DNA from: Umboniibacter marinipuniceus
GTDB lineage: Bacteria > Pseudomonadota > Gammaproteobacteria > Pseudomonadales > DSM-25080
Length of the DNA stretch: 64,000 nucleotides
Direction of reading: 5' to 3'
NCBI RefSeq assembly: GCF_003688415.1
Contig: NZ_REFJ01000005.1
Coordinates: 241,890 to 305,889, forward strand
The notes below the pieces were generated by a model, which searched no databases, had not been told where the DNA came from, and saw nothing but the letters and a program-made list of their open reading frames with translations. The translations under genes were made by a program, and so were the position numbers. Positions 1 through 64,000 of this stretch are shown in pieces (the first letter of the stretch is position 1; each line of letters begins with the position of its first letter).

Positions 1-32
1 TTCTTGTCTAAATAACTAATAGGCTTAGGCAT
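1..32 (-). CDS. recD: RecD, exodeoxyribonuclease V alpha subunit (5' end only)
   Basis: Only the first ten codons are in the window (ATG at 32 reading down to base 1, MPKPISYLDK). The start shares one base with the recB stop codon (TAATG), the usual sign of translational coupling. No RecD motif is visible in so short a piece. The identity rests on position: recD follows recB in the recC-recB-recD order of gammaproteobacteria. The rest of the gene lies to the left of the window. Confidence 0.55.
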   Translation of the reverse strand, partial: MPKPISYLDK

Positions 33-3000
33 TAGCGCGGCTCCTGAGCAAATAAGGTATCGAGTTGATTAACTAAGTCCAGTGGTGGGCGATCAAAATA
101 GATACCGCTCGTGCCCTGTTCTGGATGCATACCGCGCAAATACAGGTAATAAACACCACCAAAGTGAGTATCATATTGATAATCAGCTAAGTGATGGCGA
201 AGATGGCGGTGAAGAGCCACTACATAGATTAGGTACTGTAGGGTATAGCCACTCTTTCTGACTGCATTATGCAGTCCATCGCGGTGGTAGTCTGCAAAGC
301 TGTCGCCTAAGAAATTCGACTTGTAATCGGCAACGTAGTACTTCCCATCAAGGCGCAAAATTAAGTCAATGAATCCCTTTAGATGACCGCTGACGGGTGC
401 AAACTGCAACGGCATATCAAGGTGTTCGGCAACGATTGGATTGAGGTACTCGGGCGTTAAGGTCTCGTTTAGCGGCAAAAAGAACTCCATCTCAGCCAAA
501 CGATCCTGCTCAGAAACGTCCTTGAGGCAGCGTGTATCAAGAAATGGCGTGTTAATCACCTCGCTCAACCACTCACGGTAGCGAACAATCAACGCTAGAT
601 CGTCAAAGCCTGGCACGCCGTAGCGAAGCATTAGTTCAGCCAATTCGGCGTCGTGTTCGCCAGTTTCTAGCGCGTCCCAGTTGAGAGTCTCTAAGGCGTC
701 GTGAAGAAAGTTTCCCACGTGAGCGCCTTTAGCTAAATCAAAACGAGAAGGCTCATTCCTGAGGTGGTCATCAATGTCCTTAGCGGAGATGTGACTATCC
801 GCCGGCGTAGTTGCAGCAGGGCCATGCTTCAGCGCTTTGGCTAGGGCCGAGTAGCTACTGATCCCACGAGTGACGTCAATCGTGGAACTGAAAGTCCTTG
901 CCTTCAATTCCACCTTGGTTTGCGAAGAGTTTGGATTGGTCTTTTCGAGTTCAAATTCTTGCATAAGGGTTGGCAAGGCATGAATTGACGAACGCGGAAA
1001 AGCGGAGGTGATTGCCTGTTGGACGTTATCACTGCTTAAGACACCGCTGAGGTGAGCGATGGCGGATTTATTAGCGTCCTTGAACTCACAGGTACCGATG
1101 TAGATATAGTTAATAGCGCGAGTTAATGCTACATAGAGAAGCCGAATAGACTCCTCCTTGTATTCTTTAGTCAGCATCGCGGAGACGCGAGTTCTGAGCG
1201 AGATCAAACGTTGCTGGTCAGTCTGCACTACGGCGATAGATTGTTTGGTGCTAGGTATCTTCGGCGCCCAAGCAAAGGGGATGAAAACCGCGGCGTATTG
1301 CAAGCCTTTGGACTTATGAATGGTGCTGATCGTGACCACATTATCATCGGACTCTAATTGAATTTCGTTGAGCTCCGTCGATTTCAGCTCTGTTCTACTG
1401 AATTGGAACCATTCCACTTGGCCAGCAATGCCTCCCGACTTAGCGGCATAATTTTGGAGCAGCTCACCTAGCTGAAGCCAGTTACTGAGTCTCCGGTTGG
1501 CTTGATTGTCGCGCAACAAGCGTGCATACAGGCCCCATTCGTGACCAACGTGTTCAATGGCGGCAAGCGGCCCCCTCTGATGCCATAGCGCGAGTGCCTG
1601 CGTTAAGGTGCTGGTCCATAGTTGCCAGTTATTTTCATCGTCAAAGTGCCGCTGCAGCTCAACCGCAGAGTAGCCTAGGCAGGGATCGGCAATAAAACGG
1701 CGGATAAGTCGCTCATTGTTGGGTTCAAGCATACACAGCAACAACGAATGATAGGCCGCGGCTTCTGGGCTGGCAAAGACCGATTTCTTCAGGGCAGCAT
1801 TGGTGCTGATACCTAGGTCTGCGAGCGCCTTCTGCATTACCGAGGCCTGGTTCTTATCATCTACCAGAACGGCGATATCACGGGCTTGAATTGAGTCGCC
1901 GTCCAGCGAGGCACCATTTTCAGATGATAGAAATTCAGCAATTCGACGAGCGGCGGCCTGAGCGGTTGCGCGTAGACAGATCGCTTTGATCGGTTTTTCT
2001 CCCAGATCGTGATGTTGCCACTCCAGTGACGCCAAAGTCTGTCCGTTTAGATTGACCGTGGGAATATTAGTTTTGGCTGCACTAACGGGTGGAAAGCCAA
2101 TCCTACTGTTAATAAATGGCGCGTTACTTTGGTTGAAAAGCGCGGCTATGGCGTCAATCACGCCCTGTGATGAACGCCAGTTCTTGTCCATTGTGTATTG
2201 GCAATTTTCGCCGGCGAATTCATCTCGGGCTTGCAGATAGACATTCAGGTCGGCACCGCGAAACCTGTAAATAGCCTGCTTAGGGTCGCCGATTAACATC
2301 AGCCCTCGCTCAGACTCGCTATCGTTGAAGAGACGCTTAAATACCGAGAATTGCTGTGGATCGGTGTCTTGAAATTCATCAATCATCGCGATTTTGATCT
2401 GCGAACGAATATTGGCAATAACGGCTTCGGGGGCATCACTAATAAACTTCGCACAGTGCGTTAGAATGTTATCTGATCGCATCGTACCGTGGCGCCGCTC
2501 TATTTGCTCTTCAAGCTCAATACAGGCGAAGTAGGCGTCGCGTAGTAAGGGAATAGAGAGGTCCATATCCTTGGGGAGCTGATCGAGAAAGTCCGAAAGC
2601 GGATTAGCCGGTACGGGCGCTTTATTCTTGAGCGTGCTCTTCGCGAGTGAACGAGTGGAAAACATACGCAGCACTTTGAGTTGGCTAGCAGACACTGCGT
2701 AGAAGGGGGCCTCACCGGAACCACATTGCGTTGCTTTGGCCGCTTGCCCACTAAACTTCTCGATCTTCCAAACAGTTCTACTAAGTCTCGCCTCGCGCAT
2801 GGCGGATTCGATTTCGGCGAATAGCTGGTGACTGTACTGTGTCCAAAGTTCGGTGAGTTCTGCTTGAATCGCATTGAGTTTCGTCAGTAGCTCGTCAAAG
2901 GAATCGTGGGCACAATCGAACTCTTCCCAACGCGCCACACCGATACCATTCAAGGCGCTAAGCAGTTCATCGGGATGGCTAAATTGTTGCTGAATAGCAA

Positions 3001-3550
3001 GGACGTCACGCTCACTGCGACGGTAACAGAGCTGTCGCCAAAAATCATTGACGGCCTGACGACGCGTGTCATCATCCATGGTGATGTCTAACCCGAAGGG
3101 TAGCTTGGAGTCAAAAGCATACTGTTTCAAAAGCCGCAGGCAGAAGCTATGAATGGTATGGATTTCAGCTCCGTCCATCCGCTTTTCGGCCAGTGCCAAT
3201 TCAACCACAGGCGCCCACGTTAAGGCGGTAGGCGTGCCGTGCTTAGCAATCAGTTGTTGATAGAGTAACGAGGCATCGAACGCTTCGCCATCAAGCTGCG
3301 CGCGAACTTGCCTAGACAATTCCTGCCGTTCCTCGTGCAAGCGGGCTCGAATACGATCTCGTAACTCAGCGGTGGCTGCCTTAGTGAAGGTCACCACAGT
3401 AATATCAGCGGGCGTATAGGTTTTGGCGTTTAGCCCTAGAATTAGGCGGACGTACAAGCTGGCAATGGTAAAGGTTTTACCCGTGCCGGCACTTGCTTCA
3501 ATAATCTGTACCCCAGTGAGAGGGAGTGTATTGGCATCTAAGGTCTTCAT
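32..3550 (-). CDS. recB: RecB, exodeoxyribonuclease V beta subunit
   Basis: RecB is the 3'-5' helicase and nuclease subunit of RecBCD, which resects double-strand breaks and loads RecA at Chi. The 1172-residue protein is close to the E. coli length (1180). Walker A is EASAGTGKT (residues 18-26), the UvrD-type motif II is DEFQDTDPQQ (391-400), and GDPKQAIYRFRGAD follows as motif III/IV. The C-terminal nuclease motif VADYKSN lies near residue 1075, so both helicase and nuclease appear intact. The ATG overlaps the recC stop as ATGA. It forms an operon with recC upstream and recD downstream. Confidence 0.97.
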   Translation of the reverse strand: MKTLDANTLPLTGVQIIEASAGTGKTFTIASLYVRLILGLNAKTYTPADITVVTFTKAATAELRDRIRARLHEERQELSRQVRAQLDGEAFDASLLYQQLIAKHGTPTALTWAPVVELALAEKRMDGAEIHTIHSFCLRLLKQYAFDSKLPFGLDITMDDDTRRQAVNDFWRQLCYRRSERDVLAIQQQFSHPDELLSALNGIGVARWEEFDCAHDSFDELLTKLNAIQAELTELWTQYSHQLFAEIESAMREARLSRTVWKIEKFSGQAAKATQCGSGEAPFYAVSASQLKVLRMFSTRSLAKSTLKNKAPVPANPLSDFLDQLPKDMDLSIPLLRDAYFACIELEEQIERRHGTMRSDNILTHCAKFISDAPEAVIANIRSQIKIAMIDEFQDTDPQQFSVFKRLFNDSESERGLMLIGDPKQAIYRFRGADLNVYLQARDEFAGENCQYTMDKNWRSSQGVIDAIAALFNQSNAPFINSRIGFPPVSAAKTNIPTVNLNGQTLASLEWQHHDLGEKPIKAICLRATAQAAARRIAEFLSSENGASLDGDSIQARDIAVLVDDKNQASVMQKALADLGISTNAALKKSVFASPEAAAYHSLLLCMLEPNNERLIRRFIADPCLGYSAVELQRHFDDENNWQLWTSTLTQALALWHQRGPLAAIEHVGHEWGLYARLLRDNQANRRLSNWLQLGELLQNYAAKSGGIAGQVEWFQFSRTELKSTELNEIQLESDDNVVTISTIHKSKGLQYAAVFIPFAWAPKIPSTKQSIAVVQTDQQRLISLRTRVSAMLTKEYKEESIRLLYVALTRAINYIYIGTCEFKDANKSAIAHLSGVLSSDNVQQAITSAFPRSSIHALPTLMQEFELEKTNPNSSQTKVELKARTFSSTIDVTRGISSYSALAKALKHGPAATTPADSHISAKDIDDHLRNEPSRFDLAKGAHVGNFLHDALETLNWDALETGEHDAELAELMLRYGVPGFDDLALIVRYREWLSEVINTPFLDTRCLKDVSEQDRLAEMEFFLPLNETLTPEYLNPIVAEHLDMPLQFAPVSGHLKGFIDLILRLDGKYYVADYKSNFLGDSFADYHRDGLHNAVRKSGYTLQYLIYVVALHRHLRHHLADYQYDTHFGGVYYLYLRGMHPEQGTSGIYFDRPPLDLVNQLDTLFAQEPR

Positions 3551-6500
3551 AGTTCGACGTCCTTTTCGAAACAGCTATTCACGTCGCCTAAGAAGGTTTC
3601 AGCATGTAGAGTGATACAATCCTGCCAATCTCTGAATTGACCAAGGCGGTCGCCGAGCTCGTTCTCAAAGTCTTCCTCGGTGACGCGCTTTTCGCTGACC
3701 ACTTTCGTAGCAACCTTTGCATCCAATGGTATTGGCAGTGTTAACCCATAATGGTAGAGGTCGATCCATTGACAGAGCAGTGCAGTGGCCTCTTTCTCAG
3801 ACATTGCTGGCGCCACTTTAATACCCGTTTTCTCCACCAAAATTGCCCGACAATTCAGCTTTGATGCGCAGAGAAAAGCTTGATGAATTCGCAGCTGGAG
3901 AGGGTACTTCGGATTAGTGGCGCTGTGATTAGCGAATTGGATCACTAGATTGCCACGGCTTGAACTGTAGTAGGGTAGCGTTCCCGAAAGCGTGGTTGGC
4001 GTTGCGATTGATTCGTCGGAAGAAGAATCCGATACGGATGGTATGGCAAGACGTCGGGTTGCCTGATGACGTTGCAGCGGAAGCAATGGCTTAAGTTCAC
4101 GAATGGACTCATTGAATGACTGTGCAACATCAGCGCTTAAGTTATTCCCAAGGGCTGCAGCAGGACTTTCTCCGCTCAGTTCGAAATGCCGTAGCACAGG
4201 CTCAATGTCATCGGATAGCGCGACTTCATTCAGTGCCTGATAGAGACTCCAGCGTTCCAAATTGCTGAGCGCAAAGCGCTCATCGTCAGTCGTATCTTTT
4301 GCGAAAAAGTGCTTGCTAACACCTAAATGTTTCAAAAACGTCGTCAGTGGATCCTTATAAAATGCCACCAATTCCTGAATGTTTAAGTCTGTTTGGCTGA
4401 TTGTGGTAATTGGCTCAGCGTCCAAATAATGCGCCGTAGCTGGCGCTAATAACCAGCGAGCATCGTAGCTAAATAGCGGTGAAGCTGGCGAGTAATAGCT
4501 GGGATTAAAACTCTGCAGGGGATGATGTTGAATCGCCAACGCCTCAAGCTCCTTTCGGGGCAGCTTGGTGGTGTCAACTAGGGTGTCGAGAAGTTCTGAA
4601 ACCAGAATGGATGGCGGCTGTTCTTCATTTGTCTTTATAGAGCGTCCGATCCAACTGATGTATAACGCGTCTTCGGCGGCCAAGATACCCTCGAGGAAGA
4701 GGTAGCGATCTTCACGCGTAGGATGGCGATCGCCAATTCGTGGTTGTCGCAAACTTAGATCGAACTGCTGTGCTTCAACGCGCCTTGGAATTTGCTCGCT
4801 ACCCATTCCTAGCATGCAGACCACCCGAAAGGGGATGGAACGCATGGGTAAGAATGTACAAATATTAATTCTCCCGGCAGCAAAACGCTGGCTATTTCGC
4901 ACGCTTGTCAATTCGCTGAGTAACGGCTGGCTAACCGTTGGAAAGCTCACGCAGCGGCTAAATTCGGCCTGACTAATGGATTGAAAATAATCATCGATAC
5001 GACGGTAAATTTGCGGGAGATATTCCGCGTCATCGTGATCGCCATCGATGAGCTGACTAATGGCATCGATGATCACCTGTTGCCATTCGGCGGGAGATTT
5101 TTCACCCTGCTGAATATCAAAAATTCCTTTGAGCGTATCGATGAAGGCAATGAAATTACTCAATAACTCGGTTTGGGTGCCGCTAATTCTGACACCGCCG
5201 ACCGAGTTGTTAAAGGGCGGCGCGGTATCGGCAAAAACCAAACTCTGTATCCACCGTTCTATGGCGAACTCCCAGTGATACCTGCCGGTAGCTGGATTCC
5301 CGTTGAGTTGCCAATGCGCATCATTAAAACCCCAAAATACATTGGCCTCCCTGCACCAATCTCGCAATTGACCGAGTTGCGCTTCGTCAATGGAAAACTT
5401 AGCTCGAATTGCGGCGATCTCTAAAAGGTTGAAGATGTCACTGCGGGTAGCACGAGATTGCGAAAGACCTAAGAGTTGTTCGATGGCCTGATAGATAGGT
5501 TGTTCGCTCACTTCAGCTCTATCGGAAATCGCGATAGGTAGATAAGTGTCGGTACCGACTGGATTGAACAGGGTAGCGAAGAACGGAGCATAAGCTTCAA
5601 TATTGGGAACCATCACTACAAAGTCGCCAGGCGTTAGGCTTGGAGTGGTTTCAAGTTGCTGGAGCACATAATCTCTCAGAGCCTGAATCTCACGTGCTGG
5701 GCTGTAGCTGGTGGCAAATTGAATACTCGCATCGTAGGCGTGTTGCGTTCGCTGTAGGCTGAGCACATCGTGCTGTATGTGTGCCAGCAGGGTATCGCGG
5801 CCCAAATCGACCTTCTGGTCCAAATTGAAATGGATGTCGTTTTGTCCACCAAAGATATCAAGTTCGATGAGCTGATGGACAAAATCGCGCCCATGCTGTC
5901 CTAAGTTCGTGAGCAGGGTGTTATTGGATTGAAAGTAATCCTCACGAAATTCCTGCTCGAGTGCTTCGGTGATGGCGGCGCGTGACCCCGGATTGGCTAG
6001 CTCTTGCCAAAATTCGCTGCACGGATTCTGCCAAAAAAGATAGACTTCGCAGTGCTTACTAATAGCGTTTAGCTGGTGCAGCATAATTGGTGGCATGTTA
6101 CTGATGCCGAAGACGTAGAGTTGCTTGGGTAAATCATCGGCAGAAACCTTATTAATAAAGGCCTCGGCGATATTTGCTCGATGCCAACGAAGCTCAGGAG
6201 GGATGCGACGATTGAGTGCTTCCCAGAGCACCCCCTGCCAGCGAAGATCTGCGCCTAATTGGTCAAATAGCGTAAAGTCGCCACCTTCCCACGCAAGCAG
6301 CCAGTCTGGCCGGTACATGAGATAGTGATCGAAAATATCAGTGATAGCTTCGGCCAACTGTACTTCGGCAAGATCACCTGGATTTTGTTGAAGGTAATCG
6401 GCTAAAGGTTGATAGGCTTGCTCATTAATGTGTTCAGCGAGGTATTGCGCGACTCGCCAGCGCAACTGCTCTCGAGAAAACGGCGAGCGTTCAGGGACCT

Positions 6501-6744
6501 CGGGTAGAGTCTTCCGATAACAGTTCCAAAGAAAATTACTGGGCATTAGGAAATCAATATGACTGCATTGCCCTAACTTATTAGCCAGCTGGAGTTTCAA
6601 CCAGTTAGCCATGCCGTCACTCTGAACCAGCACAGAGGTGCCAATAAAAGGATCTGCTGGCGCCTGGATTTTTAGGATTTGCGATAGCTGCGCAACCAAG
6701 ACATCTTGGCTATTTGATGACAGTAAATGCAACACGACAAGCAA
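3547..6744 (-). CDS. recC: RecC, exodeoxyribonuclease V gamma subunit
   Basis: RecC is the Chi-recognising, strand-splitting subunit of RecBCD. The 1065-residue protein resembles E. coli RecC along its whole length: LVQSDGMANWL near the N terminus, YLMYRPDWLLAWE, RWHRANI, and the well conserved NICTFLPMRSIPFRVVCMLG and RYLFLEGILAAEDALYISWIGRS blocks in the middle. The helicase motifs are degenerate, as expected for RecC. The start that fits the family (MLVVLHLLSSN...) is a TTG codon at 6744; no ATG gives a better N terminus. Its stop overlaps the recB start by four bases. Confidence 0.95.
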   Translation of the reverse strand: MLVVLHLLSSNSQDVLVAQLSQILKIQAPADPFIGTSVLVQSDGMANWLKLQLANKLGQCSHIDFLMPSNFLWNCYRKTLPEVPERSPFSREQLRWRVAQYLAEHINEQAYQPLADYLQQNPGDLAEVQLAEAITDIFDHYLMYRPDWLLAWEGGDFTLFDQLGADLRWQGVLWEALNRRIPPELRWHRANIAEAFINKVSADDLPKQLYVFGISNMPPIMLHQLNAISKHCEVYLFWQNPCSEFWQELANPGSRAAITEALEQEFREDYFQSNNTLLTNLGQHGRDFVHQLIELDIFGGQNDIHFNLDQKVDLGRDTLLAHIQHDVLSLQRTQHAYDASIQFATSYSPAREIQALRDYVLQQLETTPSLTPGDFVVMVPNIEAYAPFFATLFNPVGTDTYLPIAISDRAEVSEQPIYQAIEQLLGLSQSRATRSDIFNLLEIAAIRAKFSIDEAQLGQLRDWCREANVFWGFNDAHWQLNGNPATGRYHWEFAIERWIQSLVFADTAPPFNNSVGGVRISGTQTELLSNFIAFIDTLKGIFDIQQGEKSPAEWQQVIIDAISQLIDGDHDDAEYLPQIYRRIDDYFQSISQAEFSRCVSFPTVSQPLLSELTSVRNSQRFAAGRINICTFLPMRSIPFRVVCMLGMGSEQIPRRVEAQQFDLSLRQPRIGDRHPTREDRYLFLEGILAAEDALYISWIGRSIKTNEEQPPSILVSELLDTLVDTTKLPRKELEALAIQHHPLQSFNPSYYSPASPLFSYDARWLLAPATAHYLDAEPITTISQTDLNIQELVAFYKDPLTTFLKHLGVSKHFFAKDTTDDERFALSNLERWSLYQALNEVALSDDIEPVLRHFELSGESPAAALGNNLSADVAQSFNESIRELKPLLPLQRHQATRRLAIPSVSDSSSDESIATPTTLSGTLPYYSSSRGNLVIQFANHSATNPKYPLQLRIHQAFLCASKLNCRAILVEKTGIKVAPAMSEKEATALLCQWIDLYHYGLTLPIPLDAKVATKVVSEKRVTEEDFENELGDRLGQFRDWQDCITLHAETFLGDVNSCFEKDVEL

Positions 6745-7242
6745 TCTTCCCTGGCTGATTGGACAATTAGTTTAGCACTGAAACATGACTCTTCGACACT
6801 AGAATTAGTGCTGATTTCGCGCATTTTTAGCGGTTTGACGGAGGTGCCGTGTTTCCGCGAAAAGCTAAAGCGAATTGGCCACAGGGCGGAGGGAAAAAGG
6901 CAGTAGCTACTCACTTCGGCTTTGGCGGCGCGATTTAATAGCGAAGCTATAGACAGTTACTCAGAACTCACCGAAGAGGGGGCGTAAAGGTCCCTTATGA
7001 GCGCTAAGCTACGTAGCTCAAGGATGAGTAAGAGGCACCAAGGAGGGTGCTATCTAACCGCTTGGTAACGGGAAGCTGCTGAGGCGAGTATGAATTGACA
7101 AACCTAAACCTATTATAGCGCTGGGAGTCGTTCAAGCACATGGGCTACTCGGAGTACGAACTGAGTGAGCGCCTCGAACTGCTGAGGCGCTGTGTGCTAA
7201 GACTGTTCTACGAGACCAGGCAATGTGGGTAGCAACAACCGC
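6745..7242. other. Gene-free stretch with clustered hairpins
   Basis: No convincing coding region is found on either strand between recC and the UPF0149 gene. On the plus strand, GGA trinucleotides recur in hairpin loops: CTCA-AGGA-TGAG at 7017-7028 and GCACC-AAGGAG-GGTGC at 7035-7050, with other GGAs near 6840, 6888 and 7071. A perfect 8-bp inverted repeat (AGCGCCTC / GAGGCGCT, 8-base loop) lies at 7168-7191. The 11-mer CTGCTGAGGCG occurs twice, about 100 bases apart. A TATAAT sits on the minus strand near 7115 without a good -35. The stretch may contain a structured RNA or simply regulatory DNA; I do not recognise a known RNA family in it. Confidence 0.4.
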
Positions 7243-7803
7243 TTAATGAGCGGCTTGCTGAGTGGTTTGCTGTTGGCGATATTCTGATGAGATGAGTCGA
7301 ACTGCATGGATGGCCGTTTTAAACTGACTTTCAGCGGTGGCGGCAGTGGGGAGATTGATGCCCTCTGGGCGCTGCTCATTTGGCCATGCAAGCGTCACCG
7401 CAACCAGCATCAAAGCGCCAATCAGATTATCGTTATCACTACCATCCTCAAGGCCGACATCACTCCACGCGGTTTGTCCCCAATTAAGCGCCATGGCGAG
7501 ACCCATCGCGTATTCGCTCAAATTCAGCTCATCAATGAGGGTAAACCAATCATCGGTAGGTGTAGCTAACAACCACTGCTGATATTCAAGCGCTGCTTCG
7601 AACGCAGGACCTAGCGTTTTAGAATCTTCAACCGTTGGCTCATCACCACACCAGAGTAAATTGAACCATTCGTTGGGTTGCAGTTCTACCGGCAGCAAAC
7701 TTACCCCGGTCACCAGTCCAAGTGCCAACGTTGGCGAGACGAGTTCATCGTGAGCAGTTAAAGCGGAGCTGAAGGTGGTGGTTGAGAACTGAGCTGTGGT
7801 CAT
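7243..7803 (-). CDS. UPF0149 (YgfB/YecA-type) family protein
   Basis: The protein is a small acidic, cytoplasmic alpha-helical protein of about 186 residues. The central block SPTLALGLVTGVSLLPVELQP followed by WFNLLWC and the mid-protein LNLSEYAMGLAMALNWG fit the UPF0149 family, whose biochemical role is not well settled. I take the ATG at 7803 (MTTAQFSTTTF...). A TTG four codons upstream (7815) is open but has no better ribosome binding site. It lies alone, on the same strand as hemH and the rec genes. In many gammaproteobacteria this family sits beside zapA and 6S RNA; that neighbourhood is not present here. Confidence 0.7.
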   Translation of the reverse strand: MTTAQFSTTTFSSALTAHDELVSPTLALGLVTGVSLLPVELQPNEWFNLLWCGDEPTVEDSKTLGPAFEAALEYQQWLLATPTDDWFTLIDELNLSEYAMGLAMALNWGQTAWSDVGLEDGSDNDNLIGALMLVAVTLAWPNEQRPEGINLPTAATAESQFKTAIHAVRLISSEYRQQQTTQQAAH

Positions 7804-7974
7804 TAAAAGGTCCAATAGCAGGGCAACGTCAAGGAACTAAGCCTAGTTCATTTCAGCAGTGCTGTAAGTTAATTTTCGGTGGATTGTCAGTATTTAAAAG
7901 AGGGCGCTATGTTAGCGGCAAAAAATGGAATGTAAACCGCTTAGGGTAAATAAAGTTGCTAGCGTGTTGGTGGG

Positions 7975-8013
7975 CAAAACGAGTGCGGGATAAATTCTTT
8001 CGCCGCACTCGTT
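7975..8013 (-). terminator. Candidate rho-independent terminator of hemH
   Basis: An 11-bp perfect inverted repeat (AACGAGTGCGG at 7978-7988 with CCGCACTCGTT at 8003-8013) lies 27 bases beyond the hemH stop. Read on the minus strand, the stem is followed by TTTT. The T-run is short and the loop is 14 bases, so efficiency is uncertain. Confidence 0.55.
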
Positions 8014-8040
8014 CATTCAGGCCTAGCAAGCGCTAGCCGC

Positions 8041-9126
8041 TTAGCCTGCGAGTTCTTGAGTGATCTCATCGGCATAGCGTTGGCGAGCTTTACCGTTTAT
8101 TTCTTCTGCTAGCCATCCCGCCATTTCACGTTCGGCGATATTGGCGAGCGCACTAATATGTTCGGGCATATCATTCAGTGCTTCGATATAGCGATACTGC
8201 TCGCCGCCGGCTTCGAGGAAGTAGTCACGGTTTTCAATGGCAATCTCCTCAATGGTCTCTAGGCAATCAGCTGAGAAGCCAGGACAAAAAACGTCTACCG
8301 CCTTGATGCCACTACTAGGCATCTTCTTAAGGGTTTCGTCAGTGTATGGCTTGAGCCATTCGGCCTTCCCGAATCTACTTTGAAAGCTGATAGTGTATTG
8401 ATCTTTGCGTAAGCCGAGTTCCTCGGCTAATAATCTACCAGTGGCATGGCATTCGCAGAAATAGGGGTCTCCCAGGGTGAGGCTCCGCTTTGGGATGCCA
8501 TGAAAGCTGAGTACGAGATGAGCTTGGCCATGGGTTTCCCAGTAGTCGCGAATACGCTTCGCCATAGCTTGCTGATAACCGCGATCTCGATGATAGTGGG
8601 TAATAAATCGTAAGTCTGGCAGCCAACGGCGCTTGGCAAAATCTGCCGCTACCGCATCAAACACGGATGCCACCGTTGACGCAGCATATTGGGGATACAG
8701 AGGTAGGACAACGAGCTTAGTAGCGCCTTGGTCCTGCAGCTGTTGAATTACGCTACTAACGGATGGTTTGTTGTAGCGCATAGCTAAAGCCGTTATAACA
8801 CGTTCGCCATGACGCTCGCTCATGAGTGCGTGAATAGCGTCTCGTTGAGCTAGTGCGTTCACCATTAGTGGGGAACCTTGGTCGCTCCAGACCGACGCAT
8901 AGGCATGAGCAGATTTTGGTGCTCGAAGCGGTAAAATAATTAAATAGAGAATACACAGCCAGATGATCCGGGGAATCTCAACCACTCTTGGGTCTGAAAG
9001 AAACTCGCGGAGGTAGCTCCGAAGGGCCTTGGGTGTTGGCGCGTCTGGCGTGCCGAGATTAACGAGTAGCAGACCAATTTTATCCTGCTGAGAATGACTA
9101 AACTGGTTGGCACTTTGAAATTTCAT
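8041..9126 (-). CDS. hemH: Ferrochelatase
   Basis: HemH inserts Fe2+ into protoporphyrin IX, the last step of protoheme synthesis, at the inner face of the membrane. The 361-residue protein starts its family homology at GLLLVNLGTPDAPTP. It has the catalytic-histidine segment LSFHGIPKRS and a C-terminal region with VFCPGFSADCLETIEEI, all typical of proteobacterial ferrochelatases. I chose the ATG at 9126, preceded by GAAGAGAG; an in-frame TTG at 9147 would add seven residues. It appears to be transcribed alone, with a candidate terminator downstream. Confidence 0.95.
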   Translation of the reverse strand: MKFQSANQFSHSQQDKIGLLLVNLGTPDAPTPKALRSYLREFLSDPRVVEIPRIIWLCILYLIILPLRAPKSAHAYASVWSDQGSPLMVNALAQRDAIHALMSERHGERVITALAMRYNKPSVSSVIQQLQDQGATKLVVLPLYPQYAASTVASVFDAVAADFAKRRWLPDLRFITHYHRDRGYQQAMAKRIRDYWETHGQAHLVLSFHGIPKRSLTLGDPYFCECHATGRLLAEELGLRKDQYTISFQSRFGKAEWLKPYTDETLKKMPSSGIKAVDVFCPGFSADCLETIEEIAIENRDYFLEAGGEQYRYIEALNDMPEHISALANIAEREMAGWLAEEINGKARQRYADEITQELAG

Positions 9127-9215
9127 ATAGGGATTAACTCTCTTCAAGGGACGAGATGTAATACGAGCGCTTTTCCTAAGTGTATCAATAATGTGTGGGA
9201 TTAACAGTTTACAAG

Positions 9216-10181
9216 CTATTTGAGGGCTGACAGAGTGTTCATTGCGTAGTCAACACGTTGTTCGTAGCTGGGGTAATAGAAAGGCTGTTGCAGCTTCTCA
9301 ATGTGCTTTAGGCGCTGCTTTAAGCCTAGGCCGTTAGCAATTTGAATCGCAAGCCCTGGACGGGCATTAAGCTCCAGAACCATCGGACCGTCTGTTGCAT
9401 CCAGAACAATATCGGTGCCGAGATAGCCAAGTTGAGTCATTTCGTAGGCTTGAGCAGCAAGACATAAGATTTCTCGCCAGTTGGGAATTTGAAGGTCACT
9501 CAGCGCGGCATTGGTATCGGGGTGGTGAGTAATGACTTCGTCAAACTGAACCGCCTGAAGTGCCTTGCCGGTAGCTAAGTCCAAACCTACGCCCACGGCG
9601 CCCTGATGCAAATTAGCTTTGCCATCAGACTCCTTGGTGCTGAGTCGTACCATTGCCATTAACGGGTAGCCCTTGAAGACAATGACTCGAATGTCAGGAA
9701 CGCCCTCGAAGCTGTAGCGGTTAAATAGCGGGTCACACTGAATAAGGCGTTCAACAATGACCGCGTCGCTTCGCCCACCTAACGAGAATAGTCCGGCGAT
9801 GGTATTGCTGATGTGACGCTCAATATCGGCAGCCGAAAGGGCACCGCCCGATGGTTTAATAAACTGCCCGTCTTCCTGACTGCTAATGACCAAGATACCT
9901 TTTCCACCGCTGCCTTGAGCCGGTTTAAGCACGAAACCTTCGCCATGACTAACCAGCTGGTGAATGGTTTTGATATCCGCTTGGGTGGTGATCACGCCAA
10001 TGAGCTCAGGCGCTTTAAGGTGGGCCTTTTCCGCAATTTTTTTGGTGAGTAGTTTATCGTCTACTAACGGATAGAGATGACGCTGGTTGTAGCGGCCAAT
10101 AAAATGGATATTCCGCTCGTTCATCCCCAAGACATGCCTGCGCTTAAGTTGGCTGGGGTTGGCGAATTTGGTCCACTGCAT
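9216..10181 (-). CDS. Alpha-L-glutamate ligase-related ATP-grasp protein (RimK-like)
   Basis: This is a 321-residue ATP-grasp enzyme related to RimK, the family that forms amide bonds between an amino acid and a carboxylate. Visible ATP-grasp features are FVLKPAQGSGGKGILVI (glycine-rich loop), a central DIRVIVFKGYPLMAMVRLS segment, and the metal-binding MVLELNARPGLAIQIA near the C terminus. The substrate is unknown. Its ATG abuts the stop of the transglutaminase/7TM gene, and that gene in turn overlaps the retropepsin-like lipoprotein gene, so the three form one operon. This fixed trio is known in many gammaproteobacteria and is thought to make or handle an amide-linked peptide or tag. Confidence 0.88.
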   Translation of the reverse strand: MQWTKFANPSQLKRRHVLGMNERNIHFIGRYNQRHLYPLVDDKLLTKKIAEKAHLKAPELIGVITTQADIKTIHQLVSHGEGFVLKPAQGSGGKGILVISSQEDGQFIKPSGGALSAADIERHISNTIAGLFSLGGRSDAVIVERLIQCDPLFNRYSFEGVPDIRVIVFKGYPLMAMVRLSTKESDGKANLHQGAVGVGLDLATGKALQAVQFDEVITHHPDTNAALSDLQIPNWREILCLAAQAYEMTQLGYLGTDIVLDATDGPMVLELNARPGLAIQIANGLGLKQRLKHIEKLQQPFYYPSYEQRVDYAMNTLSALK

Positions 10182-11696
10182 TTACGACTTTCCACCCAGG
10201 GGATAAAAGCGAGTGAGCTCTGATAAGCGGTAGCCGGTGTAGTTGCCGAGCATCAGAATAAAAGCCAGGATAACTAACTGTAGGCCAATGAAGTTAAAGC
10301 TTAAATAGCGAATAACTTCATTGGTCATTGCCAAATATACGATCACCGCGGTGAGCAGACTTCCCGCTGATTGCATGGCCACTTCGCGCCAACCATCTTC
10401 TTCCCACAGAATACTCATCCGCTCAATCGTCCAAGCGAGAATAATCATCGGGAAGAGAGTGATAGAGAGGCCCTGTGAGAGATTTAGGTGATAAGCAAGC
10501 ACCGCGAAACTGGAAATCATCAAGATGACGGCAATGATCACCGCCGAAATTCGCGCCACGAGCAGTAAATTAAGCCGCGAGAGATAGCCGCGAATAATCA
10601 GGCCCACCCCTACAATCACGACCAAGCCAATAATCCCCACTCGCAACTCGGTTTGGACGAACGCCATAGCAATCAGGATTGGCATAAAAGTCCCGGAAGT
10701 CTTCAACCCGACCATGATACGCAGGAAGGCAACAATCAGTGCGCCCACCGGAATCAGCATAATGGTCTTAAACATGGCTTGCTGCTCAAGGGGAAGGCTA
10801 TGGATTGAAAGGTTCCAAGGTTCACTTGCTTGGTTGACGCTGGCAACCGCTTCGGTAGGCGTCACATCTTGGGAAATCATAGAAAAGCTAACACGACTGT
10901 TTCGCCCGCCATTGACGTCTAATAAGGAGCCGATGGAAGCATCCCAGACTAAGACTTCACCGAGGGGAGAAAATTGCTGAGAGGCAGGGTCAAATAACAG
11001 CCACTGTGCTCCCGTCCAAAGCTGCATCATTCCCTCAATGGGTTGACGTCGTCGGCCATCTTCTAAACTGAGGACACCCACTAGGCGGTTCGGAATGTCG
11101 GCTTCTGAGAGCAGTGTGGAGAGGATATTTAGCTGTGAATACCTACTCCGAAGTAGTGCTCTGTTTTGATTGTTTGGATCGTTGAGCAACTTGACGAGTT
11201 CTCGACCAAAGCTCAACGCATTCGAAGATCGCGAAAAAGCTGCCTCCTTGAGTGATTCAGCAGCAAGTCGCTCGGGGCCTATGAGATTTAGTTTTGGCGC
11301 CGTGAGCGGGTACTCGGGCGGGGAGAGTTCTTGATTGGTTGGGTCAACTAAAAATTGCGCGCGATAGAAGAGAGTTTGCTCACCCAACGCCGAGCGCTTT
11401 GACCATTCGGCACGTCGGCCATAAGGCGTTTGTTGGTAAGTCATGCCGAAATCTGGTGATGAGGAAGCCTCTCGAATTAACCGAAATCCAGGCTGACTAG
11501 CCTCAGGCAGCGCGAGGCTAGCGAGCACCGGACGATCAAGCGCAGTAAACTCAATTCGCGCTTCAATCTCCCAGACTTCTCGGTCGTAGTCGGGTAGCAG
11601 GGGAATACCATTTTGGGCATGTCGGTTCCAACTGGTGAATAGCCCAATCACAATGAGTGCAACAATCGCGAAGTAGAAAGGCGTACGAGATGACAT
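10182..11696 (-). CDS. Inactive transglutaminase fused to multiple membrane helices
   Basis: The 504-residue protein has an N-terminal membrane anchor (about residues 7-22), an extracytoplasmic domain of about 270 residues resembling a transglutaminase fold without an obvious Cys-His-Asp triad, and a C-terminal region of about seven hydrophobic helices (for example MLIPVGALIVAFLRIM and VGIIGLVVIVGVGLII). This matches the family named inactive transglutaminase fused to 7 transmembrane helices. It shares one base with the upstream lipoprotein stop codon and directly abuts the downstream ATP-grasp gene. A role in presenting or exporting the product of the ATP-grasp ligase is an inference from context. 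Confidence 0.85.
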   Translation of the reverse strand: MSSRTPFYFAIVALIVIGLFTSWNRHAQNGIPLLPDYDREVWEIEARIEFTALDRPVLASLALPEASQPGFRLIREASSSPDFGMTYQQTPYGRRAEWSKRSALGEQTLFYRAQFLVDPTNQELSPPEYPLTAPKLNLIGPERLAAESLKEAAFSRSSNALSFGRELVKLLNDPNNQNRALLRSRYSQLNILSTLLSEADIPNRLVGVLSLEDGRRRQPIEGMMQLWTGAQWLLFDPASQQFSPLGEVLVWDASIGSLLDVNGGRNSRVSFSMISQDVTPTEAVASVNQASEPWNLSIHSLPLEQQAMFKTIMLIPVGALIVAFLRIMVGLKTSGTFMPILIAMAFVQTELRVGIIGLVVIVGVGLIIRGYLSRLNLLLVARISAVIIAVILMISSFAVLAYHLNLSQGLSITLFPMIILAWTIERMSILWEEDGWREVAMQSAGSLLTAVIVYLAMTNEVIRYLSFNFIGLQLVILAFILMLGNYTGYRLSELTRFYPLGGKS

Positions 11697-12457
11697 TAAT
11701 CGGTCCCCGGAGCAGAGGATTGAATAAACTCGCGGCTCACATCAACAATGGCGATATCGATGAAATAGTCGCGGCCGATAAGTATGGGGTTTTTGAGCTG
11801 TGAGCGATCCGTCAAACTGAACTCGGCATGTTGTTCGATCTCACCTAGGCGAGTCAGCATTGAGACAACAAAACGCTCCTGTGCCTCATCACTGTTCGCT
11901 TGACGAATGCGTGTTTGTCGTTTGATTGGCCGCTCAACCACACTGTGGCGAATCTCATTTACGGTTTCATGATCAATGCTAAAGCGAACCCATTCCTTGC
12001 CATCGCGTTCAAATAACTCAATATTGGTGGCGTGAATGGATGACACTTCGGCACCGGTATCTATTCGGGCTACAAATTCTTCATTGGCAGCATGGATGAA
12101 GATGCTCTCTCTGCCGCCGAGAACAATCTTATCAGCGGTGCGCGAGGGAACTTGCGCAATAGTTTGACTATCGGGCGCCGGTTCAGCGGCGGCTTCAACC
12201 GGAAAAGGAGTATGGTGGTGTAGTTGAGACTGCTGCTGACTAATCCCCTCAGTAATTTGCGCAAGCTGGGCGCGAATAGCTTGGAACTGCTCCTGCTGTT
12301 GCTGGAGGCCTGTTTCGAGGCGAGCGATATCGGCTTGGATTGTTTCGGTCTTCGCCGCCACCGAATTATTGGTATCTATGTGCTCCTGCATAGCGTGTTG
12401 ATAGCTACAGCCAGAACAAAGGGCGGTGATAAGAAGAAGTCGAGTTACCCGAGTCAT
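11696..12457 (-). CDS. Retropepsin-like lipoprotein (RimB / 'ATP-dependent zinc protease' family)
   Basis: The 253-residue protein begins with a lipoprotein signal (lipobox LCSGC), followed by a Gln-rich coiled-coil stretch (about residues 33-80). Its C-terminal domain carries ARIDTGAEVSSIHA, the D-T-G-A motif of retropepsin-like aspartic proteases, and GRDYFIDIAIVDV. Databases often call this family an ATP-dependent zinc protease, but the visible motif supports an aspartic protease fold. It should act in the periplasm, tethered to a membrane. It is the first gene of the trio with the 7TM protein and the ATP-grasp ligase. Confidence 0.85.
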   Translation of the reverse strand: MTRVTRLLLITALCSGCSYQHAMQEHIDTNNSVAAKTETIQADIARLETGLQQQQEQFQAIRAQLAQITEGISQQQSQLHHHTPFPVEAAAEPAPDSQTIAQVPSRTADKIVLGGRESIFIHAANEEFVARIDTGAEVSSIHATNIELFERDGKEWVRFSIDHETVNEIRHSVVERPIKRQTRIRQANSDEAQERFVVSMLTRLGEIEQHAEFSLTDRSQLKNPILIGRDYFIDIAIVDVSREFIQSSAPGTD

Positions 12458-12848
12458 GATTAATTTTTTTTGTCCGAAACCTATTTAGTACAGCATTATG
12501 AATTTGTAGCGGTGGTGTCAAAAAATCTCTATCAGATCTCGCTTAAGATGAGACCTAAGCATCATTTCTTGAGGCTTCGCGTTATGCTGCTTGATAATAG
12601 TAGAGGAGTTTGCTGTTCAGTACACCCTTTCCTTTTACTATTCCGCTTGAGAGCGGGTACCACATTGAAGGGAAATCAATATAATGAGCATGGTAGTCGC
12701 CTCCCTAGTTACCTGTCGTCACCTTTAAGGGTGCTGTTGCTTTACCTTAACTTGAGCGCTAAAAAGACGTTGGAGCTTAGATCTAAAACTTGTGCCAGAA
12801 GGGCCGTTTCACGGCAACATCTCAAAATTATTGACAAGGAAATCTCGA
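12458..12848. other. Divergent intergenic region, lipoprotein gene / TSUP permease
   Basis: This 391-bp gap separates two divergent transcription units. A plus-strand open frame crosses it but has no ribosome binding site at its start and no recognisable protein. TATAAT occurs on the plus strand near 12690 without a convincing -35 partner. No clear hairpin or repeat was seen. Confidence 0.4.
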
Positions 12849-13601
12849 ATGCCCGTTGAAGTCATATTAGCGGTAATTGTTTTTGGCGCCTTTGCAGTGG
12901 GGGCGATGACCGGTTTTGGCAGTGTTGTACTAGCTTTGAGCCTCGGAGCACTCATTACTGATATACCAAGTTTAGTGGTTATTTTGGTACCGCTTACGCT
13001 GGTGATGAACCTGCCGTTAGCCTGGCGTAATCGAACGCATATTAATTGGCGCTTACTGTTTCGAATTATCCTCCCGCTAATGCTAGGAGGTATGGCTATT
13101 GGCTACTGGTTACCGCAGTTCTTTGAGGAACAATTTTTAAAAATCGGCTTTGCCTGCTTCATCCTGTTGTTGTCGGGCCAGGCCCTGATTAAGATCAAGC
13201 GTTCTTTGTCACCGCGTTCCAAGGAAGTTTCCAGCGCCTCGCTACCGTCGAAGAGGCAGCCCTATGTCATAGGCATTGCCGGTATCATTCATGGGATGTA
13301 CGCCACGGGGGGACCGTTGTTGGTTTACGCTCTGGCCAAAGCTAACCATGGCAAGGCAGTCTTTCGCGCCACGTTAGTGGTAGTTTGGCTATCGCTCAAT
13401 AGTGTTCTGACGTTGGCCTATCTTATTGATGGCAGACTGATTGCGCAAAGCGCTTCAATCGTACTATTAGCGCCGGCTGTGTTGGCCGGTGCTTGGGTGG
13501 GTAACTGGCTTCATCATCGTGTTGACGAAGCTCGGTTTCTGCAGCTGGTTTACGGATTGCTGATTATTGTTGCGTTAATACTCATTGTTCAGAGTCTTTA
13601 G
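12849..13601 (+). CDS. TSUP (TauE/SafE) family membrane permease
   Basis: This is a 250-residue integral membrane protein with about eight hydrophobic segments. The glycine-rich N-terminal FGAFAVGAMTGFGSVVLA and its weaker counterpart GIAGIIHGMYATGGPLLVYA in the second half are the paired motifs of the TauE/SafE family, which exports or imports sulfite, sulfonates or other small organic anions. The substrate cannot be told from sequence. I chose the ATG at 12849 because AAGGA lies eight bases upstream; a further 57 in-frame bases upstream are open but lack a ribosome binding site. It stands alone, converging on the kynureninase-like gene. Confidence 0.85.
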   Translation: MPVEVILAVIVFGAFAVGAMTGFGSVVLALSLGALITDIPSLVVILVPLTLVMNLPLAWRNRTHINWRLLFRIILPLMLGGMAIGYWLPQFFEEQFLKIGFACFILLLSGQALIKIKRSLSPRSKEVSSASLPSKRQPYVIGIAGIIHGMYATGGPLLVYALAKANHGKAVFRATLVVVWLSLNSVLTLAYLIDGRLIAQSASIVLLAPAVLAGAWVGNWLHHRVDEARFLQLVYGLLIIVALILIVQSL

Positions 13602-13728
13602 TCTGTCATAGCGGTGGTGATAATTGATTTGGGCGCCTCGAGTTTTGAGCGCCTCTCATCTTAGCCGTCTGATATCTCAAGCGCCTCATATCTCAAGAGC
13701 TGCAAAAAGCAAGCGACGCCGAAAGTCA

Positions 13729-13762
13729 GGTGTTCGAATAATCACCTTTAATCGCGAACACC
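13729..13762. terminator. Inverted repeat between convergent genes, possible terminator
   Basis: GGTGTTCG (13729-13736) and CGAACACC (13755-13762) form an 8-bp stem between the convergent TSUP permease and kynureninase-like genes. There is no good T-run on either side, so termination activity is uncertain. Just upstream, the motif GCGCCTC occurs three times and ATATCTCAAG twice (13624-13700). Confidence 0.3.
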
Positions 13763-13772
13763 CAGGCAGGCT

Positions 13773-14870
13773 TCAGCCATCGTTAATAATTTTTTTGAAC
13801 CGGACGACATCCTCCTCGGTGTTGCTCCAACAGGGAGAAAGGCGGAAGCCGGTTTCGCGCTGGTCCAAATAAATGTCTCCTTGCTGGTAGGCCTTGAGTA
13901 AGCGCTCAGCTATGGACATAGGCGGATTGAATATCAAGGTCCCACCGCGTTGAGTAGGGTTACAGGGAGAAGACCACCATGAGTCGGGGGTATCGGCCAT
14001 CATCAGCGCTGACATCTCGTGATTATGAGCTAACAGCTTGGCAACACCTAACTGATTGATCTCGGCAATGCTAGCGGCGGCAATGGCAAACGGAGCTACC
14101 GAAGGTGTTCCGCCAAGAAAGCGATGACTGGTCTGGTCGTACTCGAAGTTATGGACGTCAAACTCAAAGGGATTTTGATGGGAAAACCAGCCAACATCGC
14201 TAGGCTCCAGGGTTGCGCAGAATTCTGGTTCTACGTACATAAAGGCTGCACCGGGACCGCCAGATAACCATTTGACAGAGGTGCCGATGACGGCATCGCA
14301 TTGCCATTCGCTGACATCAATCGGAACAATGCCCACGGACTGAGCGATGTCAATAATAGAGTGAATTGAGCGCTCGCGACAACTCGCTACCACTTCTTTA
14401 ACCGGTGCTCGCATGCCAGTATTCGAGAAGACATGGGTAATTAGGGCAACATCAAGGTCGTCGGAAAGGTGATCCAGCCAGGTAGACATCTTGGTGACGT
14501 CAGCCTCTGCGGGTAGGTAGTGAAGTTCGGCGTTAGGAACTTGCTTCGCCACAAAGCTAATGGTGGCGAAGTCTGCTTCGGAAAGCAGAATTTTAGGCTT
14601 CGGTCGATCTTTGCAAATAGCATTGAGTAACTTAGTTAGGCCACTTGAGATGTTCACTTGAGGGCAGACGGCTGATGGCTTCGCGTTAATTAATTCACCC
14701 ACTTGGTCCTTAAAGCGCTGAATAGTTTTTAGCCACAGCGGCCACGGCTCAGGGCTTTCCCAGTACTGCAAATAGTCCCGATGAAGACTTTCAGCAGTCT
14801 GTTGGAGTGGACGCCCCACCGAGTGTGATAGCCAGTAGTTATCAAGATGATGAAAAGGCTGATGGCTCAT
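13773..14870 (-). CDS. Kynureninase-like PLP enzyme (aminotransferase class V fold)
   Basis: This is a 365-residue class V PLP enzyme. The Schiff-base lysine is K200 in SVKWLSGGPG, a motif typical of kynureninases, and the cofactor-binding aspartate is D174 in IIDIAQSVG; GGTPSV and the C-terminal FRLSPCWSNTEEDV also fit. Kynureninase hydrolyses kynurenine to anthranilate and alanine. The protein is shorter than most kynureninases (about 410-420 residues), and it has DIAQ where many kynureninases have DLAH, so the reaction is not certain. It overlaps the PrnB-like gene by four bases (ATGA), and an Lrp/AsnC gene diverges from the pair, as in the kyn loci of pseudomonads. Confidence 0.75.
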   Translation of the reverse strand: MSHQPFHHLDNYWLSHSVGRPLQQTAESLHRDYLQYWESPEPWPLWLKTIQRFKDQVGELINAKPSAVCPQVNISSGLTKLLNAICKDRPKPKILLSEADFATISFVAKQVPNAELHYLPAEADVTKMSTWLDHLSDDLDVALITHVFSNTGMRAPVKEVVASCRERSIHSIIDIAQSVGIVPIDVSEWQCDAVIGTSVKWLSGGPGAAFMYVEPEFCATLEPSDVGWFSHQNPFEFDVHNFEYDQTSHRFLGGTPSVAPFAIAAASIAEINQLGVAKLLAHNHEMSALMMADTPDSWWSSPCNPTQRGGTLIFNPPMSIAERLLKAYQQGDIYLDQRETGFRLSPCWSNTEEDVVRFKKIINDG

Positions 14871-16030
14871 CTTAGTAACTCCTTTACTTGGTCCATCTTA
14901 GCTGCTGCGGTGACGATGTCGTGGCGAGGGCTCGCACAGCGAAGGTCGCGAAGCTTTTCTAATGCGGCTAATAGTACGGGAAGCGGTGGACCACTGGCGG
15001 TCAAGTTTTGATGATGCTGAGCCGCGAGCTGCTGTGACGGGACGCGGATAAATCGTTCTACTAAGAGATTATGGTGTTGTTCTGCCGTAGCGCCATGGGC
15101 GCGACAGACCTTCAATAGCGCTGTTGCGGCAGCAGCTTTCCAGTTGCCATCGGGGCTGGACAGCAGTGCGTCAAGGAGATTCGGTAGTCGCATTGCGTTT
15201 CGCAGAGCCGCTTGATCGTCCGGCATCATGTAGAGCATTTTGTCGACAAGAAGCTGAGAGTAGTAAGATTCATCGGCGCGACATAGCCCTAGCAGTAAGT
15301 CGATAATATTGATGCCCGCAAAGTCCCCAGCATTGGCGCCCCGGTAGATGTTGTTTCCTACTCGGTGAGATTTGTAATAGGGGCGAACTGAATAGAAGAA
15401 TCGGTCTACATCAAGTTGATCATTAAGCTGTTGGTTGGAATCAAAAACTTTTTTTAACGCAACGCCGGCAGTATGAAGTAAGTCAATCGCTACGGGCGAA
15501 CTGATTCCTACATCTACCACTTTGATCAGCGCGGTTGAAGCTTCTTGATAGGCGAGGATTGAGCGGGTGTTGAACTCGTTAAAAATAGCCTCATCCGGTA
15601 GATGAGTGAAGGACTTGGCTCTGCCATTTATCGCCTGGTTGTGGGTAGTTAAGTGCGCAGTGCTAAAACGAGGGATCATCCCAATGGAAGCGCCAACTTG
15701 TAGGGCTAGGGCTGATGCCTCAACGAGCGGAGACTTTGTTTCTCGCGATGGCTCCGTTAACTCATGGCGTCGACAGGCTGCCATATAGAAGCCGATATTC
15801 CCCAAGAGATCAAAACCTGCATCAAAACCCTCATCAGTATTACCCTCAGCGAGGAGAGAAGCCAGTAACGTCCTCCCGTCATTGAGAAGCTGTTGTTTAA
15901 GGTCATCGCCAATGCCCTCAACCTGAGCGCGATCACTGTGATGCTCGAAATACAGCGTTTCAAGCTGCGTATTAATTGCTACGAAATCGGTTCGGATCCA
16001 ATGATCAAACGCTTTGGTGTTTTGGGTCAT
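14867..16030 (-). CDS. PrnB-like (DUF1864) heme dioxygenase-superfamily protein
   Basis: The 387-residue protein belongs to the family of monodechloroaminopyrrolnitrin synthase PrnB, which is structurally related to tryptophan and indoleamine 2,3-dioxygenases. The diagnostic block is residues 211-248, with SVRPYYKSHRVG and YRGANAGDFAGINIIDLLLG. Histidines near the C terminus (H312, H319, H320, H339, H340) are candidates for the heme ligand; which one is used cannot be decided here. No halogenase or other pyrrolnitrin gene is nearby. Being followed by a kynureninase-like gene, it may oxidise tryptophan or a derivative and hand it to that enzyme (inference). It is the first gene of the pair, next to the divergent regulator. 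Confidence 0.75.
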   Translation of the reverse strand: MTQNTKAFDHWIRTDFVAINTQLETLYFEHHSDRAQVEGIGDDLKQQLLNDGRTLLASLLAEGNTDEGFDAGFDLLGNIGFYMAACRRHELTEPSRETKSPLVEASALALQVGASIGMIPRFSTAHLTTHNQAINGRAKSFTHLPDEAIFNEFNTRSILAYQEASTALIKVVDVGISSPVAIDLLHTAGVALKKVFDSNQQLNDQLDVDRFFYSVRPYYKSHRVGNNIYRGANAGDFAGINIIDLLLGLCRADESYYSQLLVDKMLYMMPDDQAALRNAMRLPNLLDALLSSPDGNWKAAAATALLKVCRAHGATAEQHHNLLVERFIRVPSQQLAAQHHQNLTASGPPLPVLLAALEKLRDLRCASPRHDIVTAAAKMDQVKELLR

Positions 16031-16153
16031 ATCAGCCTCAGTTCTTTTTTCCTAATTATCAATCCAAAGCGAATGCAGTTATTGCGTATTTAGGTTGTTT
16101 AGTGCTTAGATATTAGTGATTTATATTGTTAATGGGCGTTTAAAGGGGGTTTT

Positions 16154-16600
16154 GTGCTAAAAATTGACTTAGTTGATCAAAAAATTGTTCGTCTTTTGCA
16201 GCGCGACGCAAGGTTGAGTAATGCCGAGCTAGCGGAGGCGATTAATCTCTCGCCATCTCCCTGCTCGCGCCGTGTACGAAAGCTCGAGAAGAATGGCGTT
16301 ATCACCGGCTATCACGCGCGAATTAATCCCGCAAAGATGGGTAGAAATGTTAGTGCATTAGTTTCAATAAAGTTACGCCGAAACGGCATTAGCGAAGCAC
16401 AGTTATTCGAAGCCGCCATAGAACGGTTGGATTATGTTACCGAGTGCAGCACCATTACTGGGAGATATGATTATATGCTGCGCCTTCATAGCGAGAGTCT
16501 GGATGACCTTGAGGCGAAATTAAAAACAGAATTAGCGGCCATCGAAGCCATTGATGATATGGAGACAACCATCATCCTCAAGTCCATTAAGAAGAACTAG
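16154..16600 (+). CDS. Lrp/AsnC family transcriptional regulator
   Basis: The 148-residue protein has an N-terminal winged helix-turn-helix (LVDQKIVRLLQRDARLSNAE through SPSPCSRRVRKLEKNGVI, about residues 5-48) and a C-terminal RAM/effector-binding domain (VTECSTITGRYDYMLRL). The GTG start at 16154 has a strong ribosome binding site, AAGGGGG, four bases upstream. It diverges from the PrnB-like/kynureninase-like pair over a 123-bp gap, which suggests it controls that pair in response to an amino acid such as tryptophan or kynurenine (inference, by analogy with KynR). The gap holds an imperfect palindrome around TGCAGTTATTGC that could be its operator. Confidence 0.93.
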   Translation: MLKIDLVDQKIVRLLQRDARLSNAELAEAINLSPSPCSRRVRKLEKNGVITGYHARINPAKMGRNVSALVSIKLRRNGISEAQLFEAAIERLDYVTECSTITGRYDYMLRLHSESLDDLEAKLKTELAAIEAIDDMETTIILKSIKKN

Positions 16601-16678
16601 TGATTGCTTGCGCAACAAAGGTCGCTGTGGTTACTAATAGAAAGTATCTAGGGGTCTAGTCGGCTATACGAAGTTGAC

Positions 16679-16712
16679 CGCGCTCCAAAGAGAGACCCTC
16701 TAACGGAGCGCG
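16679..16712. terminator. Inverted repeat, possible terminator
   Basis: CGCGCTCC (16679-16686) pairs perfectly with GGAGCGCG (16705-16712), between the convergent Lrp/AsnC and histidine-rich lipoprotein genes. There is no T-run next to the stem, so function is uncertain. Confidence 0.35.
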
Positions 16713-16728
16713 TAGTTACTGACAGCGC

Positions 16729-17061
16729 TTAATCGTCATTGTGGTGATGGTGATGGTCGCCTTGATCACTATCATCACTCATATGGTGATGTTCATGTTC
16801 ACTAGCATGATCAGTATCCTCGTGATGATGCTGATGCTCGGAAATATGTCCGTCATCTCCATGATGGTGTTCATGCTCTGATTCGTGGCCATCATCACCA
16901 TGATGATGTTCATGATGAGTAACGTGTCCATCCACACCGTGATGATGTTCATGGTCATCAAAATGATGTTCAAGTGGCGTTTCTTCTTTTGGTTCAGGCG
17001 ATGAACTACAAGCTACCAGAAAGAGGGTTGCCATCATTAACGTCGTAGTTGTTTTTTTCAT
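16729..17061 (-). CDS. Histidine-rich repeat lipoprotein, probable metal binder
   Basis: This 110-residue protein starts with a lipoprotein signal (TLFLVACSSS, lipid-carrying Cys18). The mature part is dominated by five units of 13 residues (about 36-100) built on the pattern EHEHHHGDDGHIS, ending in a run of five His. About 32 residues are His and most of the rest are Asp, Glu or Gly. Such composition suggests binding or buffering of Zn2+, Ni2+, Cu2+ or Co2+ in the periplasm. No transporter or metal regulator is adjacent, so the metal is unknown. It is a single gene; the matching DNA repeat may vary in copy number among strains. Confidence 0.8.
   Translation of the reverse strand: MKKTTTTLMMATLFLVACSSSPEPKEETPLEHHFDDHEHHHGVDGHVTHHEHHHGDDGHESEHEHHHGDDGHISEHQHHHEDTDHASEHEHHHMSDDSDQGDHHHHHNDD
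16762..16956 (-). repeat. 39-bp tandem repeat, about five units, inside the His-rich lipoprotein gene
   Basis: The five 13-residue units of the lipoprotein correspond to about five 39-bp DNA units. Units two and three (HHEHHHGDDGHES and EHEHHHGDDGHIS) are nearly identical; the outer ones have diverged. The repeat keeps the reading frame, so gain or loss of a unit would not break the gene. Confidence 0.75.
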
Positions 17062-17246
17062 ATCGTAAGACCCTGTTAGTAAATCATCCTCTTAAACCCT
17101 AGATCAAGAATGACGCTTTTGGCAGTAATTCGCTGCGAAAAGGTCGAATTCTTTCTGACTTGGGGTTGGGTAGTGGGGCTTTCTCGCCGAAAGGATAATC
17201 TGCGTAGTCAGGGCTATGAGGGGAAAATGAGGTGAAACAGGAGGCG

Positions 17247-17280
17247 AAAAAAAACCTGATTCAATGAATCAGGTTTTTTT
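17247..17280. terminator. Rho-independent terminator downstream of tRNA-Ala
   Basis: CCTGATTC (17255-17262) pairs with GAATCAGG (17266-17273), with A- and T-runs extending the stem on both sides. On the minus strand it begins four bases after the tRNA CCA end, so it terminates the tRNA transcript; the structure could work in both directions. Confidence 0.9.
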
Positions 17281-17283
17281 GTT

Positions 17284-17359
17284 TGGTGGAGCCTAGCGGG
17301 ATCGAACCGCTGACCTCAACACTGCCAGTGTTGCGCTCTCCCAGCTGAGCTAAGGCCCC
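17284..17359 (-). tRNA. tRNA-Ala, anticodon GGC
   Basis: The reverse complement folds into a standard 76-nt cloverleaf. The acceptor stem is GGGGCCT/AGGCTCC, with the G3:U70 pair that marks alanine tRNAs. The anticodon stem-loop is CAACA-CTGGCAG-TGTTG (anticodon GGC), the T arm is AGCGG-TTCGATC-CCGCT, and the CCA end is encoded. It is a single tRNA with its own promoter and terminator, just downstream of trhP. No integrase or att-like duplication is seen at its 3' end. Confidence 0.98.
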
Positions 17360-17373
17360 TAAAGACGATGCGC

Positions 17374-17401
17374 AGTTTAGCAACTACGCATCACCTGTCA
17401 A
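17374..17401 (-). promoter_or_regulatory. Sigma70 promoter for tRNA-Ala
   Basis: On the minus strand, TTGACA (17401-17396) is followed after 16 bases by TAAACT (17379-17374). The G+C-rich discriminator GCGC comes next, a feature of stringently controlled stable-RNA promoters. The expected start is only a few bases upstream of the mature tRNA. Confidence 0.7.
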
Positions 17402-17427
17402 CCGTTTTCTGCAATAAAAGCAACAGC

Positions 17428-18741
17428 TTAGGTGTTTTTGTTTACCGGAAGCTCGCGCAGAATCATAGCGTGCTCAGGGTTAGCATGAGCTGGCCAAGGA
17501 ATCGTGACGATGTGGCCGGAGCCTTTCGCCTCTGAACACTCATCTCCGCGCTTATCACGCATCGCTGTTAAGCGCAGTTTATGATTGCCCTTTGGCGTCA
17601 TGATCTCAATCATATCGCCGACACAGAACTTATTCTTCACTTCAATGGTGGCCCAGCCATCCTTTACAAAGGTGACATCACCAACGAACTGATGCTGGTG
17701 CATTTTCGAGCTGCCATTTTCGTAGTTTTGCATTTCGCCCGGGACGTGTCTTCGATAGAAGCCTTCCGTGTAGCCTCGATTAGCCAGAGACTCCAAGTCA
17801 TCCATCAGGGCCATATTGAATGGGCGCCCTGCGGCTGCATCATCAATCGCTTGGCGATAGGCTTGAGCCGTTCTGGCGGCATAGAAATACGTCTTGGTTC
17901 GGCCTTCAATTTTTAGGCTATCGATGCCCATTTTCATGAGCCGCTCAACATGCTGAATGGCACGAAGATCTTTAGAGTTCATGAAATAGGTACCCGTTTC
18001 ATCCTCATAGGCGGGGATGATCTCGTCGGGCTTAGTAACGTCTTGGAGTACCATTTGAAGCGGTTTTGGCTCGAAGGTCCCCACTTCCATGTTGGCTTGG
18101 ATATTGCCTTCGGCAGTTTCTTCGGCAGGGGTAGCCTGATACTTCCAACGGCAAGCATTGGTGCAGGCTCCCTGATTGGAGTCTCGGTGATTAATATAGC
18201 CAGAGAGCAAGCAACGGCCAGAGTAGGCCATACAAAGAGCGCCATGAACGAAGACTTCGAGTTCTATATCTGGACACTCTTGGCGGATTTCTTCGATTTC
18301 GTCGAGCGATAACTCGCGACTAAGAATGACGCGACTAATGCCCATATTCTTCCAAAACTTCACGGTAGCGAAGTTGACGGCATTCGATTGCACCGATAAA
18401 TGAATTTCTTGGTCCGGCCAAGTTTCCTTAACCATCGCAATCAGGCCTGGGTCGCTCATGATGAAGGCATCTGGCTTCATCGCTACGACGTCCGCCATAT
18501 CGCGGAGGTAGGTTTTCACTTTGTTGTTATGTGGAGATAGGTTACTGGCAATGAAGAACAGTTTGTCGAGACTGTGGGCCTCTTCGATGGCAGCCGCCAT
18601 GACATCCATTTTATTGAATTCGTTCTCTCGCACACGAAGGCTATAGCGGGGTTGTCCTGCATAGACTGCATCGGCACCATAGGCGAAGGCATAGCGCATT
18701 GCGCGTAATGAACCCGCGGGGCTAAGTAGTTCTGTTTTCAT
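17428..18741 (-). CDS. trhP: TrhP/YegQ, tRNA 5-hydroxyuridine modification protein (U32 peptidase family)
   Basis: TrhP takes part in prephenate-dependent hydroxylation of U34 in tRNAs that later carry cmo5U/mcmo5U. The 437-residue protein starts with ELLSPAGSLRAMRYAFAYGADAVYAG. It has the U32 signature EVFVHGALCMAYSGRCLLSG and the cysteine cluster (GALCMAYSGRC, QGACTNACRW) that could hold an iron-sulfur cluster. Length and motifs fit YegQ rather than the UbiU/UbiV members of the family. It is followed by tRNA-Ala(GGC), which is not a cmo5U substrate, so that neighbourhood is probably chance. Confidence 0.92.
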   Translation of the reverse strand: MKTELLSPAGSLRAMRYAFAYGADAVYAGQPRYSLRVRENEFNKMDVMAAAIEEAHSLDKLFFIASNLSPHNNKVKTYLRDMADVVAMKPDAFIMSDPGLIAMVKETWPDQEIHLSVQSNAVNFATVKFWKNMGISRVILSRELSLDEIEEIRQECPDIELEVFVHGALCMAYSGRCLLSGYINHRDSNQGACTNACRWKYQATPAEETAEGNIQANMEVGTFEPKPLQMVLQDVTKPDEIIPAYEDETGTYFMNSKDLRAIQHVERLMKMGIDSLKIEGRTKTYFYAARTAQAYRQAIDDAAAGRPFNMALMDDLESLANRGYTEGFYRRHVPGEMQNYENGSSKMHQHQFVGDVTFVKDGWATIEVKNKFCVGDMIEIMTPKGNHKLRLTAMRDKRGDECSEAKGSGHIVTIPWPAHANPEHAMILRELPVNKNT

Positions 18742-18774
18742 TAGCTAGTCTCCGTGGCTGGATCGCTTGTTTAC

Positions 18775-19059
18775 TCAGTGGCTTTCGAACATTTGTAGCG
18801 AGAAGCCGTGCTTCAATGCCTCAACGATTTGTTTGTTGCCGGCTACGGTGGCGTGATCACTAAGTTGTTCGGCACTAAGGTGCTTTTGATCATCGAAGCG
18901 TAGTTTATGGAAGCCCGCCTTGAGTAAATAAGCTTGAGCTAGCGCTCGGGAACCAAATAAGTCAGCAAAATTTATGTAGACAATGAAAGGTCTTGATGTA
19001 CCGGCGGTTAGTCCGTCCTGATCTACTCGGGCAACAGCTGTTATGGAAAAGATATACAT
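18775..19059 (-). CDS. Small conserved-looking protein of unknown function
   Basis: The 94-residue protein (MYIFSITAVARVDQDG...) has no signal peptide or membrane helix. It looks like a small alpha/beta protein with a TSRPFIVYINFADLFGSRAL centre. I do not recognise the family. The gene is supported by a near-perfect ribosome binding site (AAGGAG, six bases before the ATG) and by tight packing: it ends 34 bases before trhP begins, so the two may be co-transcribed. Confidence 0.7.
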   Translation of the reverse strand: MYIFSITAVARVDQDGLTAGTSRPFIVYINFADLFGSRALAQAYLLKAGFHKLRFDDQKHLSAEQLSDHATVAGNKQIVEALKHGFSLQMFESH

Positions 19060-19122
19060 GGCAACTCCTTAGTTGCGCGGAGTTTAAATTAGGGGGCTAG
19101 TTGGAGCAAGCCGCGGAACTAA

Positions 19123-19839
19123 CTATAGCGAGGAAAATAGATCGTCCTGGTCTAAAAGTGCGTCGTAGGAGGTCATCTTATGCCGTTTTACCCGCTCTGA
19201 TACCTCGTGAAGGCTACCAGAAACATTTAGGATATGGCTAAAACACTGCCAGACGGCATTGTGAATTTTGCGGTAATCGGGGCGGCGTTGTTGCAGCGAT
19301 TCCAGTTCAAACAGTGTGAATACGCCGGCGAGTAATCTTGAGTCATCCACTGGGCTATCGGAGTTAATCTGTCGGCAAAGCTCAATGAGATAAGCTTTCA
19401 AAGATCGATGCCCTAGATTGCGCACGTGAATCAATGCTGGGTCAGGGTGAATATCAAATTTGAGGTTCAAGAGGACTCTTGGATCAACTCGATCAGACAA
19501 GTAGTAGTTGAAGATGACATCGGTCACGGCGTCGGAAAGTAGCAGTGCAATTTCGGCGCGCGAGATGGATCGGCGGAAGTCGCGTTGATTGAACTTGCCA
19601 ATTAAACCGAAGATTTCATTGAATACGTTATTGATTAAGCTGGATTGGCGGCTAAATAGAATGGCAATGGCATTTCTAAGCAGTACTGAACGATCTGGGA
19701 AGTGATAGCCCACCAGGGATAACTTGATGTCTGCTTCATCGGCAACGGCACGGAATGTTGTGCCATGGACGCCATGTTTGGCGATGACACGCAACGTGGC
19801 CTCTATTATATCGCGCTTGGTCAGTTCACCTTTTTTCAA
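19123..19839 (-). CDS. TetR family transcriptional regulator
   Basis: This 238-residue protein has a TetR-type N-terminal DNA-binding domain (about residues 8-55: IIEATLRVIAKHGVHGTTF, then the recognition helix around KLSLVGYHFPDRSVLL). The long all-helical C-terminal half is the expected ligand-binding and dimer region. It diverges from the GH31 glycosidase gene over 95 bases, which makes that gene the first candidate target (inference). The ligand is unknown. Confidence 0.9.
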   Translation of the reverse strand: MKKGELTKRDIIEATLRVIAKHGVHGTTFRAVADEADIKLSLVGYHFPDRSVLLRNAIAILFSRQSSLINNVFNEIFGLIGKFNQRDFRRSISRAEIALLLSDAVTDVIFNYYLSDRVDPRVLLNLKFDIHPDPALIHVRNLGHRSLKAYLIELCRQINSDSPVDDSRLLAGVFTLFELESLQQRRPDYRKIHNAVWQCFSHILNVSGSLHEVSERVKRHKMTSYDALLDQDDLFSSL

Positions 19840-19934
19840 GTTGAGCTTCCTAGTGGTTCCTGCGTTTTTACGCTAGGCTAGTAATCAGTTGATATAACAA
19901 TAATTTACATAGCCTAGCACTAAGTAGAGGAAAT

Positions 19935-22094
19935 ATGAAAGTTCTAAAGGGTATGGGGTTGGTTGGACTATTAATGCTGATCTTCTTTCTTGATGACTGG
20001 CGCTGGTGGTCCTGGGAGCGTAATGACCTGAGTGTTGAGGTTGTCGGCAGTTGGGAACTTGGGTCAGTGAGTGTGGAGCTGAATCCTTGGCACCTAATTG
20101 TTCGTGACCGGGATGGTGATATTGTTCTCAAGAACGTTCGCGGTGAGCGTTTCGTGGATATTAACCCTCAACAGGTCAGATTAACTGAGCATCGTGGGAT
20201 GATTTCTTCCGAGGTTGATTTAGCCTGGTCGAGCTGCGAACAAGTGGTCCAAAGTGTCTTAGATAATGATGAGCGCTTGATAGTTAGTGGTCACTTAGAT
20301 TGTGGCGATCAGCTATTCCCTTATAACTTGACCATACAGGCGCATTCTGATCAGCAGCTTAGCTTTGAATTGGCGCAACCGGCCTCAGCTGGCGCTACTC
20401 CCGACGCACTGCTTAGCCTGATGATTGAGATGCAAAAAGACGAGGCGGCTATCGGCTTTGGCGCCCAGTTTAGCCGCCTCAATATGCGTGGGCTGCTGTT
20501 GCCAATTATTGTTTCGGAACAGGGAATTGGTCGGGGGCGAGAACCACTTACTTCCATGGTTGATTGGGCGGCTGGAGCTGGCGGTAAATGGCATTCGAGT
20601 TATGCGCCCGTGCCCTGGTTCTTTAGTTCGCAGGGGAGAGCATTCTGGTTAAAGAATAGCGAGCCCAGTTGGTTTGATTTTCGCTCATCGGATAGGGTGA
20701 TTATCAGTGCCGCGACGCACGCGCTTACCGTAAAGGTGTATTTGGCGGATACGCCGAAGCAATTCATCGCTCAGTTTACAGCGGACACTGGCCGCATGAG
20801 CGCTCCGCCATCATGGGTCGATAGTGGCTTAATCGTGGGCGTTCAGGGTGGCCGTGAAGCTTGGCCAAAAGTTGAGCGTCTTCGCGATGCTGGGGTCCCT
20901 CTGGCCGCAGTATGGTTGCAGGATTGGGTTGGTCAACGTCAGACTAGCTTCGGTCAGCAGCTCTGGTGGAATTGGTCTCTTGATCAAGCGCATTATCCCA
21001 ATTGGCAGCAGCAGGTTGATCGGCTGGCGGACGAAGATATTCGGGTGCTGGGTTATTTAAATCCCTTTGTGGTTGAGTCGCCTAGATTGGAGGTTAATGA
21101 TGACATCTGGCACAAACTGAGCGCTATTGATGCGTTTGTGGAGGATGAAAGCGGGGTTCCTGTAAGCTTTCCTAACTCGTCGTTTTCAGCCAATTTGGTG
21201 GATCTTTTTCAGCCTGAAGTGAGCGAAGTATTTCAACAAGAGCTTGTCTCCGAAGTGGCGGACTTGGGCTGGAGTGGTTGGATGGCAGATTTTGCTGAAG
21301 CCTATCCAGGCGGGGATAGCCAGCATGGTCACGCAGCTCATAACCGTTATCCAGTACTATGGAGTCAGTTCAATCAATCTCTGGCGGAACAATTAGAACT
21401 TGATGACTCACTAGTTTGGCATCGCTCGGCGTTTACTGGCTCAGCTGCCAGCGGCAGTGTTTTCTGGCTAGGAGATCAACTGGTTGACTGGGATGAGCAC
21501 GATGGCATTAAATCGGCCGTGACGGGGCTGCTGTCGGCGTCGCTTTCAGGTATGGCAGTTAATCACTCGGATATTGGCGGCTACACCACGATTGAACACT
21601 CAGCTATCTCAATCCATCGTAGCTCGGAGCTACTCCAACGTTGGCTTGAATTGAATGCCTTCGGGCTTATTTTTCGTTCACATGAAGGCAACCTTCCTGA
21701 TTTGAATGTGCAAGTTTACGATGAGGCAGCTATAACCGCTACGCGAGCGATGACACAGCTGTTTACCATGTTGGCACCCTATCGCCGAGAGCTCTATCGG
21801 GAAATGGAACGAACTGGGATTCCACCAGTTCGCCATCCGCTAGTGGAATTTCCAACGGTTTCTCGCTTTTGGGGGTTGCGTTATCAGCAGTTCTTTTTGG
21901 GGAGTGATCTACTTATTGTTCCGGTCCTCGATGAAGGGGTTGACGAGGTGGTTGTGATTGTACCGCCGGGCGAGTGGCGACACTGGTGGACGGGCGATAT
22001 CTATTCAGGCTCGGTCGACGGAGAGGTAGTTAAGGTTCCCGCGCCCCTTGGTCAGCCAGCAGCGTTTACGCGTGTAGGTGGTGCGTTGGATTAG
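19935..22094 (+). CDS. Membrane-anchored GH31 glycosidase, sulfoquinovosidase (YihQ)-like
   Basis: The 719-residue protein has an uncleaved-looking N-terminal membrane segment (residues 7-20) followed by a GH31 (beta/alpha)8 enzyme. The catalytic nucleophile is D452 in WMADFAE and the acid/base is D514 in WLGDQLVDW. Many blocks follow E. coli YihQ, including AVWLQDW, TSFG, NHSDIGGYTT and FRSHEGN. Of the residues that bind the sulfonate in YihQ as I remember them, Gln288, Trp304 and Tyr508 have counterparts (Q329, W345, Y550) but Arg301 is Gln342. Specificity for sulfoquinovose is therefore doubtful. No sulfoglycolysis genes are nearby. A TetR gene diverges from it. Confidence 0.85.
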   Translation: MKVLKGMGLVGLLMLIFFLDDWRWWSWERNDLSVEVVGSWELGSVSVELNPWHLIVRDRDGDIVLKNVRGERFVDINPQQVRLTEHRGMISSEVDLAWSSCEQVVQSVLDNDERLIVSGHLDCGDQLFPYNLTIQAHSDQQLSFELAQPASAGATPDALLSLMIEMQKDEAAIGFGAQFSRLNMRGLLLPIIVSEQGIGRGREPLTSMVDWAAGAGGKWHSSYAPVPWFFSSQGRAFWLKNSEPSWFDFRSSDRVIISAATHALTVKVYLADTPKQFIAQFTADTGRMSAPPSWVDSGLIVGVQGGREAWPKVERLRDAGVPLAAVWLQDWVGQRQTSFGQQLWWNWSLDQAHYPNWQQQVDRLADEDIRVLGYLNPFVVESPRLEVNDDIWHKLSAIDAFVEDESGVPVSFPNSSFSANLVDLFQPEVSEVFQQELVSEVADLGWSGWMADFAEAYPGGDSQHGHAAHNRYPVLWSQFNQSLAEQLELDDSLVWHRSAFTGSAASGSVFWLGDQLVDWDEHDGIKSAVTGLLSASLSGMAVNHSDIGGYTTIEHSAISIHRSSELLQRWLELNAFGLIFRSHEGNLPDLNVQVYDEAAITATRAMTQLFTMLAPYRRELYREMERTGIPPVRHPLVEFPTVSRFWGLRYQQFFLGSDLLIVPVLDEGVDEVVVIVPPGEWRHWWTGDIYSGSVDGEVVKVPAPLGQPAAFTRVGGALD

Positions 22095-22127
22095 TATCCG
22101 CCCACTGATCAGTGCTTTCATCTGCTA

Positions 22128-22162
22128 TAAAAAAAGGCCATCTCCGCTTGGAGATAGCCTTT
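22128..22162. terminator. Bidirectional rho-independent terminator (gltA / GH31)
   Basis: AAGGC-C-ATCTCC pairs with GGAGAT-A-GCCTT around the loop GCTT (22134-22161), with one mismatch. On the minus strand it is followed by a run of T's and lies just beyond the gltA stop. It can also serve the convergent GH31 gene. Confidence 0.85.
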
Positions 22163-22186
22163 CCGATGTTGTTGGCTGACGCGAAC

Positions 22187-23476
22187 TTATCGGTTGTCTA
22201 GCGAAACAAAGTCACGTGGTGCAGCGCCAGTGTAAAGCTGGCGTGGACGACCGATCTTGTACGAACCACTAATCATTTCATTCCAGTGAGAGATCCAGCC
22301 GATAGTACGGCCTGTTGCGAAGATCACGGTGAACATTTCAACTGGGATACCCAAGGCCTTCAAGATGATGCCAGAGTAGAAGTCAACGTTCGGGTAAAGC
22401 TTCTTCTCAACGAAGTAAGGATCTTCCAGTGCGATCTGCTCAAGACGCTTAGCAATCTTAAGTAGTGGATCATTCTCAAGACCAAGTTCTGCCAGAACTT
22501 CATCACAGCACTGACGCATAACTGTTGCGCGAGGATCGTAGTTTTTGTAAACGCGGTGACCGAAGCCCATTAGTCGGAACGGATCATTCTTGTCCTTGGC
22601 ACGAGCGACGAATTCGTCGATCTTAGACTCGTCACCAATCTCTTCCAGCATGGTCAGAACTGCTTCGTTCGCACCGCCGTGAGCAGGACCCCATAGTGCT
22701 GCAATACCTGATGCGATACACGCGAATGGGTTAGCACCTGAAGAGCCTGCAAGGCGAACCGTTGATGTTGAAGCGTTTTGTTCGTGATCAGCGTGAAGTA
22801 GGAAGATCTTGTCCATCGCGTTAGCGAGGACTGGGTTGACTTTGTATTCTTCAGCTGGGGTAGCGAACATCATGTGCAGGAAGTTTTCTGCGAATGATAG
22901 GTCGTTACGCGGATAAATGAACGGTTGGCCAATACCATGTTTATAGGTCATGGCTGCAAGCGTTGGCATTTTCGCTACCAAGCGGAATGCTGAGATTTCA
23001 CGGTGACGTGGGTTAGTGATGTCTAGCGAATCGTGGTAGAACGCTGATAATGCACCTACTACACCACACATGATAGCCATTGGGTGAGCATCGCGACGGA
23101 AGCCCTTGAAGAAGTCAGCGATTGACTCATGCACCATGGTGTGGCGGGTCACTGTGTTGACAAATTCGGCTTTCTGATCGGCGTTAGGGAGCTCACCGTT
23201 CAAAAGAAGGTAGCAAACTTCAAGGAAGTCTGACTGCTCGGCAAGTTGTTCAATAGGGTAGCCGCGGTGTAACAAAGTACCCTTACCGCCATCAATAAAG
23301 GTGATTGCAGAATCCGTTGCCGCGGTGGAGACGAAGCCTGGGTCATAGGTGAACAAACCTTTGCTCACTAGGCTTCGGACGTCTACTACGTCAGGTCCGA
23401 TAGTTCCGCTGTAAACTGGGAATTCTAATGCTTCGTCCATGCCATCGATGGTAAGGCGTGCCATTTTTTCGCTCAT
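22187..23476 (-). CDS. gltA: Citrate synthase (type II)
   Basis: Citrate synthase condenses acetyl-CoA and oxaloacetate to open the TCA cycle. The 429-residue protein has the catalytic histidine of [14 protein letters not shown], the second histidine in [14 protein letters not shown], and [13 protein letters not shown] near the end. Length and N-terminal extension are those of the hexameric, NADH-sensitive gammaproteobacterial enzyme. A TTGACA/TATAGT promoter lies about 200 bases upstream. The gene diverges from sdhCDAB-sucAB-lpd-sucCD, as in pseudomonads, and ends at a strong terminator. Confidence 0.98.
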
Positions 23477-23678
23477 TTAGCGACTCCTGAATCAATCTGG
23501 TTTTGAATGAGCTATGCGCTCGGTCCGCAGGGCTTAATAGTATAGACCCGGAACGGGAGAGTGGGTATAAAAACACCAAAATATGGTAGCTACCCGCTGC
23601 GTCAACTATTCTACGATAGTTTACGTGAGTTGGATGGCTGTTCATTAAAGATACAGACACTCCAGCTATTGGAGCGAC

Positions 23679-23706
23679 ACTATATATTGCCTTAGAGTCA
23701 TGTCAA
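23679..23706 (-). promoter_or_regulatory. Candidate sigma70 promoter for gltA
   Basis: Read on the minus strand, a perfect TTGACA (23706-23701) and TATAGT (23684-23679) are separated by 16 bases. Transcription would begin near 23672, giving a leader of about 195 bases before the gltA ATG. Confidence 0.65.
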
Positions 23707-23853
23707 ATTTTTATAGATGGCTTGTATAGGTGCAATCTCGTACAAATGGTGATTTTTCATTAAAAATCGCTAATTTAGTACCGCTAGTCGCGTTTTTTTT
23801 GCTAATATTCAGCCCGCTTATAGTCCGCATACATCACTGTTTCGCAACAGAGT

Positions 23854-23882
23854 TTGTAAGGCGACTGACGGGTCAATATAAT
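23854..23882 (+). promoter_or_regulatory. Candidate sigma70 promoter for sdhCDAB
   Basis: TTGTAA (23854-23859) and a perfect TATAAT (23877-23882) are separated by 17 bases. The expected start near 23889 gives a leader of about 85 bases to the sdhC GTG codon. Confidence 0.75.
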
Positions 23883-23974
23883 CCCGTCGTGCGAGCGCTT
23901 CGTACTAAGGTTGTGATCCAATGTCGCTGCTTAGTATGTACAGTCCTATAGATGCAACAAAAAAAGGTTCAGCT

Positions 23975-24349
23975 GTGAACAAAAATAGACCAGTCAATTT
24001 AGATATTTCGACGCTCAAATTACCGATTACTGCGTATGCTTCAATTTTGCATCGTATAAGCGGTGTGTTTTTGCTACTTGGTGTGGCCGTCCTACTATGG
24101 ATGCTCGACACTTCACTATCAGGTCCAGAAGGCTTTGCGCAAGTTAAGGAGTGTTTGTCATCTCCGGTCGCGAAGGCTGTGCTCTGGTTTGTGTTGGTCG
24201 GTCTCGGCTACCACATGATTGCCGGTGTTCGTCATCTTCTGATGGACCTTGGTCTGGGTGAGACGCTTGAAGGTGGCCGTCTCGGCGCGCGGATCGTTAT
24301 TGCGCTCGCAGTTGTTCAAGCCATCGTTGTGGGGATTTGGTTATGGTAA
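23975..24349 (+). CDS. sdhC: Succinate dehydrogenase cytochrome b556 subunit
   Basis: SdhC is a membrane anchor of complex II and binds heme b and ubiquinone. The 124-residue protein has three hydrophobic helices, the quinone-site motif ILHRISGVFLL and the heme-ligand region GYHMIAGVRHLLMDLG. I chose the GTG at 23975 (VNKNRPVNLDISTLKLP), because AAAGG lies eight bases upstream and this is where family homology starts. An ATG 54 bases upstream is in frame but has no ribosome binding site. The 3' end overlaps sdhD by seven bases. Confidence 0.95.
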   Translation: MNKNRPVNLDISTLKLPITAYASILHRISGVFLLLGVAVLLWMLDTSLSGPEGFAQVKECLSSPVAKAVLWFVLVGLGYHMIAGVRHLLMDLGLGETLEGGRLGARIVIALAVVQAIVVGIWLW

Positions 24350-24708
24350 AGTCAGTTACTAGTCTCGGCCGCAGTGGCGTTGCCGATTTCGTTATTCAAC
24401 GTCTCAGTGCAGTTATCCTGCTCGCTTTCTTCCTCTATGTTGGATTCGTTGTGCTGTGTACCCCTGAGTTAACTTACTCTGCTTGGTCGGCTGCGTTTGC
24501 ACCAACTTGGGTGAAGGTGTTTAGTTTGCTCGCAATTCTTTCTCTTGCAGGTCATGCATGGATCGGCTGGTGGGCAGTTTTGTCCGACTACGTTACCGAA
24601 CGCATGATGGGCGGCAAGGCTACTTTTCTTCGCCTACTGCTGCAGTTGATTGGTTTTATTATTCTTGTTTTTTATATGGTCTGGTCATTCCAGATTCTGT
24701 GGGGTTAA
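24343..24708 (+). CDS. sdhD: Succinate dehydrogenase membrane anchor subunit
   Basis: SdhD is the second membrane anchor of complex II and completes the heme and quinone sites with SdhC. The 121-residue protein has three hydrophobic helices. The histidine in SLAGHAWIGWWAVLSDYV is the likely heme ligand, with the conserved downstream DY. The ATG at 24343 lies inside the end of sdhC and is preceded by GGGGA; a TTG two codons earlier is also open. It is followed after three bases by sdhA. Confidence 0.94.
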   Translation: MVKSVTSLGRSGVADFVIQRLSAVILLAFFLYVGFVVLCTPELTYSAWSAAFAPTWVKVFSLLAILSLAGHAWIGWWAVLSDYVTERMMGGKATFLRLLLQLIGFIILVFYMVWSFQILWG

Positions 24709-24711
24709 CAC

Positions 24712-26484
24712 ATGACTACGATGCGTACTATTTCTTTTGATGCTGTCATTGTAGGTGGCGGTGGTGCGGGCATGCGTGCAGCACTAGAGTTGTCTAAATC
24801 TGGTTTCAAGACAGCCGTTGTCTCGAAGGTTTTTCCTACTCGCTCACACACGGTTTCGGCTCAGGGTGGTATCACTTGTGCTATCGCGAGTGACGATCCT
24901 AATGATGATTGGCGCTGGCACATGTATGACACCGTAAAGGGGTCTGACTACATCGGTGACCAAGACGCTATCGAATACATGTGTAAGATTGGACCCGAGG
25001 CCGTTTTCGAACTTGAGCACATGGGTCTACCGTTCTCGCGTACAGAGAATGGCCGAATCTACCAGCGTCCGTTTGGCGGTCAGTCAAAGAATTATGATGT
25101 GAAACAGCAGGCAGCCAGAACGTGCGCCGCGGCTGACCGTACCGGTCACGCTTTGCTTCACACGCTGTACCAGAACAATATGGAAAACAAGACTGTCTTC
25201 CTAAACGAATGGTATGCGGTTGATATCGTTAAGAACGAAGACGGTGACACCACGGGTGTTATCGCAATCTGCATGGAAACCGGCGAGACTGTTTACGTTA
25301 AAGCTAAAGCTACGGTAATGGCTACCGGTGGTGCAGGTCGAATTTATGCGTCAACTACTAACGCGCACATCAATACCGGCGATGGCATTGGTATGGCGCT
25401 TCGCGCTGGTTACCAGGTGCAGGATATTGAAATGTGGCAGTTCCACCCAACTGGTATCTGGGGTGCTGGCACACTGGTGACTGAAGGTTGTCGCGGTGAA
25501 GGTGGCTATCTGGTCAATAAAGATGGCGAGCGTTTCATGGAGCGCTACGCGCCGAACGCCAAAGATCTTGCCTCGCGTGACGTTGTTGCTCGTTCGATGA
25601 CGCTAGAGATTCTAGAAGGTCGTGGGTGCGGTGAAGACGGCGATCACGTGTATCTTAAGCTTGATCACCTTGGTAAGGATATTCTTTACTCACGCCTGCC
25701 GGGTGTTTGCGAGTTGTCTAAGACCTTCGCGCACATTGACCCAGCAGACGGTCCAATCCCAGTTGTTCCAACCTGTCACTACATGATGGGCGGTATTCCA
25801 ACCAATATTGATGGCCAAGCTTTGGCGATGGGCGATAACGGTAACCTTGAAGTTATCGGTGGTCTTTATGCCTGTGGTGAGGCAGCGTGTGTTTCGGTTC
25901 ACGGCGCTAACCGTTTAGGTGGTAACTCATTGCTTGATTTGGTGGTCTTTGGACGTGCGTCAGGCTTGGCGATTGAAAAAGCGTTGCGTGAAGGTATCGA
26001 GATGAAGGAAGCGCGCGATAGTGATATCGAAGCTGCCATGTCTCGCCTGAACAAAGTGAATGGTTCGGAAAAAGGCGAGAGCGCGGCTGCGCTTCGCAAG
26101 GAACTGCAGAATGTTATGCAGAATCACTTTGGTGTATTCCGCCGCGGTGATTTCATGGCCGATGGTATCGAGAAGTTGAAGGATCTTCGTGAGCGTATTG
26201 AAAACGTCTACGTTGCGGATAAGACACATGCTTTCAACACGGCGCGAATTGAAGCGCTCGAACTGCAGAATCTACTTGAGGTTGCCGAAGCAACAGCTGT
26301 GGCGGCAGAAGCGCGCACAGAAAGTCGTGGTGCGCACGCTCGTGACGATTTCCAGGAACGTGATGACGAGAATTGGTTGTGTCACACTATGTACAACCCA
26401 TTGACTAAATCAATTGCTAAGCGCGATGTTAACTTTGAGCCGAAGACTGTTCCAACCTTCGAGCCAAAAGCACGTACTTACTAA
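24712..26484 (+). CDS. sdhA: Succinate dehydrogenase flavoprotein subunit
   Basis: SdhA oxidises succinate to fumarate with covalently bound FAD on the cytoplasmic face of the membrane. The 590-residue protein has the dinucleotide-binding [16 protein letters not shown], the FAD-attachment histidine in [11 protein letters not shown], and the substrate-site segments HPTGI and [19 protein letters not shown]. The length matches the E. coli enzyme (588). An in-frame ATG also occurs at 24721; the 24712 ATG was kept. It is the third gene of sdhCDAB. Confidence 0.98.
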
Positions 26485-26502
26485 TTAAGGGGAAGATCAG
26501 AG

Positions 26503-27207
26503 ATGTTGAAAGTAAGCGTATATCGCTACAACCCAGAAGTCGATGCTGCCCCATACATGCAAGACTTTGAGGTTGATCTTAAAGGTAAAGATGTCATGGT
26601 ACTTGATGTACTTGGCATGCTTAAAGAGCAGGATGAGTCCATTACCTATCGCCGTTCTTGTCGCGAAGGTGTCTGTGGTTCGGACGGGATGAATATGGGC
26701 GGTAAGAACGGTTTGGCCTGTATTACCACCGTGAGCTCAGCTTCACGTGGCGGTAAACTTGTTATTCGCCCGCTTCCAGGTTTGCCGGTTGTGCGTGACT
26801 TGATTGTGGATATGAGCCAGTTCTATGCTCAGTACGAGAAAGTAACACCGTTTCTTCAGAATAATACCCCAGCTCCGGCTATTGAACGTCTTCAGTCTCC
26901 TGAAGATCGTGAGAAGCTTGACGGCCTTTACGAGTGTATTCTTTGTGCATGTTGCTCAACAAGCTGCCCATCATTTTGGTGGAATCCAGACAAGTTTATC
27001 GGTCCAGCCGGTCTTCTTCAGGCCTATCGTTTCTTGGCGGACAGTCGAGATACAGCAACTGAAGAGCGACTTGCTCAGTTGGATGATCCATTCAGCGTAT
27101 TCCGTTGTCATGGTATTCAGAATTGCGTCAATGTTTGCCCGAAGGGATTGAACCCAACGCGAGCGATTGGTCATATTCGTACAATGTTACTTCAGCGCGC
27201 AGTCTAA
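26503..27207 (+). CDS. sdhB: Succinate dehydrogenase iron-sulfur subunit
   Basis: SdhB carries electrons from FAD to ubiquinone through three clusters. The 234-residue protein shows all three cysteine sets: SCREGVCGSDGM with a later GLAC for [2Fe-2S], CILCACCSTSCP for [4Fe-4S], and CHGIQNCVNVCPKGLNP completing [4Fe-4S] and [3Fe-4S]. It is preceded by AAGGGGAAG. It ends the sdh cluster, and a terminator-like hairpin lies between it and sucA. Confidence 0.98.
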   Translation: MLKVSVYRYNPEVDAAPYMQDFEVDLKGKDVMVLDVLGMLKEQDESITYRRSCREGVCGSDGMNMGGKNGLACITTVSSASRGGKLVIRPLPGLPVVRDLIVDMSQFYAQYEKVTPFLQNNTPAPAIERLQSPEDREKLDGLYECILCACCSTSCPSFWWNPDKFIGPAGLLQAYRFLADSRDTATEERLAQLDDPFSVFRCHGIQNCVNVCPKGLNPTRAIGHIRTMLLQRAV

Positions 27208-27325
27208 ACTGCGCGTTATTGATTAAGGAATTCGCAGAAATTCCAGACGCCAAAGACATTGGACTGCAAAGTTCGCGGTTATGGTCTTAACTTAGTATGC
27301 GACTAATTACGTATCTAGGTTGACA

Positions 27326-27354
27326 TTGCAACTTGTGTCTCTAGCGTTGATAAT
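27326..27354 (+). promoter_or_regulatory. Weak candidate promoter upstream of sucA
   Basis: TTGCAA (27326-27331) and GATAAT (27349-27354) are separated by 17 bases. A transcript from here would run straight into the hairpin at 27368-27396, so it would be controlled by readthrough. Support is weak. Confidence 0.3.
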
Positions 27355-27367
27355 CCCTCGTAGTAAA

Positions 27368-27396
27368 GGTCGATGAATGTGATCATCGGCCTTTTT
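27368..27396 (+). terminator. Rho-independent terminator or attenuator between sdhB and sucA
   Basis: GGTCGATGA (27368-27376) pairs with TCATCGGCC (27383-27391) through nine pairs including one G-U, with a six-base loop, followed by TTTTT. It lies 160 bases after sdhB and 58 bases before sucA. It should partly or fully separate sdh from suc transcription. Confidence 0.75.
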
Positions 27397-27453
27397 GAGG
27401 ATTAAATGTGGTAAAAATCGGCGGTTTACACGCCCATAAGTGGTGGACTTGCA

Positions 27454-30285
27454 ATGCAAGATAACTCTATGGAAGCGCTTCTGCGTACCTCGCACCTGTC
27501 AGGTGGAAATGCGAGCTATGTTGAAGAACTTTACGAAAGCTATTTGCTTGACCCGAACGCGGTCCCAGAGGACTGGCGCGGTTACTTTGAAAAACTCCCT
27601 CGCGTGGAGGGCTCTCACGCCCAAGACGTTCCGCACTCCGAAATTATTCACCAGTTTGAGTTAATGGCCAAAAATCAGAGCCGTCCGCTTGTTGTTCGCG
27701 GCGAAGGCAGTGCTGATATTGATCATGAGCGCAAGCAGGTTGCAGTGATGGAGCTTATCGCTGGCTATCGCTCGCGAGGTCACCAAAAGGCCAAGCTCGA
27801 TCCGCTAAATCTCACGCAGCAGGATCACGTTCCTTGGTTGGAGTTGGCTTATCACAAGCTTTCGAATGCTGATTTGGACACCATGTTCCAAACAGGTTCA
27901 ACCTTTTTCGACCTGAAAGAGGCTAGCCTTAAGGACATTATTGCCGCCCTTGAGGCTACCTATTGTGGTCCTGTAGGCGTTGAAACAATGCACCTTACGG
28001 ATCTTGATGAGAAGCGTTGGTTGCAGCAGCGCACCGAAAGTGTCCGAGCCAAGCCTGCGTACAGTGCAGAGGTTAAGAAGCACCTTCTCGAGCGCATGAG
28101 CGCTGCCGAAGGGCTTGAAAAGCACCTTGATTCAAAGTACCCAGGAACGAAGCGCTTCGGTCTTGAAGGCGGCGAGAGTCTGATTCCTATGCTGGACGAA
28201 ATGATTCAGCGCTCAGGTTCACACGGTGCTAAAGAGATCGTTATTGGTATGGCGCACCGCGGACGTTTAAATACCCTCGTTAACATCTTGGGTAAGAATC
28301 CAGCGGATCTCTTTGATGAATTCGAAGGTAAGACCTTGGTGGATACCTCTGGTGACGTTAAATATCATCAGGGCTTCTCTTCAAACGTAATGACCTCGGG
28401 TGGCGAAGTCCACTTGGCGATGGCCTTTAACCCATCTCATTTAGAGATTGTATCGCCTGTTGTTGAAGGATCGGTTCGCGCTCGTCAAGATCGTCGTAAT
28501 GACGACGTTCGCAATACCGTCGTTCCTATCGTTATCCATGGCGATGCCGCGTTTGCTGGGCAAGGCGTGGTTCAAGAGACGTTCCAGATGTCTCAGACTC
28601 GCGCATATACTACCGGCGGAACGATTCATATCGTTCTCAATAACCAAGTTGGTTTCACTACCAATAATCGCGAAGACGCTCGCTCTACCATGTACTGTAC
28701 TGACGTGGCTAAGATGATTGAGGCACCCATCCTTCATGTGAATGGTGATGATCCCGAGGCGGTGCTCTTTGTTACGCAGTTGGCGGTTGATTATCGTAAC
28801 GAGTTTAAGAAAGATGTGGTCATTGATTTGGTTTGTTACCGCCGTCGTGGGCATAACGAAACTGATGAACCGTCGGCAACTCAGCCGCTCATGTACAAAG
28901 CCATCAAAGCGCATAAGAGTGCGTTTACCAGCTATTCTGCCAAACTAGAGCGCGAAGGTATCATCGCTGCTGGTTTCGGCCGTGAGTTAATGAATGAGTA
29001 CCGAGCGAAACTAGACTCCGGTAAGGACGTGGCGAATGCCTTAGTTTCCGAGCCTGATTCATCGCTATTCGTTGACTGGACTCCTTACTTAGGGCACGAC
29101 TGGGATGCGGCTGGCGACACTAGCTATCCAATTGCCAAACTCAAAGAGTTAGGCCAGAAGTTATGTGAAGTCCCCGATGGTGTTGTGATGCAACGCCAGG
29201 TCACGAAGATATATGAAGATCGTCGCAAGATGGCCGCTGGTGCACTACCCATCAACTGGGGCATGGCCGAGCTATTAGCCTACGGTACGGTCTTGGATCA
29301 TGGTGCCAGTGTTCGCCTAACCGGGCAGGATGTGGGTCGTGGTACTTTCTCTCATCGTCACGCGGTGGTTCATTCGCAGAAGGACGGTTCATCTTATATT
29401 CCGATGAAACACCTCGCGGAAGATCAGCCACGATTCACTATTAATGATTCGTTGTTGTCGGAAGAAGCAGTACTAGCCTTTGAATATGGTTACTCAACAA
29501 CTCGTCCCAATGCATTAGTTATTTGGGAAGCGCAGTTTGGTGATTTCGCAAACGGTGCACAGGTGGTTATCGACCAGTTCATCACCAGTGGTGAGCACAA
29601 GTGGGGCCGCCTCTGTGGCCTAACTATGCTACTTCCGCATGGTTATGAAGGGCAGGGTCCAGAGCACTCTTCGGCACGATTAGAGAGATTCTTACAGTTA
29701 TGTGCCGAGCATAATATTCAGGTTTGTATCCCAACCACGCCGGCACAGGTCTTCCATATGCTCCGTCGCCAGGTTGTCAGACCAATGCGTCGCCCGCTTG
29801 TGGTAATGAGTCCGAAGTGGATCCTTCGTCATCCCTTAGCTACGTCGTCACTTGAAGATCTCGCGGAAGGTGGCTTCCAGAACGTCTTGCAAGATCCGGC
29901 CGCGGATCCGGCGAAAGTGAAGCGTGTCGTGATGTGTTCGGGCAAGGTTTACTACCACCTCGTGGAAGCTCGAGAAGAAACGGGCCAGGACGATGTGGCC
30001 TTTATCCGATTGGAGCAGCTGTATCCGTTCCCGCGGGAAGAACTTGCCGCGGCACTAGCGCCTTATAAGAACCTAAAGGACGTTGTTTGGTGTCAAGAAG
30101 AGCCAATGAATCAGGGCGCTTGGTACTCTAGCCAGCATCACTTGCACCGTGCTGTTAACGAGCACGATGCAACGCTAGCGCTGAGCTATGTTGGCCGTGA
30201 GGCTTCGGCAGCTCCAGCAGCTGGCTCGATGAGTTTGCACCTTGAACAACAGAAGCGTTTCCTAGCGGACGCACTAAGCGTATAA
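27454..30285 (+). CDS. sucA: 2-oxoglutarate dehydrogenase E1 component
   Basis: SucA is the thiamine-diphosphate E1 of the 2-oxoglutarate dehydrogenase complex; it decarboxylates 2-oxoglutarate and passes the succinyl group to SucB. The 943-residue protein begins like E. coli SucA (MQDNSMEALLRTSHLSG). It has HRGRLNTLVNILGK, the thiamine-diphosphate region with VIHGDAAFAGQGV and TTNNREDARS, and the C-terminal LLPHGYEGQGPEHSSARLERF. The gene is followed at 50 bases by sucB. Confidence 0.98.
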   Translation: MQDNSMEALLRTSHLSGGNASYVEELYESYLLDPNAVPEDWRGYFEKLPRVEGSHAQDVPHSEIIHQFELMAKNQSRPLVVRGEGSADIDHERKQVAVMELIAGYRSRGHQKAKLDPLNLTQQDHVPWLELAYHKLSNADLDTMFQTGSTFFDLKEASLKDIIAALEATYCGPVGVETMHLTDLDEKRWLQQRTESVRAKPAYSAEVKKHLLERMSAAEGLEKHLDSKYPGTKRFGLEGGESLIPMLDEMIQRSGSHGAKEIVIGMAHRGRLNTLVNILGKNPADLFDEFEGKTLVDTSGDVKYHQGFSSNVMTSGGEVHLAMAFNPSHLEIVSPVVEGSVRARQDRRNDDVRNTVVPIVIHGDAAFAGQGVVQETFQMSQTRAYTTGGTIHIVLNNQVGFTTNNREDARSTMYCTDVAKMIEAPILHVNGDDPEAVLFVTQLAVDYRNEFKKDVVIDLVCYRRRGHNETDEPSATQPLMYKAIKAHKSAFTSYSAKLEREGIIAAGFGRELMNEYRAKLDSGKDVANALVSEPDSSLFVDWTPYLGHDWDAAGDTSYPIAKLKELGQKLCEVPDGVVMQRQVTKIYEDRRKMAAGALPINWGMAELLAYGTVLDHGASVRLTGQDVGRGTFSHRHAVVHSQKDGSSYIPMKHLAEDQPRFTINDSLLSEEAVLAFEYGYSTTRPNALVIWEAQFGDFANGAQVVIDQFITSGEHKWGRLCGLTMLLPHGYEGQGPEHSSARLERFLQLCAEHNIQVCIPTTPAQVFHMLRRQVVRPMRRPLVVMSPKWILRHPLATSSLEDLAEGGFQNVLQDPAADPAKVKRVVMCSGKVYYHLVEAREETGQDDVAFIRLEQLYPFPREELAAALAPYKNLKDVVWCQEEPMNQGAWYSSQHHLHRAVNEHDATLALSYVGREASAAPAAGSMSLHLEQQKRFLADALSV

Positions 30286-30335
30286 TTATTGAACACTTGA
30301 TGGGTAATCCCACAAAACAAGCGAGCATATAAACA

Positions 30336-32998
<2,663 letters not shown>

Positions 32999-33016
32999 AA
33001 TATAAGTTTTTAATCG

Positions 33017-33074
33017 AAGCGTCATAGGTAAATTGTTTGCTGCATTGATTGGGCATCTATCTAGGACGCTTTTC
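33017..33074 (+). terminator. Interrupted inverted repeat between lpd and sucC, possible attenuator
   Basis: AAGCGTC (33017-33023) pairs with GACGCTT (33065-33071). After one mismatch TAG pairs with CTA, and a short TTTT run follows. The loop is more than 30 bases, so this is at best a weak terminator in the 112-base lpd-sucC gap. Confidence 0.35.
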
Positions 33075-33110
33075 TTGTGTTCCCCCAGGGACAATTAAGG
33101 TGGTAAAAAA

Positions 33111-34277
33111 ATGAACTTGCACGAGTATCAAGGTAAGCAGCTGTTCCGTCAGTATGGCCTACCTGTGTCAGATGGCATTGCCTGTGACACCCCAGAAGAA
33201 GCGGTAGCTGCGGCTAAGAAGATTGGCGGAGACATGTGGGTTGTTAAAGCCCAGGTCCATGCTGGCGGTCGTGGTAAAGCGGGCGGCGTTAAGTTGTTAA
33301 ACAACTTTGATGACATCCATGCTTTCGCTGACAAATGGTTAGGTAAGAACCTTGTAACCTATCAGACAGACGAAAATGGTCAGCCAGTTGCTAAGATCTT
33401 AGTTGAGACTTGCACCGACATCGCTCAGGAGCTTTACCTCGGCGCGGTTGTAGATCGTTCAACTCGTCGTGTTATCTTCATGGCCTCTACCGAAGGTGGC
33501 GTTGAGATTGAGAAAGTAGCTGAAGAGACTCCAGAAAAGATTCTTCAGGCCATCATCGATCCAGTTTGTGGCGCTCAGCCATACCAGGCTCGCGAGCTTG
33601 GCTTCAAGTTAGGCTTGAACCCAGTTCAGATGAAGCAATTCACTAAGATCTTCTTGGGCTTGGCAAAGATGTTCACCGAGAAAGACTTAGATCTTCTTGA
33701 GATCAACCCATTGGTTATCACTGACGAAGGCAACTTGCACTGTCTTGACGCGAAAGTGTCTATTGATAGCAACGCCGTATACCGTCACAAAGATATCCAA
33801 GAAATGCACGATCCTTCACAGGAAGACGAGCGTGAAGCACATGCTGCTCAGTTCGAACTTAACTACGTAGCGCTCGATGGCAACATCGGCTGTATGGTTA
33901 ACGGTGCAGGCCTAGCAATGGGTACCATGGATATTGTTAAGCTACACGGTGGCGAGCCAGCTAACTTCCTAGATGTTGGTGGCGGCGCCACAAAAGAGCG
34001 TGTAACGGAAGCATTCAAAATCATTCTTTCTGACACCAGTGTTAAAGCCGTTTTGGTTAACATCTTCGGTGGTATCGTTCGTTGCGATCTAATTGCTGAC
34101 GGCATCATTGGTGCAGTGAAAGAAGTTGGCGTTGAAGTTCCAGTTGTTGTTCGCCTTGAAGGTAACAACGCTGAGCTTGGCGCAAAAGTATTGGCAGAAA
34201 GTGGTCTTGGCGTAATTGCTGCGACGAGCTTAACTGATGCAGCTGAAAAAGTTGTTGCTGCAGCGGAGGGCAAATAA
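33111..34277 (+). CDS. sucC: Succinyl-CoA synthetase beta subunit (ADP-forming type)
   Basis: SucC and SucD convert succinyl-CoA to succinate with substrate-level formation of a nucleoside triphosphate. The 388-residue protein is full length. It opens with [20 protein letters not shown] and has an ATP-grasp N-terminal domain ([19 protein letters not shown]) and the C-terminal [17 protein letters not shown]. The ATG follows AAGGTGG. Its stop shares one base with the sucD start (TAATG). Confidence 0.98.
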
Positions 34278-35149
34278 TGAGCGTATTAATCAATAAAGAC
34301 ACCAAGGTAATCTGTCAGGGTTTCACTGGTGGTCAGGGTACTTTCCACTCTGAGCAAGCCATTGCATACGGTACCAACATGGTTGGCGGTGTAACGCCGG
34401 GTAAAGGCGGTACAACTCACCTTGGGCTTCCGGTATTTAACACGGTTAAAGAAGCGGTAGAAGCTACTGGTGCTGATGCCTCGGTTATCTACGTACCGGC
34501 TCCTTTCTGTAAGGACTCTATCATTGAAGCAGCCTACTCAGGCGTTAAGCTGATCGTGGCGATTACCGAAGGTATCCCAACGCTTGATATGCTTGAAGCA
34601 AAAGTTGTGTGTGATAACCAGGGCGTTCGTCTGATTGGACCAAACTGCCCAGGTGTCATCACTCCTGGAGAGTGTAAGATCGGTATCATGCCGGGTCACA
34701 TTCACTTGCCAGGTAAAGTTGGCATCGTATCGCGTTCTGGTACCTTGACCTACGAAGCGGTTAAGCAGACGACTGATCACGGTTTCGGCCAGTCTACCTG
34801 TGTTGGTATAGGTGGTGACCCAATTCCTGGTTCTAACTTCATCGACATTCTAGAAATGTTCGAGAATGATCCTAAGACCGAAGCAATCGTAATGATTGGT
34901 GAGATCGGTGGTTCTGCAGAAGAAGAAGCAGCTGCTTACATCAAAGCAAATGTGACTAAGCCTGTTGTTTCTTACATTGCGGGTGTTACAGCGCCAGCAG
35001 GTAAGCGTATGGGTCACGCGGGCGCAATTATCGCTGGCGGTAAGGGTACTGCAGACGAGAAGTTCGCAGCACTGGAAGATGCAGGCGTGAAGACAGTTCG
35101 TTCTTTGGCTGGTATCGGTGATGCACTGAAGGAAATCACTGGCTGGTAA
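34277..35149 (+). CDS. sucD: Succinyl-CoA synthetase alpha subunit
   Basis: SucD binds CoA and carries the phosphohistidine intermediate. The 290-residue protein begins [24 protein letters not shown], has [19 protein letters not shown], and carries the phosphorylated His in the C-terminal [13 protein letters not shown]. It overlaps sucC by one base and ends at a strong terminator that closes the TCA block. Confidence 0.98.
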
Positions 35150-35178
35150 GCGAGTGTTTGCTAAAGTGTTCAAAAAGA

Positions 35179-35203
35179 GGTCGCCTTTGGCGGCCTTTTT
35201 TTT
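35179..35203 (+). terminator. Rho-independent terminator after sucD
   Basis: GGTCGCC pairs with GGCGGCC around a TTT loop (one G-U pair) and is followed by eight T's. It ends the sucCD transcript 30 bases after the stop codon. Confidence 0.93.
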
Positions 35204-35407
35204 GCTTTCCAAAAAGAGAATGCGGGGTGAAATCCTCGTCCTACCATTATTCAGGCTAGTTAACGGTTTTGTTATCGCTTAAACAGTGTTAATCAGGCTA
35301 GCCGGTTATTCTATCCTCGTTCAAATGGCGTTAAACTTTGAGCTATCGCACTTTTCGTGCTTGAATAGTGTCATAACAAATAACCCATTGACTGCAGGAC
35401 GCTGACT

Positions 35408-36145
35408 ATGAAACGGGTAATACAGCTACTGATGGGCGCAATGCTTATCGCCGGCGCGCTTTATCTTGCCTTTGAACCGTCGTTGACTGACGATTCTGGC
35501 AACACCAGGGCAACCAACTCAGCGCCAGCAAGCGGTGAGAATTCTTCTGAGTCTAGAGGTGATGGGGACGGTGGTGATCGCGCAGCGGCCGCTAACAGCG
35601 AGAATAGCGAAAACTCGGCAAATCAGCCCATTGGTTCCACTCAGACTACTACGCAAATCCCTCTGGATCTTCCTGCCGGCGCAACGGCCGAAGAGAATGC
35701 TGCACTGCTTACGGGTTGGCTTCAGGAGCAGGGTTGGCTTGGCGAGCATGATGAATTAGTAGAGTTGTTTAATTCTGGCGCCGTGGGGAGCGTTGAGGTT
35801 GAACGAGTGAGGCAGTTTCACAATGGCTTGCCCGTCTACGACTCTAACCTTGTGGTGCTTCGCAGAGATAACGTGTTGGTGGAGCTTGATGGCGCACTTG
35901 CGGTGGATGTCAATTTAGATGTAGAACCCACGGTTAGTATTGAAGCTGCATGGGAAACGGCCAGCGCTAGTGTTAGTTTCAGTGTCGTGGCAGCAGTGCC
36001 GGAGGCGCTGCAAGTTCACTCCCGGGCCGGCGAGAGTCACTTAGTCTGGGTCTTTAGGGGTGGCGATATGCGCGCCCGTACAGAAGTGCTCGTTGATGCG
36101 CACAGCAATGAGGTGTTGAGAAAGGTCACCAAAGGAGCAATTTAA
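35408..36145 (+). CDS. FTP-like (thermolysin propeptide) membrane-anchored protein
   Basis: The 245-residue protein has an N-terminal membrane segment (residues 5-20), a Ser/Asn/Glu/Gly-rich linker (about 26-85), and a C-terminal domain of about 160 residues. The latter resembles the fungalysin/thermolysin propeptide plus PepSY fold: VRQFHNGLPVYDSNLVVLRR, then HLVWVFRGG and TEVLVDAHSNEVLRKV. Such propeptides chaperone and inhibit their own protease. Here no protease domain follows in the same chain, but the next gene, two bases downstream, is a thermolysin-like protease, so this is probably its propeptide supplied in trans (inference). It is the first gene of a ten-gene operon. CAGGA lies eight bases before the ATG. 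Confidence 0.75.
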   Translation: MKRVIQLLMGAMLIAGALYLAFEPSLTDDSGNTRATNSAPASGENSSESRGDGDGGDRAAAANSENSENSANQPIGSTQTTTQIPLDLPAGATAEENAALLTGWLQEQGWLGEHDELVELFNSGAVGSVEVERVRQFHNGLPVYDSNLVVLRRDNVLVELDGALAVDVNLDVEPTVSIEAAWETASASVSFSVVAAVPEALQVHSRAGESHLVWVFRGGDMRARTEVLVDAHSNEVLRKVTKGAI

Positions 36146-36147
36146 TT

Positions 36148-37887
36148 ATGTTAATTAGATTAGCCCTAGTAACCGCTCTATTTTGTCTTTCATCGCTAAC
36201 GGTTGCCAATCAGCCAGTGGCCCACATCTTTGATTATCAGCGATTCTGTGCACAACATAAGAATCGCCCCTCGCAGGATCAATGGTGGCGCTATTTGGTG
36301 GCGCTATCTGGCCGAATTGATGGTGATATCCGAGTATATCGAAATCACCTTGAGGGTAATGGCGATCCGTTAGTGATGGCGATTAGCCAGAATGCTCAAT
36401 ACTACGATGCCTTCCGTAGACTGATGGGAATGGACGGCGTAGACGGAAGAGGCCTAAGGCACAATCTGTTGGTTAATATGAACCGAGGCTCGAATGGTGA
36501 ACCCTTCGAATGTGGAGACGGTGAAGTCTTCGATGCCATGAGTGTTCGCCAAGGTAATGAACTTTCCTTTGACGCCTTTAGTAAAACAACCATGGCCTTG
36601 GAAGAAGTGGTTGGTCATGAGGCTTATCATGCATTTATTGGTTACAATTCCGCTTTAGAATACGAGTTTCAGTCTGGCGCACTCAATGAGGCGCTCGCCG
36701 ATGCCTTTGGCGTTGTTTTCCGTCAATGGCTAGAATCCGGGCGGCCCGATAATCCCGCTGATATTCAATCACGTTCAAATGCGCTTTGGCAGTTGCGAGA
36801 TGTGGGACAGCCGCTTCGCGATATGATCAGCCCAAATAATCACGATCAGCCTGATCACATGAATCAGTATATTAAGCTGCCCAATACGGCGGACGGGGAT
36901 TGGGGGGGCGTTCATTACAACTCAGGCATCATCAACCACGCTTTTTTTCTATTGGCGGAGGGTGGTCAACATCGACGTCTTGGCTCAGGGCCAACGGTCT
37001 CCGGGATTGGTCCCTACAAAGCCTTAACTATCTGGCATAGTGGCGCCATTTTGATGCACCCGTACAGCGATTTCCGCGATGCGCGCGAGAAGTTTCAACG
37101 TGCCGCGGTGGAGTTATTCGGTCATGGGAGCGGTGAAGTTCAATCGCTGGTGAACGCCTTGGACGCCGTTGGTATTGCCTTTGTGCCACTTCCACAGGCC
37201 CCGGTAACAACTCCGGGCCCAACAGAGCCAGAAGAAACTATACCTCCTGTTAATGATCCTGTTACGGTACCCACGCCGCCCGAGACAAGCGCGGATCCCG
37301 TGGTCATCGATACCAACCCTAACCCAGGGCCAGTCGTAACCAATCCCGCGCCGACGCCCGGGCCGGTGATGGCAAACCCTGAGCCCGAGCCCACTGAGGG
37401 AACCGAAGCTAAGCGTTGGTGGCTGATAGGGCTGTTACTGGTCGCCGGTGGCGCCCTGCTATGGTTAAGTCGAAGGCAGCCGTTTGCCGAAACAGCTAGC
37501 ACAGTAGCCAGTCCAGCGTGGTCTTCGGTACAACAGGCGTCCAGAAAAGCGGATTCAGATAACGCCAGCGCAGGTACCAGTAAGGACTTTAAAATCCACA
37601 TCGATGGGGCAAAGCTGTACTTGGACCCAGCGCTCTTGCGAACAAAGGATGGTCAAGTTTTTGGACGGTCGGCCAATTTTTGCCACGTGGTACTGGCGAA
37701 CGCGGCAATATCAAGGCGACATCTTCGTGTTTGTTTGGTTGACAAGGCACTTTGGGTGACCGATCTGAATAGCCAGGCGGGGGTGATGGTGAATGGCCAG
37801 TCGATCCCGCCGATGCAGCCAGTCCGATGGGAAATTGGTGACACTCTGAGTGTTGCTAACCGGGTTAAATTGGAGCGTAAATCATGA
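36148..37887 (+). CDS. Thermolysin-like (M4) metalloprotease with TM helix and cytoplasmic FHA domain
   Basis: The 579-residue protein has a signal peptide (1-20) and an M4 catalytic region. Zinc motif HEAYH (157-161), third ligand E181 in GALNEALADAFG, and H256 in GGVHYNSGIINHAF (counterpart of thermolysin His231) are all present, so it should be active. A Pro/Thr-rich linker (350-420) leads to a TM helix (about 424-441) and then a C-terminal FHA domain (about 481-575: FGRS, SRRH, NSQAGVMVNG). An extracytoplasmic protease joined to a cytoplasmic phosphothreonine reader is unusual. It overlaps the next FHA gene by four bases. Confidence 0.85.
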   Translation: MLIRLALVTALFCLSSLTVANQPVAHIFDYQRFCAQHKNRPSQDQWWRYLVALSGRIDGDIRVYRNHLEGNGDPLVMAISQNAQYYDAFRRLMGMDGVDGRGLRHNLLVNMNRGSNGEPFECGDGEVFDAMSVRQGNELSFDAFSKTTMALEEVVGHEAYHAFIGYNSALEYEFQSGALNEALADAFGVVFRQWLESGRPDNPADIQSRSNALWQLRDVGQPLRDMISPNNHDQPDHMNQYIKLPNTADGDWGGVHYNSGIINHAFFLLAEGGQHRRLGSGPTVSGIGPYKALTIWHSGAILMHPYSDFRDAREKFQRAAVELFGHGSGEVQSLVNALDAVGIAFVPLPQAPVTTPGPTEPEETIPPVNDPVTVPTPPETSADPVVIDTNPNPGPVVTNPAPTPGPVMANPEPEPTEGTEAKRWWLIGLLLVAGGALLWLSRRQPFAETASTVASPAWSSVQQASRKADSDNASAGTSKDFKIHIDGAKLYLDPALLRTKDGQVFGRSANFCHVVLANAAISRRHLRVCLVDKALWVTDLNSQAGVMVNGQSIPPMQPVRWEIGDTLSVANRVKLERKS

Positions 37888-38153
37888 GCAGCTTCACCAC
37901 CTATTTCTTCGGCAGAGATCAGAGCAACTCCATTGTATTGGATGATCCAAGTATCTCTCGCTTTCACTGTGAGTTGACCGTTAATGGCGACGACTGTCTG
38001 CTAGTTGATGCGAACTCGACCCACGGCTGTTTTGTGGAGCGCAATGGTGACTGGGAAAGCGTGAAGAACAGCCAGCTTAAATTGACGGATAAGGTTAAAA
38101 TTGGCCGCTTGAGTGGCCTGTTGAAGGATTTTATAAAGGGAGAAAAGGCGTGA
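37884..38153 (+). CDS. Small single-domain FHA protein
   Basis: The 89-residue protein is almost only an FHA domain. The core residues are present: GRD (10-12), SISRFH (23-28) and the NSTHG loop (44-48, where most have NSxNG). FHA domains bind phosphothreonine peptides. With no other domain, it could act as an adaptor between phosphorylated partners of the operon. It starts inside the end of the protease gene (ATGA), and its stop overlaps the next start (GTGA). Confidence 0.8.
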   Translation: MSSFTTYFFGRDQSNSIVLDDPSISRFHCELTVNGDDCLLVDANSTHGCFVERNGDWESVKNSQLKLTDKVKIGRLSGLLKDFIKGEKA

Positions 38154-38959
38154 CCAATATTTTGGAGATCAAAGAGAGTCACTTGAGGGTAACCGTGGCG
38201 TTAATCTCTGTGATATTGGCAGCGGTGTGGATTTTAGTCATTGATTTGGCGTTGAATACACCTGCCGATGGAATCAGAATTGTGGATGTGCTGATTGATA
38301 GGGCGAATGAGCTTTATCCGTTCACCATTCAGAATTTGATGTGGATTTTCTTTTTCTTTGGCCTTGGCGAATTATGGATTCGTAACCAGCGAGCCAATAT
38401 TGAGGCGCAGCAGCTGGGGCTTAGGCTGCTCCCGGAAGATGAAGAAACACTATTGCGCGGCAAAGACCTCGGAAGTATCGTGCTGTCGATTCGCGGAGCC
38501 GGTTCGCAGCGTCTCTATTATCTTCAGGAATTGATAATGCGCACTATTCAACAATTCCGACTCAATGACTCGGTTGCACAGGCGGATAGCCTGTTGAACA
38601 CTTCGTTGGACCTCATTCACGCCGAACTCGATATTAAATACAATATGTTGCGCTACATCAGTTGGTTGCTACCAACGCTGGGCTTCATTGGTACCGTAGT
38701 GGGTATTTCCCTTGCGCTGGGTGAGGCGGGCAACATGCCTGAGGTGACTGATGGTGACGCAATTAAAGCGTGGATGGGCCTGCTCACGGCCAAGCTAGGC
38801 ATTGCCTTTAACACAACATTAGTGGCGCTGCTGCAGTCCGCCGTACTAGTGTTTCTTATTCATATTGTGCAGGCGAAAGAAGAAGAGGGCGTCAATCGTA
38901 TTGGTCGCTACTGTCTACACAATCTCATTAATCGTTTGTACGAATCGCAAGAGAGGTAA
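38150..38959 (+). CDS. MotA/TolQ/ExbB-like membrane protein
   Basis: The 269-residue protein has four predicted membrane helices (about 13-35, 58-77, 168-190 and 216-240). A cytoplasmic part lies between the second and third. The third helix contains WLLPTLGFIGTVVGISLAL, the conserved block of MotA/TolQ/ExbB proton-channel proteins, and the fourth has LGIAFNTTLVALLQSAVLVFL. These proteins work with a MotB/TolR/ExbD partner having an Asp-bearing helix; the vWA protein at 41886 has such an N terminus. The start is GTG with AAAAGG before it. Confidence 0.8.
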   Translation: MTNILEIKESHLRVTVALISVILAAVWILVIDLALNTPADGIRIVDVLIDRANELYPFTIQNLMWIFFFFGLGELWIRNQRANIEAQQLGLRLLPEDEETLLRGKDLGSIVLSIRGAGSQRLYYLQELIMRTIQQFRLNDSVAQADSLLNTSLDLIHAELDIKYNMLRYISWLLPTLGFIGTVVGISLALGEAGNMPEVTDGDAIKAWMGLLTAKLGIAFNTTLVALLQSAVLVFLIHIVQAKEEEGVNRIGRYCLHNLINRLYESQER

Positions 38960-38964
38960 TTGTT

Positions 38965-39690
38965 ATGCCGGCAAAAATTGGCCCCGATGGGAAGCCCATC
39001 GTTGTAGATACTGTTCCGTTTAAAGCAGATTATCAAGATGATGATGCCACTGCTCCCTATGACCCTAACGCTGATCGACGTACGCCAAGCAACTTTGATG
39101 AAGATGAGGCGACCGCACCGTTTTCGACTCAGACAGCAGGGGCCACATCGCCGATGGCCGACCCTACACGGGCGCTTGATATTGAGGAAGTCGAAGTCAA
39201 TATTCGCGGCGCGAAACAAGCACCAGTCAGTGCGGTAGTTGAAGAAGATGACGAGGCTACTCAGGTCTACCGAGCGCCTCGACCGTCGTCATCGACTCAC
39301 GCTGCTGAAGCGGGCGCACCAACAGAAGCCGAACAGACTTCCGTAGCGATGCAGGATCCTCCAGTGGGTTGGTTAGTGGTCACTGACGGACCAGGTAAGG
39401 GCGAGGTCGTTACCATCGGCTACGGACAAAATTCCGTCGGGCGTTCGGGCGCACGCATCAATTTGAATTTTGGTGATAGTGAAATCTCTCGCGAGTCACA
39501 CATTACGGTCATTTATGATCCTAACGCTCGAGCCTTTTATGTGGGGCCAGGCACCGGGAAGTCGCTGGGTTACCTAAACGGTTCACCTATCTTGATGCCG
39601 GTAGCCATGAATAATTCTGATGAGCTGAAGCTAGGAGCTACTGCCCTTCGCTTTGTTGCACTTTGTGGCGAAGGCTTTGGTTGGGAATAG
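38965..39690 (+). CDS. FHA-domain protein with repeated acidic Ala-Thr motifs
   Basis: The 241-residue soluble protein has an N-terminal flexible half and a C-terminal FHA domain (about 134-236: VGRSGARINL, EISRESH, then a YLNGSP loop). The first half carries three similar motifs, DDDATAPYDP, DEDEATAPFS and DDEATQVYRAP, with threonines at 29, 50 and 99. The third resembles the ETTxVFR phosphorylation site of GarA-type FHA proteins. I infer that the kinase of this operon phosphorylates these threonines and that the FHA domain may then bind them in cis or on partners. It ends directly before the phosphatase gene. Confidence 0.8.
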   Translation: MPAKIGPDGKPIVVDTVPFKADYQDDDATAPYDPNADRRTPSNFDEDEATAPFSTQTAGATSPMADPTRALDIEEVEVNIRGAKQAPVSAVVEEDDEATQVYRAPRPSSSTHAAEAGAPTEAEQTSVAMQDPPVGWLVVTDGPGKGEVVTIGYGQNSVGRSGARINLNFGDSEISRESHITVIYDPNARAFYVGPGTGKSLGYLNGSPILMPVAMNNSDELKLGATALRFVALCGEGFGWE

Positions 39691-40458
39691 ATGTTGGAAT
39701 TTGATGTAGGCGTCAGCCAGTGGCAGGGGCGAAGAGCCTATCAGCAAGATAGCGTGACTGCGCAATACCTCGCTAATGACCGGTTGTTGGCCGTAGTCTG
39801 TGATGGTATGGGTGGAACCGTTGGCGGTGAAGTTGCTGCGTCAGCGGCCCTCGATGCAATTGTTAGTCGCTTCGACCCACATGCTGATGATTTATCAGCG
39901 CAGTGGTTACAGCTTGCAGGTGCAGCGAATAACGCCCTGGCTAAAGCCATCAAGGCCGATGAGGCACTGGCATCAATGGGAACGACTTTGGTGTCACTGT
40001 TTATTGATAAACAGGGGTTAAGGTGGTTGAGCGTTGGCGACTCGCCGTTGTGGCTGTTTCGCGATGGTGAGCTCCAGCGTCTTAATATTGATGAGTCTTA
40101 CGGCGGCTTTTTAGATCGCGAGGCCGCGGCGGGACATATCAGTTGGGAGGAAGCACGGTCGAACACCAAGCGACACCAGCTTATGAATGTCTTACAGGGG
40201 AAGAAGTCGTTAGTCGTTAATGATATCGCCGATGAGGCGGTGGTACTGCAGAGTAATGATGTGCTCCTGCTTGCGTCAGATGGTATTCAGACGCTTAGCG
40301 ATGGCCATATTGCTCATGTGATGCGGGAGCACCTTGGTGAATCAGCAAATAGTATTACGGAGCAGTTAATGCGTGCCGTTCATAGGGAAAACCACCCGAA
40401 ACAGGACAACGTGTCTATCGCGTTGATCAAAGTAGAGCAAGGGAGTGAGTCAGAATGA
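39691..40458 (+). CDS. PP2C-type serine/threonine phosphatase (soluble)
   Basis: The 255-residue cytoplasmic phosphatase has the full PPM set: D20 in AYQQD, CDGMGG (D38), GTTLVS, SVGDSPLWLF, LLLASDGI and KQDNVSIAL, so it should bind two metal ions and be active. It would reverse phosphorylation by the operon's kinase. The ATG follows the preceding stop without a gap (TAGATG), and its own end overlaps the next start (ATGA). Confidence 0.9.
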   Translation: MLEFDVGVSQWQGRRAYQQDSVTAQYLANDRLLAVVCDGMGGTVGGEVAASAALDAIVSRFDPHADDLSAQWLQLAGAANNALAKAIKADEALASMGTTLVSLFIDKQGLRWLSVGDSPLWLFRDGELQRLNIDESYGGFLDREAAAGHISWEEARSNTKRHQLMNVLQGKKSLVVNDIADEAVVLQSNDVLLLASDGIQTLSDGHIAHVMREHLGESANSITEQLMRAVHRENHPKQDNVSIALIKVEQGSESE

Positions 40459-41882
40459 AATCCATCATAGCTACCGCCATTTTAGCTGCCTTAGTCAGTG
40501 CGCCGACGGTTGCCCAGACCGCCTTAGAGGTGTTGTCAAATAAGCGAGGTGACACGATTGCTGAGGGGCTCGCCATTCCAGTTACTCAACAGGTGGTCGT
40601 GACCCGCCGCAGCTTGCTTGATAATGGCGATACCGTTGCTGTGGTTGACCCCGTTAGTGGTGCCAGACTTCAGGCGGACGTGTTGGCCTCTGATCGTGAA
40701 ACCGGGTTTAGCATTTTGTCGGTAAACGGCGCGAACTTTCAACCTTTGACATTCAGTGCTAGCGAGCTGCGAGCAGGGGAACGCATTGCGTTGTTAACCG
40801 CTGCTGAGCAGCGAAGTGGATTCGTTTTGGCTCAGCTTGATGGTGGTATCTTTCAGCATGATGTGAGCTATGCAGTCAACGAAGTGGGCGCCATGGTGTT
40901 GAATCGCTGTGGCGAATTAGCTGGCTGGAATGTCGATCAGTTTTCGGGCGTATTCGCCTCTGAGCTGAGCGGCTCTGAGGTTCCCGTAGATGCGAAGGGC
41001 CTTAGTGCGTTGGTCACACTGTTGCAGAATAATCAGGTCAAAATATCAATCGCTGCCAATGCGTGCCCTAGTCTAGAAGAAGAGGCTGATGCCGCTCGCC
41101 AAGCCGCTCAAGAGGAGCTTGAGCGCATTGAGTCGGAGCTAGCGGAACAGCAAGCTGAGCTTGAGGCACAGCGACAGGCGGCGGAGGAAGCTGCTGCCCA
41201 AGCGGAGGCCGAGCGCGAACAGTCAGAAGCCGCGGCGGCCGCTGCCCGCGACGCTGAGGCGGAACTCGCCGCTCGCGAAGCCGAACTGGAGGCGCAGCGT
41301 CAGGAAGCTGAGGCGGCACAAGCCGCTGCAGCCGCTGAACAAGAAGCGGAGCTCGCGGCCGCCGCCGCAGCGCTCGAAGCAGAGCAGCAAGCCCGAGAAG
41401 AAGCGATGGCGCGTGCCGAGCAGGAAGCTTCAAGAAAACAGCAGTTAACGCTTATTGGCGCACTTGCCGGTGTGATTGGCCTAGTGGTGCTATTACTGGT
41501 AGTGATTCGCTCCCGCAAGCGTCAAACAGCGTTAGATGAAGCCAAGGCGCGGTTTAACGATGTGCTGCTAAGCGGCCATGACGGCGGTGGCAACCCTTAT
41601 CGGGTTCGTATTGATGGAGGCGCGCTGCGGCAGGCGGAAAATGGCTTAGTGATAGGTAAGAATGCCTCGCAAGCGCAGGTGGTGATTGCCAATCCTCAGG
41701 TATCACGCACTCATGCTCGTATCTGGGTGGAAGATAACGGCTTGAAGTTGACTGACCTTGGCAGCTCGAACGGAACGCAGGTCAATGATGTCCCGCTTCA
41801 AGTTGGGCAGGTGGTGGCGTTAACGGCTGGAGATAAGTTGGCGCTAGGTGGTGTCTTCCTTAACGTGGAACTACTGGATTGA
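40455..41882 (+). CDS. Degenerate trypsin-like domain, coiled coil, TM helix and FHA domain
   Basis: The 475-residue protein has a signal peptide (1-20), then a domain of about 170 residues with the pattern of trypsin-like (DegP-type) proteases. The expected catalytic sites are lost: VVVTRRSLL where a catalytic His is expected, ETGFSILSV for the Asp block and EVGAMVLNRCGELAGW for the Gly-Asn-Ser-Gly block. A long Ala/Glu/Gln coiled coil (about 207-328), a TM helix (331-352) and a cytoplasmic FHA domain (about 382-475: GKNA in place of GR, SRTH, GSSNG) follow. I infer a non-catalytic extracytoplasmic sensor or scaffold that connects to phosphothreonine signalling inside the cell. Confidence 0.75.
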   Translation: MKSIIATAILAALVSAPTVAQTALEVLSNKRGDTIAEGLAIPVTQQVVVTRRSLLDNGDTVAVVDPVSGARLQADVLASDRETGFSILSVNGANFQPLTFSASELRAGERIALLTAAEQRSGFVLAQLDGGIFQHDVSYAVNEVGAMVLNRCGELAGWNVDQFSGVFASELSGSEVPVDAKGLSALVTLLQNNQVKISIAANACPSLEEEADAARQAAQEELERIESELAEQQAELEAQRQAAEEAAAQAEAEREQSEAAAAAARDAEAELAAREAELEAQRQEAEAAQAAAAAEQEAELAAAAAALEAEQQAREEAMARAEQEASRKQQLTLIGALAGVIGLVVLLLVVIRSRKRQTALDEAKARFNDVLLSGHDGGGNPYRVRIDGGALRQAENGLVIGKNASQAQVVIANPQVSRTHARIWVEDNGLKLTDLGSSNGTQVNDVPLQVGQVVALTAGDKLALGGVFLNVELLD

Positions 41883-41885
41883 GCT

Positions 41886-42734
41886 ATGAAGCGTAAAAAG
41901 CGGGAAGTCAGTGCGTTTAATATGTCGGCGGTGGATCTCTTCGCCTCGGCAATGGGAGCGTTTATTCTCCTTGCTGTGATTGCTCTACCGTTCTTCCCTA
42001 AAACCTCGGAAACGCCGCCGGCGCCGGTTTGTCCTGAACCATCGCCGGTGCTGCCGGTCCCCGCGGCCTGTCCCGATCCAGTGGTTCAAACCTGCCCGGT
42101 ATGTCCACCGGTTCCAGAAGAGGCGTTCGTACTCAAGGACATTGATCTTGTGATTGTCCTGGATGTTACTGGCAGTATGGATGAGTCCATTGAGGGGTTG
42201 AAGAATACCACTTCGGACTTAGTCGCGCTGTTAGCGCGTTTGGCTCCCACCTTTTCAGTGGGTATTGTCACTTTTGGTGATTATGGTTTTGATCAACCTA
42301 CTCAAGTATTTAATCTCCGTGAAATGTCCAGTGAGCAAGATATTGAGGCGCTGAATCGTTTTGTTGGTCAGGTTCGAGAAGGCTGGGGTATTGGCGGTGG
42401 AGACTATCTCTACGAAGGCGAGGCGCTATCTGCGGGACTGGAGATAGCGGTCGCGATGCCCTTTAGACCTGAAGCCAAAGAGCGGAGAATTGTTGTCTTT
42501 ACGGATGATGTGGCGACCTACCAGAGTCGTGCTGAAGGTCTTGTTCGCCAGTTTGCGTCAGGGTCGTCGGGCGACGTGAGCCAGACTGTGTCGGTGGTTC
42601 TTACGGACCCAAAGAACAATCCTGATGCGGCGAGAGTAATGGAGCAGTTGGCTACCACTGGGCAGGGCTTCTATTCCTCGTCTTCGGGCTCCTTTATTGG
42701 CAAGCTGTTACTTGCTTTAATTGACGGAAGTTGA
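41886..42734 (+). CDS. von Willebrand A domain protein with MotB/ExbD-like N-terminal anchor
   Basis: The 282-residue protein starts with a short basic stretch and one TM helix (about 16-37). The Asp-bearing entry SAVDLFASAMGAF is like the N terminus of MotB/TolR/ExbD-type proteins. A Cys/Pro-rich linker (43-78, five Cys) follows, then a vWA domain in the periplasm with the metal-site motif DVTGS (93-97), TFGDYG and VFTDDVATY. It probably pairs with the MotA/TolQ-like protein at 38150 (inference). The linker cysteines could form disulfides. Confidence 0.78.
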   Translation: MKRKKREVSAFNMSAVDLFASAMGAFILLAVIALPFFPKTSETPPAPVCPEPSPVLPVPAACPDPVVQTCPVCPPVPEEAFVLKDIDLVIVLDVTGSMDESIEGLKNTTSDLVALLARLAPTFSVGIVTFGDYGFDQPTQVFNLREMSSEQDIEALNRFVGQVREGWGIGGGDYLYEGEALSAGLEIAVAMPFRPEAKERRIVVFTDDVATYQSRAEGLVRQFASGSSGDVSQTVSVVLTDPKNNPDAARVMEQLATTGQGFYSSSSGSFIGKLLLALIDGS

Positions 42735-42737
42735 TTG

Positions 42738-43937
42738 ATGACTACTTACCATGCGCAACGTCAGGGAGATCGGCCTTACCAGGAAGATTGCTTCACGACC
42801 ATCCAGACGGACCAGTATCAGCTGCTAGTAGTAGCCGATGGACTTGGAGGTCACGACGCGGGTGATGTGGCGGCAAAACTGATTGTCGAGCTCGTGACTG
42901 CAGCGTCCACCGAACTCCCCGAGTTGAGCCCGCTGGAGGCAAAAATTAAACTGCGGGCTTGGTTTGAACCAATTGTTAGAAGCTTTCAAGCTGATTTAGC
43001 GAGTCAGGAACAGGCTACTGATGCCCACACAACGGTGGCAATTGCTATTATTCGCGCGGATCAGCTTTATACCCTTACGGTAGGGGACTCGCGAGTTTAT
43101 GTCTGTGGCGAGCATAGCCTCTGGCGAAGTCGAGATCATTCCGTGGTTCAGATGCTGGTTGATGACGGAGAGATTAGTGAAGCGGAGATGGCTGCCCACC
43201 CTGAACAGGGTAAGTTGTATCAGAGTATTGGTCCTAACAAGACCGTAAAACCCAGAGTTTCGCATAGGGAGCTAACTGCCACGGATGTGGTGCTCGTCGC
43301 GAGCGATGGTTTTTGGGAAGGTGTCAGCGATGAAGAGTTACAGGGCTTCGCAATTGATCCATCGCAACAACGCCTTGATTGCTTGGTTGATCTAGCCTGT
43401 GAACGGCGTGCGCCGAAGGCAGATAATACCACCGTAATTTCCTTTGAAAATAATACGACAACGAGACCTCTAATGACAGATGAAGTGAACTCAACCCCCA
43501 CAGCGAGCGCCAAACAGCCAGATAACCCTAAGCGTGCGGATTTTTCCAGCGGAGCAATCAACAGGCGCCGAGATCGCTTTATTGCTTTGGCCCTCGTTCT
43601 GTTGATTGTGCTGTTGGTAGTCTGGGGAGGAAGCGGCGACGATAGCGCTGATGTTGCCAGTGCTGAGCAAGCGGATGAGGCGGCGCAGACTAGCTGTATG
43701 CTTGAAGCGGTATATGAGGCTGAGGACGAGGGTATTCGAATAGTACTAAGCTCTATAGATGACGGCACTGAACAGATCGTCACATTGCCAATTCGCCCAG
43801 GCAAATACCGTGTGAGGTTAGAAGATCGTCATGGTGAGTGTCAAAATCTGCGAGACGAACAGGGTGAAACTGAATTGAAGAAGAAATTTGAGCGCCAGCT
43901 ATTGCGTTCATCCACAGTATCAATGGAAGTCCTATGA
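42738..43937 (+). CDS. Membrane-anchored PP2C-type phosphatase
   Basis: The 399-residue protein has an N-terminal PPM phosphatase domain (about 1-238). Motifs include RPYQED, VADGLGGHDAG, TVGDSRVYV, LVASDGFWEGVSDEE and KADNTTVIS. A TM helix follows (about 281-297), then about 100 extracytoplasmic residues with two cysteines and no recognised fold. I took the ATG at 42738; the TTG just before it directly follows the vWA stop. It is the second phosphatase of the operon, probably acting at the membrane on the same phosphoproteins. Its last codons overlap the kinase start. Confidence 0.88.
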   Translation: MTTYHAQRQGDRPYQEDCFTTIQTDQYQLLVVADGLGGHDAGDVAAKLIVELVTAASTELPELSPLEAKIKLRAWFEPIVRSFQADLASQEQATDAHTTVAIAIIRADQLYTLTVGDSRVYVCGEHSLWRSRDHSVVQMLVDDGEISEAEMAAHPEQGKLYQSIGPNKTVKPRVSHRELTATDVVLVASDGFWEGVSDEELQGFAIDPSQQRLDCLVDLACERRAPKADNTTVISFENNTTTRPLMTDEVNSTPTASAKQPDNPKRADFSSGAINRRRDRFIALALVLLIVLLVVWGGSGDDSADVASAEQADEAAQTSCMLEAVYEAEDEGIRIVLSSIDDGTEQIVTLPIRPGKYRVRLEDRHGECQNLRDEQGETELKKKFERQLLRSSTVSMEVL

Positions 43938-46249
43938 GTAGAGCACAGCAATCAACCCACCTGCCTCTTGGTACTCGATTAGGCGAATATGAGATTCAAG
44001 CGGTTCTTGGCCAAGGTGGCTTTGGCATTACCTACAAGGCGTGGGATAGCACTTTGGCATGCTACGTAGCACTTAAGGAATATTTTCCTAAGCATTTAGC
44101 TAATCGGAATACTGACAGTGTTTCCATTCGGCCAGCAAGTCGTGAAGATGAATCCTCGTATCAGAAGGGCTTAACGAGCTTTGTTGAAGAGGCTAGGGTG
44201 TTGGCGCAGTTTCAACATCCTGGAGTCGTACCGGTAAAACGTCTGGTCAAAGCCAACCAAACCGCTTATATGGTGATGGGGTTTGTTGAGGGCGAAACAC
44301 TCACAGAGTATATGAAGAAGAGTGGTGGTAAGGTGGCAGCGTCGCAACTTATTGCCTGGACAGATCAGTTACTCTCGGCGCTCGATAAGGTACATCAGGC
44401 TGGCCTATTACACCGCGATATTAAACCCGGCAATGTCTACATTGGCTCCGATGGCAACGCGATGTTATTGGACTTCGGTGCGGCACGACGCGTTGCTGCA
44501 GAGGCGTCGCAATCTATCACCGGTGTGATCTCAGCAGGCTATTCGCCAATTGAACAATATTCAGAGAGTACCAAGAATCAGGGTCCTTGGACGGATATTT
44601 ATAGCCTTTCCGCAACACTCTATCGCTGTATAACTGGTGTTAAACCTATTGAAGCCACGGCTCGCCGCGATGAAATGGATGATGGTGATCCTGATCCGGT
44701 TGCCGCGTTAAATCCATCGAGTTATCCCGATTTTCCCGCGGGTTTTATTCTAGCAGTGTGGCAGGGCATGGCGGTTATTCGTAAGCATCGGATTCGCGAT
44801 GTGAGTGCCTATCGCGAAGTGATGAATGCCTCACTTAATTCGCCATCGCCGCAGAAACCAATAGCACCCGTGACGCCCCCCCCTCAGCCGGCTCGTCCAA
44901 GCGGCCCGTCAACCTCAGGACCCCAGTCTAAGGTGGGCTCTGGCCCCCAATCACAGGGTTCTACTCATTCATCCGCTAAGGTGCCAATAAGTAGTGGTGG
45001 GCGCGTGGTTCAGATCATTCTGGCCGTGGTGGCGGTTGCAGTGGTAGCCATCGTAATCATTAACCCCTTCGCCAAGAAAGAGGATCCAATATTAGATCAT
45101 GGTGGCGGTAGCGAGGAAGTTCAACTTCATTCAGTTTCGGTTAATGTTAAGCCAAGCGCTGCCGTCGATCGCATTTTGATTAATGGTTCAAGTGTCGCTA
45201 ATGGTGCCACGACGAGCCTTGCCGAGGGAGAGCATCACGTTGAAATTCGCGGTGCGAGTGGCTATTCCAATGTAGATGAGCGCATTTTCGTTGACCGAAA
45301 TAATCGCCAGTTCGAGTTTAGTTTAACTCAGGACCTCGTTCCCTTGACGCTTACACTAACGCCCTCTAACGCACGAGTCATTCTACCGGATCTGCCAGCA
45401 AACGTGACCTATCGTCCAGGCGTTCAACTTCCCCGCGGCACCCATCGAGTGCGCGTTATCGCCAGCGGTTATCAGCGATACGAGGGAAGTATTGACCTGA
45501 ACCAGGGGTCAAACTGGCAGATTACCCTCGAGCGAGCAACGCCGATTGCACAAATCAATGCGCAGATGGTGGCGATACCTGCCGGGCGCTTTAATATGGG
45601 TGGGGATGTATACACCGATGAGAAGCCAGTGCACCGAGTTAATGTCCCCGCTTTTGAACTGCAGAAGACCGAAGTTACTTGGGAGCAATACCGGGAATGT
45701 GTCAATGCCGGGGGCTGCACCGCGCCGGCGAATTCATCATCGTTTGCCGATGATGAGCCGGTTCGCAGCGTGTCTTGGGATGACGCGCAGCGTTTTATCA
45801 GTTGGCTAAACCGTGAAACGGGATCTTCGTATAGGCTGCCTTCCGAATCGGAATGGGAGTACGCGGCAAGAGCTGGCTCAGGGGCGCGATACAGTTCCGG
45901 AAACACCCTTTACTGTGATGACGCTCGCTATGGGCAGGTTGAAGATGGTGCCTGTTATAATGGCGGCAGTGGTCCCGTGGAAGTAGGAAGCTACCGAGCT
46001 AATAATTTCGGTTTGTATGATATGGCGGGTAACGTCAACGAATGGGTAGAAGATTGTTTCTACAACGATTATAACGGCGCCCCCAATGATGGCTCAGCAT
46101 GGGTTCGCAAAGCTGACTGTAGCGTTCGTTCTATGCGCGGCGGCGGTTGGGCTGGTTCGGTAGAGCAAGTGGCCGCTCCGTATCGTAATAGTGATCAACG
46201 CGATGCAACGTTTACCGATGTAGGTTTTCGCTTAGCAAGAAGTCGGTAG
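43934..46249 (+). CDS. Transmembrane Ser/Thr kinase with PEGA and SUMF1 (FGE-sulfatase) domains
   Basis: The 771-residue protein has a cytoplasmic Hanks-type kinase (about 18-290). Motifs are GQGGFG (26-31), catalytic Lys48 in ALKEYF, HRDIKPGN (160-167) and DFG (180-182), so it looks active. A Pro/Ser-rich juxtamembrane part and a TM helix (358-378) follow. Outside are two PEGA-like repeats (about 395-535) and a SUMF1 / formylglycine-generating-type domain (about 540-771: MVAIPAGRFNMGG, RLPSESEWEYAARAG, GLYDMAGNVNEWVED, RGGGW). In kinases this domain usually serves as a ligand-binding module. It is the last operon gene and the only kinase. Confidence 0.9.
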   Translation: MSRAQQSTHLPLGTRLGEYEIQAVLGQGGFGITYKAWDSTLACYVALKEYFPKHLANRNTDSVSIRPASREDESSYQKGLTSFVEEARVLAQFQHPGVVPVKRLVKANQTAYMVMGFVEGETLTEYMKKSGGKVAASQLIAWTDQLLSALDKVHQAGLLHRDIKPGNVYIGSDGNAMLLDFGAARRVAAEASQSITGVISAGYSPIEQYSESTKNQGPWTDIYSLSATLYRCITGVKPIEATARRDEMDDGDPDPVAALNPSSYPDFPAGFILAVWQGMAVIRKHRIRDVSAYREVMNASLNSPSPQKPIAPVTPPPQPARPSGPSTSGPQSKVGSGPQSQGSTHSSAKVPISSGGRVVQIILAVVAVAVVAIVIINPFAKKEDPILDHGGGSEEVQLHSVSVNVKPSAAVDRILINGSSVANGATTSLAEGEHHVEIRGASGYSNVDERIFVDRNNRQFEFSLTQDLVPLTLTLTPSNARVILPDLPANVTYRPGVQLPRGTHRVRVIASGYQRYEGSIDLNQGSNWQITLERATPIAQINAQMVAIPAGRFNMGGDVYTDEKPVHRVNVPAFELQKTEVTWEQYRECVNAGGCTAPANSSSFADDEPVRSVSWDDAQRFISWLNRETGSSYRLPSESEWEYAARAGSGARYSSGNTLYCDDARYGQVEDGACYNGGSGPVEVGSYRANNFGLYDMAGNVNEWVEDCFYNDYNGAPNDGSAWVRKADCSVRSMRGGGWAGSVEQVAAPYRNSDQRDATFTDVGFRLARSR

Positions 46250-46253
46250 ACAT

Positions 46254-46280
46254 CACCTAGGGCGCTAGGCGTCCTAGGTG
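46254..46280. terminator. Inverted repeat after the kinase gene, candidate terminator
   Basis: CACCTAGG and CCTAGGTG form a perfect 8-bp stem with an 11-base loop, just after the kinase stop and before the convergent Mpo1-like gene. T-runs on either side are poor (CTTTAA on the plus strand), so strength is uncertain. Confidence 0.45.
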
Positions 46281-46314
46281 CGGCTTTAACCGAGCGGAGA
46301 AGTTTTCGAACGTC

Positions 46315-46857
46315 TTAGTCTTCGCTAGGACTGGTTTGTAGAGCAGTAAAATGCGCTTCGATCTTCGCATTAAGCGATTTAAAGGCGCCCAGCATGAAGG
46401 CCCATTCGGCAACCACAAATAACGGACCAATGGCCAAGCCCATGATGTCGTCCACAAAGGCCGGCTTTTTACCTTCAAAGTAATGCCCTATGAATTGAAT
46501 AATCCACCCAACCACAAACAGTCCTATGCTGACGGTTAGCCAAAGACTAGTGCTGTAAGCCGCGAAAAGTCCGGCAATGGCGAAACATCCAGCGTTAAAG
46601 AGTAGCATTAAGATGCCTAGGCCGCGGTGAAGGCGCAGGTAATAGAAGCAGAGGATAGCGGCCAGAATATAAGCGGGCGTAAAGCTCAGCGTTACCGCGT
46701 CACTGGCTAAGCTAATCACTGGGCGTGATAACAGGCTCACCACTGAAAGATAAATTAGCGGTACCCCAACAAAGTGAGTGAGAATATTTTTGAAATTGCG
46801 GTGATAGCTGGCATAGCTAATCAGTTGTTGATCAATTGTCTTCACGGCGTTGGCCAC
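46315..46857 (-). CDS. Mpo1-like / DUF962 membrane protein
   Basis: The 180-residue membrane protein has about four hydrophobic helices. YASYHRNFKNILTHFVGVP near the N terminus and GWIIQFIGHYFEGKKPAF in the second half are the His-containing motifs of the Mpo1 (YGL010w)/DUF962 family. Yeast Mpo1 is an Fe2+-dependent dioxygenase for alpha-oxidation of 2-hydroxy fatty acids; whether the bacterial members share this activity is not shown. It is a single gene converging on the kinase operon. Confidence 0.85.
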   Translation of the reverse strand: MANAVKTIDQQLISYASYHRNFKNILTHFVGVPLIYLSVVSLLSRPVISLASDAVTLSFTPAYILAAILCFYYLRLHRGLGILMLLFNAGCFAIAGLFAAYSTSLWLTVSIGLFVVGWIIQFIGHYFEGKKPAFVDDIMGLAIGPLFVVAEWAFMLGAFKSLNAKIEAHFTALQTSPSED

Positions 46858-47114
46858 TCCATTATTATACTTCAGTTCCCTTTATAAGTCTTAGCGACGG
46901 CTTTGTAAATGCGCTTGCTTCGCCTCTTAACCATCATTCGCAACTAGATACCTACAAGCATAACGTGCGTTAAGGCCAGCGTGGCGTGTCTTTTCGCTGC
47001 CCAGTGAGGCACGAAAGTTGGCGTGTCTAGACAGCTATTTGATCACCTAAGTTACAGTTTGGTGCATGATTTACGCTACACTAGGCAGACGCTAATAATT
47101 AAAGACTGGTAGCC

Positions 47115-47594
47115 ATGAAGATCAACTATACGCAACTGATGAAGGCGGTAATCCCCACGATACGCCACTGTGAAGTACTGGGAATAAGCACTGTAGAAGC
47201 GTCTGCCGGTAAGCTTAAGTTGGCAATGCCCTGGAAGGAAGACATGTTAGGTGATCGAGACCGAGAGATTATCCACGGCGGAGCACTTACTACGCTGTTG
47301 GATACCACCTGTGGCTTTGCCTCAGCGTCAGCCTTAGACCCTTGGGGGCTTGCTCCTACGCTAGACCTTCGTATTGATTATATGCGCCCAGCTGAACCCA
47401 GAAAGACGGTGTTTGGTTTTGCTGAAGTCTATCGAAAGACAACTAACGTGATCTTTACCCGTGGTATTGCTTTTCACGAGGGTGAAGAGGATGAGCCGAT
47501 TGCGCATTGTACGGCCACTTTCATGCAGTTAGATAAAACGGCGAGCGCTGGCCTAGAAGAGTGGCTTCGCCAATTTGAAGTGGAGGAAGTCTAA
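47115..47594 (+). CDS. PaaI-type hotdog-fold thioesterase
   Basis: The 159-residue protein has the acyl-CoA thioesterase PaaI pattern: REIIHGGALTTLLDTTCGFA, with the HGG motif at the start of the long hotdog helix, then LDLRIDYMRPAEPRKTVFG. These enzymes hydrolyse aryl- or acyl-CoA thioesters. It is followed with a one-base overlap (TAATG) by a second, related gene. The two may act as a heteromer, since hotdog proteins work as dimers of dimers (inference). Confidence 0.85.
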   Translation: MKINYTQLMKAVIPTIRHCEVLGISTVEASAGKLKLAMPWKEDMLGDRDREIIHGGALTTLLDTTCGFASASALDPWGLAPTLDLRIDYMRPAEPRKTVFGFAEVYRKTTNVIFTRGIAFHEGEEDEPIAHCTATFMQLDKTASAGLEEWLRQFEVEEV

Positions 47595-48058
47595 TGGGAA
47601 CAAGTTTATCTGCCTTGGTGGAAGCGCAGGAGTACGGTTCCATTGATAGCCTAGTGGCGGCGATTCCCTATGCTGAACTCATTGGGGTAGAGGGTATGCA
47701 GCTGGGCAGCGAATTGATTTTTAAGTTGCCTCGAAACCCAGACAACATTGGCAATCCAAGCCTGCCTGCAATTCACGGTGGGGTAATTGGCGGCTTCATG
47801 GAAGTGGTGGCTATGTTGGAAGTGCTCTACGAAACGAAAGTTACCACTTTACCCAAGGTGGTAGATTTCTCCATTGACTATATCCGTGCCGGTCGTGACC
47901 AGGACACCTTCGCCCGAGCCGAGGTAGTTCGCCGCGGAAGAAATGTGGTCAACGTTTCTATCAGCGCTTGGCAAACTTCCGAAGATACGCCGATTGCTAA
48001 TGCTCGGGCGCATTTCTTGATCAAGCCTGTGTCAGCCGTTTCGCCACTAAGTGGCTAG
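47594..48058 (+). CDS. Second PaaI-type hotdog-fold thioesterase
   Basis: The 154-residue hotdog protein is only distantly similar to its neighbour. It has LPAIHGGVIGGFMEVVAMLEVLYE in the active-site region (conserved HGG) and VVDFSIDYIRAGRDQDTFARAEV. It is translationally coupled to the upstream thioesterase gene. Its last codons run into a 10-bp tandem repeat, which provides the stop codon; the C-terminal end may therefore have been altered by the repeat. Confidence 0.83.
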   Translation: MGTSLSALVEAQEYGSIDSLVAAIPYAELIGVEGMQLGSELIFKLPRNPDNIGNPSLPAIHGGVIGGFMEVVAMLEVLYETKVTTLPKVVDFSIDYIRAGRDQDTFARAEVVRRGRNVVNVSISAWQTSEDTPIANARAHFLIKPVSAVSPLSG

Positions 48059-48130
48059 TCAAAGCTAGTTAAAGCTAGTTAAAGCTAGTCAAAGCTAGTC
48101 AAAGCTAGTCACAGCTATTCAAAGCTATTA
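48051..48130. repeat. 10-bp tandem repeat (AAAGCTAGTC), about eight units
   Basis: Eight consecutive 10-bp units occur: GTGGCTAGTC, AAAGCTAGTT twice, AAAGCTAGTC three times, ACAGCTATTC and AAAGCTATTA. The outer units have diverged and the middle ones are identical. The repeat begins at the stop codon of the second thioesterase gene and lies between it and a convergent lipid-kinase-like gene. Each unit contains AGCT and a near-palindromic GCTAG(C). It is probably a slippage-prone minisatellite, possibly with a role in termination. Confidence 0.9.
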
Positions 48131-48169
48131 AATAGGCTAGCCCTAAAGCAGGCTCATAGTGATTTGGGG

Positions 48170-49036
48170 CTATCTGTAGATGGGGACACGCAATGCATCG
48201 CTGATCACCTCAACTCGCAGTGTCTTGGCGGGGGGATAGAGTTCACCGTCAATCTGTAGGGCCGTGGGTTGGTCGAACTCAACGTGCAGTTCAGGTTGTT
48301 GGTAGTGCAGTACATTAGGGTTGCTAATAAACCCCCCGGTTTTTAACCGAGGTAGCTCGCGATAGAGTTCCGAATTATTCAGTGGCGCAACCTCGGTAAT
48401 ACTTAGGGTGCGATTGTTCAACTTTGCCTGTGGCAAGAGACACATGCCAGACCCTGCAAAGCGTCCCTTGCCAATTAATAGTAAAATACGGTCCGCTTGA
48501 TGATCACCAAAACACAAGGTTACCGGTTTTCGCTCCTTCAACATGGCAAGCAGTGAACGCCAATATTTGAAACGACCCTGTGGGTTGTCCTGCATATAGC
48601 TTAAGACCTGAGTGTCAAAACCACAGCCCACGCTATTTAGTCCCAGCGCCGTGTAATGGTCCGTAGTGACTTTAAAGAAGTCGATGCTTTGGGTTGGATT
48701 ACTGAGTGCTAGACCCAGGGCGCCAGAAAAATTGAGCGGAGCTTTGAGTGAGCGGCACCAATCGTTGCCTGAACCTTTGGGGATTGGAGCTAGGCAGAGC
48801 GGCCTCGATTCCGTTGGCTGCATGGCATTCAAAGCTCGGTGTAGTGTCCCGTCGCCGCCAGCGACCAAGAAGAATTGCTCACCACGGGCTACGAGCGCCT
48901 GTAATTGCTCCCGCTGTTCCTGCTCAGAGTGAGTTTGGTGCCATTCAATGTTGGGATGCTTAGCACATTCACGGGACAGTCTCTTGGAGAGCGAACCGCT
49001 GCGTCCAGATTGCCGATTGATAAAGCCGTGCCACAT
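48170..49036 (-). CDS. Diacylglycerol/lipid kinase family protein (YegS-like)
   Basis: The 288-residue protein has the catalytic-domain features of the diacylglycerol kinase superfamily. These are FINRQSG near the N terminus, the nucleotide motif AGGDGTLHRAL (59-69), PIPKGSGNDWCRSL, a GLNSVGCGFD block and a C-terminal PTALQIDGELYPP. Such proteins phosphorylate diacylglycerol, sphingoid or phosphatidylglycerol lipids; the substrate is not predictable here. It diverges from htpG. Confidence 0.85.
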   Translation of the reverse strand: MWHGFINRQSGRSGSLSKRLSRECAKHPNIEWHQTHSEQEQREQLQALVARGEQFFLVAGGDGTLHRALNAMQPTESRPLCLAPIPKGSGNDWCRSLKAPLNFSGALGLALSNPTQSIDFFKVTTDHYTALGLNSVGCGFDTQVLSYMQDNPQGRFKYWRSLLAMLKERKPVTLCFGDHQADRILLLIGKGRFAGSGMCLLPQAKLNNRTLSITEVAPLNNSELYRELPRLKTGGFISNPNVLHYQQPELHVEFDQPTALQIDGELYPPAKTLRVEVISDALRVPIYR

Positions 49037-49073
49037 AGTTTTAAAGCCTATTATTTTTTTCGCCCTATCATAC

Positions 49074-49103
49074 CTTGAAAACTGGCTGACGCATCCCCAT
49101 TTA
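49074..49103 (+). promoter_or_regulatory. Sigma32 (heat-shock) promoter of htpG
   Basis: CTTGAAA (49074-49080), a 14-base spacer and CCCCAT followed by TTA (49095-49103) match the RpoH consensus almost perfectly. The predicted start is about 35 bases upstream of the htpG ATG. Confidence 0.9.
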
Positions 49104-49142
49104 TTGAGACAGATAACAAAACCGCCTACTTAGGAGTTCATC

Positions 49143-51044
49143 ATGACGGCAGAAACCGCAAACGAAAAACATGGTTTTCAGACCGAAGCCAAGCAATTGC
49201 TTCAGTTAATGATTCATTCTTTGTATTCAAATAAAGAAATTTTCCTTCGCGAGTTAATCTCAAACGCCTCTGATGCAGCGGATAAGCTGCGCTTCGAAGC
49301 ATTGAGTAATGATTCTCTCTACGAAAATGACCCAAATTTACGTATTCGCATTAGCTTTGATGCCGATGCAGGTACCTTGACCATTGATGACAATGGTATC
49401 GGGATGACCCGAGACGAAGCGATGGCGAATCTTGGTACCATTGCACGTTCGGGAACTTCAGAGTTCATTAAGAACCTCAGTGGCGACCAGCAGAAGGATT
49501 CTCAGCTAATTGGTCAGTTTGGTGTAGGTTTTTACTCGGCGTTTATTGTGGCGGACAAAGTGGATGTCTTTACCCGCAAGGCGGGTGCGGCAGCTGCTGA
49601 CGGCGTGCATTGGTCTTCGACTGGCGAAGCCGACTTTGATATTGCTACCCTAGAGAAAGCAGAGCGCGGTACCCGTATTGTGCTAACACTCAAGGAAGAG
49701 GGGAAAGAATTTGCTGACAACTTCCGTCTGCGAAGCATCATCAAAAAATACTCTGATCATATTGCCATTCCGGTTGAAATGGAGAAGCTCCATTACGGCG
49801 AAGAAGAGAAGCCAGAGACACCAGAGTATGAAGCAGTAAACGATGCAACGGCACTCTGGGCTCGTTCTCGCCAAGAGGTTAGCGACGAAGAGTACCAAAC
49901 TTTCTACAAGCACATTAGCAATGACTTCCAAGACCCAGCTAGCTGGAGTCATAATCGTGTTGAAGGCAAGTTGGAGTATACCAGTTTGCTATTTGTGCCC
50001 AAGAAGGCACCGTTTGATCTGTACCACCGTGAAGCAAGCCGTGGTTTGAAGCTCTATGTGCAGCGTACCTTCATTATGGATGATGCCGAACAGTTCCTGC
50101 CGCTCTACTTACGTTTCATTAAGGGTGTAGTGGATTCGAATGACCTGAGTTTGAACGTTTCGCGTGAAATTCTTCAGCAGGACCCTGCGGTAGATTCAAT
50201 GAAAAATGCGCTCACTAAGCGCTCTTTGGATATGCTTAGCAAATTGGCAAACAAACAACCTGAGGTCTATCAGGAGATTTGGAACGAGTTTGGCTCCGTG
50301 CTAAAAGAAGGCCCAGCGGAAGATGCCAACAATAAAGAGAAGATTGCTAAACTACTTCGCTTTGCTACAACTCAGAGCGAAACTTCCGTTCAGGATCAAA
50401 GTTTAGAGAACTATGTCTCGCGCATGAAAGCAGGGCAGAAGGACATTTATTTTGTCTGTGCTGAGAACTTCAATACCGCGAAGCACAGCCCGCATTTAGA
50501 AGTGTTCCGTCGTAAAGGGATTGAGGTCCTGTTGCTGACGGATCGTGTGGATGAGTGGTTCATTGCTCACCTGAATGAATTCGACGGCAAGAGCTTCAAA
50601 GATGTCGCCAAAGGCTCACTCGATCTAGGCGAGTTGGAAGACGAGTCAGACAAGAAGGCGGCTGAAGAGGCTTCTGAAACTAATAAGGCGTTACTCGAGC
50701 GCGTTCAAGCTATCTTGGCTGACGAGGTAGAGGCGGTTCGTGCCACAACTCGCTTAGTTGAGTCCCCAGCTTGCCTAGTAGTTGCTGAAGACGAAATGGG
50801 ATTGCAGATGCGTAAGCTCATGGAAGCAGCTGGTCAGGAAGTACCGTCGGCGAAACCGACCTTGGAGCTCAATGTTGATCACGCTTTGGTGGCAAAAATG
50901 GATACCGAGACCGACGAAGATCGCTTTGCTGAACTTAGCCATTTGCTATTAGGGCAGGCGAAGCTAGCGGCGGGTGATCAGTTGGAAGATCCGGCAACAT
51001 TTGTGGCTCGACTTAACAAATTGCTGCTTGAGTTGTCTAACTAA
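49143..51044 (+). CDS. htpG: HtpG, Hsp90-type chaperone
   Basis: HtpG is the bacterial Hsp90, an ATP-dependent dimeric chaperone that matures client proteins under stress. The 633-residue protein opens with [38 protein letters not shown]. It has the ATP-lid elements DNGIGMT and [12 protein letters not shown], and lacks the eukaryotic charged linker and the C-terminal MEEVD. A sigma32 promoter lies directly upstream and a strong terminator downstream, so it is a single heat-shock gene. Confidence 0.98.
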
Positions 51045-51108
51045 GGATTGAGAATGAGGTATTGTTGATCTAGAACCTACCTCATGGAACTCAGAATCTG
51101 TTAAACTG

Positions 51109-51143
51109 ACGTGCGAATGGCGGAAGCTATTCGCACGTTTTTC
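51109..51143 (+). terminator. Rho-independent terminator of htpG
   Basis: ACGTGCGAAT (51109-51118) pairs perfectly with ATTCGCACGT (51129-51138), with a 10-base loop, followed by TTTTTC. It lies 64 bases after the htpG stop. Confidence 0.93.
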
Positions 51144-51244
51144 TTTCTCTTAGAATAATAAAAATAACCATCTGAGCATTGACTATGCTTGTGATACACG
51201 GAGTTTAGCAAGGGTAATCTCAACCTGAGCGTATGCGGGATACT

Positions 51245-52270
51245 ATGACAAACACTACAACAAAAGTTGCCGTTCTTGGTGGCGGAAGCTTCGGAACGGT
51301 TTTAGCGAATCTAGTGGCCGGGAATGGGATCAGCTGTGCGCTGTGGATGCGCAATGAGCAGCGAGCCGCTGAGGTGATGAACAGCCGTGAGAACGCGGAG
51401 TATTTTCCAGGCTTTATACTTGATAAGCGACTTAACATTACTAGTAATTTCGACGAAGCGATCGAAGATGCTGAGCTTATTATTATGGCGGTGCCTTCAT
51501 CGGCTTATGATACGGTGTGCAGTCAGCTTGAGCAGCGAATTTCGCGCAATACTTTGATTCTATCAACAGCGAAAGGTATTCGCGCTGACGGCTTCCGATT
51601 AATGAGTGAAGTGATTCAAGAGCATTTACCACACAACCCTGTAGGGGTGTTGTCGGGGCCGAACCTCGCCAAGGAAATAGCCGATAATCAATACACCGCT
51701 ACGCTTGTGGCCAGTGCCTCGACAGAGGTTGTGGAAGCCTCACAAACCGCGCTAGCGTCACCCACTTTTCGAGTATATGCTGGTGATGACCCACAGGGGG
51801 CCGAACTAGCGGGAGCGTTGAAAAATATCTATGCCATTATTGCTGGAATTACTGGCAGTATGCAGTTAGGACAGAATACTGTCAGCATGTTGATCACACG
51901 GTCTCTAGCGGAAATGTGCCGCTTGGCGAGTGAGTTGGGCGCAGAGCCAATGACCTTTATGGGTTTAGCGGGAGTAGGTGACTTATTCGTCACCTGTACG
52001 TCGCCCTTGTCTCGAAATTATCGAGTTGGTCAGGCGTTAGGGCAGGGCAAGACGCTAGAGCAGGCTGTTGCGGAAATTGGGCAAACGGCCGAAGGTGTAG
52101 CAACGCTGAAAACCGTCTACGACAAAGCTCAGGAATTAGGGGTTAGAATGCCGTTGGTTGACGGCCTTTACCGACTGATTTACGAGCACGTTGAAATTAG
52201 CGAGATCATCACTTCGTTGATGACAGCGCAACAGGCCACGGATGTTGAACATAAGGTGAAGGGAATATGA
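51245..52270 (+). CDS. gpsA: Glycerol-3-phosphate dehydrogenase [NAD(P)+]
   Basis: GpsA reduces dihydroxyacetone phosphate to sn-glycerol 3-phosphate for phospholipid synthesis. The 341-residue protein has the Rossmann start VAVLGGGSFGTVLANL, LSGPNLAKEIA, and the catalytic Lys in ELAGALKNIYAIIAGI, followed by GLAGVGDLFVTC. I chose the ATG at 51245, with GGGA four bases upstream; an ATG at 51233 would add four residues. It overlaps the DUF4389 gene (ATGA) and heads a four-gene operon. Confidence 0.97.
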   Translation: MTNTTTKVAVLGGGSFGTVLANLVAGNGISCALWMRNEQRAAEVMNSRENAEYFPGFILDKRLNITSNFDEAIEDAELIIMAVPSSAYDTVCSQLEQRISRNTLILSTAKGIRADGFRLMSEVIQEHLPHNPVGVLSGPNLAKEIADNQYTATLVASASTEVVEASQTALASPTFRVYAGDDPQGAELAGALKNIYAIIAGITGSMQLGQNTVSMLITRSLAEMCRLASELGAEPMTFMGLAGVGDLFVTCTSPLSRNYRVGQALGQGKTLEQAVAEIGQTAEGVATLKTVYDKAQELGVRMPLVDGLYRLIYEHVEISEIITSLMTAQQATDVEHKVKGI

Positions 52271-52545
52271 AGCCAGAATCTAAATACCGTTTTTTTGAGG
52301 ACGCCCATTGGGTGCGATTGCTACTCATGGCCATTTTTTGGCTGGTGGTGCCCGTTATCCAGTTTCTAATCGGCGTAGTCGCCATTGTTCAAGCTCTGGC
52401 GGCGCTGGTTCGTCAAGAGCCAATTGAGTCACTCACGCCGCTGGGTTCGCAGTTAGCTCGTTGGGTGCTGCAAATTAATGACTTCTTGGTCTACCGCTCT
52501 GACCGTCGACCGTTCCCTCTTTCGGACTGGCCTGACGCGGAGTGA
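52267..52545 (+). CDS. DUF4389 family small membrane protein
   Basis: The 92-residue protein has one long hydrophobic region (about residues 15-50) and the conserved ending WVLQINDFLVYRSDRRPFPLSDWP, typical of DUF4389. The function is unknown. It sits between gpsA and sixA with four-base overlaps on both sides, so it is surely translated with them. Confidence 0.85.
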   Translation: MKPESKYRFFEDAHWVRLLLMAIFWLVVPVIQFLIGVVAIVQALAALVRQEPIESLTPLGSQLARWVLQINDFLVYRSDRRPFPLSDWPDAE

Positions 52546-52994
52546 AGCTGTATATATTGCGTCACGGTACCGCGGAACGCTGGATCAACGACAGTATGGA
52601 TTTTGATCGTCAGCTGACGGAGTTTGGCGTGGCGCAAATTGAGCAGCTAGTGGCGCAGTGGCGTCCGCAATTTTCTCAGTTGGAAACTTGGGTCAGTCCC
52701 TATCAGCGTACCCAGCAAACGGCAAAAGTCTTGCTGGGGACTAACGCGAGCTACCACACTACTCGGTTAATCACGCCCGAGGCCTCGTTAGCGAGTCTGC
52801 TTAATCTGCTGCCCGAGCAAACTCAGGATCTACTGCTAGTGAGCCATCAGCCGTTGGTGAGTGCTTTGGTCGCAAAATTATCGGGTCAATCACCCTATGA
52901 TTGCCCTATGTCACCTGCCTCGCTGGCAGTTCTTGAGGGCGATGTTATGGCTTCTGGCTGTATGGATCTCATCGCACTTAATCACTTCGTTTGA
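52542..52994 (+). CDS. sixA: SixA-type phosphohistidine phosphatase
   Basis: SixA removes phosphate from histidine in phosphotransfer proteins such as ArcB and the nitrogen phosphotransferase system. The 150-residue protein has the histidine-phosphatase signature LYILRHGTAE (catalytic His8), SPYQRTQQTA, and the second histidine in LLLVSHQPLVS. It starts with GTG overlapping the upstream stop (GTGA). The minimal length is usual for SixA. Confidence 0.9.
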   Translation: MKLYILRHGTAERWINDSMDFDRQLTEFGVAQIEQLVAQWRPQFSQLETWVSPYQRTQQTAKVLLGTNASYHTTRLITPEASLASLLNLLPEQTQDLLLVSHQPLVSALVAKLSGQSPYDCPMSPASLAVLEGDVMASGCMDLIALNHFV

Positions 52995-53006
52995 GATTGA
53001 TTTACC

Positions 53007-53867
53007 ATGCTTGAAAAGCAGTTTAGCTGTGCCGATTTAAGCTTGGCTGGTGTCTATTACCCTGGCCAAGCCAGCGATGAGGGCGAACACCTTCCCGTTA
53101 TTGCGCTCCATGGTTGGCTTGATAATGCTGCCAGTTTCCACCGTTTAGCGCCGCTACTGGCGCCACACCCAGTTCTTGCTCTTGATTTGGCGGGTCACGG
53201 CCAGAGTGATCATCGGCCTGCCTCAGCGGGGTATTCAATTTGGGCAGACATCAGTGATGTACTGTCGGTTGCGAATCAGATGGGATGGGAGCGGTTTGCG
53301 CTGGTTGCGCACTCGCGTGGTGCGGCTATTGCAACACTGATTACTGCGGTTTCGCCTCAACGCGTAGCGCATCTAGCTTGGTTAGATGGGGGGTGGCCGA
53401 TGCTTGCCGGTGATAACGATTTTGTGTCGCAATTACGCGAGTCGGTGGCAGATCAGCTTGCCGAAGAGGGCGAAAAACGTGCCTTTCCCAGTTTTGATCA
53501 TGCGGTAATTGCTCGTCGGCGAGGGCTGTTTAAATTAAGCGAAAGTGCTGCACGAGTGTTAACAGAACGTGGGACGCGCCAGACCAACCGTGGTTTTGAA
53601 TGGTCATCCGATCGTCAACTTATGGCTGCCTCCCCGGTGCGCTTAATGCGCTCGCAGATGGAGCAGGCTATGGCAGCAATCGAATGTGATATTCAGCTAT
53701 TTTACGCCGACTGTGAGCGAACAGATATGAATCGTTGGCGTTCAAAATTACGCGAGCTTAAAGGAGTTGAGAGCTTTGCGATGGCGGGTGAGCATCACTT
53801 GCACATGGAATCAGCAGCCGACGAAATTGCCCAGCGATTGATTGCGAGTTATCAATCACTGGACTGA
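53007..53867 (+). CDS. Alpha/beta hydrolase
   Basis: The 286-residue cytoplasmic alpha/beta hydrolase has an oxyanion-loop motif ALHGWLDNAASF, nucleophile Ser103 in VAHSRGAA, and a C-terminal GEHHLHMESAADEI supplying the catalytic His. The HGWLDN start places it near serine hydrolase-like/MEST-type esterases. The substrate is unknown. It lies 12 bases after sixA and is the last gene of the gpsA operon. Confidence 0.85.
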   Translation: MLEKQFSCADLSLAGVYYPGQASDEGEHLPVIALHGWLDNAASFHRLAPLLAPHPVLALDLAGHGQSDHRPASAGYSIWADISDVLSVANQMGWERFALVAHSRGAAIATLITAVSPQRVAHLAWLDGGWPMLAGDNDFVSQLRESVADQLAEEGEKRAFPSFDHAVIARRRGLFKLSESAARVLTERGTRQTNRGFEWSSDRQLMAASPVRLMRSQMEQAMAAIECDIQLFYADCERTDMNRWRSKLRELKGVESFAMAGEHHLHMESAADEIAQRLIASYQSLD

Positions 53868-53876
53868 GGGCACGGC

Positions 53877-54419
53877 TTAGTTGGCAATAAGGGAAAGGAA
53901 TTCAGCGCGAGTTTCCGAGCGCTCTTTGAATTTACCTAGCATTGCCGAAGTTTTCATGGATGAATTCTGTTTTTCTACACCGCGCATCATCATACACATG
54001 TGTTTGGCTTCAACAACAACGGCAACGCCGTCAGCACCAGTCACTTCTTGAATGGTGGTAGCAATCTGGTGGGTCAAGGACTCCTGAATTTGCAGCCGAC
54101 GGGCAAACATATCCACTATTCGCGCAAGCTTAGACAGGCCAAGGACTTTTCCTGTAGGCAGATAGGCGATATGAGCCTTACCGATGAAAGGTAATAAGTG
54201 GTGTTCGCAGAGCGAATATAGCTCGATGTCTTTGACGATGACCATTTCACGAGAGTCACTAGGAAATAGCGCGCCGTTGATTACTGTCTCGAGATCTTGA
54301 GTGTAGCCTTGGTTGAGAAATTCAAACGCCTTTGCTGCGCGTTTGGGAGTGTCTTGTAGACCAGGGCGATTTAAATCTTCACCAATGGCTTCGATAATAC
54401 TGGCAAATGCCTTTTCCAT
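53877..54419 (-). CDS. folE: GTP cyclohydrolase I
   Basis: FolE converts GTP to 7,8-dihydroneopterin triphosphate, the first step of folate synthesis. The 180-residue protein has the zinc and active-site motif [41 protein letters not shown], and [20 protein letters not shown], which supplies the third zinc ligand Cys. The length is that of the short bacterial form. It converges on the hydrolase gene with only nine bases between the stops. Confidence 0.97.
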
Positions 54420-54541
54420 TTGTCGTCTCTTTTTGGTCAGTTATGGTTTACGAATAAAAACTCGCATGATCCTTACGTAAAAACTTGGGTTTAGGATCTA
54501 TGCTTCGTATTATAGGGTAATAACTAGTTGAGTGGGAAATA

Positions 54542-55465
54542 ATGCAGGATTCAATTGATTCTTTAGCAACGGAGTTAATCACCGTTCGCGACTATATTCG
54601 CTGGGGGGCAAGTACTTTCGAGCGCGCTGGGCTGTATTTCGGTCACGGAACCGATAATGCTTGGGACGATGCAGTGCAAATTGTTCTGCATACATTGAAC
54701 CTGCCGCCGGAGAGCGATCAAATGGTGTTAGATGCCCGGCTGGCGCCAAGTGAGCGTAAGCAGGTGTTGAAGTTACTATCACGTCGTGCCGAAGAGCGAG
54801 TGCCAACGCCCTATTTGTTAGGCTATGCCTGGTTCTGCGGGATGCGTTTTAAAGTGGATGAGCGGGTGTTGATTCCTCGCAGTCCCATTGCGGAATTGAT
54901 TGAGTCGGGCTTTCAACCTTGGTTGGTATCGGAGCCAAAGCGAATCTTGGACCTGTGCACAGGTAGCGGTTGTATTGGCTTAGCCTGCGCGGATGCGTTT
55001 CCGCATGCCGAGGTAGATTTGGCAGATATTTCTACTGACGCCTTAGCGGTGGCGGCTGAGAATATCGCTTGGCATCAGATGGGACATCGAGTGGTGGCAG
55101 TTAACTCGGATCTCTTTGACAGTTTATCGGGGCGTCGCTACGACATCATTGTCTCCAATCCACCCTATGTGGACGCGCAGGATATGTCAGATCTGCCGGC
55201 AGAATATCATCATGAGCCTGAACTCGCGTTGGCAGCGGGTAATGATGGCTTGGATTTGGTCCGACGGATACTGATTGAGGCGCCCAAGCATCTGAGCGAA
55301 GATGGTATCTTGATTTGTGAATTAGGTAATTCATGGGTGCATCTTCAGGATGCATACCCTGAGATACCTTTTACCTGGTTGGAGTTTGAACGCGGTGGTC
55401 ACGGAGTTTTTCTCCTGACGGCTGGTGAGCTCTTGGCACATAAAGACGCCTTTTCAACACGATAA
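54542..55465 (+). CDS. prmB: PrmB, ribosomal protein L3 N5-glutamine methyltransferase
   Basis: PrmB methylates a glutamine of ribosomal protein L3 using S-adenosylmethionine. The 307-residue protein has an N-terminal helical domain, the AdoMet loop [14 protein letters not shown], and the glutamine-methylase motif [14 protein letters not shown]. Length and N terminus fit PrmB better than PrmC. It is followed at about 100 bases by aroC, the usual prmB-aroC order. Confidence 0.95.
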
Positions 55466-55571
55466 CCCACGCGACTAGGCACCTTGCAGTACCCTCGTTA
55501 TGATGGTTTTAATTCGCGCTAGCCGCCTAGGTCGCGTCATGGTTTACAGCATTAAAGATTAAGGAAGGGCA

Positions 55572-56654
55572 ATGTCCGGCAATACTATCGGCAAATTATT
55601 TTCGGTGAGCACCTTTGGTGAGAGCCACGGTGTGGCCTTGGGGTGTGTGGTTGATGGTTGTCCACCAGGCATTGAGCTTAACGAGGCTATTCTGCAAGTC
55701 GACCTCGATCGCCGCAAGCCGGGGCAGTCTAAGTTTACTACTCAGCGTCGCGAAGCGGATGAAGTGCGAATTCTATCGGGCGTTTTCGAGGGGAAGACCA
55801 CGGGTACGTCTATTGGTATGGTGATCGAGAATACCGATCAGCGTTCTAAGGACTACGGTGATATCAAGCATAAGTTTCGCCCCGGACATGCCGATTACAC
55901 CTATTGGCAGAAGTATGGCATCCGTGACTATCGTGGCGGTGGACGGTCGTCAGCGCGTGAGACTGCTATGCGCGTTGCTGCCGGTACAATCGCCAAGCAA
56001 GTGCTAAAGCAGCTGGGGATTGAAGTACGTGCGTATCTCTCGCAGTTGGGACCCATAGCGCTCCCGTTGGTAGCCTGGGATGGCGTAGAAGAGAATCCAT
56101 TCTTCTGTGCCGATCCAACTAAAATTGAAGCGTTAGAAGCCTACATGGTTCAGTTACGCCGTGACGGCGACTCCGTTGGTGCCAAGGTAACTGTGGTAGC
56201 CAGTGGCGTTGAAGTTGGCTTGGGTGAGCCGGTTTTCGATCGTTTAGATGCTGAATTGGCGCATAGCCTGATGAGTATTAATGCGGTGAAAGGCGTGGAA
56301 ATTGGTGCGGGCTTTGACTGTATCACGCAACGCGGTTCGGAGCATCGCGACGAGATGACTCCCGGGGGCTTTAAATCCAACCACGCTGGCGGCGTCTTAG
56401 GTGGTATTTCTACCGGGCAGGATATCGTTGCCAGCATTGCGATGAAGCCCACTTCGAGTATCACGGTATCGGGCGAGACGATCGATATTGAAGGCAATAG
56501 CACCGAACTTATCACTAAAGGTAGGCATGACCCATGCGTGGGAATCCGAGCGGTACCCATTGCAGAGGCAATGATGGCGATTACTCTATTGGATCATGTT
56601 TTGCGTCATCGAGCTCAAAATCAGGGCGTTAGCACCATAACGCCGAAAATCTAA
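55572..56654 (+). CDS. aroC: Chorismate synthase
   Basis: AroC eliminates phosphate from EPSP to form chorismate, using reduced FMN. The 360-residue protein has [38 protein letters not shown] and the C-terminal [26 protein letters not shown] precedes the ATG. The MFS transporter gene starts four bases after its stop. Confidence 0.98.
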
Positions 56655-56658
56655 GCTG

Positions 56659-57810
56659 ATGACTCGTCAAGCCCCAGTAAAGCGCCTTTCAGGTGTTTAT
56701 AGTTTCTACTTCGCGTTACTGGGCGTTTGGGTTCCTTATTGGGGGCTCTATCTAGCTGATATCGGCTTCGATGGTCGTATCATTGGTGTGGTGTTTGGCA
56801 TCTCGTTCTTAGCGCGAATTCTGGGTCCTTATTGCGCGGCTTACTTTGCCGAGCGAACGGGCTCACGAGTGCTAGTGATGCGTTGGCTGGCATGGCTGAG
56901 TGTCGTGTCGGCGCTTCCGTTGGTAATGAGTACTAATCTAACGGTAATCGTTATCAGCGTGGCGTTGTATAGCTTCTTTTGGAACGCAATTCTACCCATT
57001 CTTGAAGCGTTAACGCTGGAATGGTTTACCGAAGACCCCGCTCGCTATGGACGAATTCGTATATGGGGATCACTGAGCTTTATCGCGCTAGTGATGGGTT
57101 TAGGCGAGTTGTTGGCAACGGGATCAAGTAGCTGGGTGCCGGTGATTTTGCTCACGACCTTAGTCTTGTTAGGGGTGGGGCTCAGTTCGGTTCCCGAGCC
57201 CGCGCGAACGGTTGAAAAACGTCACGGTGAAGGATTTGTTCACTACCTAAAGCAACGCCCAGTACTGGTCTTTTTTGCCACCGCCTTCTTACTCCAAGTA
57301 TCACATGGCGTTTACTACGCCCTGTTCTCGTTATTTTTAGAAACACATACTTTTTCGCGATCAAGTATTTCCTATCTCTGGACCTTGGCGGTGGTTGCCG
57401 AGGTGTTGATGTTTTGGATGATGACGCGGTTATTCCACCGCTGGTCAATTGAAGCGGCATTACCACTCTGTCTGTTACTCTCCTCAGTGAGGTGGGTCGT
57501 TCTAGCGCTATTCGTTGCCGACCCAGCATGGGTGGCATTTACCCAAGTTTTGCATGCGTTCACTTATGCGGCACACCATGGTGCTTGCATGATCTGGTTG
57601 GCTAGGGCAATACCCGCCAACGCCGCGGACCAAGCACAGGCTTTCTATGCCGCTATTTGTTTTGGTTTGGGTGGGGCGTCTGGGGCCTTTATCGGCGGTG
57701 AAATTTGGCTCTATTCCCCGTTGGGAAGTTTCCTTTTTGCAGCCTCTTCCTCAGCGCTTGCGTTGGTACTCTGGTGGGCATTTATGCCCCAAAAGCGGAC
57801 CGTTAGTTAG
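56659..57810 (+). CDS. MFS transporter (MFS_1-like / HcaT-type)
   Basis: The 383-residue membrane protein has about twelve hydrophobic helices. The opening YFALLGVWVPYWGLYLADIGF fits the phenylpropionate-permease (HcaT) subfamily of the major facilitator superfamily, common as an orphan gene in gammaproteobacteria. The substrate is unknown. It is coupled to aroC by a four-base gap, so co-transcription with prmB-aroC is likely. Confidence 0.85.
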   Translation: MTRQAPVKRLSGVYSFYFALLGVWVPYWGLYLADIGFDGRIIGVVFGISFLARILGPYCAAYFAERTGSRVLVMRWLAWLSVVSALPLVMSTNLTVIVISVALYSFFWNAILPILEALTLEWFTEDPARYGRIRIWGSLSFIALVMGLGELLATGSSSWVPVILLTTLVLLGVGLSSVPEPARTVEKRHGEGFVHYLKQRPVLVFFATAFLLQVSHGVYYALFSLFLETHTFSRSSISYLWTLAVVAEVLMFWMMTRLFHRWSIEAALPLCLLLSSVRWVVLALFVADPAWVAFTQVLHAFTYAAHHGACMIWLARAIPANAADQAQAFYAAICFGLGGASGAFIGGEIWLYSPLGSFLFAASSSALALVLWWAFMPQKRTVS

Positions 57811-57898
57811 GTCTCGTCGGTGCAGCCTTGCGACTCGGTTAAAAATCAGCGACACTAAAACTACTCTGACTCCTAAATAACAATAATACGGGGCATGT

Positions 57899-58807
57899 AT
57901 GTTCTACCGAATATTTATCATCGCGGTGATGGCGTTGAGTGCTGTTGAATCCAGTGCTCAGGCCGTTAATCAATGCGCGCTTATTCAATGTGACTGCGCT
58001 GCTATCAACCAAGGTACTTGGCGGAACAGTTGCGAAACGAGAGAGCGGAATATTAAGGCGCGTTGCAATGCTAGTGGTGGCGAGCGAGTTTCGGCTTGTA
58101 CCATCGCTGGGGCCAGTGCCTGGCCGTTAACGCTTCAGACTGTCTCGGCCGAGCGAACGCCGACGTTTTTGCTGGATGAAGATCCGCTGGATAACTGGAT
58201 GGATGAAGCAAATAGTCAGCTCGATGCGCTGAACTTTCAGATGGCTAGTTCACGGGACTGGACTATTGGTAAATTACAGGAGGCAAGTTGGAGTCAAGCC
58301 ATCGTCAGTGCGGTTGCTTGGCGAGATCAGTTGCGTAACGAATGGTGGTTGACCAGTAATTCACTCCGAGGGGAAGCAAAGCTGGATGAGGATCCGGTAG
58401 ATGAGGATCGTGTTGCGGAGCTACTTCCCAATGTTGATGCGCGAATCGCCGAGTTGCGTCGACTGCGCGAAGCGGTTAATAACCCCGGGGCTGAGGCGTT
58501 CGCACTGATCAATGTCTTGAGTTCTATGGAGATTGAACAGCTGCAAGTGAAAGCGCAATTGCTTGCAATGATCGCGCAGTATGAGCCCTCGGCTGAAGTA
58601 TGGCAACAGGTGGCTCGGCGTAGCGAGGGTCTATTTCGACAGTCAGGTCTAACACCGAATGAGCAACGCAGAGCAGCAATTGATGCTGTGGCTGAGCACT
58701 ACCAAGCGGCCACAGCATTTGATCGTGCGGGTAATCAGCGAGCCGCGTTAGTTGCCTTCGACCGTGCCGAGGAAATTAAAGCTAACCCAATGGTATTAGC
58801 AGAGTAA
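57899..58807 (+). CDS. Secreted protein of unknown function
   Basis: The 302-residue protein has a clear signal peptide (MFYRIFIIAVMALSAVESSAQA). A short Cys-rich stretch follows (CALIQCDCAAINQGTW ... C ... C ... C), which could form disulfides, and then a long alpha-helical, Leu/Ala/Glu-rich part with a TPR-like ending (HYQAATAFDRAGNQRAALVAFD). I do not recognise the family. It lies 88 bases after the MFS gene and ends before a strong terminator. Confidence 0.75.
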   Translation: MFYRIFIIAVMALSAVESSAQAVNQCALIQCDCAAINQGTWRNSCETRERNIKARCNASGGERVSACTIAGASAWPLTLQTVSAERTPTFLLDEDPLDNWMDEANSQLDALNFQMASSRDWTIGKLQEASWSQAIVSAVAWRDQLRNEWWLTSNSLRGEAKLDEDPVDEDRVAELLPNVDARIAELRRLREAVNNPGAEAFALINVLSSMEIEQLQVKAQLLAMIAQYEPSAEVWQQVARRSEGLFRQSGLTPNEQRRAAIDAVAEHYQAATAFDRAGNQRAALVAFDRAEEIKANPMVLAE

Positions 58808-58884
58808 ACACGCTGGCGGTTTGGTTGCGCTAACTTAGTTTTGGCGCCCATCTTCACCTGTTAATATGAGTGCTACAGCCATGT

Positions 58885-58915
58885 AAAAAAGGCCGCTCAG
58901 TGAGCGGCCTTTTTC
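58885..58915. terminator. Bidirectional rho-independent terminator
   Basis: GGCCGCTCA and TGAGCGGCC (58891-58909) form a 9-bp stem with A's before and T's after. It lies between the secreted-protein gene and the convergent LysR gene and can serve both. Confidence 0.9.
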
Positions 58916-58973
58916 ATTGGTAGGATATGCCGCTTAGCTGCGGTTTTAGCCTATTAGCTACATGCTTAACTTA

Positions 58974-59873
58974 CTACTCAATGGCAGGAATATCGGCAAT
59001 GCCGTCATCGCGATGTTCGCTCAGGCTACCAATAAAGGCCTTCGCGGCATTCGAAAGGGTGCGCGCTTTATGCCAGATAACTCCGAGGTTGCGCGAAATC
59101 TCTACGTCCGTGAGTTCAAATTGCACTAAGTCCTCACTCATGCAGCGAGGAAGAACGCTCCAGCCCATCCCAACATTGACCAACATCTTAATGGTCTCGA
59201 GGTAGTTGGTAGACATGGCGACGTGTAACGGGACCTCGCGAGATTCGAAGAGGTGCTTGACGATTCGGCCGGTATAGGTCACATCTCCAGGCAAAATGGC
59301 TGGCCACTTTGACATAGATTCAATGTTTAGTTCGCCAACTTCAGCTAGTACATGTTCTTTGCCCACTACGAATACCAAGTCATCACGCCAAATAGGGTGG
59401 GTATTTAAGTTGGAGTTATTCGTTGGAGCTAACGTCACAACCGCTAACTCTTGGCGCCCCGCGAGTACTTCTTCGTAGGCTTTTTCTGAATCCATGAAAG
59501 CCATGTCAGGTGATACTTTTGGGTAGCTTTTAGCGAAGTCCTTGAGCACCGGCGGTAAACGATGAAGGCCAACGTGGTGGCTGGTGGCCATTTTTAGTGG
59601 GCCTTCGATTTCACCGGTCATATCACGTAATACGCGGCGTGCGTCCATCACTTCCTTGAGGATGTGCTGAGCGCGAGGTAGCAGTACGCGGCCACTTTCA
59701 GTGAGGCTGACACGGCGATTAATACGATCAAATAAACGGACGTTTAGCTGGTCTTCCAGTGAGGCGATTCGTTTTGATACTGCTGGCTGTGTTAGGTGGA
59801 GCGACTCCGCTGCCTCGGAGAACGAACCCGTTTCTGCAACCCATAAAAAAGCTTTTAAACTCTGCGTGTCCAT
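58974..59873 (-). CDS. LysR family transcriptional regulator
   Basis: The 299-residue protein has the LysR N-terminal helix-turn-helix (LKAFLWVAETGSFSEAAESLHLTQPAVSKRIASLEDQL) and a C-terminal ligand-binding domain. It diverges from leuC over 130 bases, and a LysR-like palindrome lies between them. It may regulate leuCDB in response to a leucine-pathway intermediate (inference). LysR neighbours of leuC with this arrangement are common in gammaproteobacteria. Confidence 0.93.
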   Translation of the reverse strand: MDTQSLKAFLWVAETGSFSEAAESLHLTQPAVSKRIASLEDQLNVRLFDRINRRVSLTESGRVLLPRAQHILKEVMDARRVLRDMTGEIEGPLKMATSHHVGLHRLPPVLKDFAKSYPKVSPDMAFMDSEKAYEEVLAGRQELAVVTLAPTNNSNLNTHPIWRDDLVFVVGKEHVLAEVGELNIESMSKWPAILPGDVTYTGRIVKHLFESREVPLHVAMSTNYLETIKMLVNVGMGWSVLPRCMSEDLVQFELTDVEISRNLGVIWHKARTLSNAAKAFIGSLSEHRDDGIADIPAIE

Positions 59874-59901
59874 AACATTTCTCGAACTTGGTGAAAAAGA
59901 G

Positions 59902-59916
59902 ATTACTTATTGTAAT
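59902..59916. promoter_or_regulatory. Candidate LysR-type operator between the regulator and leuC
   Basis: ATTAC-TTATT-GTAAT is a perfect palindrome with the T-N11-A form of LysR-family binding sites. It lies 29 bases upstream of the regulator start and about 90 bases upstream of leuC. Confidence 0.55.
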
Positions 59917-60003
59917 CGAACTGATACATAAGATGAATTTATTTTATTTCATGTGGTGCGTACACTCCAATCACACAACAATTATTAGATTTAGGAGAGA
60001 CAG

Positions 60004-61443
60004 GTGGCGGGATCTACCTTGTACGACAAATTGTGGGAGGCGCACTTAGTTCAAGAGCGCGCAGATGGCACAGCATTGATCTACATTGATCGCCATCTTC
60101 TCCATGAGGTTACTTCACCTCAGGCTTTTGAGGGTCTTCGTTTAGCTGGTCGAAAGCCGTGGCGCGTATCAGCCAACGTGGCGACACCCGATCACAACGT
60201 ACCCACTACGACGGCGGAGCGTCAACTTGGTGTAGCCGGAATTCAAGACCCAGTGTCAAAGATTCAGGTGCAAACACTGGATGACAATTGTGATGAATTT
60301 GGTATTACCGAGTTCAAAATCAACGATGCAAAGCAGGGTATTGTTCATGTAATTGGTCCAGAGACCGGTGCCACGTTACCTGGAATGACGGTTGTTTGTG
60401 GTGATTCACACACCTCAACTCATGGCGCACTGGGAGCGTTGGCTCACGGCATTGGCACATCCGAAGTTGAGCATGTCTTGGCGACTCAATGCTTGATCCA
60501 GCGCAAGATGAAGAATATGCGAGTTCGCGTTGACGGTGACCTTCCTGCCTATATTACGGGTAAGGATATTGCCTTGGCGGTCATTGCTAAGATCGGTACT
60601 GCAGGTGGTAATGGCTATGCTATTGAATTTGCTGGCACAGCCATTGAGCAGCTATCTATGGAGGGGCGAATGTCGCTGTGTAATATGGCGATTGAGGGTG
60701 GAGCTCGAGCAGGCTTGGTTGCTGTTGATGCGGTAACTTTAGATTACGTGAAGGGACGCGAGTACGCTCCTAAAGATGATGCTTGGGATCAGGCCGTTAA
60801 CTACTGGTCAACACTTCATAGCGATGAAAATGCGGTTTTTGATCATGAAGTCTCGTTGCAGGTTGAGGAAATTAAACCGCAAGTTTCGTGGGGTACTTCG
60901 CCTGAGATGACCTTAGCTGTGGATCAAAAGGTACCTGATCCCGCTGCTGAAAAAGACCCGGTGAAGCGTTCGTCTATTGAACGTGCATTGGCCTACATGG
61001 GGCTAGAAGCTAATCAAGCCATTACCTCTATCTCCGTTGATAAGGTCTTTATTGGCTCCTGTACCAATTCACGCATTGAAGACTTGAGGGAGGCAGCGAA
61101 AGTTGTTGCGGGTCATCAGGTGGCTAGTTCGGTTAAAGAGGCACTTGTGGTACCGGGGTCGCAGCAGGTTAAGGCTCAGGCTGAAGCCGAAGGATTAGAT
61201 AAAATTTTCAGTGCGGCGGGACTGCAGTGGCGTGAGCCAGGTTGTTCTATGTGTCTTGCGATGAATGCCGACAAATTGGGTGCAGGTGAGCATTGTGCTT
61301 CCACCTCGAATCGCAATTTCGAAGGCCGTCAGGGCTGGGGTGGACGCACTCACCTCGTCTCTCCCGCAATGGCAGCCGCGGCCGCCATTGCGGGGCATTT
61401 CGTTGATGTTCGTGAATTAATAAAAGAGGAGGTGTCAGCATGA
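60004..61443 (+). CDS. leuC: 3-isopropylmalate dehydratase large subunit
   Basis: LeuC and LeuD isomerise 2-isopropylmalate to 3-isopropylmalate in leucine synthesis. The 479-residue protein has [25 protein letters not shown] and the [4Fe-4S] cysteines in [11 protein letters not shown] and [10 protein letters not shown]. It starts at GTG with AGGAGA five bases upstream. Its stop overlaps the leuD start (ATGA). Confidence 0.98.
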
Positions 61444-62081
61444 AGGCATTTACTCGTTTGAAAGCATTGGTTGCACCCATGGATCGTGCCAATGTTGATA
61501 CCGATATGATTATTCCAAAGCAGTTCTTGAAATCCATTAAGCGAACTGGCTTTGGTAAAAATCTGTTTGATGAACTTCGTTATCTTGATGAAGGACAGCC
61601 TGATCAAGACTGCAGCGGCAGACCTCTCAATCCAGATTTTCCACTTAATTACCCCCGCTATCAAGGTGCTCAAGTTCTATTGGCGCGCGAAAACTTTGGT
61701 TGTGGCTCATCGAGAGAACACGCGCCTTGGGCGCTAGAGGACTACGGGTTCCGTGTCGTGATTGCGCCCAGCTTCGCCGATATCTTCTATAATAACTGCT
61801 TCAAGAACGGTCTGTTAGCAATTGTATTGCCAGCAGCGGTGGTGGATGAGTTGTTTGACAAGTTGGCTGCTACTGAAGGCTTTCAGCTTGATGTAGATTT
61901 AAGTGCTAAGACCGTCAGCACCAGTGACGGCGACACGTTTGCGTTTGAGATTGATGACTTTCGTCAGCACTGCCTACTAAACGGCCTTGATGATATTGGT
62001 TTGACCCTCGAGGACCGAGCGGCAATTAGCGCCTTCGAAGCGCAACATTTACAGCGTTACCCCTGGGTTGCGATAGATTAA
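61440..62081 (+). CDS. leuD: 3-isopropylmalate dehydratase small subunit
   Basis: LeuD is the swivelling small subunit of isopropylmalate isomerase. The 213-residue protein has [21 protein letters not shown] and the substrate-binding [15 protein letters not shown], followed by [15 protein letters not shown]. It is coupled to leuC by a four-base overlap and followed after nine bases by leuB. Confidence 0.98.
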
Positions 62082-62090
62082 GAGAGTTTT

Positions 62091-63170
62091 ATGAGTCAGC
62101 AAGTTTTAGTTCTCCCAGGTGACGGAATTGGCCCTGAGATAATGGGCGCCGCCCGTGCAGTATTTGAATTAGTTATCGAAAAACACAATCTGGATATCCA
62201 GTTAGTCGACGGTTTATTAGGCGGTGCGGCCATTGAGGCCACCGGCGAGCCACTTCCAGAGGCGACGCTAGAAGCTGCTAAGGCCAGTGATGCCATTTTA
62301 TTGGGCGCGGTGGGTGGACCTCAGTGGGACCACCTGCCAATGGCGCAACGACCAGAAAAGGGTTTGTTGGGTATTCGCTCGCAGCTCGAATTGTTTGGCA
62401 ACCTTAGGCCAGCGCTACTCTACCCGCAGCTTGCCGATGCTTCATCGCTGAAGCCCGAGATTGTTTCAGGGTTAGACTTGTTAATTGTTCGTGAGCTCAC
62501 TGGCGGGATCTATTTTGGTCAGCCGCGTGGTGTTCGCGAACTCGAAAATGGTGAGCGAGAGGGTTTTAATACCTATGTGTATCGTGAGTCGGAAATCCGC
62601 CGGATTGCGCACCTCGCGTTTGGCTTAGCTCAGAAGCGTAACAAGAAATTATGCTCAGTAGATAAGGCTAACGTCTTGGAAGTAACGGTGTTGTGGCGTG
62701 AAGTATTGAATGAAATTGCGCCTCAGTATCCAGATGTCGAGCTCTCGCACATGTATGTTGATAACGCGGCGATGCAGTTAGTTAAGGCGCCCAAGCAATT
62801 TGATGTGATGGTGACTGGGAATATGTTTGGCGATATTTTATCGGATGCCGCAGCCATGCTTACTGGTTCTATCGGGATGTTGCCCTCCGCCTCTCTAGAT
62901 GAGCAAGGGCGAGGCATGTACGAGCCGTGCCACGGTTCTGCGCCAGATATTGCTGGTCAAAATCTGGCGAACCCATTAGCGACGATTCTTTCGGTCGCCA
63001 TGATGTTGCGCTACTCACTGGGTCAAGCTCAGGTGGCAGCAGAAATTGAGGCCGCGGTAGAGCGGGTGTTGGAGCAAGGTTTGCGTACCGCCGACATCTA
63101 TTCCGATGGCTGTACCCAGATTGGCACGGTAGAAATGGGCCAAGCTGTTTGTAACGAATTATTGAAATAG
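62091..63170 (+). CDS. leuB: 3-isopropylmalate dehydrogenase
   Basis: LeuB oxidises and decarboxylates 3-isopropylmalate to 2-oxoisocaproate with NAD+. The 359-residue protein has [12 protein letters not shown], the substrate loop [13 protein letters not shown], and the signature [42 protein letters not shown] near the C terminus binds the cofactor. It is followed after nine bases by asd. Confidence 0.98.
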
Positions 63171-63179
63171 GTATTGCAC

Positions 63180-64000
63180 GTGAAAGTAGGATTTGTAGGT
63201 TGGCGCGGCATGGTAGGCTCGGTGTTGTTGGAGCGCATGTTAGCGGAAGGTGACTTCAATGGTTTGCAGCCAGTATTCTTTACCACCTCGAATGTTGGTG
63301 GCGATGCACCCAACGTAGGGGTTGATTGCCCAGCTTTAGAGGACGCCTATGACATTGACGCCTTGAGTGCTCTCGACGCCATTATTAGCTGTCAGGGTGG
63401 TGAGTACACCAAAGCAGTGCACCCATCGTTACGTGCAGCGGGGTGGGACGGTTACTGGATTGATGCCGCCTCGTCACTGCGGATGAGTGATCAGGCTGCT
63501 ATTGTTTTGGATCCGATTAACCGCGAAGTGATTGATCAATCGTTGAATTCTGGCGTGAAGGATTTCATTGGTGGTAACTGTACGGTTTCGCTTATGTTGA
63601 TGGCCGTGGGCGGACTCTTTAAGGAAGGCCTGGTTGAATGGGGTTCGGCCATGACCTATCAGGCGGCGAGTGGTTCTGGTGCAAAGAATATGCGAGAACT
63701 GATTTCCCAGATGGGTTATCTCCGAGACTCCGTAGCGGAGCCTTTGGCGAATCCAGCCAGCTCGATCTTGGATATAGATCGCCAGATTACCGCAGCGCTT
63801 AACGGTGATGGCTACCCGAAAGATCAATTCGGCTATCCGTTGGCGGGCAGCCTTTTGCCGTTCATTGATACTCAATTAGCAAATGGCCAGAGCCGTGAAG
63901 AATGGAAGGCGCAATGCGAGACTAACAAAATACTCGCTACCCAGCAGGAGATTCCGCTTGATGGGATCTGCGTTAGAGTTGGCGCGATGCGTTGTCATAG
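63180..64000 (+). CDS. asd: Aspartate-semialdehyde dehydrogenase (3' end outside window)
   Basis: Asd reduces aspartyl phosphate to aspartate semialdehyde, the branch point to lysine/diaminopimelate, threonine and methionine. The 273 codons present start at GTG 63180 ([20 protein letters not shown]). They include the active-site Cys134 in [15 protein letters not shown] and the [15 protein letters not shown] block of the gammaproteobacterial type. The frame is open to the end of the window, about 100 codons short of the usual 370. Order leuB-asd is the same as in pseudomonads. Confidence 0.96.

Follow-up and report, generated by a model that had tools for sequence, protein, structure and literature searches.

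The TPH-vWA/TolQ-like motors, whose function is unknown (Williams-Jones et al. 2025, PMC12204202), combine a TolQ-like pentamer subunit with a transmembrane (TM) vWA protein that carries a MotB/ExbD-type Asp, and have no tolR or exbD. The vWA proteins of the published family mostly come as heterologous pairs, and no kinase, phosphatase or FHA protein is mentioned in its description. A TM Ser/Thr kinase, a PP2C phosphatase and an FHA reader are coupled to envelope sensing in the threonine phosphorylation pathway of type VI secretion systems (T6SS; PpkA/PppA/Fha1 and TagQRST; PMC10482370). TagR resembles SUMF1, and a vWA domain is part of PpkA. The GarA/OdhI/FhaB switches of Actinobacteria join an FHA fold to an N-terminal tail with a conserved Thr. 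The Agl-Glt gliding machinery of Myxococcus (PMC3169522) contains a TolQR-type motor and a bitopic protein with a cytosolic FHA domain, GltG, and the ZorAB proteins of Zorya comprise a MotA-like subunit and its ion-motor partner.

We compared these systems with a ten-gene locus found in a 64,000-nucleotide stretch of DNA, hereafter the window. The nearest kin of its motor are the TPH-vWA motors, with which it shares the TolQ-like subunit, the TM-vWA protein with its Asp and the lack of tolR/exbD. It differs from them in forming a separate clade (support 100/100), in having a single transpore-helix protein whose head is sometimes not a vWA domain, and in lying within a phospho-signalling operon; the heterologous vWA pair, usual but not universal in that family, is absent from the window locus. 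The T6SS pathway likewise responds to the envelope, but it lacks the gene set of the window, whose genome has no T6SS and whose locus adds a motor, proteases and a TM phosphatase. Compared with GarA, OdhI and FhaB, the FHA protein g05 of the window has a longer linker and is encoded inside a Gram-negative motor/protease operon. Agl-Glt departs from the locus in the TonB-type periplasmic domain of GltG and in its separate AglQ/AglS ExbD-type subunits, and a set of kinase, PP2C and protease-FHA proteins is not described there. Unlike ZorAB, the window pair includes no peptidoglycan-binding ZorB-type partner and no Zorya effector, and the match is just 8e-05. An earlier note, made from the sequence alone, knew no named system of this composition; one correction to it is that the superfamily of the motor/TM-vWA pair had been described before. 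No paper describing the composition of the whole operon was found in the literature searched, which excluded subscription papers, and we class the motor as a new clade within a known kind, and the whole as a combined system as yet without a name.

Layout of the locus

All ten open reading frames that the earlier note had placed on the + strand between positions 35408 and 46249 of the window are present at their coordinates:

g01, 35408..36145, + strand: membrane-anchored FTP/thermolysin-type propeptide domain, apart from its protease
g02, 36148..37887, + strand: signal sequence, M4 metallopeptidase, TM segment, cytoplasmic FHA domain
g03, 37884..38153, + strand: stand-alone FHA protein of 89 amino acids (Pfam FHA, 6e-16)
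g04, 38150..38959, + strand: MotA/TolQ/ExbB-type motor protein (Pfam MotA_ExbB, 2e-08)
g05, 38965..39690, + strand: GarA/OdhI-like cytoplasmic FHA protein with a long disordered N-terminal linker
g05 Thr99 codon, 39259..39261, + strand: predicted phospho-switch site, within DDEATQVYR
g06, 39691..40458, + strand: soluble PP2C with intact metal-binding motifs (PP2C_2, 8e-13; Stp1 family, 2e-36)
g07, 40455..41882, + strand: signal sequence, trypsin-like pseudoprotease, coiled coil, TM segment, FHA domain
g08, 41886..42734, + strand: N-terminal MotB/ExbD-like transpore helix and periplasmic vWA domain (Pfam VWA, 2e-09)
g08 Asp17 codon, 41934..41936, + strand: Asp in the transpore helix, predicted to bind the ion
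g09, 42735..43937, + strand: PP2C, TM segment, short periplasmic tail (Pfam PP2C_2, 5e-17)
g10, 43934..46249, + strand: Ser/Thr kinase, TM segment, PEGA domain, non-catalytic SUMF1/FGE domain

The gene order is thus FTP propeptide, M4-TM-FHA, FHA, MotA/TolQ, GarA-like FHA, PP2C, pseudo-trypsin-TM-FHA, TM-vWA, PP2C-TM and kinase-TM-PEGA-SUMF1. Successive junctions measure +2, −4, −4, +5, 0, −4, +3, 0 and −4 bases, so the claim that no overlap or gap exceeds five bases held (the overlaps are of 4 bases). Such close junctions are strong evidence that g01–g10 form one operon, which remains an inference; promoter and terminator scans of the operon gave results no better than shuffles. The topologies given above are likewise inferred, having been read from the hydrophobic stretches and the basic residues next to them. 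The domain assignments of the earlier note all held, three of them (g01, g05 and g07) on evidence beyond Pfam.

Kinase, phosphatases and tethered proteases

The active-looking Ser/Thr kinase and two PP2C phosphatases claimed earlier were borne out by Pfam and motifs. The kinase domain of g10 (Pkinase, 1e-31) retains VALK, HRDIKPGN and DFG, and we infer that the kinase and both PP2Cs are active. Beyond the membrane, g10 carries PEGA (2e-07) and FGE/SUMF1 (2e-51) domains. The latter fails the test for a formylglycine-generating enzyme, which has active-site cysteines after the RGG motif, as the corresponding stretch, RGGGWAGSVEQVAAPYR, contains no Cys; without these cysteines it probably serves in binding or sensing.

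The product of g02 (M4_C, 2e-35; FHA, 7e-13) satisfies the criteria for an M4 peptidase, with HEAYH at residues 157–161, the downstream Glu in NEALAD and an M4_C domain. The propeptide assignment of g01 scores below threshold in Pfam (FTP, 0.0011; 19.2 bits against a cut-off of 21) and held through its AF2 model, whose three best PDB matches are the propeptides of vibriolysin MCP-02 (3nqz_A, 3nqy_A) and of fungalysin (4k90_B), at E values of 2.6e-3 to 4.7e-3. In g07 an FHA domain (2e-15) occupies the C-terminus, and an iterated profile groups the N-terminal domain with proteins scored Trypsin_2 by Pfam. The protease-like character of this extracytoplasmic domain was therefore upheld at the level of the family; the window copy fails the His-Asp-Ser triad test, its catalytic His and Ser being replaced, whereas the triad is intact in the homologues at five loci (L058, L071, L062, L057 and L075).

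Relatives of the operon connect these proteins further. PP2C-TM and FTP, split into g09 and g01 in the window, are fused at L050 (1e-61), L053 (7e-50) and L085 (1e-51), each time next to an M4-TM-FHA gene, and the FTP domain of the L085 fusion exceeds the Pfam cut-off (24.9 against 21). These fusions lend independent support to a coupling of protease, FHA and phosphatase. The two types of protease also appear to replace each other: an active trypsin-like-TM-FHA protein occurs at none of the six loci with M4, where the trypsin-like-FHA protein is absent or inactive, and at 9 of the 11 loci without it (p=0.002, computed over lineages that are not independent). The pattern is what would be seen if one active tethered protease were required per locus, a possibility we put no more strongly.

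FHA readers and a conserved linker threonine

The earlier count of four FHA readers held, with g05 recovered by profile and AF2 matches to GarA and OdhI. It has no match in Pfam; its family profile (A3) matches the PDB entries of GarA and OdhI only weakly, at 3e-4, and the FHA fold is supported by an AF2 domain of pLDDT about 90 whose best Foldseek match is GarA (7rj3, 2e-7). Within the otherwise variable linker Thr99 alone never changes (12 of 12 divergent proteins in A3), and the stretch around it aligns with the ETTSVFR phosphosite region of GarA. All 16 divergent g05 homologues have a T-x-[VIL] motif 15–45 residues before the FHA domain, against a mean of 4.8 and a maximum of 13 in 20,000 shuffles; these homologues are related and do not count as independent. 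For any single linker the motif is not significant (shuffled rate 0.15–0.67), so we restrict the claim to positional conservation. One g05-type linker, at L106, has TRRV in its place. By these tests g05 has the FHA fold and the conserved, phosphorylatable tail Thr of the GarA/OdhI kind; its phosphorylation at that site, binding to its own FHA domain and any control of 2-oxoglutarate dehydrogenase would be by analogy. The other small FHA protein, of the g03 type, is regularly encoded just upstream of the MotA-like gene.

The motor pair

The pairing of a MotA/TolQ-like protein with a vWA protein on a MotB/ExbD-like anchor was confirmed by Pfam and by invariant residues. In g04, which belongs to a clade of 24 members (support 100/100), the channel residues P175, T182, T222 and T223 are invariant in the alignment of homologues (A2). 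The helix motif of g08 and its Asp17 are common to 19 of 19 homologues, some of which bear a vWA head and some another head. The published TPH-vWA motors resemble the pair in these residues. The motor profile had no sequence match in the PDB. With these residues g04 and g08 have what an ion-driven 5:2 motor should have; assembly in that ratio and rotation on ion flow are inferred. The suggestion that the complex may be driven by ions is thus supported by the channel Thr and Pro residues and by Asp17, and no function has been demonstrated.

Conservation of the gene set

Scanning genome contigs with the motor profile returned 15 loci, and searches of relatives, class, order and plasmids added more. 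Among 24 distinct genomes with the motor clade, an FHA protein is present in 24, the GarA-like FHA protein of the g05 family in 23, PP2C in 22 and the kinase in 20; the same-clade motor loci (n=24) include a transpore-helix protein in 19 cases, a protease-like-TM-FHA protein in 19, M4-TM-FHA in 8 and SUMF1 in 8. Most missing members fall on short or truncated contigs; one locus with the motor and no transpore-helix gene (L034) lies on a contig that begins at the operon. From these counts the ectodomains (M4 8/24, SUMF1 8/24) are likely to be exchangeable between loci. Gene order and adjacency are kept at 30–50% identity across classes and in metagenome-assembled genomes (MAGs) filed under other phyla.

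The association was also tested in reverse. Of 392 genomes in the order, seven encode a g05-family protein and six the motor, and all six with the motor also have g05 (Fisher p=1.4e-12). The seventh genome, L106, has a kinase, PP2C, a GarA-like FHA protein and two protease-like-TM-FHA proteins without the motor. The motor is therefore not obligatory, the signalling core can stand alone and the switch need not act on a motor, which amends the picture of the earlier note. As a control, 15 loci of the next-closest MotA-like clade (split 100/100) were read; none has FHA, PP2C or kinase genes. These sister loci match the description of TPH-vWA motors, with PEGA-SUMF1 adjoining, and encode two TM proteins, both with the transpore helix, as against one in the core loci. 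At one of these loci Pfam identifies the first TM protein as vWA, with M48 and TPR genes close by. The outcome that would have refuted an independent system, namely homologues scattered or beside T6SS genes, was looked for and not met, as 24 genomes keep the set; that the products form one complex remains an inference.

A proposed relay

The gene set, its conservation, the intact catalytic and channel residues and the fusion and replacement patterns are established. On this basis we propose, with a probability of roughly 0.55 and no demonstrated function, that the operon encodes an inner-membrane phosphothreonine relay through which proteolysis outside the cytoplasm, or the state of the envelope, is coupled to a PMF-driven 5:2 motor. 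The ectodomain of g10 would sense an envelope ligand or a cleavage product and so set kinase activity. The kinase would phosphorylate Thr99 of g05 and perhaps the tails of other members, and FHA domains would bind the phosphothreonine, that of g05 in cis in the manner of GarA and OdhI, or those of g02, g03 and g07 in trans, thereby assembling or releasing a membrane complex. The FTP domain of g01 may hold or mature the M4 protease and, being the ectodomain of the TM PP2C in relatives, may report the state of the protease to the phosphatase. Finally, the g05/g03 switch would gate the motor of five g04 and two g08 subunits, which would turn or pull the periplasmic vWA head on an envelope target. 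Kinase sensing, Thr99 phosphorylation, FHA-driven assembly, motor gating and periplasmic work by the vWA domain are all inferred steps, of which the sensing by g10 and the gating of the motor with the work of its vWA head are the least certain.

Alternative explanations

The most serious alternative, which remains possible, makes the motor-like pair an input, which would sense ion-motive force or the load on the envelope, or no more than a scaffold, with the output being the phosphorylation of targets elsewhere in the cell. It draws support from the motorless signalling core of L106, from the action of GarA/OdhI-type proteins on metabolic enzymes and from the position of the operon, in its genus, directly after sdhCDAB, sucAB, lpd and sucCD (names assigned here from sequence). 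Against it, the channel Thr and Asp are strictly kept, as expected of a working motor, and the suc genes adjoin the operon only within its own genus; none of the genes that flank it in the window turns up again at other core loci. Downstream of the operon lies an unrelated gene on the opposite strand. We treated the link to the TCA cycle as coincidence and favour the motor as output, though the direction is not settled. That common signalling domains lie together here by chance, or with only a loose functional link, could be argued from the commonness of every domain family and from the differing membership of the loci, but the order and adjacency kept across classes and the reverse co-occurrence all but exclude it.

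The locus might instead be a stand-alone relative of T6SS threonine phosphorylation that serves type VI or another secretion. The logic of kinase, PP2C and FHA is alike, and their joint encoding meets one part of the test for that pathway; the other part, an apparatus in the locus or genome, is not met. The sheath marker VipB (PF05943) is absent from 17 of 22 carriers, among them the window genome (99.4% complete), and TssF (PF05947) from 18 of 22, again including the window genome. Where such markers are present (VipB in 5 of 22 carriers) they lie on contigs other than that of the operon, and no Tss gene was recognised in the loci read. The statement of the earlier note that no tss gene is present thus holds genome-wide for two markers, T6SS membership is rejected and the broader reading is largely refuted and very unlikely. 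Anti-phage defence of the Zorya kind, in which a motor would be joined to sensing and an effector, is suggested by the patchy occurrence of the motor (6 of 369 genomes of the class and 6 of 392 of the order, about 1–2%) and by its weak homology to ZorA. It is unlikely, as there is no nuclease or helicase effector and no ZorB-type anchor: PADLOC called no system in the operon, where ZorB, ZorC/D and ZorE were unmatched and only ZorA matched weakly (8e-05), and a defence search of flanking genes at a few loci gave mostly no match and no PADLOC system.

Significance and spread among bacteria

If the relay model is correct, it would provide a case in which Ser/Thr phosphorylation gates a motor of the MotAB/ExbBD type and one in which a TM phosphatase is controlled via a protease propeptide, neither of which, to our knowledge, has been described. 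The kinase, Thr99 and Asp17 would then offer a function-ready handle on the widespread TPH-vWA motors, described in 2025 without a known role. A bolder reading, against which we lean slightly, is of a distinct class of trans-envelope machine that spreads horizontally; its ion-driven rotary motor would be under the direct control of a kinase/phosphatase/FHA phospho-switch, whose state would depend on membrane-tethered proteases together with a phosphatase that has a protease-propeptide ectodomain.

Carriers of the operon comprise Gammaproteobacteria, Alphaproteobacteria (Nioella and Rhizobium), two MAGs filed as Bacteroidota and one Latescibacterota MAG. Cultured bacteria among them include Pseudomaricurvus sp. 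HS19 and Gammaproteobacteria bacterium LSUCC0112. The motor tree intermixes the classes and phyla of the carriers, which points to horizontal transfer, with the caveat of MAG binning. The plasmid search returned one true relative, on pRlBT01d of R. leguminosarum, and the operon of the Latescibacterota MAG lies on a 2.5-Mb contig.

Genomic neighbourhood of the operon

Directly 5' of the ten-gene operon lies the following cluster.
23921-35149 of the window: sdh-suc TCA cluster

The sucCD genes adjoin the operon in all three members of the window's genus (3/3), and the operon's FHA protein g05 is GarA-like. GarA/OdhI proteins regulate 2-oxoglutarate dehydrogenase. Because no carrier locus outside this genus has sdh-suc neighbours, the placement of the operon after the cluster is probably coincidental.

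Variation among homologous loci

Three homologous loci carry the following features.
L086:199-2631: FHA-FHA-ABC transporter fusion (811 aa), between the TM-vWA and M4-FHA genes of the same system
L070:14111-18940: 1610-aa protein without a Pfam match, encoded within the system on a plasmid of Rhizobium leguminosarum
L106:5446-12449: form of the signalling core that lacks the motor, with two protease-like-TM-FHA genes, kinase-TM, GarA-like FHA and PP2C

Four loci (L054, L056, L062, L071) each pair an active with an inactive trypsin-like-TM-FHA gene, which suggests that the products are protease/pseudoprotease partners. In homologues of the TM-vWA protein g08 from L056, L058, L059, L060, L061 and L070, another domain, with the motif DVDLHVxDPxG...GPGNEIWL, replaces the vWA head. 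Pfam scans of two copies, those of L056 and L058, give this domain no name; it is possibly DUF2135-like.

A widespread sister cluster (L033, L035-L048) combines PEGA-SUMF1, a MotA-like gene and two heterologous transpore-helix proteins, consistent with membership of the published TPH-vWA family (Williams-Jones et al. 2025, PMC12204202). In L047, one of these two proteins carries a vWA domain, and an M48 protease and a TPR gene lie close by.

Follow-up and report, generated by a model that had tools for sequence, protein, structure and literature searches.

The open reading frame at 38965..39690 (+ strand) encodes a 241-aa FHA protein that we consider fairly likely to act as a phosphorylatable adaptor of a kinase-phosphatase-FHA module. 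It lies in a 64,000-nucleotide stretch of DNA from Umboniibacter marinipuniceus, analysed here at its full length and referred to as the window. Direct evidence for the adaptor reading comes from the motifs in the N-terminal tail, their conservation, the identity of the FHA domain by profile and the gene linkage; from the sequence we infer phosphorylation, the kinase responsible, the reader and the effect.

The FHA protein and its operon

The protein, as defined by its ORF and translation, consists of a low-complexity tail (residues 1-133) and an FHA domain (residues 134-241, 39364..39687, + strand) delimited in an alignment of 37 family members. A first-pass annotation of this DNA had given the frame, its strand and tail motifs at T29 (DDDATAPYDP), T50 (DEDEATAPFS) and T99 (DDEATQVYRAP), all of which are as claimed, but its count of three motifs is too low. 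There are four or more, as T16 (VVDTVPFK), which was overlooked, shares its T-x-[PV]-[YF] core with the other motif threonines. All on the + strand, motif 1 is VVDTVPFK (T16, 39001..39024), motif 2 DDDATAPYD (T29, 39037..39063), motif 3 EDEATAPFS (T50, 39100..39126) and motif 4, which is GarA-like, EDDEATQVYRAP (T99, 39244..39279). Because T16 also matches, the pattern [DE].{0,3}T.[PV][FY] is found four times in the FHA protein. Among the 51 remaining non-overlapping window ORFs of at least 100 aa, two have it, with a single occurrence each. For the pattern T.[VILP][FYLIVM], the tail contains five sites (T16, T29, T50, T61 and T99) versus 0.52 expected (p 0.0004, from shuffles of that tail). 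One further tail threonine that is unchanged in the genus, T68 (39166-39168, ADPTRALDIEEV), has Ala at +2, although +3 is Leu, and so falls outside the motif definition. The tail is probably disordered, as had been proposed, with charge-hydropathy composition as its sole support, the AlphaFold2 models being too poor to judge.

The gene belongs to a same-strand run that starts with a small protein having a thermolysin-propeptide match under the cut-off, ahead of an M4 peptidase-like protein with a C-terminal FHA domain (36148..37887, +; Pfam Peptidase_M4_C 2e-35, FHA 7e-13). There follow a small FHA protein of 89 aa (37884..38153, +; Pfam FHA E 1.7e-15 at G000:C5:279791-279994, NCBIfam matches under cut-off), the gene for which shares a few bases with each neighbour, a MotA/TolQ/ExbB-like membrane protein (38150..38959, +; Pfam MotA_ExbB 2e-8) and the FHA protein studied here. 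Directly downstream of it is a PP2C phosphatase (39691..40458, +; Pfam PP2C_2 8.1e-13), and then a protein with a C-terminal FHA domain and a coiled-coil-like middle (40455..41882, +; Pfam FHA 1.6e-15, weak TolA and SMC matches), a von Willebrand A protein (41886..42734, +; Pfam VWA 1.9e-9), a second PP2C phosphatase (42735..43937, +; Pfam PP2C_2 5.2e-17) and a Ser/Thr kinase with PEGA and FGE-sulfatase domains (43934..46249, +; Pfam Pkinase 1.3e-31, PEGA, FGE-sulfatase). By eye, the kinase shows HRDIKPGN and DFG and, between the kinase and PEGA domains, a hydrophobic stretch. The four FHA domains that had been attributed to the operon are all present, three by Pfam (36148-37887, 37884-38153 and 40455-41882) and that of 38965-39690 by profile. 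Searched against PADLOC, the FHA protein is unmatched at E 0.01, and the matches of the kinase were taken as general kinase models.

Linkage to a PP2C gene is seen in nearly all family loci. Among those with at least 400 bases of downstream sequence, 33/35 have a PP2C gene (DGMGG-type motif) no more than 600 bases downstream of the FHA gene, the exceptions being L006 (PP2C 1.6 kb on) and L058 (none in 2.9 kb, the next ORF encoding an AMP-binding enzyme). The kinase pattern is present in 11/37 loci, many of which are just 3 kb long; both PP2C and kinase calls across loci are short sequence patterns. The kinase has a BLAST match in L059, and all five annotated plasmid loci examined have an annotated kinase. 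A kinase does not always lie nearby, however, as a search by kinase pattern plus a Pfam scan of the eight larger ORFs recognised none in L053, L054 and L056 (14-16 kb each). An ExbB-like BLAST relative occurs in 9/17 loci, in seven of which a small FHA gene lies just upstream of it. On Ruegeria and Leisingera plasmids (L081-L083, L085), kinase, FHA and PP2C genes are found near dynamin-family genes (pairs), and some of these loci have substrate-binding-domain proteins or a zeta-toxin-family gene nearby.

Tail threonines in the genus and across the family

A search of relatives gave matches in 4/56 genomes, namely the own genome, two further genomes of its genus and one from a different family. 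Alignment around T29, T50 and T99, which the first-pass annotation had put forward as a check, supports it in part: these threonines, together with T16 and T68, are unchanged in all three gene-holding genomes of the genus despite codon drift, each of the five codons differing in at least one of the three genomes (T16, ACT/ACC/ACG; T29, ACT/ACT/ACG; T50, ACC/ACC/ACT; T99, ACT/ACA/ACA). Unchanged tail residues in the genus comprise 5/12 Thr versus 1/8 Ser. T16 is furthermore unchanged in 5/5 rows of alignment A2, which holds the window protein and others, including one member of another family of the order and one Vicinamibacteraceae MAG. As a family-wide Thr, T16 was rejected, many of the 37 members beginning differently and without such a Thr. 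For the flanks (-3 to +4) of the four motif threonines, 22/32 positions are unchanged in the three genus genomes versus 38/99 in the remaining tail (p 0.0025). For T29, T50 and T99 alone, the corresponding 14/24 is not significant against the whole remaining tail (46/107, p 0.13), and compares with 26/87 within residues 23-133 (p 0.011).

Members of the family were collected from several searches. An alignment search matched 7/390 genomes of the order at E up to 1e-3; in the class, 23/369 genomes matched at E up to 1e-3, ten of them strongly (E below 1e-25, own genome included), and in the phylum, 16/398 at E up to 1e-8, twelve of them strongly (E below 1e-24, own genome included). Genome contigs, scanned once, added one locus, a plasmid collection gave 19 records, of which six were used and 13 left out, and a search of phages gave no match. 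Named relatives sit on plasmids of Ruegeria, Leisingera, Azospirillum and Rhizobium. Motif counts are for 37 proteins, or 29 after members at least 60% identical were collapsed to one; they leave out 13 class genomes whose best E lay between 1.2e-8 and 6.6e-4, three additional, weaker matches in retained genomes, four phylum genomes (E 3.9e-10 to 9.9e-9) and the truncated second copy of G001 (L005, L061). Start codons were picked by eye for 13 phylum members, L052, L058 and L084, and the annotated start of L080 was used though its frame is open further upstream, so the tail lengths of these members are uncertain. In L053, L054, L056 and L059 the tail starts with a segment, CP.G.H.YD...CP.C, that looks zinc-ribbon-like by eye, and L058 (L058:2904-4406) has a 361-aa tail with three near-identical DQQ[EK]TA[IV]F repeats and DDETVLF.

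Across the 37 tails, the context T.[VILP][FYLIVM] is occupied by 70/347 Thr versus 14/348 for the same context around Ser, and the 70 sites compare with a mean of 16.7 and a maximum of 34 in 5000 shuffles of the tails. At least one site is found in 31/37 tails, at least two in 20/37 and at least three in 11/37 (13.3, 2.9 and 0.5 expected), and the pattern is absent from 6/37. Threonines at the boundary near the FHA domain (TDPVVGW) match the pattern but represent the domain edge, and the excess persisted when the last 12 residues were cut; with this cut, members at least 60% identical collapsed and the genus removed, 38/237 Thr versus 9/250 Ser remain (p 2e-6). The Thr/Ser tests assume independence of the members, an assumption that does not hold for related ones. 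Once the last 12 residues are removed, the stricter T.[VIL][FYLIVM] is absent from 14/37 tails, L053 and L054 being among these solely through the cut.

Because T.[VILP][FYLIVM] was picked after viewing the tails, an outside consensus was added as a second rule. PknA-dependent sites in Mycobacterium tuberculosis are reported to have an acid at -1 and at -3 to -6, Pro at -1/+2, Leu/Val at +3 and Lys/Arg at +4, and for PknB the study gives no significant motif (PMC7164672). Applied literally with at least three features, this M. tuberculosis consensus is matched by 32/347 Thr versus 8/348 Ser (p 5.7e-5), and by 28/315 versus 8/315 with the genus removed (p 4e-4). When +3 was widened by us to L/V/I/F/Y/M, the counts are 52/347 Thr (14.9 expected) versus 12/348 Ser, and 39/315 versus 12/315 without the genus; most of the signal of this widened rule comes from the hydrophobic +3, with no Thr-over-Ser enrichment of basic +4 and with Pro enriched only when the genus is included. 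The window motifs have Phe/Tyr at +3, versus Leu/Val in the PknA consensus.

The motifs had also been described as acidic, which holds for the window protein and is not kept family-wide. Acidity as a family-wide feature was rejected because 10/37 members, six from the phylum search and four from Ruegeria/Leisingera plasmids, carry a basic [KR]T[RT][LIVF][LI]G[FHY] motif.

The FHA domain and its likeness to GarA and OdhI

Identification of the FHA domain is by profile. Pfam gives no FHA match in the 241-aa protein at E 0.01, a single-sequence search against solved structures has GarA as its best match at E 0.15, and the NCBIfam FhaB model matches residues 95-229 under the model cut-off (E 2.4e-4). 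A profile built from 18 members of the family, among them the window protein, has GarA (1.7e-8) and OdhI (1.2e-6) as its closest among the structure matches listed, and by this profile the domain is of the GarA/OdhI type. The OdhI family model NF041660 leaves the window FHA protein unmatched at E 0.01, and the small FHA protein of the operon matches it far under the cut-off (32.7 bits versus 200). AlphaFold2 gave mean pLDDT values of 39.5 for the whole protein and 32.7 for the FHA part, each alignment holding one relative only; the models are too poor, so the fold and phosphothreonine binding are inferred.

We take Arg, Ser and Asn to be phosphothreonine pocket residues of the FHA domain. In the 37-member alignment, the pocket Arg is kept in 36/37, Ser in 32/37, His in 30/37 and Asn in 30/37. 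The window genus has R160, S175 and H179, with Ser200 where 30/37 members carry Asn and Gly where 32/37 carry Val or Thr, substitutions that may weaken phosphopeptide binding. The pocket Ser is replaced by Ala in 5/37 members. Three of these five (L006, L053 and L054) retain the motif even so, which means that something other than the protein's own FHA domain may act as reader. The FHA Ser-Arg is lost in L055 and L057, which have no GarA-like motif and perhaps represent a phosphate-independent form. The pockets of the other operon FHA domains are also non-canonical by eye, with GK for GR in one and no N-G-T in two.

T99 had been likened to the GarA/OdhI site, and at the sequence level the likeness stands: EATQVYRA compares with ETTSVFRA of GarA, the FHA profile is closest to GarA/OdhI and the spacing from Thr to FHA domain is similar. 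The T99 region of the window protein reads EEDDEATQVYRAP, and the GarA peptide is SDEVTVETTSVFRADFL (PMC8546545). The GarA/OdhI site has two Thr, whereas EATQVYR of the window protein has one and is otherwise alike; member L054 has DETTQILR. Further GarA-like motifs occur in L050 (ETKTQIYR), L053 (EATQILR) and L056 (DEATRVLR), and another member outside the genus has DKTKVFK. T99 lies 38 residues before the first FHA strand, and in 13/23 members that retain a T.[VIL][FYLIVM] site after the cut, the FHA-proximal site is 30-42 residues before it (median 35). For GarA itself, the interval between T22 and residue 58 in chain 2kfu is presumably 36, if chain numbering equals residue numbering. The 13 members comprise three of the genus, eight of the basic group and two others; because three are of one genus and eight of one related group, the GarA-like spacing amounts to few independent cases.

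The window protein thus resembles GarA (Rv1827) and OdhI, which bind 2-oxoglutarate dehydrogenase or glutamate enzymes, in the type of FHA domain, the motif in an N-terminal tail and the spacing of the motif to the FHA domain. It differs from them in having four tail motifs rather than one ETT site, in its location in an operon with kinase and phosphatases, in the replacement of the FHA Asn by Ser, and in its proteobacterial host, to which the plasmid relatives also point. GarA has been called unique to Actinobacteria (PMC12321487).

Alternative readings and a proposed mechanism

Several other roles may be considered for the tail and its motifs. Instead of a self-inhibited switch, the phosphorylated tail could be a multivalent scaffold that recruits in trans the M4-FHA, small FHA and coiled-coil FHA proteins, a possibility that we consider less likely. 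It would suit the presence of four FHA proteins in one operon, the four or more tail motifs and the retention of the motif in three of the five members without pocket Ser, but the GarA-like distance to the own FHA domain in 13/23 members, for all that most of them are the genus and one related group, points the other way, as does the departure of the other operon FHA domains from the canonical pocket by eye. In addition, the examined stretches of four annotated rhodobacterial plasmid loci carry just one annotated FHA gene each, and three of the four keep the motif, L081 having a shifted form. Head-to-tail assembly, in which a tail, once phosphorylated, would dock onto the FHA domain of a second molecule to form oligomers, is rather improbable in our estimate. 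Eukaryotic TIFA forms oligomers by head-to-tail assembly, and several tail sites with one FHA domain per chain are what such assembly needs, but the sequence has nothing to separate this arrangement from folding back. Similarly improbable is the use of the motifs, unphosphorylated, as conserved acidic-aromatic docking peptides for a partner such as the ExbB-like protein or the phosphatase. Conservation is by itself no proof of phosphorylation, and acidity with an aromatic +3 would fit docking peptides; the Thr-over-Ser bias in the same context and the phosphatase linkage are, however, unexpected for plain docking peptides, and charge varies among members while the Thr stays.

Comparison with known systems also raises the question of type VI secretion, in which kinase, PP2C and FHA protein are encoded together, as here, in the PpkA-PppA-Fha pathway (PpkA/PppA/Fha1), and in which, in Pseudomonas aeruginosa, a phosphorylated Thr is located on the T6SS FHA protein itself (PMC5995506). 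Two other operon FHA proteins match the T6SS model TIGR03354, far under the cut-off (43 and 21.5 bits versus 120), but the window FHA protein is unmatched by this model at E 0.01 and the sheath gene PF05943 is absent from the own genome (99.42% complete), E. coli being positive among the controls. Membership as the Fha component of a type VI system was rejected for want of the sheath gene, and we regard it as extremely improbable. Type VII secretion variants, like the operon here, group a kinase, a PPM phosphatase and an FHA protein of its own gene into a single cluster, and regulation by Thr phosphorylation has been proposed for them; they are Gram-positive systems with WXG100 proteins and FtsK-like ATPases (PMC11217815), and neither of these turns up for the operon genes among the listed matches. 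The kinase-kinase-phosphatase (KKP) module likewise combines PP2C, kinases and an FHA domain, but its FHA domain is fused to a kinase (PMC11341870), whereas that of the window is on a separate adaptor with a motif-rich tail.

For the preferred adaptor reading, the following mechanism is proposed. The kinase 43934-46249, which is probably membrane-anchored, would phosphorylate several tail threonines, T99 and T16 being the most likely targets, followed by T29 and T50. The PP2C phosphatase 39691-40458, the likely eraser, would strip the phosphates from the tail, and an FHA domain would read phosphothreonine with a hydrophobic residue at +3. T99, given its position before the first FHA strand, would be placed to fold back, as in GarA/OdhI, onto the protein's own FHA domain, and folding back is favoured for T99 because of this spacing and its GarA likeness. 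Because the genus lacks the pocket Asn and the motif is kept in L006, L053 and L054, there is room for recruitment in trans or head-to-tail assembly. The N-terminal motif copies would either raise avidity or serve the other operon FHA proteins.

Among the papers listed for FHA/PP2C modules, GarA/OdhI and the TerY-P triad, none describes such an adaptor, which is weak evidence. A broader proposal, which we put forward as speculative, is that the family represents a GarA-like phospho-tail switch outside Actinobacteria, a separate adaptor family locked to PP2C. In some lineages the site would have been multiplied (four copies here, repeats in L058), and an on/off switch would have become a graded or multivalent scaffold for swappable partners such as the ExbB-like channel, peptidases and dynamins. 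If true, this would extend the GarA/OdhI phospho-tail/FHA switch beyond Actinobacteria, to a family of adaptors whose phosphatase partner is fixed. Four defined threonines, one kinase and two phosphatases constitute a directly testable set in vitro, and the protein would be a candidate for dose-dependent signalling by multi-site phosphorylation in bacteria.
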